Assembly: GCF_015999335.1 (NCBI RefSeq)
Contig: NZ_JAEACP010000032.1
Location: forward strand, 1-37,235
DNA from: Tabrizicola soli
GTDB lineage: Bacteria > Pseudomonadota > Alphaproteobacteria > Rhodobacterales > Rhodobacteraceae
DNA length: 37,235 bases
Reading direction: 5' to 3'
The position numbers and the translations under genes were made by a program. Of this stretch, positions 1 through 37,235 are shown piece after piece (the stretch's first letter is position 1; each line of letters opens with the position of its first letter). The notes beneath the pieces were generated by a model. It was given only the letters and a program-made list of their open reading frames with translations, ran no database searches and was not told the origin of the DNA.

Positions 1-51
1 CGGCGTCAGCCGCTCCATCTGTTCGTCCGTAAGCCAGAAAAGGTTGCTCAT
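1..51 (-). CDS. IS427-group transposase, N-terminal 17 codons (partial)
   Basis: ATG at 51-49 reads MSNLFWLTDEQMERLTP and runs off the left edge. This is the characteristic start of IS5-family, IS427-group DDE transposases, which commonly have LTDEQW/ME-RL-P near the N-terminus. The rest of the protein lies outside the window. A C-terminal piece of the same type is at 37131-37235. Confidence 0.75.
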   Translation of the reverse strand, partial: MSNLFWLTDEQMERLTP

Positions 52-125
52 CTTCACCCCCGTCAGTTCGGGAGCTTGAATCATGCAGGCCGGGTCGCCT
101 CAAGCCAATCAATGGGTCCTGACCC
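1..125 (-). mobile_element. IS5-family (IS427-group) element, N-terminal end, cut by window start
   Basis: The minus strand carries the start of a transposase at 51 and, beyond it, a terminal inverted repeat at about 107-125. Read inward on the minus strand the repeat begins GGGTCAGGACCCATTGATT and is preceded by CTA. The element at 37111-37235 has the matching opposite end (GGCTCCAGACTCATTGAGT, also preceded by CTA), so both probably belong to copies of one element with a TA-type target. The exact boundary is inferred from this pairing. Confidence 0.75.
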
Positions 126-162
126 TAGAGAGCATGCGGCCCGCCCGCCGGACCGCAACAAC

Positions 163-231
163 CCGCCCAAGACGCCTTGCAGCCGCTGGAAGCGGATGGG
201 GTCTGTCGCAAGATTTGGGTCTGGACCGATT
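163..231 (+). pseudogene. degenerate IS5-family transposase scrap
   Basis: Frame 1 reads PPKTPCSRWKRMGSVARFG, which resembles the PPKTLYNRWKRMG..F.R segment of IS5-family transposases. No start, catalytic region or inverted repeat accompanies it. It lies just outside the end of the IS427-group element. From 126 to 326 I see nothing else coding. The assignment rests on one short motif. Confidence 0.4.
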
Positions 232-326
232 TGTCTGGAGGATCGACGGTTCCAGGGGAGGATCGACGCAATTATCGGCTTGCGTGGATCGATTCTTTCA
301 GGCGGTCGACCTACAGAGCCAGAAAA

Positions 327-1226
327 TCATGACTTTCCGTTGTGACGCAGCGCTTCGACGAGCAAGGAGAAGGCCTGAGTTGGCTGACGATTGCGTGGGT
401 AGTAGAGATGATAGCCCGTGTAGACACGGCACCAGTCATCGAGTACGCGAACAAGCTGACCCTCATTCAGATAAGGCGCGAGCTGGCTTTCCGGCAGGTA
501 GATGAGCCCGTGGCCGCCTAAGGCTGCATTTACGACCATCCTCCCCGAATTGAACACCAATTGTCCTTTGACACGGACGTTGATCCTCTGCCCTCCTTTC
601 TCGAATTCCCAGGCGTACATACCGCCATGGCGCGGAAGCCTGAGATTGATGCAATTGTGTTCGGTAAGTTCGTTTGGGGTATGCGGTGCGGGAAAGGATG
701 AAAAATAGTCCGGAGACCCGGCAACAGCCATTCTGATATCGGGTCCAACGCGAACTGCAATCATGTCCTTCTCGACAGTATCGCCAGGCCTGATCCCCGC
801 ATCGAAGCGATCCTGAACGATATCCACGAAGCCATAATCACTCGATACCTCGACATCGATATCGGGATACAATTTAATGAGCCCGGAAACAGCAGGCCAA
901 AGAATGGCTTCCGCCGTATATTCTGTTGCACTGATCCTGATGGACCCGGACGGCTTATCTCGAAGGTCGCCCAGTGCCTTCAATTCCAATTGAATCTCTT
1001 CAATCCGCGGAGCGATCACATGCAACATGCGCTCGCCAGCGGGAGTAAGCGAGACCCGTCTGGTGGTTCGCGTGAGCAAACGCAGGCCAAGACGGGCTTC
1101 CAATGCAAGAATGGTCTGGCTCAGGGCTGACTGGGATATGCCCAGGCGTTTGGCGGCCCTGGTAAAATTCTTCTCCTCCGCGACGACGATAAAGGTGGCC
1201 AGATCGTCCAGATGATGCTTCGACAT
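327..1226 (-). CDS. LysR-family transcriptional regulator (CrgA-like)
   Basis: A 299-residue DNA-binding regulator of usual LysR length. Residues about 5-64 form the winged helix-turn-helix (NFTRAAKRLGISQSALSQTI, then LEARLGLRLLTRTTRRVSLT). Residues about 90-295 are the periplasmic-binding-protein-like effector domain, with the CrgA-type opening LRDKPSGSIRISA. It is transcribed away from the short-chain dehydrogenase at 1376, the usual arrangement of a LysR regulator and its target. An inverted repeat of the T-N11-A type lies directly upstream (1229-1243). The effector is unknown. Start ATG at 1226 gives the standard LysR N-terminus. Confidence 0.92.
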   Translation of the reverse strand: MSKHHLDDLATFIVVAEEKNFTRAAKRLGISQSALSQTILALEARLGLRLLTRTTRRVSLTPAGERMLHVIAPRIEEIQLELKALGDLRDKPSGSIRISATEYTAEAILWPAVSGLIKLYPDIDVEVSSDYGFVDIVQDRFDAGIRPGDTVEKDMIAVRVGPDIRMAVAGSPDYFSSFPAPHTPNELTEHNCINLRLPRHGGMYAWEFEKGGQRINVRVKGQLVFNSGRMVVNAALGGHGLIYLPESQLAPYLNEGQLVRVLDDWCRVYTGYHLYYPRNRQPTQAFSLLVEALRHNGKS

Positions 1227-1228
1227 TT

Positions 1229-1243
1229 ATAAGATGCCCTTAT
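1229..1243. promoter_or_regulatory. candidate LysR operator, ATAAG-N5-CTTAT
   Basis: A perfect 5-bp inverted repeat spaced by 5 nt matches the LTTR T-N11-A box. It lies 3 nt upstream of the LysR start in the 150-nt divergent region shared with the SDR gene. Position and symmetry suggest autoregulation; binding is inferred. Confidence 0.45.
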
Positions 1244-1375
1244 CAAGCCTATCACATTATAGCATCTAGTCGAACAGTTTGTCTCGCCCTATGTTGACTC
1301 CAAAGCAAGCTAACGGCGCGGAAACCACCGCCATGGCGGCATGCCAGGTAAAGACACATCGAAAAGGACAACGTG

Positions 1376-2113
1376 ATGGAACGCTTTCGCAATAAGGTTG
1401 CCTTGGTAACGGGTGGGCGCAGTGGCATTGGGCGAGCGATCGCCCGCCGCCTGGAAAGCGAAGGAGCCAAGGTGTTCACGGCTCAACGCGGCAAAGACGA
1501 CGAGTTCGAGAGCATTTCGGTGGATTTTGCGGATCCGAGTTCCGCGGCTGCCTTGGTTGAAGAGGTCGCAGGGCGTGCGGGCAGAATTGACGTACTTGTC
1601 AACAATGCCGGAATGATGCAGGAGGTGCTCGCCGAAGACATGTCATTGGAAGAGTGGGAGCGGAATATTACCGTCAACCTGACCACACCATTCATGCTGA
1701 TCAAAGCCGCGCTACCCCATCTGCGCGCCGTCGGTGGATCCATTGTGAACATCGGATCCACGGAAGGCCTGGGTTCAAACCCCAAACATGCAGCATATTG
1801 CGCATCCAAAGCCGGCCTGCATGGGCTGACCCGCGCAATCGCCATAGATCACAGCCCGGAAGGTGTCCGGTGCAATGCTGTAGCACCCGGCTGGATCGAT
1901 ACGGACTTGAACATGGATTTCATCGAGAGCATGCCGGACCCGACTTCGTTCAAGGCAGGGCTGGGCAGGATTCATCCTGTCGGACGGACTGGAACGCCCG
2001 AAGAAGTGGCAAGCCTCGTAGTTTGGCTGGCCTCGGAAGAGGCCGGGTTTGTGACGGGCCAGGTCTGGACTGTCGACGGCGGACGAATGAGCAAGCTCAG
2101 CCTTCCAGGCTGA
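1376..2113 (+). CDS. SDR-family NAD(P)-dependent oxidoreductase
   Basis: A 245-residue classical short-chain dehydrogenase. The cofactor motif TGGRSGIG is at residues 12-19, NNAG at 76-79, the catalytic Ser at 128 (IGSTE) and the YCASK Tyr/Lys pair at 141/145. PGWIDTD and the C-terminal VTGQVWTVDGG are family hallmarks. Absence of the usual Arg immediately after TGG and the Asp50-containing VDFAD do not fix NAD versus NADP. AAGGA at 1364-1368 is spaced correctly for ATG 1376; a GTG directly before it (1373) is less likely. It is the probable target of the divergent LysR. The substrate cannot be told from sequence. Confidence 0.93.
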   Translation: MERFRNKVALVTGGRSGIGRAIARRLESEGAKVFTAQRGKDDEFESISVDFADPSSAAALVEEVAGRAGRIDVLVNNAGMMQEVLAEDMSLEEWERNITVNLTTPFMLIKAALPHLRAVGGSIVNIGSTEGLGSNPKHAAYCASKAGLHGLTRAIAIDHSPEGVRCNAVAPGWIDTDLNMDFIESMPDPTSFKAGLGRIHPVGRTGTPEEVASLVVWLASEEAGFVTGQVWTVDGGRMSKLSLPG

Positions 2114-2114
2114 G
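2096..2114 (+). terminator. stem-loop overlapping the SDR stop codon
   Basis: A perfect 8-bp stem (CTCAGCCT / AGGCTGAG) with a 3-nt loop contains the TGA at 2111-2113. No T-run follows, so it may act as an mRNA 3' end stabiliser or weak terminator. The convergent gap 2115-2390 holds nothing else I recognise. Confidence 0.45.
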
Positions 2115-2390
2115 ACTCCGATCGGTCGATAGTTTGGCAGCACTGGTGTAAGCGCCGTCCTGACTCCACTTCTTGCTGAATCCAAAGCTGCGATGCGCCG
2201 TCGCGTGAAGATTTGCATGGAAGATCTTAATTGGCAGCCGGTCGGGAGCGCCATGGGGAGGCCGTTGGGTTTGTGGAACTCCGGCGGCTCGGCCGCATCC
2301 AGTCGTGCAAATCGTTGACCATCGGGCGCATCACGCGCCAACCCGGACGTCGCGCCAGTTGCGCTTGTCGGAAATACAAGAGGTGGCCCA

Positions 2391-3299
2391 TTAGACCGAG
2401 AGTTTGAATGCCTCTCGGATCCAACTGATGAACGCTTCTCCGGCAAGTGTTGGCCGTCTTGTAGCCGGGGTTGCAAGGTAGAATGATCTGCGCTTGATCG
2501 GTTCGGCCAGGACAGGTTGAATCAATTTCCCGGATGCAAGGAACGCCTCCATCAACGGCGTGCCGATCAGGGCAAAACCCTGACCATCCAGCACGGCTTG
2601 GACCAGGTTCGTGTAGGTGTTGACGGTGATCCCCCCCTTCAGGCGGAAATCCTTTCGTCCATGAATTTCGAACCAGTTCTGCCAGCGGGTCTGCTGGTCG
2701 TAGGGACCGTCAAGATGGATCAGCGGGAGGGTTTCCAGGTCCTCAGGGCGCAGTGTGCGGCCTGGCGCAATGAAGTCGATCGAGCAGGTGGGCGCGATGA
2801 TTTCCTGCTGAAGATACTCATAGTTTACATCCATGGTGGGCGGCGCGCCATATCTGATCGCGATATCAATGCTTTCCTCGGCAATATCCAGATACCGATC
2901 CGAGACGACAAAGCGCAGGTCGATTTCCGGGTACTGATGGCGGAAGGTCCCGATCCGCGGCATCAGCCAGTAGGTGGCAAAGCCAGTGGTCGCCGTGACA
3001 ACGAGGATATTGCTGTCAGGCTTGCCGACAATGTCGGCGGTGGCGCGAACTGCTCTCTCCAGGGATGCCACGATCTCGTCATGATAACGCTTTCCGACAT
3101 GGGTGAACGACAGTGACCTATTCTCGCGGTGGAACAACAACACTCCAAGATAGGTTTCCAAGGCCTTGATCTGCTGACTTACGGCGACACGCGTCACGTT
3201 CAGTTCCTCAGCAGCTCTTGTGAAACTCATCAGTCGACCTGCCGCCTCGAAGGTGACGAGGAGGTTTGGCGGCGGCAAGATGAAGCGAAGCCTGTGCAT
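2391..3299 (-). CDS. LysR-family regulator (GcvA-like)
   Basis: About 302 residues. The N-terminal helix-turn-helix reads LPPPNLLVTFEAAGRLMSFT then RAAEELNVTRVAVSQQIKAL, the GcvA subgroup signature (LPxLxxLxxFEAAxRhxSFt..A). The rest is a two-lobed effector domain with VVTATTGFATYWLMPRI at its start. I chose ATG 3299 because it leaves the typical 10 residues before the HTH; a GTG at 3335 or ATGs at 3329/3326 would add 9-12 residues. It lies downstream of, and in line with, the AraC-type regulator (83 nt gap), so it may be co-transcribed with the amine operon. Target unknown. Confidence 0.88.
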   Translation of the reverse strand: MHRLRFILPPPNLLVTFEAAGRLMSFTRAAEELNVTRVAVSQQIKALETYLGVLLFHRENRSLSFTHVGKRYHDEIVASLERAVRATADIVGKPDSNILVVTATTGFATYWLMPRIGTFRHQYPEIDLRFVVSDRYLDIAEESIDIAIRYGAPPTMDVNYEYLQQEIIAPTCSIDFIAPGRTLRPEDLETLPLIHLDGPYDQQTRWQNWFEIHGRKDFRLKGGITVNTYTNLVQAVLDGQGFALIGTPLMEAFLASGKLIQPVLAEPIKRRSFYLATPATRRPTLAGEAFISWIREAFKLSV

Positions 3300-3381
3300 A
3301 CCACGCTCATAGCCGTCCCGGGCCATCATTTCCACGGAGTTATGCTGCAGGTCACGGGTTCGCCACCAGACCGGCGAGGCG

Positions 3382-4374
3382 TTAGTTCAAGGTCGTGCGA
3401 TGCGCGTGCGGCGATCGGCCGAAATGGGCACGAAACAGTCTGCAAAAATGCGAAGGGGAGGCAAAACCAGTGGCAACCGCGACTTCGGTGACTGAAAGTT
3501 CGGTCTGCACGAGGAGGTTGCGAGCGCGATCGAGCCGCATCGCATTGAAATAGGTCTTCGGGGTGGAAGACAGGAACTTCTTGAACAATCTCTCCAGTTG
3601 GCGCGTCGAGATCCCAAGTTCTTGGGCAATCGTAACAGGCGAAACCGGCTCTTCGATGTGCTTTTCCATGATGGCGATTGCCTTCACCAGCGGCCCGCTG
3701 CGCATGCCGTGGCGCGACTGGATAGAGACACGCTGAGCTGCACTTTCTTCGCGCACCGCGTTGTAGACCATCTGGTCTGCCACCAATGTGGCAAGGTCTT
3801 CTCCATGCGTCTGCCGAATCAAGTGCAGCATCAGATCGGCCACGGCCGTGCCGCCGGCTGCGGTCAGGATTCTCTCATGCGCGACGAAGACAGTGCGCAC
3901 TGGCCGAACCTCAGGGAAAGTTTCAGCAAAGATGTCGTGGTACGCCCAGTGCACCGCCACGTCCATCCCGTCGAGGAAACCGCATTTCGCAAGGGCATAG
4001 GCCCCGGCCCCAAGCCCTGCCAACGGCGTACCAGCGGCGCGTTCGCGCCTGAGATAGGCCTGAACCGCCGGCGGCAACACCTTTCGTACGTCATTGCCGG
4101 TGATCAGCATTAGACGCTCGGCGCCTCGTGTACGCTCAAGCCCGCAGTCCACATCCAGCCTGCAGCCGTTGGACGCCATGACTGGCTGGCCATTCTCGCT
4201 GGCAACAGTCCAGCGAAAGAGAGTCTCGCCGCTCACCAGGTTCGCCAGGCGTAGGGGTTCGACGGCGCAGCAAAAAGCCAGGTGCGAAAACTGCGGCAAG
4301 AGCAAAAACACGAAATGCGACGGCTCGTTTTCTTCGGGGCGCGAATTGAACTCTCTTGTTCGAAGGAGGGTCAT
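3382..4374 (-). CDS. GlxA/GbdR-type AraC-family regulator with DJ-1/PfpI-like sensor domain
   Basis: 330 residues. About 18-195 is a class-I-glutamine-amidotransferase-like (DJ-1/PfpI) domain (FVFLLLPQFSHLAF; AGTPLAGLGAGAYALAKCG, where the usual Cys elbow is lost). About 225-328 is an AraC double HTH (PVTIAQELGISTRQLERLFK; SVTEVAVATGFASPSHFCRL). This architecture is that of GbdR (glycine betaine), CdhR (carnitine) and SouR (sarcosine). GGAAGG sits 9 nt before ATG 4374. Its position after ProW, in the same direction as a methylated-amine gene set, makes it the likely pathway activator. The ligand is inferred from context only. Confidence 0.9.
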   Translation of the reverse strand: MTLLRTREFNSRPEENEPSHFVFLLLPQFSHLAFCCAVEPLRLANLVSGETLFRWTVASENGQPVMASNGCRLDVDCGLERTRGAERLMLITGNDVRKVLPPAVQAYLRRERAAGTPLAGLGAGAYALAKCGFLDGMDVAVHWAYHDIFAETFPEVRPVRTVFVAHERILTAAGGTAVADLMLHLIRQTHGEDLATLVADQMVYNAVREESAAQRVSIQSRHGMRSGPLVKAIAIMEKHIEEPVSPVTIAQELGISTRQLERLFKKFLSSTPKTYFNAMRLDRARNLLVQTELSVTEVAVATGFASPSHFCRLFRAHFGRSPHAHRTTLN

Positions 4375-4437
4375 ACAAGGAAACCTTCCATTGAAGGGAA
4401 TACTCGAGCGCCAATGGGATCGGCTTTACAGGTCGGG

Positions 4438-5376
4438 TTATTTTGCAGCATGGCGAAACTTGGCGAGGGGTCGATAAAAGGCACCGACGGGCCCGGTCTC
4501 ATACCATTTCCGATGACCCCGGTCTCGGGCAGATACTCCAAAGCTTTGCGAGACCCGGTCGATCATGACGGCCAAGCAGACAATGCCAAGCCCCCCGACA
4601 GTGGCGATGCCCATGTCCAGACGACCGATACCCCGCAGGACCATCTGGCCCAGACCCGTGACCGAAATCATCGAGGAGACCACACTCATCGCCAGTGCCA
4701 TCATGATGGTCTGGTTCAACCCGGCCATGATGGTCGGCGCTGCCAGCGGCAGCTCGATCTTCAGCAGGGTCTGCCGGCGGCTTGCGCCGAAGGCGCGCGC
4801 GGCCTCGACCATGTCGGGCCTCACCTGGCGGATGCCGAGATTGGTCAGGCGCACCACCGGGGGAAGCGCATAGATGAAGGTGACGATGACCCCCGACACG
4901 TTGCCGATCGAGAACAGCATCACGACGGGGACGAGGTACACGAAGGACGGAATCGTCTGCATCAGGTCAAGGATCGGGCGCAGGATCAGCCAGAACCGAT
5001 CGCTTCGCGCGGCATAGATTCCGAGCGGGATGCCGATGAGGGCGCAGAAGATCACGCAGGTCAGCACGATCGACAGCGACGTCATCGCCGGTTCCCATGC
5101 GCCCATCAGCCCGATGGCCAGCATCGAGGCCCCGGCGATCAGAGCGATCCTGCGGCCGCCGGCCTGCCAGGCGACCAGCAGGATGATCGCGTAGATCAGC
5201 AGGTCGGGGGCGCCGGTCAGGGCGCCTTCGAACCCGCGAAGGACCAGATCGAAGGGCACCTTGATCGCCTGAAAGATGTAGCGGATGTTCTCCACGACGT
5301 ATTTCAGCGTCGCCTCAATCCAGTCGCCAACCGGCACCCATTCTGTGTCGAAGATGTTGTAGAGGTCCGTTTTCAT
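4438..5376 (-). CDS. proW: glycine/proline betaine-type ABC transporter permease (ProW/ChoW family)
   Basis: 312 residues from ATG 5376, which lies 4 nt after the ProV stop and has GAGGG overlapping that stop. An upstream in-frame start (5448) would lie inside proV and is rejected. The N-terminal 45 residues are soluble; several hydrophobic helices follow (LLIYAIILLVAW, LIAGASMLAIGLMGAW, LSIVLTCVIFCALIGIPLGI, FVYLVPVVMLFSIG). The cytoplasmic EAA loop is MVEAARAFGASRRQTLLKIE. ProW-family features include QTIPSFVYLVPVVMLF and GLGQMVLRGIGRLD. It forms the membrane channel with ProV and ProX for uptake of a betaine-like compound. Confidence 0.94.
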   Translation of the reverse strand: MKTDLYNIFDTEWVPVGDWIEATLKYVVENIRYIFQAIKVPFDLVLRGFEGALTGAPDLLIYAIILLVAWQAGGRRIALIAGASMLAIGLMGAWEPAMTSLSIVLTCVIFCALIGIPLGIYAARSDRFWLILRPILDLMQTIPSFVYLVPVVMLFSIGNVSGVIVTFIYALPPVVRLTNLGIRQVRPDMVEAARAFGASRRQTLLKIELPLAAPTIMAGLNQTIMMALAMSVVSSMISVTGLGQMVLRGIGRLDMGIATVGGLGIVCLAVMIDRVSQSFGVSARDRGHRKWYETGPVGAFYRPLAKFRHAAK

Positions 5377-5380
5377 GCGA

Positions 5381-6400
5381 CTACCCTCGCAGCGCGCGCA
5401 GCGCATCGGTGATGGTGATCTGCCCAACCGCAGAGCCGAGCGGGTCAATCACGGTCAGCGGCTGCTGGTCGGACAGGAATAGGTCAATGACCGCGTCGAG
5501 CCGGGAGCCGGTGGAAATGGTTTTTGGCGTGGCCTGGCGACCGTCAAGTGGTGTCATGATGGTTTCCGCCCGCACCAGCCCGATGCGGGAGATACCCTTG
5601 ACGAATTCCCGCACATAGTCGTCGCTGGGGCGGGTGACGATTTCCTCGGGCGTGCCGATCTGGACGATCTCGCCATCATTCATGATCGCGATGTGTCCAC
5701 CCATGCGGATCGCTTCGTCCAAATCGTGCGTGATGAATACGGTCGTCTTCTTCAGCTTGGTCGAAAGGTCCAGAAACTGATCCTGCAACTGCCGCCTGAT
5801 AAGGGGATCAAGCGCCGAGAAGGGTTCGTCCATCAGAAGGATTTCCGGATCGGCGGCCAGCGCGCGGGCCAGGCCGACCCGCTGCTGCATGCCGCCGGAA
5901 AGCTGGTCCGGGTAGTGGTCCGCCCAGCCCTCCAGACCCATCGCGGCCAGCGCCTTTTCCGCGGCGGCGCGGCGTTTCGGGGGTGAGAGGTCGCGCACTT
6001 CAAGGCCGAAGGCCGCGTTTTCCGCCAGCGTACGATGGGGCCAGAGCGCCATGTGCTGGAACACCATGCCGATCTTCTCGGCACGCAGCTGGCGCAGCTC
6101 GGTTTCGCCCATCCGGTCGACCCTTGCCCCCGCCACATGAATCTCGCCCGAGGTGGGGTCGATCAGCCGGTTGATGTGGCGCACGAGCGTCGACTTGCCC
6201 GACCCCGAGAGGCCCATGATGCAGAAGATTTCGCCGCGTTCGACGCTGAAGCTGACATTGCGCACCCCGAGCACGCAGCCGTACTCGTCGCGGACCTCTT
6301 CCTTGGAGAGGCTGCGCTCCTGCACCGCCCGCATCGCCTCGACCTGGCGTTTGCCGTAGATCTTCCACAGCGCGCGGCATTCAATCTGCGGGTCAGACAC
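5381..6400 (-). CDS. proV: betaine-type ABC transporter ATP-binding protein (ProV/OpuAA family)
   Basis: 339 residues from a GTG start at 6400, with GGAGA 7 nt upstream. Walker A GLSGSGKST at 63-71, Q-loop FQHMALWPH, signature LSGGMQQRV, Walker B ILLMDEPFSALDP and the H-loop TVFITHD are all intact. The long N-terminal extension (IYGKRQ...) and the D-loop text are typical of ProV rather than of general importers. The C-terminal 70 residues form a shortened CBS-like regulatory region (TGSRLDAVIDLFLSDQQPLT; GSAVGQITITDALRAL). It powers uptake with ProW and ProX. The 122 nt between its start and the flavoprotein stop contains no other gene. Confidence 0.95.
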   Translation of the reverse strand: MSDPQIECRALWKIYGKRQVEAMRAVQERSLSKEEVRDEYGCVLGVRNVSFSVERGEIFCIMGLSGSGKSTLVRHINRLIDPTSGEIHVAGARVDRMGETELRQLRAEKIGMVFQHMALWPHRTLAENAAFGLEVRDLSPPKRRAAAEKALAAMGLEGWADHYPDQLSGGMQQRVGLARALAADPEILLMDEPFSALDPLIRRQLQDQFLDLSTKLKKTTVFITHDLDEAIRMGGHIAIMNDGEIVQIGTPEEIVTRPSDDYVREFVKGISRIGLVRAETIMTPLDGRQATPKTISTGSRLDAVIDLFLSDQQPLTVIDPLGSAVGQITITDALRALRG

Positions 6401-6522
6401 TGGCAGTCTCCGATCTCGGGCAGGCGAAAGGTGGTCTTGACATCGGGGTCCTCCATTCGCCTGTCATTGGTCTGTCCGGCATTGGGTCGGCGTAGTCCAT
6501 GCTGGTGTTTGTCCGGCAGGAG

Positions 6523-8592
6523 TCAAAGGGTCGCGCAGAGGCGCAGCGAATCCAGAATGGCCGCGTGGATGTTGCGGCTGGCGATGGCATCACCCACCCG
6601 GTAAAGTTCGAACTGGCCCTTCCCGGCACGGATCGGCTGCGGCGCGCTGGCGATCAGGGCGTCGAGATCGGTCACGCCATCGTTGACCGAGGCCGAGCGC
6701 AGGTCGCGGTACAGCCCGTCAAGGGGCAGGGTGCCGCATTCCACGATCACCTGCGAGGCGCGCAGCACCTTTTCTTCCAGCGTGACCTCGTTGACGAAGA
6801 CAGCTTCAAGTTCGTTGCCTGCGCGCTGGACGCGGCGCAGATGGTGTTCCATCAGCATCGGCGTGTGAAGCTGGTGCATCCGGCGCTTCCAGCCGAACCT
6901 TTCGCCGTAGACCAGATCCTGGCCCATCTGGACATCGAGCGAAACCAGCGTCGTCGCCTTGTCCTGGTCGCCTGCCATTTCGGCGCACAGAAGGGCGGGA
7001 TGGCGACCCGTGCCGTCATAGATGATCGAGTTGTCGCGGAGCGCCACGTCCTTGGTCAGGATGTCCCAGACGCTGGTGCAAAGCTCTGCCCCCGGAAGCC
7101 AGCCGAGGTCGGGCATCCCGCCCGTCGCGATGATCACCACATCGGGATTTTCGGCGCGGACTTCGTCGGGTTCGACATAACGGTTGAGGCGGACCTCGAC
7201 GCCAAGGCGTTCCAGTTCGGCCTCGCGCCACTGGACGATGCCGAGCAGATCCTTGCGCCACGATCCCTTGGCGCCCAGCAGGATTTGGCCGCCCAGTTCG
7301 CGGGCCGCTTCGAACAGGACGACATGGTGGCCGCGTTCGGCCGAAATGCGCGCCGCCTCCAGCCCGGCGGGGCCGCCGCCGATGATCACCACCCGGCGCC
7401 CCGGCGCTTCTGCCTGGGCTGCGTGATGGGGCAGTTTCGCCTCGCGTCCCGTGGCTGCATTGTGCAGGCAGGCGGGCCTGTAGCCCGACATGCAATGGGT
7501 GGCGCCGATGCAGGGGCGGATCCGGTCCTCCTGCCCCGCCGCAAGTTTGCGGACCAGATGCGGGTCGGCGATATGGGCGCGGGTCATGCCGACCATGTCA
7601 AGCAGCCCCTGGCGGATGGCATAGCGTGCCGAGGCCACGTCCAGCACGCGCGCGGCGTGAAAGACCGGCAGCCCGACCTCGCGTTTGAATGCGCCCACTT
7701 GTGTCACCCAGGGGGCAATCGGGGAATCCATCCCCGGCATACTGTCGCGGGCCTGTCCGCGTTCGGTATCGGCCCGCCCGTAGGTAGCGTTAAAAAAGTC
7801 GATCCCGGCTTCGGACTGCAAGAGCTGCGCGGCGGCGATGCAATCATCGAGCGACAGCCATCCCTCGCCGCCCTCTTCGACCGTCAGGCGCATCCCCACG
7901 ATGAAATCGTCGCCGGTCTGGCGGCGGATTTCCTGATGTACCAGGATCGGAAAGCGCATCCGGTTTTCCAGCGAGCCGCCGAAACGGTCGGTCCGCTTGT
8001 TCATGGCGGGCGACATGAACTGCCCGATCAGGTGGCCCGCGGCCAAGGTCTCCAGACCGTCGAGTCCGCCTTCCTTGCAGCGCCGCGCCGCCGCGCCGAA
8101 CGCCTTTACGACGCGGGCGATGTCATGGTCGTCCATTTCCTTTGGAAAGCTGCGGTGCAGGGTTTCGCGGATAGGTGAGGGCCCGATGGTCGGCAGCCAG
8201 TTTCCGGCATAGGGTTCGCCACGCCGCCCAAGATGGGTGATCTGGCACATCAGCGCCGCGCCCTGGCTGTGCATCCGCTGCGAGAATTGCTGGAAATATG
8301 GGATGATCCGGTCATCCCCGACGTAAAGCTGCTGGAAGACCGAGGGCGAATCCGGCGCGACGTTGGAGGACCCGCCGAACATGCTGAGGCTGATCCCGCC
8401 GGCTGCCTTTTCCTCGTGGTAGCGCTGGTAGCGTTCGGCGGGCATCCCGCCTTCTTCCAGCCCGCAGGCGTGGCTGGTACTCATGATCCGGTTGCGCAGG
8501 GTCAGGTGCCTGATCTTCAGGGGTTCAAGCAAGGGATCGCGGCGCGTGGAGTGAACGTCGGCTTCGGCCAAGCTGTTGGTCGGGCTGGTCAT
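6523..8592 (-). CDS. DgcA/trimethylamine-dehydrogenase-type flavin oxidoreductase
   Basis: 689 residues in two parts. About 20-385 is an Old Yellow Enzyme-type FMN barrel (PLKIRHLTLRNRIMSTSHAC; GHLIGQFMSPAMNKRTDRFG, with the conserved NKRTDxFGGSxENR run). About 398-689 is an NAD/FAD-type two-dinucleotide-binding region (VVIIGGGPAGLEAA). Length and order match trimethylamine dehydrogenase, dimethylglycine demethylase (DgcA) and stachydrine-demethylase relatives. The linking Fe-S motif is C361-x2-A364-x2-C367-x7-C375, so the second Cys of the classical four is Ala. Its place between proX and proV suggests oxidative demethylation of the imported amine. The substrate (dimethylglycine, proline betaine or other) is inferred. 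Confidence 0.88.
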   Translation of the reverse strand: MTSPTNSLAEADVHSTRRDPLLEPLKIRHLTLRNRIMSTSHACGLEEGGMPAERYQRYHEEKAAGGISLSMFGGSSNVAPDSPSVFQQLYVGDDRIIPYFQQFSQRMHSQGAALMCQITHLGRRGEPYAGNWLPTIGPSPIRETLHRSFPKEMDDHDIARVVKAFGAAARRCKEGGLDGLETLAAGHLIGQFMSPAMNKRTDRFGGSLENRMRFPILVHQEIRRQTGDDFIVGMRLTVEEGGEGWLSLDDCIAAAQLLQSEAGIDFFNATYGRADTERGQARDSMPGMDSPIAPWVTQVGAFKREVGLPVFHAARVLDVASARYAIRQGLLDMVGMTRAHIADPHLVRKLAAGQEDRIRPCIGATHCMSGYRPACLHNAATGREAKLPHHAAQAEAPGRRVVIIGGGPAGLEAARISAERGHHVVLFEAARELGGQILLGAKGSWRKDLLGIVQWREAELERLGVEVRLNRYVEPDEVRAENPDVVIIATGGMPDLGWLPGAELCTSVWDILTKDVALRDNSIIYDGTGRHPALLCAEMAGDQDKATTLVSLDVQMGQDLVYGERFGWKRRMHQLHTPMLMEHHLRRVQRAGNELEAVFVNEVTLEEKVLRASQVIVECGTLPLDGLYRDLRSASVNDGVTDLDALIASAPQPIRAGKGQFELYRVGDAIASRNIHAAILDSLRLCATL

Positions 8593-8641
8593 GACGGATC
8601 GGGTCCCGGTCGATGTGCGGAAATGTCAGAATGAGGAGTCG

Positions 8642-8667
8642 GGTGGGGCGATGCGAACCGCCCCACC
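8642..8667 (-). terminator. stem-loop between proX and the flavoprotein gene
   Basis: A perfect 9-bp stem (GGTGGGGCG / CGCCCCACC) with an 8-nt loop lies 22 nt after the proX stop. No T-run follows on the minus strand. Such hairpins after binding-protein genes commonly raise the level of the binding-protein mRNA relative to downstream genes. Confidence 0.6.
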
Positions 8668-8688
8668 GTGTCACGTCTGCCGACCGGA

Positions 8689-9693
8689 TTACTGGCCCGC
8701 CTTGGTCGCCTCTGCGATCCAGGAGTCGAATTGTTCCTGATGCGCGGCGATCCATGCTTCGGCATTCTCGTAGATCTGCGCGCGGTCGGCTTCGCTTTCG
8801 TACTCGGTCAGAAGTTCCGCGTTCACGTCCTCGATCGGCACCGTTACCAGTTCGAAGAAGCGTGCGGCCGCGGGGTTTTCTTCCGCGAATTTCCGGTTGG
8901 CGACGATGCGGATGTTGTTCAGCTCGAAACCCGAATTGCTGCCGTCCGGCTGTTCGGTATTGGCGGTTTCGTTGCCGGGCAGTGACGAGAACGGCACGTT
9001 CAACTGAACCACGTCCTTGCCGGTCTTCAGCACCGAGCCGACCCAGAGCGGAGACCAGGTGTAATAGAAGATCGGATTGCCGGCCTTGTAGCGGGTGATC
9101 GTGTCGGCGATCAGCGCGTAATAGCTGCCCTGGTTGTGGCTGATGCTGTCGCGAAGCTTGAAGGCGTCAAGCTGATGCTCGATCACCAGTTCGCAGCCCC
9201 AGCCGGATTCGCAGCCGGTCAGGTCGGCCTTGCCATCGCCGTCGGTATCGAAGATCGCCCTTACCGCCGGGTCAGTGAACTGGCCAAGATTGGTGATGCC
9301 GTATTTCTCGGAGGTCGCCTTGTCGATGAAGTAGCCCTGGGTCACGTTCGGCGTCAAAGTGCCGATGCGGATCAGCTTTTCATCGCCGCCGGCCTGTTCG
9401 TAGATTGGAATGAGCAGCCGGTCCCAGTGGATCGCGGTATAGTCGGCATCACCCTCGGCGATGGCCAGGTGCATGGGGGGATACTGGGCTTCAAGCGAGT
9501 CCTTCACTTCGTAGCCCAGACGCTCCAGCCCGATCTGGACGATGGCGTGCTGGAAGATGTGCCCGGTCTGGCCGGTGGCGATGGGCTGGATGGATTTGCC
9601 TTCGCCGGGCAGGCCTTCGGCGAAAGCTGGTAGCGAGAGCATGATGCTGCCGGTGGTCGCGATGACCGCCAGGCTGCTTTTGAGAAAGGACAT
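8689..9693 (-). CDS. proX: betaine-type ABC transporter periplasmic binding protein (ProX family)
   Basis: 334 residues. The Sec signal peptide is residues 1-25 (MSFLKSSLAVIATTG... PAFA, cleavage before EG). The mature protein has the ProX features ATGQTGHIFQHAIVQIGLER, GCESGWGCE (probable disulfide pair) and FYYTWSPLWVGSVL, whose Trp residues line the quaternary-ammonium cage in ProX-type proteins. AGGGAG is spaced 8 nt before ATG 9693. It delivers substrate to ProW/ProV. The exact ligand cannot be fixed by eye. Confidence 0.94.
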   Translation of the reverse strand: MSFLKSSLAVIATTGSIMLSLPAFAEGLPGEGKSIQPIATGQTGHIFQHAIVQIGLERLGYEVKDSLEAQYPPMHLAIAEGDADYTAIHWDRLLIPIYEQAGGDEKLIRIGTLTPNVTQGYFIDKATSEKYGITNLGQFTDPAVRAIFDTDGDGKADLTGCESGWGCELVIEHQLDAFKLRDSISHNQGSYYALIADTITRYKAGNPIFYYTWSPLWVGSVLKTGKDVVQLNVPFSSLPGNETANTEQPDGSNSGFELNNIRIVANRKFAEENPAAARFFELVTVPIEDVNAELLTEYESEADRAQIYENAEAWIAAHQEQFDSWIAEATKAGQ

Positions 9694-9801
9694 CGTGTTT
9701 ACTCCCTGATGGTTGGCTTGTCTTTCTTGTTGGCCCCGCCTGGATGCGACCCGGCGAGTACTTTCGTTCGATTGCCCCCTGCTGGGGCGTTGCGGACGGG
9801 C

Positions 9802-11349
9802 CTATTCGATCCCGTCGGGCAATTCAGATTTGCGCCTGCGCATGAAGTCCCGCAGCGCCTCGTCTTTCGCTTCGTCCAGCGGCGGCGGGGCGTATTCGGC
9901 CAGGGACCTTGCCGCAAGCTCGGTCGCCAGAACGGCGGAATCCTTGGCGCCTTCCTCGTGCCATTGCTCGTAGGTGTTCACGTCCGAGGTGCGCGGCACG
10001 AAGAAGGCGGTCTGGTAGCGGTCTATCGTGTGCTGGCAGCCAAGGAAGTGGCCGCCCGGCCCCACCTCGGCGATGGCATCCGCCGCGAAATCCGCCGGCG
10101 TCAGCGAAATCCCCTGCGTCAGGCGTTGCAGGATAGACAGCTGCTCGACATCCAGCATGAACTTGGCGAACGATGCGGAGAGCCCGCTTTCCATCCAACC
10201 TGCCGAATGCAGGAAGAAGTTGCCCCCCGCAAGGATGGCGGGAAGCATGGTCTGGAGGGATTCGAACCCGGCCTGCACGTCCAGCGCCTTGGCGCCGTGC
10301 CGCATCCCGCCCGTCCGCATCGGCAGCTTGTAGCGTCGCGCCATCTGCCCGGTCAGGAAGGTCAGCACCTGCGTTTCCGAGGTGCCATACATCGGCGCCC
10401 CGCTTTTCATCGAAACGGTCGAGAGCGTTGCGCCGTAGATCACCGGCGCCCCGGCGCGGACAAGCTGGGCATAGGCGACCCCGGCCAGCGCCTCGGCATT
10501 CAGTTGCGAAAACGCCCCGGCAGTGGTGATCGGGGTGTTTGCCCCCTGCATGATGAACGGGCTGATGATGCAGGCCTGTTTCGAGGCCGCATAGACCCGG
10601 ATCACCGACAGCATCGTCTCGTCCCAGACGAGGGGCGAGTTGCAGTTGGTCAGCGAGGTCATGACCGTGTTGTCCTGCACGAAATCCGCGCCGAACAGGA
10701 TGCGACACATCTCCAGGCAATCTTCTGCGCGCGAGGCGTGGGTCACGCCGCCCATGAACGGCTTGTCGGATAGGCGGATATGGCCGTAAAGCATGTCGAG
10801 ATGGCGCTTGGCCACCGGAACGTCCGTCGGCTCGCAGACCGTCCCGCCCGAGATGTTCAGCGAGGGCACCATGTAGGCGAGGCGGACGAAGTTCTCGAAG
10901 TCCTCCAGCCGGGCATACCGTCTTTGCCCCTCCAGGTCGCGGACATAGGGCGAGCCGTAGATCGGCGCAAAGCCCATCGACCGGCCGCCGATCCTGACCG
11001 AGCGTTCCGGGTTGCGGGCGTTGTGGACATAGTCTGACGGGGCCCGCGCGACGAGTTCCAGCAAGAGGTTGCGGTCGATCTTCACGTTCGACGTGGCCAG
11101 ATCCACCTCGGCACCCGCCTGCCGCCAGGTGTCTAGCGCCACGGGGTCACGGAACTCGATGCCTTGCTCTTCCAGCAACCGCATCGAGGCTTCGTGGATC
11201 AACTCGACCCCGTCATTCGAGATCAGGTCGTAGACCGGAATCTGCCGTTCGGGGATTCGGCTGCTGATCTGGGGCGATGTTGCAACCCAGTCTTGCGCGC
11301 CACGACGGCCGCGTCGGGTTTCACGTCGAGAGACAGCTGTGCCGGTCAT
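9802..11349 (-). CDS. MttB-superfamily (trimethylamine/glycine-betaine methyltransferase-like) protein, no pyrrolysine
   Basis: 515 residues from ATG 11349, the usual length for COG5598 MttB-family proteins; an ORF extension to 11532 is in poor context and would add an unrelated 61-residue head. Family text includes EASMRLLEEQGIEFRDP, RNPERSVRIGGRSMGFAP, FMGGVTHASRAEDCLEMC and MYGTSETQVLTFLTGQMARR. The archaeal trimethylamine enzyme carries an in-frame amber codon read as pyrrolysine; here the frame is open throughout. Non-pyrrolysine relatives include the glycine betaine:corrinoid methyltransferase MtgB. It is first in the amine operon. No corrinoid protein or methylcorrinoid:tetrahydrofolate enzyme lies in the window. 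Confidence 0.88.
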   Translation of the reverse strand: MTGTAVSRRETRRGRRGAQDWVATSPQISSRIPERQIPVYDLISNDGVELIHEASMRLLEEQGIEFRDPVALDTWRQAGAEVDLATSNVKIDRNLLLELVARAPSDYVHNARNPERSVRIGGRSMGFAPIYGSPYVRDLEGQRRYARLEDFENFVRLAYMVPSLNISGGTVCEPTDVPVAKRHLDMLYGHIRLSDKPFMGGVTHASRAEDCLEMCRILFGADFVQDNTVMTSLTNCNSPLVWDETMLSVIRVYAASKQACIISPFIMQGANTPITTAGAFSQLNAEALAGVAYAQLVRAGAPVIYGATLSTVSMKSGAPMYGTSETQVLTFLTGQMARRYKLPMRTGGMRHGAKALDVQAGFESLQTMLPAILAGGNFFLHSAGWMESGLSASFAKFMLDVEQLSILQRLTQGISLTPADFAADAIAEVGPGGHFLGCQHTIDRYQTAFFVPRTSDVNTYEQWHEEGAKDSAVLATELAARSLAEYAPPPLDEAKDEALRDFMRRRKSELPDGIE

Positions 11350-11646
11350 TGTCGCTAGTAGCTCCCGTATGGCCGCATTTGGACTTACGAGAGAATTGCT
11401 AGAGGTCTCCCGACAAGCGGACAACTTGGGAAAAAGTGACCCGGGGCGTAAGCTGCACTTATCAATTCCGGGGCGAATGGCAGCTTCATCCGATGCCCGG
11501 CGGGCGTGCATGGTGTTGGAACACCATGCCATCTGCCCTTGATGGCTTGAGCCTGTCGATGGAGACGCGGTCCCGCGGCGCGGGCTCCCAAGACCCTGGG
11601 CTGGTCAGCGCTGCTGAACAGTCCGGTCCGATTCCGTCCCACGCGT
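11350..11646. promoter_or_regulatory. upstream region of the amine operon
   Basis: About 300 nt between the methyltransferase start and the SDR remnant contain no supported gene. They hold a perfect palindrome at 11508-11529 and presumably the operon promoter on the minus strand. I could not assign -35/-10 boxes with confidence. Confidence 0.4.
11508..11529. promoter_or_regulatory. perfect palindrome, candidate operator
   Basis: The arms GCATGGTGTT and AACACCATGC are exact reverse complements separated only by GG. The site lies about 160 nt upstream of the methyltransferase start. A 10+10 symmetric site suits a dimeric HTH protein. The tight 2-nt spacer would make a poor transcript hairpin. 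Confidence 0.5.
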
Positions 11647-11729
11647 TCAGACCATGCCGCCATTCGCGCGCAACACCTGGCCGTTGATCCAGCCGCCGTC
11701 AGGACCGACCAGGAACGAGACCGCCGCCG
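11647..11729 (-). pseudogene. C-terminal remnant of an SDR oxidoreductase
   Basis: The minus strand reads PAAVSFLVGPDGGWINGQVL then RANGGMV and stop. This is the standard C-terminal tail of classical SDR enzymes (FL.G.DGGWINGQVLRANGG). The gene is cut at 11730 by the inverted repeat of the following IS903-group element, so about 220 residues are missing. It is unrelated in sequence to the intact SDR at 1376. Confidence 0.75.
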
Positions 11730-12723
11730 GGCTCCGTTGCACAAATCGCTTGAGGGATTCATCTCGTGAATCCAGCGTGGTAGCTGGTCTGCATGAGCCG
11801 ACCAACACCCCCGACCTACAAGACCAGAAACTGGTCCGCCTATAACGAAGCGCTGAAGCGCCGTGGCTCGCTGACCATCTGGTTCGATCCTTCGATGACT
11901 TGGGTAGCCGCACCCACTGGCAAGCGCGGGCGACAGCGCGACTACAGCGACGCCGCCATCCAGACCTGCCTGACGATGAAGGTGCTGTTCGGCATGGCGC
12001 TACGGCAAACGACAGGGTTTGTTGAGAGCCTGCTACGTCTGATCGGCCTGGACTGGGTTGTGCCCAACTTCAGCACGCTGTCGCGCCGCCAGAAGACCCT
12101 GCAGGTCAACATCCCCTATCGCGGTTCGGACGGCCCGTTGCGCCTGCTGGTCGACAGCACCGGGATCAAGGTCGAAGGCGAAGGCGAGTGCAACGCCCGC
12201 AAGCACGGAGGCACCAAGCGCAGGATCTGGCGCAAGATCCACATCGGGATCGACGAGAAGACACTGGAGATCCGAGCCGCCGAGTTCGCCACCAGCGACG
12301 TGGGGGACGCGCCCATGTTGCCTGCGTTGCTGGACCAGATCCCGCCCGAACAGGAAATCGCCGGCATCACAGCCGATGGTGCTTTCGACACCCGCAAGTG
12401 CCACGACGCCATCGCCGCCCGAGGTGCCGCCGCAATCATCCCGCCCCGCAAGAACGCCAAACCCTGGAACCTGACAGTGCAGGGGCTGTCGCGCGCAACG
12501 AAATCTTGCGGACATCGAAGCGTGTGGGCGAACCATCTGGCGACGACGGAGCGGTTACCACCGCCGAAGCCGCGCTGAAACCAAGATGCACTGCGTCAAA
12601 CTCCTCGGACAGCGCCTGTCGGCGCGGGACTTCGACCGCCAGGTTGCAGAGTTCCAAGTCCATATCGCCGTCCTCAACGGGTTCACCGCCCTCGGCACAC
12701 CCATCACAGAGGTTGCAGGATAG
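11730..12723 (+). pseudogene. IS5-family (IS903-group) transposase, frameshifted, right end lost
   Basis: The left terminal repeat begins at 11730 (GGCTCCGTTGCACAAATCG), and the transposase starts at ATG 11793 (MSRPTPPTYKTRNWSAYNEA). DDE features include LLVDSTGIKVEGEGEC, IADGAFDTRKCHDAI-like text (ITADGAFDTRKCHDAIAARG) and IIPPRKNAKPW. Two one-base losses split the C-terminus: near 12469 (after KPW) and near 12528 (after RTSKRVG). The last frame reads RTIWRRRSGYHRRSRAETKM and ends ITEVAG at the 12721 TAG. The matching right repeat is absent: the sequence passes straight into a TonB-receptor fragment. The element should be inactive. Confidence 0.85.
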
Positions 12724-13080
12724 GTCTGTCCGGGGAAAGGGGACGTCCGAACCTCACCGCGGCTGGTGGCGTCGCGGAACTCCAGCCCCGCCAGCGAGCT
12801 GCTGGCGACGGTGCCGAAGGTGGTGTCGTATTGCAGGACGACGTTGCCGATCAGCTCTTCGGCGCTGCTGTCGGTGCCGAAATAGTCGCGGTCCACCACG
12901 GTGCCGGTGCGGCTGGCCGTGTCGGTGATGTAGAGATAGCCGAAATCGTTGGTCAGGTCGCTGTAGCGCAGGTTGCTGCGCAGGCTCAGGCCATTGCCGA
13001 AATCGTGGATGGCCAGGATGGTGGCGCTGTCCCTGGCGACATCGTGGTAGTTGAAGGTCGGCTCGCCGAAGAACTGGCCA
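12724..13080 (-). pseudogene. TonB-dependent siderophore receptor, internal fragment
   Basis: The minus strand reads KADPGQFFGEPTFNYHDV, then LRSNLRYSDLTNDFGYLYIT, SSAEELIGNVVLQYDTTFG and SSSLAGLEFRDATSRGEVRT. These match the beta-strand and loop text of FhuA/FoxA-type outer-membrane receptors (FLGEP.F...D; ...G.Eyr......). Roughly 120 codons survive. There is no plug domain, TonB box or C-terminal strand. It is cut by the IS at one side and joined head-on to a permease fragment at the other. It is a remnant of the iron uptake locus. Confidence 0.72.
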
Positions 13081-13316
13081 GGGTCGGCTTTGTCGGCCTG
13101 GTTGTCCCCCATGCCTGCCGCCTGGTCTTCGGGGTGGATTACCGTCTGATCCTGCCGTTCGCCGCCATCAACGGAGCCTCGCTGCTGATCCTGGCCGATG
13201 TCGCCGGCCGCATGGTCGCGCGCCCGGCCGAGGTGGACGCCGGGATCGTCACCGCCTTCATCGGCGCACCGATCTTCATCTGGATCGTGCGGCAGCGAAA
13301 GGTGACCGCGCTGTGA
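13080..13316 (+). pseudogene. FecCD-family siderophore permease, C-terminal fragment
   Basis: From about 13083 the plus strand reads VGFVGLVVPHACRLVFGVDY then RLILPFAAINGASLLILADV and ends IGAPIFIWIVRQRKVTAL. This is the conserved C-terminal quarter of FecC/BtuC-type permeases (GFVGLVVPH.aR...G.dhr.llP; GaP.FlwLl). About 250 N-terminal codons are missing. Its TGA overlaps the GTG of the next permease (GTGA), preserving the original coupled operon order. Confidence 0.82.
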
Positions 13317-14344
13317 GCCTGACGGCAGGAACCATCGCCTTGCAGCGCCGGACCCGGCTGCGGCGGCGCGGCGGCGTCCTGGCGCTGCTGGCGCTGATGC
13401 TGTTCGGCGGTTTCGCCGTCACGTTGATGGTCGGCCAGTCCACCCATTCCCCGGCGACCGTCTGGCAGGTTCTGCGCGGGGACGAGGTCGCGGGCGCCAG
13501 TTTCACCATCGGCAGCCTGCGCCTGCCGCGTGCGCTGCAGGCCATCCTTGCCGGGGCCGCGTTCGGCCTGGGCGGCACGGCGTTCCAGACGCTGTTGCGC
13601 AATCCGCTGGCCAGCCCGGACATCATCGGCATCACCGCGGGGGCCAGCGCCTCGGCGGTGTTCTGCATCGTGGTCCTGTCGATGACGGGGCCCGTCGTCT
13701 CGGTCTATGCGGTGGTGGCGGGGCTTGGCGTGGCGCTGCTGATCTTCCTCCTGGCCTGGCGCGGCGAGGTCGCCGGCGCCCGGCTGATCCTTGTGGGGAT
13801 CGGTCTTTCCGCCATGCTGCAAAGCGTGACGGCCTATACCCTGTCGCGGGCGCCCTCCTGGTCGCTGCAGGAGGCCCTGCGCTGGTTGTCGGGCAGCGTC
13901 AACGGCGCGCGGCTGGAACAGTCGCTGCCCCTCGTCCTGACGCTGATGCTCTGCGGGGGCGTACTCCTCTGGCGGGCGCGCGATCTGGACATGATGCGGA
14001 TGGGCGACGAGGCCGCTTCGGCCCTGGGCGTGCGGTTGCGGCGGTTGCGGATCAGCGTGATCCTGGCCGGGGTGGGGCTGGTCGCGGTCGCCACGGCAAA
14101 TGCGGGGCCAGTATCCTTCGTCGCCTTTCTGTCCGGCCCGATCGCAGCCCGGCTGACGGGACGAGACGGCCCGGTCCTGGTGCCCGCAGCCGGCATCGGC
14201 GCGCTCATGGTGCTGGTCTGCGATTTTGCCGGGCAGTTCCTTTTGCCCGCACGCTATCCGGTGGGCATCGTCACCGGCATCCTCGGGGCGCCTTACCTTG
14301 TCTATCTGATCCTGCGGGAGAACCGGAAAGGAACCGGACTATGA
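13313..14344 (+). CDS. FecCD-family iron-siderophore ABC permease
   Basis: 343 residues, full length for the family. It has about ten hydrophobic helices (LALLALMLFGGFAVTLMV at 22-39 is the first) and the family motifs LRLPRALQAILAGAAFGLGG, FQTLLRNPLASPDIIGITAG, GPVSFVAFLSGPIAARLTG and YPVGIVTGILGAPYLVYLIL. GTG start overlaps the preceding stop. It should pair with a second permease and an ATPase, but both partners here are broken, so this intact gene probably no longer makes a working importer. Confidence 0.92.
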   Translation: MSLTAGTIALQRRTRLRRRGGVLALLALMLFGGFAVTLMVGQSTHSPATVWQVLRGDEVAGASFTIGSLRLPRALQAILAGAAFGLGGTAFQTLLRNPLASPDIIGITAGASASAVFCIVVLSMTGPVVSVYAVVAGLGVALLIFLLAWRGEVAGARLILVGIGLSAMLQSVTAYTLSRAPSWSLQEALRWLSGSVNGARLEQSLPLVLTLMLCGGVLLWRARDLDMMRMGDEAASALGVRLRRLRISVILAGVGLVAVATANAGPVSFVAFLSGPIAARLTGRDGPVLVPAAGIGALMVLVCDFAGQFLLPARYPVGIVTGILGAPYLVYLILRENRKGTGL

Positions 14345-15150
14345 GCCAGCCCCTGCTGCAAGCGCATGGCCTCTCGGTCGGCTACGGCTCCCTGCCGGCG
14401 TTGCAGGATGTAACCCTGGATATCGCCGCGGGGCGGATCACGGCGATCGTCGGCGCCAATGCCTGCGGCAAATCCACGCTGCTGCGCTGCCTGGCGCGGC
14501 TCTTGCCGCCATAGGCCGGCCAGGTCATGCTGGAGGGCACCCCTGTGCAGCGGCTGTCCCCGAAGGCCTTCGCCCGGCGCCTGGGCTTCCTGCCGCAAAG
14601 CCCGATCGCGCCCGAGGGCATCACCGTGCTCGATCTCGTCAGCCGCGGCCGTCATCCGCACCACGGCCTCTTCGCGCGGTGGAGTGCGGCGGACGATGCC
14701 GCCGTTGCCCATGCGCTGGACGTCACCGGCACGGCGGCGTTGGCCGAACGCGACGTCGGTGCGCTGTCGGGGGGGCAACGCCAGCGGGTCTGGATCGCCA
14801 TGGCCCTGGCGCAGGAGACGGAGATCCTACTGCTCGACGAGCTCACCGCCTTCCTGGACGTCAGCCACCAGATCGAGGTGCTGGAGCTCCTGGTCGGGCT
14901 GAACCGCCAGCGCGGCACCACGGTGGTCATGGTGCTGCATGAACTGAACCTGGCCGCCCGCCATGCCGATGTCGTGGTGGGCATGAGGGCCGGGCGCATC
15001 CATGCCGCCGGCACCCCGGCCGAGATCCTGACTGAAGCGCATATCCGCGAGATCTTCCGGATCGACAGCATCATCATTCCCGACCCCGTCAGCGGCCGTC
15101 CGATGATGGTCCCGCGCGGATCGTCGGCCCGACAGGGAGTTGCCGCATGA
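14341..15150 (+). pseudogene. siderophore ABC transporter ATPase with in-frame amber stop
   Basis: ATG 14341 overlaps the permease stop (ATGA). The 269-codon frame has Walker A VGANACGKSTLL, Q-loop LPQSPIAPEG, signature LSGGQRQRVWIAMAL, Walker B EILLLDELTAFLDVSHQIEV (Glu-Leu replaces the usual Glu-Pro) and H-loop VVMVLHELN, as in FepC/FhuC. Codon 58 (14512-14514) is TAG where relatives have an ordinary residue between LLPP and AGQV; the frame is otherwise open to 15150. Reinitiation at ATG 14527 would lack Walker A. I treat it as a nonsense pseudogene. Confidence 0.88.
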
Positions 15151-16149
15151 CGCTGCCCGGTATCGAGGCGCTGCTGCCGATCCCGTCCGGGACCGTGATG
15201 CCGGCCATACAATCCCGGGCGCAGGAAATCGGCTTCGCCGTCGAGGTGCAGCCGGACAGGCTGCACGTGGCCCTTCCGGCGGCGACCTTCTTGTCCAGAC
15301 CGATCACGAGAGGACCCGGCTGCGGGTCACGACGCAGGACATGGCGCATCTGCAGATGCTGCGCGACTATCTCACCGAGGAATTTTCCGCCGCCGGCATC
15401 GTCCCCCAATGGCAAGGCCGCAGGGCCGGCCCGGCAATCACGCCCTCGCGCAGGTGGTGGAGGCGCAGCGGATCTCGCCTTCCTATACCCGCGTGACCGT
15501 GGCCGGTCCCGAACTGGCGCGCTTCGCATCCGGCGGGCTGCATTTCCGGCTGCTCTTCGGCCCGTCCGGGGCCGGCTGGCCGGGTGTCGATACCAACGGC
15601 GTCACGGAATGGCCGCAAGGCGCGGCGGCCTGGCACAAGCCGGTCTACACCACCAGAAAGCTGTGGAACCCCGACGGCATTCCCCACCTTTCCTTCGACG
15701 TATTCATGCATGAGGGTGGCCATGTTGCCGGCTGGTGCTCCAGCGTCGGGCCGGGAACGGAGGTGGTGCTGGCCGGCCCGGGCGGAGGCAAAACCCCGCA
15801 ACACGGCGGCTGGCACGGCTTTGTCGGCGACGAAACCGCCGTCCCGGTGATCTCGCGTCTGTTGGCCGAGATGCCGCTCGACGCGGGGGGAACGGCGGTC
15901 CTGGTCGTACCCTGCGCCGCCGATGTGCAGCCGCTGGACCATCCTCGCGGTGTTTCCGTGCACTGGATTACCAGAGACAAGGGCGGGACTCCGCTCGCCG
16001 GCCTGGACATGCTGGATATACCGGACGGTCCGCGCTCGGTCTTTTTCGCGGCCGAGGCCGCCGAAGCCCAAAGTGCCCGGAAGATACTGGCAGGCCGGGG
16101 GCTGAACAAATCCGAAATCAGTTCGGCTGCCTACTGGACCAGGACCTGA
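15147..16149 (+). pseudogene. siderophore-interacting protein (FAD/NAD(P)H ferric reductase), two frameshifts
   Basis: ATG 15147 overlaps the ATPase stop (ATGA). Frame 0 gives MTLPGIEALLPIPSGTVMPA to about 15290. Frame 2 continues LVQTDHERTRLRVTTQDMAH and YLTEEFSAAGIVPQWQGRRA to about 15420. Frame 1 finishes GNHALAQVVEAQRISPSYTR, VTVAGPELARFASGGLHFRL and onward to WTRT at 16147. This is a complete SIP-family protein (ViuB-like flavoreductase releasing iron from siderophores), with a one-base loss at each junction. The cognate operon is equally decayed. Confidence 0.85.
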
Positions 16150-16459
16150 GTTCGCGTCCGGCCGTCATTCCATCTCTCTCGCCGGCCTTGGTCTTCCTCG
16201 GCCCCGATCGGCGTCGCTGTCGTCATGCTTGACGTTCTGGACTGTGGTGATCCTGACCGCGTCGCGCGTCGCAAGATTCTTTACGGAAGCTAAGGGTTCC
16301 GGCCGCTGGCTTCGAACCCGCTCAGGATGTTCTTGCCCGTCAGCGTCGTTCGGAAACTGATCGCCGAGGAACGGGCGGTCGCCACGACGGGCCCCTCCAC
16401 GACAGCCTGACGCGATGACCGTCTCCTCCATGGGGAGGCGGACCCTACGGTCGATCCAC
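16150..16459. other. intergenic stretch, no feature recognised
   Basis: 310 nt between the broken siderophore reductase and the dipeptidase stop. Short open frames exist on both strands but none has a recognisable domain or a good ribosome site. I see no strong hairpin or repeat. Confidence 0.5.
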
Positions 16460-17508
16460 CTAAAGCGTTCGATGCAGCAGCGCCAGCCAATTGGCGTGGG
16501 ACAGCTTTTCCAGCAGCGGCCGGTCATAGCCATGATCGGAGAGCGCCTGAAGCAGCTTCGGCAGGCCCGTCACGTCGTCGATCACGTCGGGAGTCGTGCA
16601 GCCGTCATAGTCGGAGCCGAAGCCGAGATGGTCTTCCCCAAGCCGTTCCAGGAGATGGTCCATCTGGCGCAGGATCGGATCCCAGCCGGTTTCGGGCACC
16701 TGCCGCCCGTCGGGCCGCAGGAACGAGACCGAGAAGTTCAAGCCCACCATGCCGCCGCTGTCGCGGATCATCGCCAGCTGCCGGTCGGTCAGGTTGCGCG
16801 ACGAGGGGCAGATCGCATGGGCGTTGGAATGCGTGGCGACCAGCGGGGCGTCGGAGAGGCGGGCCACGTCGTTGAACCCGGCCTCGTTCATGTGGCTGAG
16901 GTCCAGCATGATCCGCAGCCGGTTGCATTCCTTGACCAGCCGCTTTCCCGCTTCCGTCAGCCCCGGCCCGGTATCGGGTCCGGACGGAAAGGCGAAGGGC
17001 ACGCCGTGGCCGAAGATCGTCGGCCGCGACCAGACCGGCCCCAGCGACCGCAAGCCCATGGCGTGGAACAGGTGGAGCGAATCCAGGCTTTCGTCGATCG
17101 CCTCGGCGCCTTCCATGTGCATGATCGCCGCGATGGTTCCCTCGGCCAGGCAGGCCCGGACCTCGGGCGCGGTGCGGCAGACCTTCAGCGCGCCCTGCGA
17201 GGCGCGTTCCATCCACAGAAGGTGGCCCGCCGCCGTTGCGGCAGGCGTGATCGCGCTGGTGAAGGGGATCGGGTCCGGCAGCGGCAGATCATAGGGCGGG
17301 TTCTGCATCAGCGCCTGGTAATCCGGATCGTTATGCGCGGTCGGGGAGGGAAGGTAGATGGCAAAGAACCCGCCGGCAAACCCGGCGGCCTGCATCCGCG
17401 GCAGGTCGAGGTGACCCTTGCCCTCGCCGGTCAGGAAGATCTCCTCGCGCCGGGCCGGGTCCAGCAGCAGCCGGAGCAGAAGGTCGTTGTGGCCGTCGAA
17501 TACCGGGA

Positions 17509-17512
<4 letters not shown>
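16460..17512 (-). CDS. M19-family (renal-type) membrane dipeptidase homologue
   Basis: 350 residues from ATG 17512, which overlaps the ATPase stop (ATGA); a longer frame to 17665 would lie inside the ATPase gene. Zinc ligands of the M19 amidohydrolase fold are visible: HND at 8-10, Glu134 (HMEGAEAI), His207 (LDLSHMNE), His228 (ATHSNAHAI) and Asp301 (FGSDYDG). The family cleaves dipeptides, often those with a C-terminal D-residue. No signal peptide is seen, so it acts in the cytoplasm on peptides imported by the ABC system encoded in the same operon. Confidence 0.93.
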
Positions 17513-18288
<776 letters not shown>

Positions 18289-18290
18289 GG

Positions 18291-19112
18291 TCAGATCCCG
18301 GCCCGGTCCAGAACCGGCAGGGGACCGCGCGGGCCGCCGATCCGGGGGAGGCAGTTCAGCAGGCCCCTGGTATAGGGATGCCGGGCCTCCAGAAGATGGG
18401 CCGCCTCGATTTCCTCCACGACAAGGCCCTTGTGCATCACCAGCACCCGGTCGCAGAAGCGCGCGACGAGGCGCAGGTCGTGGCTGATGAAGATGAGGCC
18501 CATGCCCCGGTCCCGCACCAGCCCGTCCAGGATCGACAGGACCTCGGCCTGCACCGTCACGTCCAGGGCGCTGGTGGGTTCGTCGGCGATCAGGAGGTCG
18601 GGCTCGGGGATCAGCATCATCGCGATCATCACCCGCTGGCCCATCCCGCCCGAGAGTTCGTGCGGATAGGCGTCCATCACGCGCCTTGGGTCGCGGATCT
18701 GCACCGCCTCCAGCGCGGCGATGGCCTTGGCGGCGGCATCCGCCCGGCCCAGCCCGTCGCGCAGCCGCAAGCCTTCGGTCAACTGGCGGCCGACGGTCAT
18801 CACCGGGTTCAGCGAATATTTCGGGTCCTGCATCACCATGCCGATGCGCTTGCCGCGGAGCGCGCGCATCTCGCGTTCCGGGGCGTGCAGGATGTCCCGG
18901 CCGTCGAAGGTCATCGCATCCGCCTCGATCCGGCCGGGCGGGCGCACCAGGCGCAGCACGGCCCGGCCCGTCATCGTCTTGCCCGAGCCGGACTCGCCCA
19001 CGATCCCCAGACGCTCATGCCCGAGCGAGAACGACACGCCCCGCACCGCCTGGACCTGGCCGGTCTCGGTCGCGAAGGTGACGCGCAGGTTCTTGACCTC
19101 CAGGAGATTCAT
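18291..19112 (-). CDS. peptide ABC transporter ATPase (OppD/DppD type)
   Basis: 273 residues. Walker A GESGSGKTMTGRAVL, OppD-type Q-loop MVMQDPKYSLNPVMTVGRQL, signature LSGGMGQRVMIAMML, Walker B LLIADEPTSALDVTVQAEVL and H-loop LIFISHDLRLVARF are present, as are the C-terminal HPYTRGLLNCLPRI words typical of the subfamily. Its ATG overlaps the permease stop by ATGA, indicating translational coupling. It is somewhat shorter than E. coli OppD (about 330) because the C-terminal extension is reduced. Confidence 0.94.
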   Translation of the reverse strand: MNLLEVKNLRVTFATETGQVQAVRGVSFSLGHERLGIVGESGSGKTMTGRAVLRLVRPPGRIEADAMTFDGRDILHAPEREMRALRGKRIGMVMQDPKYSLNPVMTVGRQLTEGLRLRDGLGRADAAAKAIAALEAVQIRDPRRVMDAYPHELSGGMGQRVMIAMMLIPEPDLLIADEPTSALDVTVQAEVLSILDGLVRDRGMGLIFISHDLRLVARFCDRVLVMHKGLVVEEIEAAHLLEARHPYTRGLLNCLPRIGGPRGPLPVLDRAGI

Positions 19113-20014
19113 CGCGCGGCGCTCCGGGGATCGAGCACATCGCGCAGGCCGTCACCCAGAAGGTTGAAGCCGAGGCTCACGATGAAGATCGCGAGGCCCG
19201 GCATGGTGGCGACCCACCATTGCTCGAAGAGGTATTTGCGGCCCGACGAGATCATCAGCCCCCATTCCGGCGTGGGCGGCAGGACCCCGAGGCCGAGGAA
19301 GCCGAGGCCGGCCGCGATCAGGATGACGCCCGCCATGTCCAGCGTGACCCGGATGACGACCGAGGGCAGGCACATCGGCACCACATGCCCCGCGATGATC
19401 CGCGGGGCGGAGGCGCCCTGAAGCCGGATCGCGGCGATATAGTCCGAGGAGCGGACGGTCAGCGTCTCGGCCCGCGCCACCCTTGCATAGGGCGGCCAGG
19501 CGGTCAGAGCGATGGCGAGGACGGCGTTCTCGATTCCGGGGCCCAGGACGGCGACCAGGGCCAGCGCCAGGATCAACCGGGGGAAGGCCAGGAAGATGTC
19601 GGTCAGGCGCATCAGGGCGGCGTCGATCCAGCCGCCGAAATAGCCCGCGACGGTGCCGATCAGCAGGCCCAGGACCGGGGCCGTGACCGCCACCAGCGCG
19701 ATGATGTACAGCGTGATCCGGGCGCCATGGATGATGCGCGAGAAGATATCGCGGCCAAAATCGTCAGTGCCCAGCAGGTTGCCGGGGGTGCCGGGCGGCA
19801 GAAGCCGGCGCGAGAGGTTCTGGGCCAGCGGGTCGTGCGGCGCGATCAGCGGGGCGAGGATCGCCACCAGGAGAAGAAGCCCGACGATGACCAGCCCCGC
19901 CATCGCCAGCCGGTTGCGCCGGATGCGCTGCCAGGCCAGCCAGGCCTGCCCCAGCCGCGCCTGCCGCCGCGAGGCGGGGTTCGGGTCGCTCAGCCATGCC
20001 CGCAGCGCCGTCAT
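19109..20014 (-). CDS. peptide ABC transporter permease (DppC/OppC type)
   Basis: 301 residues from ATG 20014 (MTALRAWLSDPNPASRRQAR), which overlaps the upstream permease stop; longer in-frame starts lie inside that gene. The N-terminal helix LAMAGLVIVGLLLLVAILAP, the family motif LLGTDDFGRDIFSRIIHGAR and the EAA loop YIAAIRLQGASAPRIIAGHV are characteristic. Further helices include LYIIALVAVTAPVLGLLIG and VILIAAGLGFLGLG. With the DppB-type partner it forms the inner-membrane channel. Confidence 0.94.
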   Translation of the reverse strand: MTALRAWLSDPNPASRRQARLGQAWLAWQRIRRNRLAMAGLVIVGLLLLVAILAPLIAPHDPLAQNLSRRLLPPGTPGNLLGTDDFGRDIFSRIIHGARITLYIIALVAVTAPVLGLLIGTVAGYFGGWIDAALMRLTDIFLAFPRLILALALVAVLGPGIENAVLAIALTAWPPYARVARAETLTVRSSDYIAAIRLQGASAPRIIAGHVVPMCLPSVVIRVTLDMAGVILIAAGLGFLGLGVLPPTPEWGLMISSGRKYLFEQWWVATMPGLAIFIVSLGFNLLGDGLRDVLDPRSAAR

Positions 20015-21075
20015 GCCCGCGCCCTCGGATCGACCAGCCGGTACAGAATGTCCGACGCCATGTTCAGCGTCACGAAGGCGACGCCTACCACCACGGTCCC
20101 GCCCAACACGGCGGGCATGTCGGCGGCAAAGAGCGCATCGGTGATATAGCTGCCAAGGCCCGGCCAGGCGAAGATCGTCTCGGTCAGGACCGAGCCTTCC
20201 AGCAGGTAGGCGTAGGACAGCGCGATGACGGTGATCAGCGGCACGGCCACGTTCTTCATCGCATGGACCCAGATCACACGCCACTCCGGCATCCCCTTCA
20301 CGCGGGCGGTGGTGATGTATTCCTGGCCAAGCTCGTTCATCATGAAGCTGCGGGTCATCCGGCTGATGTAGGCCATCGAGACATAGCCCAGAAGCCCCGC
20401 GGGCAGGACGATATGGCTGACCGCGTTGCCGAACACGTCCCAGGCGCCGTTCAGCGCGGCGTCGATCAGGATCATCCCGGTGTAGCTGGTCAGGGTGAAC
20501 TCCATCATCATGTCATAGGTCGGGTCCAGCCGGCCGGGCCCCGCGACCCAATCGAGTTGGCCGTAGAAGACCAGAAGGCCGATCAGCCCCAGCCAGAAGA
20601 CCGGCATCGAATAGCCCATCAGCCCCACCACCCGCACGACCTGGTCGGCAATGCTGCCGGGCCGGGTGGCAGCCAGTACCCCGGCGGGCACCCCGACCAG
20701 CGTGCCGAAGATGGTGCCGAGCGTGGCAAGCTCCAGTGTCGCGGGGAAATAGCGCGCGATCTCGGAGGTCACGCTTTGGCCCGTGCGGATCGAATTGCCG
20801 AGGTCGCCCTGCACCGCATCCCTCACGTAGATGAGGAACTGTTGCCAGAGCGGCAGGTCGAGCCCCAGCTTGTCGCGGATGGCGGCGATCTGGGCCGGGG
20901 TCGCGCGTTCGCCGACGATCGACAGCACGGGGTCGGTCGGCACGACGCGGGCGATGACGAAGGTGATCAGAAGCAGTCCCAGCAGGGTGATGGCCAGGGT
21001 GCCAAGCCCAAGCGCGACCTGCCCCAGAAGGGGAAGCAGGCGGCTGCGCGGGGACGGTACGGGGATTCCGGTCAT
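20011..21075 (-). CDS. peptide ABC transporter permease (DppB/OppB type)
   Basis: 354 residues. Helix 1 (LGTLAITLLGLLLITFVIAR) leads into the DppB signature VVPTDPVLSIVGERATPAQI then LGLDLPLWQQFLIYVRDAVQ GDLGNSI. The EAA loop YITTARVKGMPEWRVIWVHA precedes the last helices, with FAWPGLGSYITDALFAADMP near the C-terminus. It is slightly longer than most DppB proteins because of an insert around GPGRLDPTYDMMMEFTLTSY. It lies 43 nt after the binding-protein stop, with a strong hairpin in between. Confidence 0.94.
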   Translation of the reverse strand: MTGIPVPSPRSRLLPLLGQVALGLGTLAITLLGLLLITFVIARVVPTDPVLSIVGERATPAQIAAIRDKLGLDLPLWQQFLIYVRDAVQGDLGNSIRTGQSVTSEIARYFPATLELATLGTIFGTLVGVPAGVLAATRPGSIADQVVRVVGLMGYSMPVFWLGLIGLLVFYGQLDWVAGPGRLDPTYDMMMEFTLTSYTGMILIDAALNGAWDVFGNAVSHIVLPAGLLGYVSMAYISRMTRSFMMNELGQEYITTARVKGMPEWRVIWVHAMKNVAVPLITVIALSYAYLLEGSVLTETIFAWPGLGSYITDALFAADMPAVLGGTVVVGVAFVTLNMASDILYRLVDPRARA

Positions 21076-21085
21076 GCAAGACTTG

Positions 21086-21111
21086 GGCCGCCGCCGGATT
21101 CGGCGGCGGCC
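21086..21111 (-). terminator. stem-loop between peptide-binding protein and permease genes
   Basis: A perfect 10-bp GC-only stem (GGCCGCCGCC / GGCGGCGGCC) with a 6-nt loop starts 8 nt after the binding-protein stop. No T-run follows. Its position suggests differential expression: abundant binding-protein mRNA and partial read-through to the permeases. Confidence 0.65.
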
Positions 21112-21118
21112 CTATCGC

Positions 21119-22717
21119 TTACTTGGTGACAGTCCAGTAGGACGCCGAGTCGGTCGCCCCACCGGCATAGAAGCCCGCCACATTGGCGCGCATCGCGTCC
21201 TGCCGCGCCTGCTGGAACATCATCACGAAAGCCGACCCGTCGCGGTGCTTGCGCTGGATTTCCTCATACATCGCCTTGCGTTTTTCGGTGTCCTTCTCAA
21301 GCACGGCCGCCTCGGTCATCGCGTGCAGCTCGCCCGGATCCCATGCCGTCCGCCAGGCGAGGTAGCCGGTGTTGCCCGCCTCGTCGCTGTTGTCGGGGTT
21401 CATCGCGAAGGTCGAGGCGTTGGTATGCGGGTCAGGATAGTCCGGCCCCCAGGTCTGGATCGTGATGTCGTGCTGGCGGGCGCGATACTTCTCCAGCACC
21501 TGCGCGCCGTCTCCCACGTCGAGGACCAGGTTGATGCCGATCTGCGAGAAGGTGTTCTGCAGCGAGGTCGCAATGTCCAGACGCTCCGGATTGTTGCGGA
21601 CCGTGAGGCCGACTTCCAGCGGCAGCGTCACGCCCGATTCCGCCAGAAGCGCCTTGGCCTTTTCGACGTCCAGGCTGTAGGGCGTCTCGGTCAGCGCGCC
21701 GAGGAAGCCCTGCGGCAGGAAGGCCTGGTGCACGACCCATTGGCCCTTCAGGATCGAGTCGGTCATGCCGGCATAGTCGACGGCCCACCGCATCGCCTCC
21801 TGAACCTTTGGGTTGGCCAGTTCCGGCTTCTTCTGGTTCAGCGCCAGATAGTAGATCTGCCCGCCCACGTCGTTCTGCACGGTGATATCGGCATTGCCGG
21901 CCAGCCCCTCGATATCGGTCGGGGTCAGCTCGCGGGCAATGTCGATGTCGCCCTTCTCCAGCAGCAGCCGCTGTGTCGCGCCTTCGGGGATGTGCTGCAT
22001 GAAGACGTTCTTGATCTTGGCGTCGCCGCGCCAGTGGCCTTCCCGCGCTTCCAGCACATAGCCTTCGTTCGGCTTGAACGACTTCAGCACATAGGCCCCG
22101 GTTCCGGCGCTGTTCGACTTCAGCCAAGCATTGCCCATGTCGCCCTCGACCTCGTTCGCCATCACCGTCTTGACGTCGACGATGTTGGCAACCCCCGCGG
22201 TCAGGCAGTTGTAGACGAAGGATGGCGCATAGGCCTTGTCGGTCTTCAGGGTGACGGTATCCCCCTCGAAGGTGATCGTCTGGTCGACATTCTCCGGCGT
22301 CAGGCCGAACTGGGTCAGGATGAAGGCGGGCGTCTTGTTCAGCTTGACGACCCGACGCAGCGACAGCGCCGCGTCTTCCGCCGTCAGCGGATTGCCGCTG
22401 GAGAAGGTGATGCCGGACTTCATCTTGAAGGTATAGGTCAGGCCATCGTCCGATACCGCCCAGCTTTCGGCCAGACCGGGCACCAGCTCGCCCGGCTTGG
22501 TGGGATCAAGCTCGATCAGGGTGTCGTAGACGTTGTTGTTCAGGTCGACGCCCGAAAACTCGAACGCCTCATGCGGGTCGATCGACACGATGTCGTCGAT
22601 GGCATCGGCCAGCACCAGCGTATCGGCCGGCGTCTCGGCCATGAGTGCCATGGGTGCGGTGCCGGCCATCAGCGCGGCAAGGGCTGCCGCACGGCCGAAT
22701 CCATGCTTCAGTTGCAT
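21119..22717 (-). CDS. peptide ABC transporter periplasmic binding protein (family 5)
   Basis: 532 residues from ATG 22717 with AGGGAGA about 8 nt upstream; an upstream in-frame start adds 31 residues of poor signal character. The signal peptide is residues 1-27 (MQLKHGFGRAAALAALMAGT ... ALMA, cleavage before ETPADT). SBP_bac_5 features are VYDTLIELDPTKPGELVPGL then AESWAVSDDGLTYTFKMKSG in the first 120 residues, and TWGPDYPDPHTNASTFAMNP near the C-terminus. It captures peptides or related compounds for the Dpp/Opp-type importer. The downstream M19 enzyme argues for dipeptides. Confidence 0.93.
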   Translation of the reverse strand: MQLKHGFGRAAALAALMAGTAPMALMAETPADTLVLADAIDDIVSIDPHEAFEFSGVDLNNNVYDTLIELDPTKPGELVPGLAESWAVSDDGLTYTFKMKSGITFSSGNPLTAEDAALSLRRVVKLNKTPAFILTQFGLTPENVDQTITFEGDTVTLKTDKAYAPSFVYNCLTAGVANIVDVKTVMANEVEGDMGNAWLKSNSAGTGAYVLKSFKPNEGYVLEAREGHWRGDAKIKNVFMQHIPEGATQRLLLEKGDIDIARELTPTDIEGLAGNADITVQNDVGGQIYYLALNQKKPELANPKVQEAMRWAVDYAGMTDSILKGQWVVHQAFLPQGFLGALTETPYSLDVEKAKALLAESGVTLPLEVGLTVRNNPERLDIATSLQNTFSQIGINLVLDVGDGAQVLEKYRARQHDITIQTWGPDYPDPHTNASTFAMNPDNSDEAGNTGYLAWRTAWDPGELHAMTEAAVLEKDTEKRKAMYEEIQRKHRDGSAFVMMFQQARQDAMRANVAGFYAGGATDSASYWTVTK

Positions 22718-22899
22718 CGTCCATCTCCCTGTGATTGTTCGCTGAGGAGCCGACAGGCGCCAGATCCTGTCCGGATTGGATGAAAGCGGCGGGCAGGAGT
22801 CAATGGCCAACCGTCGGCTTCAGCACGCGAATCTTCAGTGCCCATGGCGCGAGCGGGAATCCGGACGGATCCCGGTTGCGGACCCATTCCCGAAGGTGG

Positions 22900-23925
22900 T
22901 CATTTCCCGTAATACTCCCGGAACCATTCGACGAACCGGGCGATCCCATCCCGGAAATCCGTCTGCGGCCGGTATCCGGTCAACCGCTGCAACAGGCCTG
23001 CGTCGGCCCAGGTGGCGGGCACATCGCCCTTCTGCATCGGCATGTAGTTGCGGATCGCCGTCTTGCCGAGACTCTCCTCGATCGCATCCACGAAATCCAT
23101 GAGCCGCACCTTGTCGGAATTGCCGATGTTCACGATCCGGAAGGGGGCGACGGGCGAGAGGCTGTCCCCCTCGGGCACGATTCCATCCGCCGGGCGCTCG
23201 GGCACGGCGTCGATCAGAAGCCGGATGCCGCGGACCAGATCGTCGACATAGGTAAAGTCGCGATACATGTCGCCGTGGTTGTAGATGTCGATCGGCCGGT
23301 CATCCAGGATCGCATCGACGAACTTGTAGAGCGCGAGATCGGGCCGGCCCCAGGTTCCATAGACGGTGAAGAACCGGAACATCGTGGTCGGCAGGTTCCA
23401 CAGATGGGCATAGGCATGCGCCATGCTCTCGTTGGCCTTCTTGGTCGCCGCATAGATCGTGAGCTGGGTGTCGGCCTTTTCGGTCTCGGTGAAGGGCATC
23501 TCGGTATTGGCGCCGTAGACCGAGGAGGTGGAGGCCATGAGGAGATGCCGCACCTCAAGGCGGCGCGCGGCCTCCATCACGTTGAAGCTGCCGATGACAT
23601 TGGCATCGAGATAGGCGCGCGGGTTCTCGAGGCTGTAGCGCACCCCGGCCTGGGCCGCGAGATGGATGATGATCCCGGGGCGGAACTCGTCCGCGACGGC
23701 ATCGAGGCGCGCCTGATCCTCGAGCAACGCTTCGGTCGCGGTGAAGTTCGGGCTTTGCAACAGCATGGCATGCCGGCGCTGCTTCAGCGTGACGTCGTAA
23801 TAGTCGGTCATCCCGTCATAGCCATGGACCCGGAACCCCTCGGCCAGAAGCAGCCGCGCGAGGTGGAAGCCGATGAACCCGGCGGTTCCGGTGATCAGCA
23901 CGCGGCGCAGAGGGGCGTCAGTCAT
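22900..23925 (-). CDS. UDP-glucuronate 4-epimerase-like NAD-dependent epimerase
   Basis: 341 residues from ATG 23925, with AGGAG about 9 nt upstream. It is an extended SDR: NAD-binding GTAGFIG at 13-19, then [40 protein letters not shown], catalytic STSSVYG with YAATKKANE, and [20 protein letters not shown]. These match LpsL/Cap1J-type enzymes that interconvert UDP-GlcA and UDP-GalA. The product would feed capsule or LPS synthesis, in line with the glycosyltransferase genes further right. The 182-nt gap to the peptide-binding gene (22718-22899) has only a weak imperfect hairpin near 22854-22874. Confidence 0.92.
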
Positions 23926-24063
23926 GGTGGTGTTCTCCTGAACAGGTGCGATTGTCATCCAACGGGGCGCGGTTTTAGACAAGGGGCGCAATTGCCCGGC
24001 GCTAGATGTTTGATCCGACGGCTTGATGGTGCGATCCTCTCGAGGGGAATGGAAGGAAGCACT

Positions 24064-24424
24064 ATGGGGCAGGTTCGTCACGGGAGCGCCACGACCACGT
24101 TCGCCGTCATAGCTGCGATACAGCGATCGCACGCCGAAGGCCCGCCCGCCATCGTTCGGGACTGAGGGTCCACACAACTGGCCGGGAACTGGGCATCGAT
24201 CCCAAGACGGTCGCCAAGTGGCGGAAGCGGGCGACAGTCGCCGATCGCAAGACCGGGCCGAAGGCGCCACGCTCAATATGGCCGAGGCGGAGGAGGCGAT
24301 GATCGTCGCCTTCCGGCGCCATGCGCTGCTGTCGCTAGACGGCTGTCTCTATGCTCTCCAGCGTCGATCCCGCATCTGACCCGCTCTGCTCTGTGCCGGT
24401 GCCTGCAGCGGGGAATGGGGCCGC
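24064..24424 (+). pseudogene. IS481-family transposase, N-terminal remnant with frameshifts
   Basis: ATG 24064 reads [20 protein letters not shown], the standard IS481 start (MGQVLHGSATTTEAVRRAIQ). Another frame continues [20 protein letters not shown] then [10 protein letters not shown], and a third reads [25 protein letters not shown] and finally PHLTRSALCRCLQR before similarity stops. These are the HTH and linker of the family. At least two frameshifts are present and the DDE domain is missing. The region 23926-24063 holds no gene. Confidence 0.82.
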
Positions 24425-24484
24425 CGTTTAAAGAGCGCTATTGACTCGAAGACCGCCTCGGTTCGTGCGTCTCTCGCTTACACG

Positions 24485-24751
24485 TCAGCGCTCCGGTGAT
24501 CCCAAGGGTTTGGTTAAGAGCCGTTTCTCCAAGAAAGCATCAAACCACACCACCATCGCCGCTTCATGCCATGCCGTCAGCAGATCTTGTTCCTCGCGGG
24601 TTTGCGTGCCGGTTCGCTGTAGGTGGCGGCGTCGGATTGCCGCCTTCAACATCCGCGCCGATCCCGACAGTGCGAGATCGGAACCGCTAATGACTCGTCT
24701 GATAATAATCTTGCGCTCTTTTGCTTTTTCAGCAATCAGGAAAATCTCCAA
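24485..24751 (-). CDS. hypothetical 88-residue protein (doubtful)
   Basis: An open frame from a TTG start (TTGGAGATT) runs through a lower-GC stretch and ends at 24485. It is rich in charged residues (AEKAKERKIIIRRV; EEQDLLTAWHEAAMVVWFDA). I recognise no family and no clear ribosome site. It could be chance or a relic of a larger gene. The rest of 24425-24838 shows only AT-richer sequence leading into the peptide gene. Confidence 0.25.
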   Translation of the reverse strand: MEIFLIAEKAKERKIIIRRVISGSDLALSGSARMLKAAIRRRHLQRTGTQTREEQDLLTAWHEAAMVVWFDAFLEKRLLTKPLGSPER

Positions 24752-24824
24752 AGAGACAATCGATGACTAAATGCGCTCCTAGACCGATCGCTCCAGAAGG
24801 CAATACAGCTTTAGTATATCAAAC

Positions 24825-24831
24825 AAAAGGA
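24825..24831 (+). promoter_or_regulatory. strong ribosome-binding site of the 33-codon peptide gene
   Basis: AAAAGGA ends 7 nt before ATG 24839. This is one of the clearest Shine-Dalgarno sites in the window and is the main reason for accepting the short gene. An AT-rich TAGTATAT at 24812-24819 could be a -10 region but has no convincing -35. Confidence 0.6.
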
Positions 24832-24838
24832 TAACGGT

Positions 24839-24940
24839 ATGATCCGGAAACCTGACACATCGAAACTGCTCGGCTTCAAACTCAATAGCGGCGCGGCGGT
24901 TGCAGACAAAATCGGCGTTAAGGGCGGAAGCGCCTGCTGA
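24839..24940 (+). CDS. 33-residue peptide, candidate modified-peptide precursor or leader
   Basis: ATG 24839 to TGA 24938. The product begins MIRKPDTSKLLGFKLNSG and ends VADKIGVKGGSAC. It is basic, with five Lys and one Arg, a Gly-rich tail and a single terminal Cys. It has an ideal ribosome site, its stop codon lies inside a perfect hairpin (24932-24953), and it precedes a co-directional operon for a Mur/NRPS fusion and sulfotransferases. I do not recognise the family. A modified-peptide precursor, a regulatory leader peptide or a chance frame are all possible. The basic Cys-ended tail makes chance less attractive. Confidence 0.5.
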   Translation: MIRKPDTSKLLGFKLNSGAAVADKIGVKGGSAC

Positions 24941-24953
24941 TCGCGCAGCAGGC
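24932..24953 (+). terminator. hairpin containing the peptide stop codon
   Basis: A perfect 8-bp stem (GCCTGCTG / CAGCAGGC) with a 6-nt loop; the TGA at 24938-24940 lies within it. It is followed by a pyrimidine-rich ACTCCTGTCTTGG. It could cap the short mRNA or attenuate expression of the operon. Confidence 0.55.
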
Positions 24954-24973
24954 ACTCCTGTCTTGGCACTGAC

Positions 24974-24996
24974 GTGCCCCGCGTTTGGTGGGGCAC
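24974..24996 (+). terminator. second hairpin before the sulfotransferase operon
   Basis: A 7-bp stem (GTGCCCC / GGGGCAC) with a 9-nt loop lies 20 nt after the first hairpin. No T-run follows. The tandem pair suggests partial termination or mRNA processing between the peptide gene and the downstream genes. Confidence 0.5.
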
Positions 24997-25064
24997 TAAC
25001 TCAGGGTTTGAAATTGTTTGAAAACGGACTGATTTGGAAAAGCTTGCCCAATGCTAACTGGTTA

Positions 25065-25220
25065 ATGGCAACGGAATTTGACGCCATGACACCTGCGCTT
25101 TATGATGACATGGTGCTGCGCGAACTAGGGCGTTGCCTGCAAGACCGTGGGGAACTAGACGCAATGCGCGTCCGCCTTGCTGAAGCCGAAGTGCCCCGTA
25201 GCAGGGCACTGCATGACTGA
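25065..25220 (+). CDS. possible 51-residue small protein coupled to the first sulfotransferase
   Basis: The frame reads MATEFDAMTPALYDDMVLRE then LGRCLQDRGELDAMRVRLAE and ends SRALHD. It is predicted to be mostly helical and acidic, and I know no family for it. Its last codons overlap the start of the sulfotransferase gene (ATGACTGA, 8 nt), the arrangement of translationally coupled genes. No good ribosome site precedes ATG 25065; the frame is open back to 24900, so a TTG or other upstream start is possible. Confidence 0.4.
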   Translation: MATEFDAMTPALYDDMVLRELGRCLQDRGELDAMRVRLAEAEVPRSRALHD

Positions 25221-26298
25221 AGTGAAACCCCCGTACCTTCAGGAAATCATTCTTCATATCGGTATGCACAAGACCGGATCGACCGCGATCCAGTCGGCTC
25301 TGGCGGGCTATGATCGTGACGGCGCGCGCTATGCGGATTTGGGCAGAGCCAACCATTCGGTCCCGCTGATGTTCGCGTTCGATCGCGAAACTACCTGCGA
25401 AACAAGTTCGTGGATCAAGCATTTCGGCTTCACGAGGGATCTGTGCAGCCGACTGGCCTCTAACGCTCATGTAGCACTTGATCGGGAGCTGTCGCTGGAC
25501 CGCCGAATGCTGATCTTTTCCGGGGAGGCCCTTTCCGTCTGGTCTGAACAGGCTGTTCTGGCCCTTGCCCACCGTCTGCATGGCTGCGCCGAGATAATAC
25601 GCGTGATCGCCTATGTCCGCGATCCTGTCGACTACGCGAATGCAATCGTCCAGCAACGGGTCAAAACGCGCGCGCCGCTTTTGCCGCTGCCTTCGCGATA
25701 TCAACAAAGCCTTGGGGCCTACATGACTGCATTCGGACACGATCAGGTCCATTTGCGGCGCTATGACCGCAGCCATTTTCTTCATGGATCGGTGGTTGCG
25801 GATTTCGCCGGACAGATCCGAATTGCCGGCGTGGAACACAACATTCAGTCCAACGAAGCCGCATCCTTTGATGCGATCCGGTTGCTGCACCTGTTGGCCA
25901 GGCACATCCCGATTCCCGTGGGCCACCCCCGTCTGGTCCAAGGCTGGCAGCGTCTTTGTGACTGGATTCAGACAGCCTTGCCCGGACCAACCTTGCGGCT
26001 TCCGGATGATCTGGCGCGGTCCTTGGTGACCAGGGACGATATCGCCTGGCTGGACCAGACTTTCGCGATCCGATTTGACTCCGAAGGGCATCCCGACATG
26101 CCGACGCCGGACGAAGCGTTGGACGCTGCAATCCGGTCGTTCCTGCTGGACGGTGTCGAAGACCTGCGGGACCGCCTTGCCGGGGCGATGCGGCGCTGTG
26201 CGATCCCGTTCGATCACGGCGATAGTGCGCTGAACCTGATGTCGCGGGCCTATACCTATTTTGTCTTTGATGCTGAGCCGACCGATGGGCGCAAATGA
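25213..26298 (+). CDS. P-loop sulfotransferase-like protein
   Basis: 361 residues. Residues about 12-28 read LHIGMHKTGSTAIQSAL, the 5'-phosphosulfate loop of marine-alphaproteobacterial sulfotransferase-like proteins. IIRVIAYVRDPVDYANAIVQ at about 131-150 matches the 3'-phosphate-binding strand (R-DP....). The C-terminal half is unassigned. Expected donor is PAPS and the acceptor is likely a polysaccharide or peptide. ATG 25213 overlaps the end of the small upstream frame, and the next gene starts near its stop, so it opens a compact operon. It could instead be a sulfotransferase-fold protein with altered activity. Confidence 0.75.
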   Translation: MTEVKPPYLQEIILHIGMHKTGSTAIQSALAGYDRDGARYADLGRANHSVPLMFAFDRETTCETSSWIKHFGFTRDLCSRLASNAHVALDRELSLDRRMLIFSGEALSVWSEQAVLALAHRLHGCAEIIRVIAYVRDPVDYANAIVQQRVKTRAPLLPLPSRYQQSLGAYMTAFGHDQVHLRRYDRSHFLHGSVVADFAGQIRIAGVEHNIQSNEAASFDAIRLLHLLARHIPIPVGHPRLVQGWQRLCDWIQTALPGPTLRLPDDLARSLVTRDDIAWLDQTFAIRFDSEGHPDMPTPDEALDAAIRSFLLDGVEDLRDRLAGAMRRCAIPFDHGDSALNLMSRAYTYFVFDAEPTDGRK

Positions 26299-26332
26299 CG
26301 AAAACGGCGCAATTTGCAGAAATGGACGCGGC

Positions 26333-27856
26333 ATGCTGGCCAACCTGACCGAGGTCAAACTCGTCCTTGCGATGCATCGGTCGGGCAGTTCGCTCTTGAC
26401 GGGCGCACTTCAGGCCGCCGGTGCGGGCCTTGGCCAGTTCGAGGATTCCAGGAACTGGGCAAATCCGTCCGGTTATTTCGAGAACCCCGTGATCCGCGAC
26501 TTCGGCGATGCCCTTCTGGCCCGATTGAACGCCAGTTGGGACAACTGGGGTTTTCGTCCCGACGCAGCCGAACTTGCCGGTCCTGCCTTTTCCGATTTAC
26601 GCCACCGCGCAGTCGACCTGTTGCACGAGGTCAATACGACTGCCGATGGCCCCCTGCTGATCAAAGACCCCCGTATCGCCCAGATTCTGCCGTTCTGGGA
26701 GCAGGCCCTGTCCGAGGCGGGTATCGCCCGCCGGCGTCTTCTTCTGGTCAGGGATCCGGCCGAGGTCGCAACCAGCCAATGCGCCCGGGCCGCGCGTGCG
26801 CCGAAATGGCATCCCTGTCTGCGGCACCCGGAGCCGGTCTGCGCCTTGTGGGCCCAGACCATGCATACGGTGCTGACCAGTCTGGGCGATGATGCAACGT
26901 TACTGATCCTGCACGACGACCTTTATCGCGCGCCTCGGGACACCGCGCTGGCCGCCGCACAGTTTCTGGGCATGGACCCGAAAATCGAGGCGTTGGACGC
27001 ATTTCTGGCGACACAGTTCTCGGCAGACCTGCGCCGCTCGCAACCGGCTTCGGGGCTTGGCATGTGGGGGAAACTGGCCAGACAGATTTTCCACGATCTG
27101 GCGCAAATCTCTGGCCCGCGCATCCTGACGCGGAACGAGGCGCAAGATATCGCAAGGCGGCAGGTCGAGTTGGTCGGCATCCAACCCTGTCTGCCTGCTG
27201 TGCAGCAGAGTCTGGCTGCCGTGCGAGACCAGGTGCCGCCCCCCGTTGCGCAACCCGCGCCGGCCCCACCGCAGCAGAAGTCCACCAACGGCACTTTGCG
27301 CGCCGCGACCCGCGATGCCATCAGCCGGTTTCTTTTTGTGCAAGACAAGCCGGAACACGTCGACCTTGCCTTTGTCCTTGGCAGCCCGGCCGTCAATAGC
27401 CTCTTCCCGGCACTTGCTCTTTTTCAGGCCAATTTGATCAAGCACATCCTGATTTCGGGAGGCGGACCGACAAGCGGGGGCATTCCCGAATGGATGCTTT
27501 ACCGCGATCATGCCGTGGACGCCGGTGTGCCGCCCAAGGCTTTGCTTCTGGAAAAATACGGGCGCAACACACTTGAGAATTTCGCGTTCGGGGCAACACT
27601 GGTCGAGCGGGAAATCGGCTGGACGACGCTTTCCTCGATCGGTATCTGCGCCAAGCCCTTTCACATGCAACGCGCCTTGATGACGGCGCGGCGCTTCATC
27701 CCCGCTCATGTGCGCCTTCTGGCCTTTCCGGCAGAGCATCCCGACAACCTGTCCCGGACCTCATGGGCCGATACCCCAGCCGGCACCAAAAGGGTTTTGC
27801 AGGAATTGGGCAAGATCAGCAAATATGCCCTTCAAGGAGATTTCGATGCCGACTGA
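26333..27856 (+). CDS. sulfotransferase-YdcF (DUF218) fusion protein
   Basis: 507 residues from ATG 26333; in-frame ATGs at 26285 and 26270 would overlap the previous gene. The N-terminal half has the PAPS-binding loop LVLAMHRSGSSLLTGALQ (11-28) and RRRLLLVRDPAEVATSQCAR, typical of sulfotransferase-like proteins. A Pro/Gln/Ala linker (PPPVAQPAPAPPQQKS) joins it to a YdcF/SanA/ElyC-type domain at about 344-500: DLAFVLGSPAVNSLFPALAL, HILISGGGPTSGG, KYGRNTLENFAFG and FHMQRALMTARRF. YdcF domains act in envelope biogenesis or bind nucleotide-like ligands. The fusion places both steps on one polymer or precursor. It overlaps the next gene by 11 nt. Confidence 0.82.
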   Translation: MLANLTEVKLVLAMHRSGSSLLTGALQAAGAGLGQFEDSRNWANPSGYFENPVIRDFGDALLARLNASWDNWGFRPDAAELAGPAFSDLRHRAVDLLHEVNTTADGPLLIKDPRIAQILPFWEQALSEAGIARRRLLLVRDPAEVATSQCARAARAPKWHPCLRHPEPVCALWAQTMHTVLTSLGDDATLLILHDDLYRAPRDTALAAAQFLGMDPKIEALDAFLATQFSADLRRSQPASGLGMWGKLARQIFHDLAQISGPRILTRNEAQDIARRQVELVGIQPCLPAVQQSLAAVRDQVPPPVAQPAPAPPQQKSTNGTLRAATRDAISRFLFVQDKPEHVDLAFVLGSPAVNSLFPALALFQANLIKHILISGGGPTSGGIPEWMLYRDHAVDAGVPPKALLLEKYGRNTLENFAFGATLVEREIGWTTLSSIGICAKPFHMQRALMTARRFIPAHVRLLAFPAEHPDNLSRTSWADTPAGTKRVLQELGKISKYALQGDFDAD

Positions 27857-30800
27857 GACCGGCAAGGTGTTGCTGATCGGGATCGGCGGCAGCGGAATGT
27901 TGCCGCTGGCACTCTTGATGCAAGAGGCAGGCCATCGGGTCGAAGGGCTCGACCCCGCCCTTACCCCAGCACGGCGCGACCTGCTGCAAGGCCGCGGCAT
28001 CGTGATCCATGACGGAACTTCGCCCGAAATTCTTGCCGAAGTGCAACGGGTCATTGCCAGCCCCGCCGTGCCGCAGCACCATCCCTTGCTGCGCGCTGCG
28101 CGGCGGGACGGGAAAGAGATCGAATGGCGGCCGGAGGCGCTGGCCCGTCTGCTGCGGGGCCGCCGGTGCATCGGCGTTGCGGGCAGCCACGGGAAGTCCA
28201 CGACGACCGCGATGCTGATCCACATCCTGTCGCAAGAGGCACCGGACACCGGCTGTTTCCTCGGGGCCGAAGTCGCAGGCACAGCACCCGCACGCTGGGG
28301 CGATGCCGGTTCGGAGTTCGTATTCGAGGCCTGCGAGGCCCATGGCGCGCTGTCGGTCTGGCAGCCGGCTCATCTCGTGCTGACAAACCTCGATGACGAT
28401 CACGCCGCGCATTATGGCGGTCAATCTGGCCTGGAGGCCGCCTTTCTGGCGCTTGCCCGACGCGTTCCTGTCAATGGCAGAGTGGTGGTCTGCGGGGATG
28501 ACCCCAAACTGCGGGCGCTGATCGCGCAACTGGATCGGCTGACGGTGACCTATGGCTTCAATCCTGACAATCTTCTGTCCGCCCGCGCACTCGCGACCGG
28601 ACAGACAGGCCTGGTCTGGGCCGGACAAAGCCTTGGCCCCCTGCATATGCGCCTTCCCGGGCGACACAACCAATTGAATGCTATGGCCGCGATTGCAATG
28701 GCTTGCGAAAGGGGCGTCCTCCCAAGGCGCGCCCTTGCGGCCTTGGCAACCTTCAAGGGCGTCGACCGCAGGTTGCAAGACGTGGGTCATGCCGAAGGCC
28801 CGCGCATTCTGGAAGATTTCGCCCATCATCCGACCGAAATTGCCGCATCGATTGCGGCACTGCGGGGCACCGGCGGGCGCGTGGTGGCCGTGCTGCAACC
28901 GCAGCTTGGCAGTCGCGTGCGCGACATGGCAGGGGCTTTCGCGCAAGCACTGGCGCAGGCCGACTGGCGGCTGGTCCTGCCCGTCGAAACACTCGGAGAA
29001 ACGGTTCGGACCGGGGAAGCCGACAGGATATTGGCCGAAGCCTGCGCCACGGCAGGGTCGGACATCGACCCGGTGGCCAACCTTCCCGATCTCCTGCGCC
29101 AGTTGAAGGCGGGCGTCCGGCCCGACGATGTGGTGATAGTCATGGCGGGCCGGTCGGGCGAGGGGCTGGCACAGCAGATCGCCGCCGCCTGCGCATCCCT
29201 CGAGCGGACGTCAGAGACCGCCTCGGTCGTCTACGGGCGCAAGACAACCTTGGCCGACAATCTGGTCGACGCCATCGCGACCCGCGCCCATACCAGACCC
29301 GGCGCCCCCGCCGTCCAGATGGGACGGCGCAAACTGACCTATGGTCAATTGATGGCCCGTTCGCACGATCTGGCGATAGCCTTGCGGACCAAAGGAGTGG
29401 CGGCAGGTCAGCCGGTTGCCGTCTGCCTTGGCCGCAGCCTTGACCGTGTTGTGGCCTTTCTTGCTATCCTGCGGCTGGGAGCGGTCTATCTGCCGGTCGA
29501 CCCGCATCAGCCGGCAGAGCGGATCAAGATGATGCTGCAGGATTCCACGACCCGCCATGTCATCGTGAACGCCGCAAGCCCCGCCCTGCCAGACCTTGGC
29601 CTTGCGCTCGTGAACTGCGGCAGCATTGCCGACAGGGATTTCAGACCCGCCGACCTTGCCCGGCTTGCCTTGTCGGGTGCGCCCCCGGGCCCGCAGGACG
29701 CGGCCTATCTGATCTTCACTTCGGGCAGCACGGGACGCCCCAAGGGCGTCCTGGTGGAACATGGCAATATCGCCAACTTTGCCGCCGCCGCCGCCAAGCA
29801 TTTCGCGATCACGCCAAAGGCGCGGGTGTCGCTTGTCACGGGGTTCGGCTTTGATGTTTCGGTGGGCGACATGGCCATGACGCTTGCCGCGGGCGGTTGC
29901 CTTGTGCTGCCGACCGATATCGAGGCGCTGCCCGGCGCGGCAATGGCGCGGTTCCTGCGGCAAAGCAGCATTTCGCATCTTTCCACGACGCCGTCGACGC
30001 TGACCACGATCCCGGCAGGGGATTTTCCCGATCTGGCCTGCGTCATCGTGATCGGAGAGGTTTGCCCTCCCGCCCTGGTCGGGAGATGGGCCAAGGGCCA
30101 GCGGTTTTTCAACGCCTACGGGCCGACCGAGGCCACCGTCGAGGCCACCTTTGCCGAATGCCGCATCGGCGCGCCCGTGACCATCGGGCGCCCGTTCGAC
30201 AATATGGCGGCCTGCGTCCTGGACGCGGCACACAGGCCCGTGCCCCGTGGGCAAGCGGGCGAGCTGGGCCTTTTCGGCCTTGGTGTGGCGCGCGGATATC
30301 TGAACCAGCCCGACCGCACGGCGGCGCGCTTCGTCATGGTCGGTATGCCCGACGGCACCGAACAGCGGGTCTATCTGACCGGCGACCGTGCCGTCATGGA
30401 TGCCGGAGGCGAACTCCGGTTTCTGGGGCGGCTTGATGACCAGATCAAATTTCGTGGCCACCGGATAGAACCCGGAGAGATCGAGGCCGTTCTTTGCGAT
30501 TTCCCGATGATCCGCGAGGCAAGCCTGTCGAAAACCGCGACCGGCCAGACCGAACGGCTGATCGCCCATGTGGTGCTGCACCCCGAGGTGCAGGCGCTGG
30601 ATCATGCGGCGCTGAGGACGCATCTGGATAAGCGGCTTCCGGCCTATATGCACCCCGCCGTGATCCTGCCGATTGCCGCATTTCCCTGCACCGCCAATGG
30701 CAAGCTGGATCGTTCCGATTTGCCCGTGCCGCCTGCCGTTCTGGTTCCGGCACCGGGGCGGACGCCTCACAGTGCGACGGAAAGGCGCTTGCTAGAACTG

Positions 30801-31682
30801 CTGCGTGACACCGACAGCGGGATCGCGGTGCAAGGTGTCCGCGAAAGCCTGAGCGACGCGGGCTTGGATTCCCTCGGGCTGGCGGGCTTTATCATGAGCA
30901 TCGAGTCCGATTTCGGGATCATCCTGGATCTGTCGCTGGACGCGGGTGGCGATACGATCGAGGCGCTCGGGATCGCCGTGGAGCAGCGCAAGCTGATGCA
31001 GCAGGCTGCTCCCGACGGCGATCATGGTGACGCATTGGCTGCGGCGCTCCGCCCTTACCTGACGCTTTGGCCCGGCGCGCGCAGGGGCATGGAGGGATTG
31101 GTCCATGATCTTGCCGCGGCACCGCCGACCGCCCCTGCGCTGTTCTGGTGCTTTCAATCCGGCGACGAATTCGCTTCACTGACGGCCGCTCTTGGCGCAC
31201 GGGTCCGATTGTTCGGACTGCGCTCGGGCCATCTTGTGTTTGACTACGACGCCCGGACGGTCGCGGCATTGGCCGCGCTTTACGCCGACGAGATCGCATC
31301 CGTTGACCGGCACGGCATTCTGACCTTGGGCGGCAATTGTCAGGGCGGGATGGTGATGGCCGAAGTGGCGCATGAGTTGCGGCGGCGGGGGCGGCAGGTG
31401 GCCCTGACCGTGCTGATGGAACAGGGCCGCTTCCATCCCCTATCGGGCGAGGTGCTTTTGCTGTTCGGTGCCCGAAGCTACCTGAATCCCTACGGTCAGA
31501 TCGAGGCCCCCGAGCGCCTGTTCCGGCAGGCCTTTGGCGACGGGTTCCGCGTCTGCATGTTGCCGGGCGATCATGGCCAGTATTTTCAACAGGCCAACGT
31601 AGGCGCGCTGGCGGATATCCTTGTGGCGCGGATCAATGATTGCCTGTGTGGCAATGCGCAGACATCGACAGCGGCGCGATAG
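27846..31682 (+). CDS. MurC-like ligase / NRPS adenylation / carrier / Cys-thioesterase fusion
   Basis: 1278 residues from ATG 27846, preceded by AAGGAGA; a longer frame from 27708 lies inside the previous gene. Residues 1-455 form a full MurC-like ligase: GIGGSGM (12-18), ATP loop GSHGKSTTT (113-121), NLDDDHAAHYGG and the C-terminal EDFAHHPTEI. About 465-960 is an adenylation domain with YLIFTSGSTGRPKGV, FDVSVGD, NAYGPTE, YLTGD, GRLDDQIKFRGHRIEPGEIE and NGKLDR (Lys953). A carrier domain has its phosphopantetheine Ser at 1009 (GLDSL). About 1095-1265 is a thioesterase with GNCQG (Cys1165) and GDH (His1243). No condensation domain exists. It should activate one amino acid and pass it on, while the Mur part makes an amide on a carboxylate. 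Confidence 0.9.
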   Translation: MPTETGKVLLIGIGGSGMLPLALLMQEAGHRVEGLDPALTPARRDLLQGRGIVIHDGTSPEILAEVQRVIASPAVPQHHPLLRAARRDGKEIEWRPEALARLLRGRRCIGVAGSHGKSTTTAMLIHILSQEAPDTGCFLGAEVAGTAPARWGDAGSEFVFEACEAHGALSVWQPAHLVLTNLDDDHAAHYGGQSGLEAAFLALARRVPVNGRVVVCGDDPKLRALIAQLDRLTVTYGFNPDNLLSARALATGQTGLVWAGQSLGPLHMRLPGRHNQLNAMAAIAMACERGVLPRRALAALATFKGVDRRLQDVGHAEGPRILEDFAHHPTEIAASIAALRGTGGRVVAVLQPQLGSRVRDMAGAFAQALAQADWRLVLPVETLGETVRTGEADRILAEACATAGSDIDPVANLPDLLRQLKAGVRPDDVVIVMAGRSGEGLAQQIAAACASLERTSETASVVYGRKTTLADNLVDAIATRAHTRPGAPAVQMGRRKLTYGQLMARSHDLAIALRTKGVAAGQPVAVCLGRSLDRVVAFLAILRLGAVYLPVDPHQPAERIKMMLQDSTTRHVIVNAASPALPDLGLALVNCGSIADRDFRPADLARLALSGAPPGPQDAAYLIFTSGSTGRPKGVLVEHGNIANFAAAAAKHFAITPKARVSLVTGFGFDVSVGDMAMTLAAGGCLVLPTDIEALPGAAMARFLRQSSISHLSTTPSTLTTIPAGDFPDLACVIVIGEVCPPALVGRWAKGQRFFNAYGPTEATVEATFAECRIGAPVTIGRPFDNMAACVLDAAHRPVPRGQAGELGLFGLGVARGYLNQPDRTAARFVMVGMPDGTEQRVYLTGDRAVMDAGGELRFLGRLDDQIKFRGHRIEPGEIEAVLCDFPMIREASLSKTATGQTERLIAHVVLHPEVQALDHAALRTHLDKRLPAYMHPAVILPIAAFPCTANGKLDRSDLPVPPAVLVPAPGRTPHSATERRLLELLRDTDSGIAVQGVRESLSDAGLDSLGLAGFIMSIESDFGIILDLSLDAGGDTIEALGIAVEQRKLMQQAAPDGDHGDALAAALRPYLTLWPGARRGMEGLVHDLAAAPPTAPALFWCFQSGDEFASLTAALGARVRLFGLRSGHLVFDYDARTVAALAALYADEIASVDRHGILTLGGNCQGGMVMAEVAHELRRRGRQVALTVLMEQGRFHPLSGEVLLLFGARSYLNPYGQIEAPERLFRQAFGDGFRVCMLPGDHGQYFQQANVGALADILVARINDCLCGNAQTSTAAR

Positions 31683-31698
31683 CTTGGGAAGGTGCGGA

Positions 31699-33069
31699 AT
31701 GTGGGACAGCCTCGATCTCTTTCGGAATCCAAAGACCAAGGCCGATGTGGCGCTGATCCGCAGCAGCGGCCTGTTCGACCCGCACCATTACCGCGTCAAA
31801 CGGGGCCTGCCCAAGGCCTCCGAGGATGACCTGATCCGCGACTACCTTGCAAACTGGCAAACCGCAGGGGTCGAGTCTGCACCGCATTTCGATGGCGAAA
31901 CCTACTGGCAGCGCCATCTTGGCGGAAATACAGACCTGCCGCCGCTAGTACATTTCCTGCGAATCGGCTGCGAACAAGGGCTTAACCCGTGGACCGAGGC
32001 CGCCGTGCTGACTTGGCAAAAGCCGTTTCTGGATGATCCCGACCTTGCGCTTTCGGTCGTGGCGCAGGCCAAGGGTGCTTGGTCCCAACTGTGGACCGGC
32101 GCGCGGGTCGCGGTGCATGTCCACCCGCAAAGCCATATCGTGTTCCACGAATTCCAGTCCATGCTTGTTGCCGCATTCCGGCATCTCAGCATGGCCGCCG
32201 AACCGGCCCAAGCCGGTTTCGAAGCGCCGGCCGACCTACGGATTATCATCGCGCCGCATGATTTCTTCTATCTCGAACCGCGTATTGACGCGACAAGCGT
32301 GGACCTCAAGACCTGCATCCTGTTCAACACCGAGCAAATCCCCTCGGTCTGGTTCGGGCGCTCCTACCGGTTCTTGCGGGCGGCGGCGGGTGTGCTGGAT
32401 ATCAACCTTCAGACTGCCGCCTGCCTGTCGGAATTGGGCCTGACGGTGCGGTTCCTGCCCTTGGGCCGGATCGAAGGCTTTCCGCTGTTTCAGCCGACCC
32501 TGCCCATTTCGGCGGAATACGCAGAGTGGAGCGGCACCGAAGCAGGCGGCACCATCGACGCCTGTCGCCCACTTGCGGAACGGCCGATTGACATGCTCTG
32601 GATCGGATCAAACGCGCGACGGCGGCAGGCTTTTTGGGAAGGGGCGAAGCCGGTGTTTGACCAACACGCCAGCTTTGTAAGGTTGGTGAATGTAAAGGGC
32701 GCGCTGAAAACCGAACATCCTGACGCCATTTCAGGTTTGGCCTTTGCCGCGCTGGCGCGTCAAAGCAAGATCCTGCTGAACGTCCACCACTTCGATGCGC
32801 CCTATTTCGAATGGCAGCGGCTGATGCATTTTGGCTTCCTGCAAGGTGCCTGCGTGGTCAGCGAAACGCTCAGCCAAATTCCTGCCCTGCAACCCGGCAC
32901 GCATTATCTGCAAGCCGACATCGCCCAACTTCCCGCCTACGTCGATTGGTTGCTGAGGGATAGCGAAGGGCAGGACACGCTTGAGCGGGTCAGGGTGCAG
33001 GGTCAGACGGCGGCGACGCGGCACTACGATCTGCCGCGTACGCTGGCGGCGCTGTTTCTTGGCCGATAG
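31699..33069 (+). CDS. CgeB-like glycosyltransferase with N-terminal polysaccharide-cluster motif
   Basis: 456 residues from ATG 31699, with GGAAGG upstream, 16 nt after the Mur/NRPS stop. Residues 20-105 carry the FD..YY...hpd...PL.HFL..G...G..P motif (SSGLFDPHHYRVKRGL; LPPLVHFLRIGCEQGLNPW) often found ahead of glycosyltransferases in surface-polysaccharide clusters. The C-terminal part, SKILLNVHHFDAPYFEWQRL then MHFGFLQGACVVSET, matches the nucleotide-sugar site of CgeB-type glycosyltransferases. The middle has little similarity I can name. It likely adds a sugar to the same product the sulfotransferases act on. Confidence 0.75.
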   Translation: MWDSLDLFRNPKTKADVALIRSSGLFDPHHYRVKRGLPKASEDDLIRDYLANWQTAGVESAPHFDGETYWQRHLGGNTDLPPLVHFLRIGCEQGLNPWTEAAVLTWQKPFLDDPDLALSVVAQAKGAWSQLWTGARVAVHVHPQSHIVFHEFQSMLVAAFRHLSMAAEPAQAGFEAPADLRIIIAPHDFFYLEPRIDATSVDLKTCILFNTEQIPSVWFGRSYRFLRAAAGVLDINLQTAACLSELGLTVRFLPLGRIEGFPLFQPTLPISAEYAEWSGTEAGGTIDACRPLAERPIDMLWIGSNARRRQAFWEGAKPVFDQHASFVRLVNVKGALKTEHPDAISGLAFAALARQSKILLNVHHFDAPYFEWQRLMHFGFLQGACVVSETLSQIPALQPGTHYLQADIAQLPAYVDWLLRDSEGQDTLERVRVQGQTAATRHYDLPRTLAALFLGR

Positions 33070-33129
33070 CGCAAGCTGTGTCCGCCAAGGCGCGCAACAT
33101 GTTCCACAGTCCATGGATGCCCCCTCCGA

Positions 33130-33810
33130 TTGCCCAAAGTCTCTTTCCTCGTCGTCGGGGCGCAGAAATCTGGGACCACGACCCTGCACCATCATCTGGC
33201 GCAGCAACCGGATCTCTACCTGCCGGGCTGCAAGGAAGTGCATTTCTTTGATGGTGACAGCCGCGATTGGTCCTCTCCCGACTACCGCGCCTATGAGGCG
33301 TTCCTCACCGCCGCCGCATCGACGCAGATCTGCGGCGAAGCAACGCCCGCCTATATGGTCCATCGCCGGTTTCTGGAACGTATCCGTGCCTATAATCCCC
33401 AGATGCGCTTGATTGCCGTGCTGCGCCATCCTGTGGAACGGGCATGGTCGAATTGGCGGATGCTTGTGACACAAGGCGCCGAGACGCTGCCCTTTGCTCA
33501 GGCAATCCGGGACAGGCGAAACAGGATTGCGAAGAACTGGCGCGCGTACAGCTATGTCGAACGCGGCTTTTATGCCGATCAGATTGCCAATATACTGGAC
33601 CTCTTTCCAGCAGGAAACTGCCATTTCCTGCTGACCGAGGACCTAGCGCGGGATCCAACGGCCGCGATTGGCGGCACCTGCGCCCTTCTGGATTGCCCGT
33701 CGCCTCGGCTGCCAGTCCAGCCGAAAGTGGTCAAACTCTTGGAAAGCCGCAACCTTGGCCCGCTTTCGCCTAATGAGTTCGGTCTGAACAAAGCGGTCAG
33801 GCGGCCCTGA
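33130..33810 (+). pseudogene. PAPS-dependent sulfotransferase, C-terminus replaced by IS sequence
   Basis: The frame starts at TTG 33130; no ATG or GTG is available since the previous stop. It reads PKVSFLVVGAQKSGTTTLHH, the canonical 5'-phosphosulfate loop, then HFFDGDSRDW, GEATPAYMVH and MRLIAVLRHPVERAWSNWRM, the 3'-phosphate site with its Arg and Ser. It is a heparan-sulfate-type sulfotransferase. The last 20 or so residues are encoded by the end of the IS5 element that begins near 33770, so the natural C-terminus (usually 40-70 more residues) is lost. Residual activity cannot be excluded. Confidence 0.8.
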
Positions 33811-35140
33811 AGGTCTGATGTTGCCGATCTTGAGGAGTTTGTGCGGTCCACAGGGCTGCGATGATCGAGGGAAGCCAAGCCCTGAGGTGCGCCAGGATCT
33901 TTCGGATGTTGTGCCCGCAGGCGCAGAGGACGGCAAAGAGGGCATCGCCTATCGTGCCTTTCAGCGGGCATCGCGACAGGAGACCGTCGGTCTTCATGTG
34001 GCCGATTTCAGCCTCGATGGCGCTTCGGCACCGGAGGTCAACAATCAGCCTGGGCGTCAAGCCGCATCGACTGCCGCTGATCAGGACGCGGGTTTTGTCT
34101 TCATCGTGGCCCTTGTAGCCGCGATCGACGACAGCCAGATCGGGACGCTGGTCGGTGAGGACCTCGACCTGACCCAGCGTTTTCCTCAGGGTGTGACCGT
34201 CGTATGGGCTACCCGGAAAGCTGCGCATGCCAACCACGAAGCCCTCGTCCAGCGTGGTGGCTACACCGACCTTGCAGCCAAACTCATAGCGGACGCGGGC
34301 TTTGCCCTTGGAGATGCAAGCGACCTCGGGCTCATGCAGGGCATAGATCTTGTCGCCGCCCTTGGGCTGCTGATGCAGGAGTTGCGAGACCAACGCGAGC
34401 TTGGCGATGACCCGATCCCGCAGGCCTCCCTCGGGGATGTCCGCAAGGTGGCGCCTGAGATCCCGCATCACCCGTCCCGTGTAGCCCTTGAGCTTTTTCA
34501 AGGCCTTGCGCATCCGCTTGAATTGCCTGGCGTGGGCATAGCGGCCCACCTGCAGCGCGAGCCGTGGCGCAAGGCGGGCGTAGCTGCAGGTCCACCTCTG
34601 CCTCCTGCGCCAGGTCCACCAGCTGTTCTTGCGCCCGCTCGTAAAGCCGGGCTTCCGTGGGATGGGTGATGTTCTTCTCCATGACCGTCGTATCGATTGC
34701 GACGCGCTTGATGCTGTCCTCGTCGATGGTGCCGGACTTCTGCCCAGCCTGGATCGTCAGGGTCAGCAGCCATTCGACGGCATCTTCCCCGATCCGCCCA
34801 CGCCAACGGGTCAGAGACGAGGGATCGATCGGCAGCCGGTGCTGGAAGAAGACCTCACAGGTGAGGTGCTGGTAATGTGGGTTCTCGACCCAGCGGGCGA
34901 CCACCGCCTTATCCGACAGGCGATAGGCATGCTGGAGATACAGCAGACCGGCACCAGCCGCGGTTCTGTCGCGGGCCTCCTCTTGTGGGACGGAAAGAAG
35001 CCGGCCCACTCCCGCTCGAAGACCTCCGAGTCGATCAGCGCCGCCAATTTCACGAGCTCGTGCCGCGGGTCGATCATATCAACCAGCCGCGGGCGCAGCA
35101 GATCATCCTGTTCCGGGAGGCGCTTAATAGACTGAACCGA
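33797..35140 (-). pseudogene. IS5-family transposase (IS5-group, long form), frameshifted
   Basis: The minus strand reads RLPEQDDLLRPRLVDMIDPR then HELVKLAALIDSEVFEREWA in one frame. It continues GLLYLQHAYRLSDKAVVARW and RVAIDTTVMEKNITHPTEAR in a second, and RYAHARQFKRMRKALKKLKG, VDRGYKGHDED and AIEAEIGHMKTDGLLSRCPL in a third, ending at 33797. DDE residues are recognisable. Frame 1 to 2 needs a lost G in GTGGCC near 34975. Frame 2 to 3 fits a 5-nt loss near 34590. The natural start is unclear. I could not define its inverted repeats. It truncates the sulfotransferase gene. Confidence 0.85.
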
Positions 35141-35249
35141 AATTGCAGGGTTTCGACCAAAAACATAAAAATCCTGCGGGAAAAGGCAACACAAAACGCC
35201 TAAATACGCCAAGAAATCAATGGGTTGGAATTTGTCCAAGGCAAATTAA

Positions 35250-35905
35250 CTAGGTGTTCAGTCCCGGCATGTGGTGGATTGGGCTCAGGATGAATCTGTC
35301 TGGCTCTGATGTCCATATCTTGCAGATGTATTCGTAGGGGGTTGAGGCCGTTGAGGGTCTTGAGCCTGCGCGCGAAGTTATAGACCGCCATGAAGTCGGC
35401 GAGGTGCGTTCGCAGCTGGTCATGACTGTCGTAATGGAAGCGTTTGACGGTGGCCTCCTTGATCGTGCGGTTCATCCGTTCAACCTGGCCGTTCCAAGGA
35501 TGGTTGGACTTAATCAGCCTGTGCTCGATCCCGTTTGCCTCACAGATCATGTCGAAGCGCATCGCCGGGAGTAGATGGTGTTCCGATTCGGAGGCTGCTC
35601 TGCGAACTGAATGCCGTTATCGGTGAGAATGGTGTGAACCCGATAGGGCACGGCTTCGAGCATATACTGAAGGAACTCCCAGGCTGTCTTCCTGTCGGCT
35701 TTGTCGATGAGTTGGGCCACGGCGAACTTGCTCGTGCGGTCGATGCCGACAAACAAATGTAGTTTGCCTTCAGCGGTCTGAACCTCGGCAATATCGATAT
35801 GGAAGAACCCTATGGGATAGCGTTTGAACTTCGATCGCTTCGGCTTGTCGCCCTCCACATGAGGCAGGCGCGAGATGCCATGACGCTGCAGGCAGCGGTG
35901 CAGCG
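35250..35905 (-). pseudogene. IS481-family transposase, C-terminal two-thirds, frameshifted
   Basis: The minus strand starts abruptly at LHRCLQRHGISRLP and continues EGDKPKRSKFKRYPIGFFHI, DIAEVQTAEGKLHLFVGIDR and LTDNGIQFAEQPPNRN. It then changes frame near 35563 (one C lost, IYSR to MRFDM), reading MICEANGIEHRLIKSNHPW, NGQVERMNRTIKEATVKRFH. A one-base gain near 35340 precedes the natural C-terminus ending MPGLNT at 35250. The rve catalytic domain is complete in outline, but a codon is lost in HPW-NGQ and the HTH is missing. It abuts the IS110 remnant directly. Confidence 0.86.
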
Positions 35906-36372
35906 CAGATCATGGCCATGCTGGACACTCAGGTCGGTGGCCTTGAGCGATGGATCGAAAGCGTAATCGCGGGGGAAGAAACTTCGGCCGTGAAGGCAAG
36001 GCTACTGCTGTCCATCCCTGGGATTGGCCCCGTTTCTGCGGCCATGCTGATCGCGGGAATGCCGGAACTCGGACGGATGACATCCGGCGAAGCCGCGGCC
36101 ATGACCGGGCTTGCACCCATCCCACATGACAGTGGAACAATGCGAGCAAGAGAGCAATCGCAGGAGGTCGGCGCGCACTGCGGCATGCCCTATTTCAAGC
36201 GGCACTGGCTGCAGCCTGTCACAATCCCGCCCTGAGGCCCGTCGCACAGGGCCTAAAGCTGCGAGGCAAGCCCCACAAACTGGTCATCGTCGCCATCGCC
36301 CGCAGGCTCCTCACAATCGCAAATGCAGTCCTCAAAACGGGCGTCCCATGGCAGCCTCACCGCGGCCGATAA
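35906..36372 (+). pseudogene. IS110-family transposase, C-terminal remnant, frameshifted
   Basis: The plus strand reads LDTQVGGLERWIESVIAGEE then LLSIPGIGPVSAAMLIAGMP and EAAAMTGLAPIPHDSGTMR, the transposase_20 (IS116/IS110/IS902) domain. One base is lost near 36143, after which another frame reads RAIAGGRRALRHALFQAALA, RGKPHKLVIVAIARRLLTIA and ends at the 36370 TAA. The N-terminal DEDD domain is missing. The next 109 nt to the glycosyltransferase stop hold no gene. Confidence 0.86.
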
Positions 36373-36481
36373 ACACAGTTGCTAGGCCCAAAGCCTGACA
36401 GTGCCGCAGACTTTACCCTGCCCTGCCCTGCTCTGTCTGGTCGGGGTATTCTTTGGCGGCTTTCCGATCAGCGCCTGAGCC

Positions 36482-37110
36482 TCAGGGTCGGGTCAGCGCG
36501 CTGGCAATCTGGCGCACCGCGCTATCGGCGGCAAAGCTGCGCGCAAAAAGCCCGATGCAGCGCCGCGACAGGTCTGGGTCGCTGTCAATCTGGGCCAGAA
36601 GCGCCAGACAGCCGGCCTGCAAATCCCTGAGCTGATGGCTCTCGCAGACAGCCCCGACCCCCTCGCGGCGCATGATCTCCGCCAGATCATTGCCCGCGTT
36701 CACATTAGCCAGCACCGGCAGGCCGCTTTGCATATAGGTCAGGAACTTGCCCGGGATGTTGTGCGATTTGTGGCGCGGGTCCAGCGCCACAAGCCCCGCG
36801 TGACATTGCGCATAAAGATCGGGGATTTCATCCGGGTCGATCTCGTCATGGAAAAGCACATTGTCGAGGCCCCGCGACGCCACCTCTTTGGCCAGCCGCG
36901 CCGCATCGCTGCCGCGCCCGACAAAGAGAAAGCCCAGATCGCGCCGCTCTTGCAGGCTTTGGGCCAGATCAAGGAGGACATCCATGCTCTGCGCCACGCC
37001 CATGTTGCCTGCGTAGACAAAGACCTTGCGCCCCGAAAGCGCGGTGTCCTTGACCCGGATGCGGCAGGGCATCTGCCCCGGCGCATCCAGCCAGTTCCGC
37101 AAGACCTCTA
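36482..37110 (-). pseudogene. polysaccharide glycosyltransferase (GT4), C-terminal half, interrupted by IS
   Basis: The minus strand reads LEVLRNWLDAPGQMPCRIR, VFVYAGNMGVAQSMDVLLDL, FLFVGRGSDAARLAKEVASR, then LVALDPRHKSHNIPGKFLTY and MQSGLPVLANVNAGNDLAEI to a natural C-terminus. This is the nucleotide-sugar-binding Rossmann half of WbuB/WcaI-type glycosyltransferases. The frame runs without a start into the inverted repeat at 37111, where a TA target lies inside a codon. The acceptor half must lie beyond the IS. Local expression would need a TTG near 37102, which is unlikely to give an active enzyme. Confidence 0.85.
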
Positions 37111-37235
37111 GGCTCCAGACTCATTGAGTTTCAGAGCCAGAACATGACGGTTGCTGCGAGGGCGATAGCGGAGAAGAAGGTTTCCGGGCATCTGTCGTAT
37201 CGGGTGGCAACGCGTCTCCAGTCCTTCAGCCGGCC
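37111..37235 (-). mobile_element. IS5-family (IS427-group) element, C-terminal end, cut by window end
   Basis: The inverted repeat at 37111-37129 (GGCTCCAGACTCATTGAGT) is preceded by CTA and pairs with the repeat at 107-125. The transposase C-terminus follows. Orientation is the same as at the left end of the window. Confidence 0.78.
37131..37235 (-). CDS. IS427-group transposase, C-terminal 34 codons (partial)
   Basis: The minus strand reads GRLKDWRRVATRYDRCPETF then FSAIALAATVMFWL and stops at 37131. This is the invariant C-terminal tail of IS427-group IS5 transposases (RLKDWRR.ATRYD......FlsAi.laA.v.fWl). The upstream part lies outside the window. Confidence 0.85.
   Translation of the reverse strand, partial: GRLKDWRRVATRYDRCPETFFSAIALAATVMFWL

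Follow-up and report, generated by a model that had tools for sequence, protein, structure and literature searches.

MurC is the UDP-N-acetylmuramate-L-alanine ligase, and the available part of PMC3060825 assigns its residues His376, Arg377, Arg380, Tyr346 and His348 to the incoming amino acid. It is also found joined to other cell-wall enzymes, as in the MurC-Ddl and MurC-MurB fusions. Single-module synthetases with the order condensation (C), adenylation (A), carrier (PCP) and thioesterase (TE) domain are represented, e.g., by AB3403 of A. baumannii (PDB 4zxh), and TEs of the Cys type by ObiF (obafluorin) and SulM (sulfazecin), for which we used the accessible parts of PMC6668435 and PMC11298585. 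Here we describe a protein that combines features of these systems, with a Mur ligase where AB3403 has its C domain, and with NRPS domains where the MurC-Ddl and MurC-MurB fusions have cell-wall enzymes.

The window, that is, the whole 37,235-nt stretch of Tabrizicola soli DNA analyzed, carries, as one intact ORF, a gene for 1278 amino acids, with Pfam and NCBIfam matches to a MurC-like ligase, A, PCP and TE domains (Table 1). The initial annotation had described this fusion without a C domain, and both points are borne out: the MurC-like ligase and the one-module NRPS are truly one polypeptide, and the protein has no match to PF00668, the Mur domain occupying that place. The frame is open through the fusion, and the GC content is steady over 27–32 kb, with no break.

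Table 1. Features of the fusion gene and its neighbors in the window.
Feature	Position	Strand	Basis and details
Sulfotransferase-like ORF, 373 aa	25177..26298	+	GMHKTGST nucleotide-loop motif by eye; no Pfam match
Sulfotransferase-like domain (weak, under cut-off) fused to DUF218/YdcF	26330..27856	+	Domain search; ORF opens at 26261, start 26330 chosen
Shine-Dalgarno AAGGAG of the fusion gene	27834..27839	+	Sequence
Fusion gene, 1278 aa	27846..31682	+	Pfam/NCBIfam matches
MurC-like ligase, residues ~1–450	27846..29195	+	Pfam/NCBIfam matches, solved relatives, alignment, Mur tree
Adenylation domain, residues ~471–960	29256..30725	+	Pfam/NCBIfam matches, alignment; D670, K953, code DVGTIIAVEK
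Carrier domain, PF00550 residues 993–1041	30822..30968	+	Pfam match, alignment; phosphopantetheine Ser1009
Short-lid thioesterase, residues 1075–1260	31068..31625	+	Pfam match, alignment; Cys1165 in GGNCQGG, Glu1192, His1243
Glycosyltransferase-like protein, 456 aa from ATG 31699	31699..33069	+	PF13524, E 0.17, far under cut-off
Sulfotransferase, probably cut short beside a transposase gene	33130..33810	+	Domain match, solved relatives

A family of Mur-A-PCP-TE proteins

Two protein searches yielded at least 122 other clusters, some of them partial, with Mur plus A in one protein (at least 99 in the first search and at least 23 further ones in the second). Judged by sequence, the fusion is thus confirmed to recur as an enzyme family of its own, and among the matches listed by a literature search limited to open-licence PMC there was no characterized enzyme of the Mur-A-PCP-TE order, in agreement with the initial annotation. 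Named members among the matches listed come from alphaproteobacteria and one Synechococcus; homologues sit on long contigs and also on a complete circular plasmid. The search for the same order in other genomes, proposed along with the initial annotation, shows the layout recurring across the family: Mur and TE catalytic residues follow in the same order along the protein in 96 of the 101 rows of the family alignment. All conservation counts below refer to this alignment, gapped positions being counted over fewer rows. The Mur-A linker lies within residues 433–499, a segment whose length ranges from 51 to 110 residues across the family.

The distribution is patchy: of 32 genomes surveyed in the host genus 2 contain the fusion, and of 18 in the G101 genus 4 do. 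Just one of 72,556 plasmid records contained a relative spanning at least 80% of the length, and a scan of genome contigs with full-length alignment recovered mainly ordinary adenylation domains, with one fusion locus (L013) in the best 80. Public records that name members mostly do so after one part alone, as MurC or as adenylation protein, so that the family can readily be overlooked or misinterpreted.

Domains compared with MurC and with synthetases

The fusion shares with MurC the three Mur domains, the P-loop and the catalytic residues (K117, E161, H186, N278, R309 and D324 in the window protein), and the best 13 solved relatives of the Mur part are all labelled MurC (top: 6cau, 2f00, 1gqq). 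K117 is kept in all 98 rows with a residue there, and E161, E164, H186, N278, R309 and D324 in 101/101. Still, the fusion scores 294 bits with the MurC equivalog model TIGR01082, under its cut-off of 335.1, and 148.7 bits with the Mpl model TIGR01081 (cut-off 388.7). The Mur domains sampled from fusions group in a single clade, set off from MurC by a branch with support 100/99. The MurC-Ddl and MurC-MurB fusions from the second protein search (P0221, P0234, P0235, P0240) lie across this branch, with MurC and the paralogues. The murC of the host is rejected as a recent source of the Mur part, because the sampled Mur domains form this separate clade and the host genome encodes a separate MurC.

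The amino-acid pocket, as far as it is given in the accessible part of PMC3060825, was mapped onto the fusion by hand from the alignment to solved relatives, and the L-Ala pocket of MurC is not retained as a whole. The equivalents of His348 and Arg380 are kept (101/101 and 100/101 rows), and the Tyr346 position holds Phe in 80 rows and Tyr in 19; the His376 position is never His (Gln 87, Leu 13, Arg 1 of 101), and the Arg377 position is Arg in two rows and Leu in 90. Housekeeping MurC has [QE]PHR at this site in 11/11 sequences read. In fusion numbering, Gln353 is present in 87, Leu354 in 90 and Arg357 in 100 of 101 rows; the eight residues 351–358 still occur in 30 variants. Out of three uracil contacts of H. 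influenzae MurC compared, Ile87 is kept in kind (I or V, 97/101), His70 is His in only 29/101 rows (Thr in the window protein), and Ile50 shows no conservation. The glycine loop and Asp36 are retained.

The A domain scores 391.5 bits with TIGR01733 (cut-off 317.4) and 241.5 bits with the DltA model TIGR01734, under its cut-off of 559.85. The core Asp is present in 101/101 rows and the core Lys in 99/99 rows with a residue. Its code, DVGTIIAVEK, differs slightly from D-V-G-S-I-I-A-V-E-K, hand-aligned in the initial annotation, and has no match among specificity codes in the accessible part of PMC12283262; the family is diverse in this respect, with 47 codes among 99 rows. The carrier match scores 22.6 bits (cut-off 20.8), and its Ser is present in 99/99 rows with a residue.

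The protein ends in a thioesterase fold with a nucleophile and a His. The Cys is present in 99/99 rows with a residue, exactly 77 residues lie between it and His1243 in 96/96, and the acid position is Glu in 96/101; judged by its position, this Glu stands where the AB3403 triad has Asp. The His stands 78 positions after the Cys, compared to 138 in ObiF and SulM according to the portions of the two papers cited above, so the TE has little lid; the acid residue of ObiF and SulM is also at another position. About 30 residues before the His the window protein has Leu1213 and Asn1214, the latter in 98/101 rows.

Three proteins from other genomes of the family (L117, L118 and L120) have the same TE type and a C domain where Mur sits in the fusion (residues 6–319, 52–465 and 36–328, respectively); L121 has no Pfam match whatsoever. 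In the TE tree, from which 5 of 14 ordinary NRPS rows were left out as too short, the TEs of L117 and L118 fall inside a 20-row group with 17 Mur-type TEs (moderate support, 86/91); six of the 23 Mur-type TEs lie outside it, and the TE of L120 is in another part. In the A-domain tree L117 and L118 are apart from the Mur-type A domains, which form two clades of 16 and 7 (bootstrap not settled). As the A domains do not group together, C and Mur are linked only by TE and position, and a simple swap of C for Mur before an unchanged A-PCP-TE is without support from this tree. One relative has the order A-PCP-sulfotransferase-TE within a single protein.

Genomic context

The 373-aa sulfotransferase-like ORF has a homologue of 617 aa (E 4e-91), which is encoded next to another A-PCP-TE of this genome. 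The DUF218 match (27362–27805) is the only one in the genome at E 0.001, and the stop of its gene overlaps the fusion gene start by 11 bases. Against solved structures DUF218 gave a single chance-level match, to a designed protein (E 0.048); its biochemical role is still open in E. coli, according to the accessible part of PMC12176290. The glycosyltransferase-like gene begins 17 bases past the fusion stop; PF13524 is over cut-off in a relative (P0133), and the GT-like profile found nothing up to E 1 among solved structures. The downstream sulfotransferase has 3rnl (Sulfotransferase) as best solved relative, followed by heparan sulfate 3-O-sulfotransferases.

In all eight loci read, the fusion is immediately preceded by a DUF218/YdcF gene or domain, and in four it is followed by a NagZ-like GH3 gene, which is absent from the window and three others. 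The GH3 neighbor in L115 scores 170.4 bits with the NagZ model PRK05337 (cut-off 207), and the neighbors in relatives carry the signature KHFPG.G..DSH, which we take to be a NagZ mark. In each of the two genera surveyed, DUF218 also occurs in the absence of the fusion. Near the fusion in G019 there are methyltransferase and flavin monooxygenase-like genes, and a sulfotransferase is seen about 4 kb downstream of the Paracoccus aminophilus genes.

The initial annotation had suggested two bond-forming steps on one product, for example, decoration of a uronate. Two bond-forming activities in one protein are supported; the uronate finds little support. The sugar epimerase gene (22900–24276) is 3.5 kb away on the opposite strand and under the cut-off of the best 25 of 26 matched NCBIfam models, no conserved uronate genes were seen across the eight loci, and DUF218 and GH3 travel with the fusion instead.

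Possible reactions of the fusion enzyme

We tentatively favor, with a probability of about 0.4, a synthetase of one module whose condensation-domain position is taken by an ATP-dependent MurC-type ligase. The A domain would activate one amino acid and load it on Ser1009; the Mur domain would phosphorylate the carboxylate of a UDP-MurNAc-like nucleotide sugar and join the resulting acyl group to the amine presented by the aminoacyl-S-PCP, not to that of a free amino acid; the chain would then move to Cys1165 and on to an acceptor or water. DUF218 may work on the product in a sugar-nucleotide or lipid-linked form. Decoration may be lineage-specific, by glycosyltransferase-like and sulfotransferase enzymes here, by a NagZ-like GH3 in other Rhodobacterales and by methyltransferase and flavin monooxygenase-like enzymes in G019. 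More speculative is the full version, with UDP-MurNAc or a relative as the starter and release by the short-lid Cys TE; aminoacyl sugars derived from wall precursors would then be a class with an operon of its own (DUF218, synthetase, variable tailoring). As the Mur part is MurC-like, a UDP-MurNAc-like carboxylate is our better guess over a uronate or a peptide C-terminus, and the MurC-like fold, DUF218 and, at half of the loci, GH3 point to a wall-precursor-like sugar, to which this family probably attaches amino acids in a way so far undescribed.

The C domain in L117, L118 and L120 appears to support this placement of Mur, as does the variation of A codes while Gln353, Leu354 and Arg357 stay and His376 and Arg377, known from the partly available MurC source, are replaced. 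By the same source, the kept Arg380 equivalent would suit a free amino acid with its carboxylate and speaks against a carrier-bound amine, and the divergent His70 and Ile50 contacts speak against the UDP-MurNAc-like substrate. DUF218 without the fusion, GH3 absence at four loci, the variable linker stretch, the Mur-type TEs outside the 20-row group and the placement of the L120 TE would also count against the leading reading.

Rather unlikely, but the strongest competitor, is a scheme of two separate reactions on one product, with Mur adding a constant free amino acid to the UDP-sugar carboxylate as MurC does, and A-PCP-TE transferring a second, variable one to its amine or hydroxyl, the Cys-TE acting as transferase. 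The kept Arg380 and His348 equivalents (in terms of the partial MurC source) and the short-lidded Cys-TE agree with it, and a core Mur pocket varying little against diverse A codes is expected if the Mur amino acid is constant. It has to accommodate the loss of His376 in 101/101 and Arg377 in 99/101 rows, requires that the first product offer an amine or hydroxyl as acceptor, and leaves the C domain of the three same-TE-type enzymes without explanation.

Uronamide decoration of a surface glycan, with Mur coupling amino acids to uronic acid and the sulfotransferases and glycosyltransferase building the same polysaccharide, seems improbable. The heparan sulfate-type relatives, the glycosyltransferase-like gene and the epimerase-type gene fit it, but the latter is on the other strand and under cut-offs, no glycosyltransferase or polymer gene is found in an incomplete table of 30 features surrounding the Paracoccus aminophilus genes, and the Mur part is MurC-like, down to the glycine loop and Asp36.

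That the TE, like those for obafluorin or sulfazecin, cyclizes the loaded amino acid to a beta-lactone or beta-lactam, sulfated in the manner of monobactams, is very improbable. The TE shares with ObiF the GxCxG motif, tied there to lactone formation (PMC6668435, accessible part), and sulfotransferases occur beside the window gene and within the A-PCP-sulfotransferase-TE relative. Against the features given in the accessible part of PMC11298585, the Gln-Cys-Asn motif of SulM is missing, with Asn-Cys-Gln instead, and an Asp is lacking at position II, which we located by its distance of about 30 residues from the following His, so a sulfazecin-type TE is rejected; the family acid is Glu1192, and the lid is far shorter.

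Slightly less credible still is a backup wall enzyme, a second MurC or Mpl-like recycling ligase fused by chance to an NRPS remnant: the MurC-like fold with its catalytic residues and the DUF218 and NagZ-like neighbors fit, but A, PCP and TE catalytic residues are kept across the family, both TIGR scores are under cut-off, and presence is patchy. An assembly join of two unrelated genes, the refutation named with the initial annotation, is dismissed because of the at least 99 plus at least 23 other Mur-plus-A clusters, together with the long contigs, the circular plasmid, the open frame and the steady GC, nothing having been found in its favor.

If Mur is the condensing domain, NRPS amide bonds could be formed via an acyl phosphate and not a thioester donor, and sugar nucleotides of primary metabolism could directly enter assembly lines. 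DUF218 proteins would then gain a neighboring partner with a predictable substrate.

Recurrence and distribution of the fusion

The initial annotation described the 1278-aa protein as a MurC-like ligase (Mur) joined to adenylation (A), carrier (PCP) and thioesterase (TE) domains with no condensation (C) domain. The fusion is not an assembly join, the same pairing of Mur and A being found in at least 122 other protein clusters. The first protein search (298 matches, best 120 listed, the window protein being P0002) yielded at least 99 of them (P0003–P0101), the matches listed from P0102 onward being ordinary NRPS, and the second, with a Synechococcus member as the query (best 120 of 355 matches listed), at least 23 more (P0145–P0165, P0167, P0168). 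The total is a lower bound, as some clusters are partial and only the best 120 matches of each search were listed. In the 101-row alignment of P0001–P0101, where P0001 and P0002 stand for one and the same protein and a few rows are partial, 96 rows have the catalytic residues of both Mur and TE aligned within one protein. Named sources include Sinirhodobacter, Paracoccus, Pararhodobacter, Parvibaculum, Asticcacaulis, uncultured Roseococcus and Synechococcus. The fusion is real, recurrent and conserved, a family rather than an accident.

A tree of 55 Mur sequences unites the 36 fusion-family rows in a single clade (support 100/99), apart from four paralogues and from 15 MurC, four of which belong to other fusions. 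The Mur middle domain is matched six times in the window's genome: by the fusion gene, by MurC, identified by sequence motifs, and by others that are read, from position and score alone, as MurD, E, F and FolC. A MurC paralogue with DDF[AG]HNP and QPHGF motifs, observed in several alphaproteobacteria (L156–L159), has its own clade in this tree (100/100).

The distribution of the fusion is patchy. The profile of the family TE matched, at 1e-15, 14 of 394 genomes sampled from the taxonomic family, and three (G000, the window's own, G101, G207) of the 11 read as DNA (G120, G387 and G424 were left out) have the Mur fusion. Three of 385 genomes sampled from the class matched, the window's own included; in G605 no Mur is seen in the 134 residues before the A domain, though its frame is cut by the contig start, and G043 was left out of the DNA reading. 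The fusion is present in two of 32 genomes of the window's genus (G000, G019) and in four of 18 of the G101 genus (G101, G805, G808, G811), where the G805 copy sits at a place matching locus L013 of Rhodobacter capsulatus DSM 1710, the two being counted as one. A further locus of the latter genus (L168, G806:C1:162001–180000) is a remnant of the fusion operon: DUF218 and Mur align, the adenylation domain stops after approximately 75 residues, and the remainder is missing from the 18 kb of DNA that were read.

Among the open-licence PMC papers listed for Mur and NRPS subjects, no title or abstract start describes the Mur-A-PCP-TE order, in agreement with the initial statement that no characterized enzyme is known to have it, and judged from them the family is apparently undescribed so far. 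The nearest case, in the part of the source seen, is a predicted operon that contains a Mur ligase gene together with a cyclodipeptide synthase (PMC2922099).

Gene neighbourhood

The surroundings of the fusion were read in the DNA of eight distinct loci: the window, plasmid pAMI4 of Paracoccus aminophilus (L093), R. capsulatus (L013, identical to L144), and those of G101, G207, G019, G808 and G811 (L115, L116, L123, L142 and L143, respectively). DUF218 is fused or directly upstream in all eight, its gene overlapping the fusion gene by 11 bases in the window and by 8 in P. aminophilus, apparently with a short gap in place of the overlap in R. capsulatus, and fused in G019; at least seven clusters (P0080, P0083, P0086, P0093, P0098, P0158, P0163) have it within the same protein. 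The window's genome has no DUF218 match besides that of the fusion operon; still, the domain is not exclusive to the fusion, as it is also present without it in both genera. A GH3 gene follows the fusion in four loci (L093, L115, L116, L142); the top NCBIfam match of the L115 one is beta-N-acetylhexosaminidase (170.4 bits vs. the cut-off of 207), and among solved structures N-acetylglucosaminidases are its best relatives.

The window operon comprises, closely spaced on one strand, a sulfotransferase-like gene, a sulfotransferase-like–DUF218 fusion, the synthetase, a glycosyltransferase-like gene and a sulfotransferase, the last being probably shortened next to transposase-like frames. Insertion sequences flank the operon on both sides. 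In G019 a methyltransferase and a flavin monooxygenase-like protein are encoded downstream, and in P0009, P0012 and P0078 a glycosyltransferase-like part, recognized by eye, is fused at the C-terminus.

Features of the window
Feature	Position	Strand	Remark
Trimethylamine methyltransferase (MTTB) family gene, FMN/FAD oxidoreductase	4438–11532	–	ABC transporter by eye, perhaps for quaternary amines
Transposase-like ORF	11793–12578	+	Related to IS5-type transposase of P. aminophilus; flanks operon
Membrane dipeptidase M19, family-5 solute-binding protein	16460–22810	–	ABC transporter genes between, by eye
Fusion gene	27846–31682	+	Mur-A-PCP-TE
Sulfotransferase ORF	33130–33810		226 aa vs. ~270–310 aa in best solved relatives
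Transposase-like frames	33797–35009	–	Abut 3' end of sulfotransferase ORF
Insertion-sequence elements	33797–35562		Flank operon

Thioesterase and related architectures

Cys1165 of the TE is Cys in all 99 rows having a residue there, and exactly 77 residues separate it from His1243 in 96 of 96 rows, the His therefore lying 78 positions on. The seen parts of the respective sources give 138 positions both for ObiF (Cys1146, His1284; PMC6668435) and for SulM (Cys2818, His2956; PMC11298585); compared to these, the family TE has 60 fewer residues, in the lid-bearing stretch. The acid is Glu1192 in 96 of 101 rows, 27 residues past Cys1165, which is taken to be the usual position.

Non-Mur relatives of this TE type have Cys in 14 cases out of 14, and Cys-Gln in 13. 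By Pfam, L117, L118 and L120 are C-A-PCP-TE, and L119 (2997–6431, minus strand) encodes A-PCP-sulfotransferase-TE in one 1144-aa protein beside a thiamine-diphosphate enzyme; the others show either A and TE but no Mur, or only the TE. The window's genome has a second locus (L126, G000:C1:139479–145136) with an adenylation-TE protein having the Cys nucleophile and no Mur; near it lies a gene related to the first sulfotransferase-like one of the window but fused to a methyltransferase domain, and the neighbours are glycosyltransferase-like by eye.

In the TE tree, these 14 non-Mur and 23 Mur-type TEs are set off from nine ordinary NRPS TEs (100/99). Finer branching has moderate support: L117 and L118 fall inside a 20-row group with 17 Mur-type TEs (86/91), the six other Mur-type TEs are outside it, and L120 is elsewhere. 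The A tree, with a bootstrap that is not settled, differs from this: in it Mur-type domains form two clades of 16 and 7 rows, and L117/L118 belong to neither. These architectures and trees indicate that domains are shuffled, C and Mur versions having the TE type and the slot in common.

Mur active site and the possible role of Mur

Mur residues E161, E164, H186, N278, R309 and D324 are invariant in the 101 rows, and K117 is Lys in all 98 rows having a residue there. His376, Arg377, Arg380, Tyr346 and His348 of Haemophilus influenzae MurC are believed to contact the incoming amino acid (seen part of the full-length Mpl paper, PMC3060825); we mapped them by hand from the alignment with solved relatives. 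The equivalents of His348 (101 of 101) and Arg380 (100 of 101) are kept, and that of Tyr346 is Phe in 80 rows and Tyr in 19. On the contrary, His376 is retained in none of the 101 rows and Arg377 in two, compared to [QE]PHR at this place in 11 of 11 MurC sequences read from genomes, and hence the family shares an alteration of the acceptor pocket. Around this pocket, an eight-residue stretch of Mur occurs in 30 variants, with mostly constant Gln, Leu and Arg, and the adenylation code is highly variable (47 codes in 99 rows). The amino-acid selector is probably the A domain.

The simplest reading of these sequences, to which we assign a probability of about 0.4, is that Mur is an ATP-driven replacement of the C domain. 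Using ATP, it would fill the role that C has in related enzymes, activating a carboxylate as acyl phosphate, which would then be passed to the carrier-bound amine. Action of Mur on a free amino acid, for which the kept Arg380 equivalent leaves room, seems less likely; the condensing role is a plausible proposal. As for the substrate of such a condensing Mur, a UDP-sugar would suit the MurC-like fold with its Asp36 and glycine loop, though the nucleotide may differ, as two of the three uracil contacts of MurC are not kept in the family. A wall-precursor sugar would suit the DUF218 and NagZ-like hydrolase neighbours, DUF218 in Escherichia coli being tied to peptidoglycan and common-antigen synthesis (seen part of PMC12176290). 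With its Mur-A-PCP-TE order the protein is an NRPS module of a new form.
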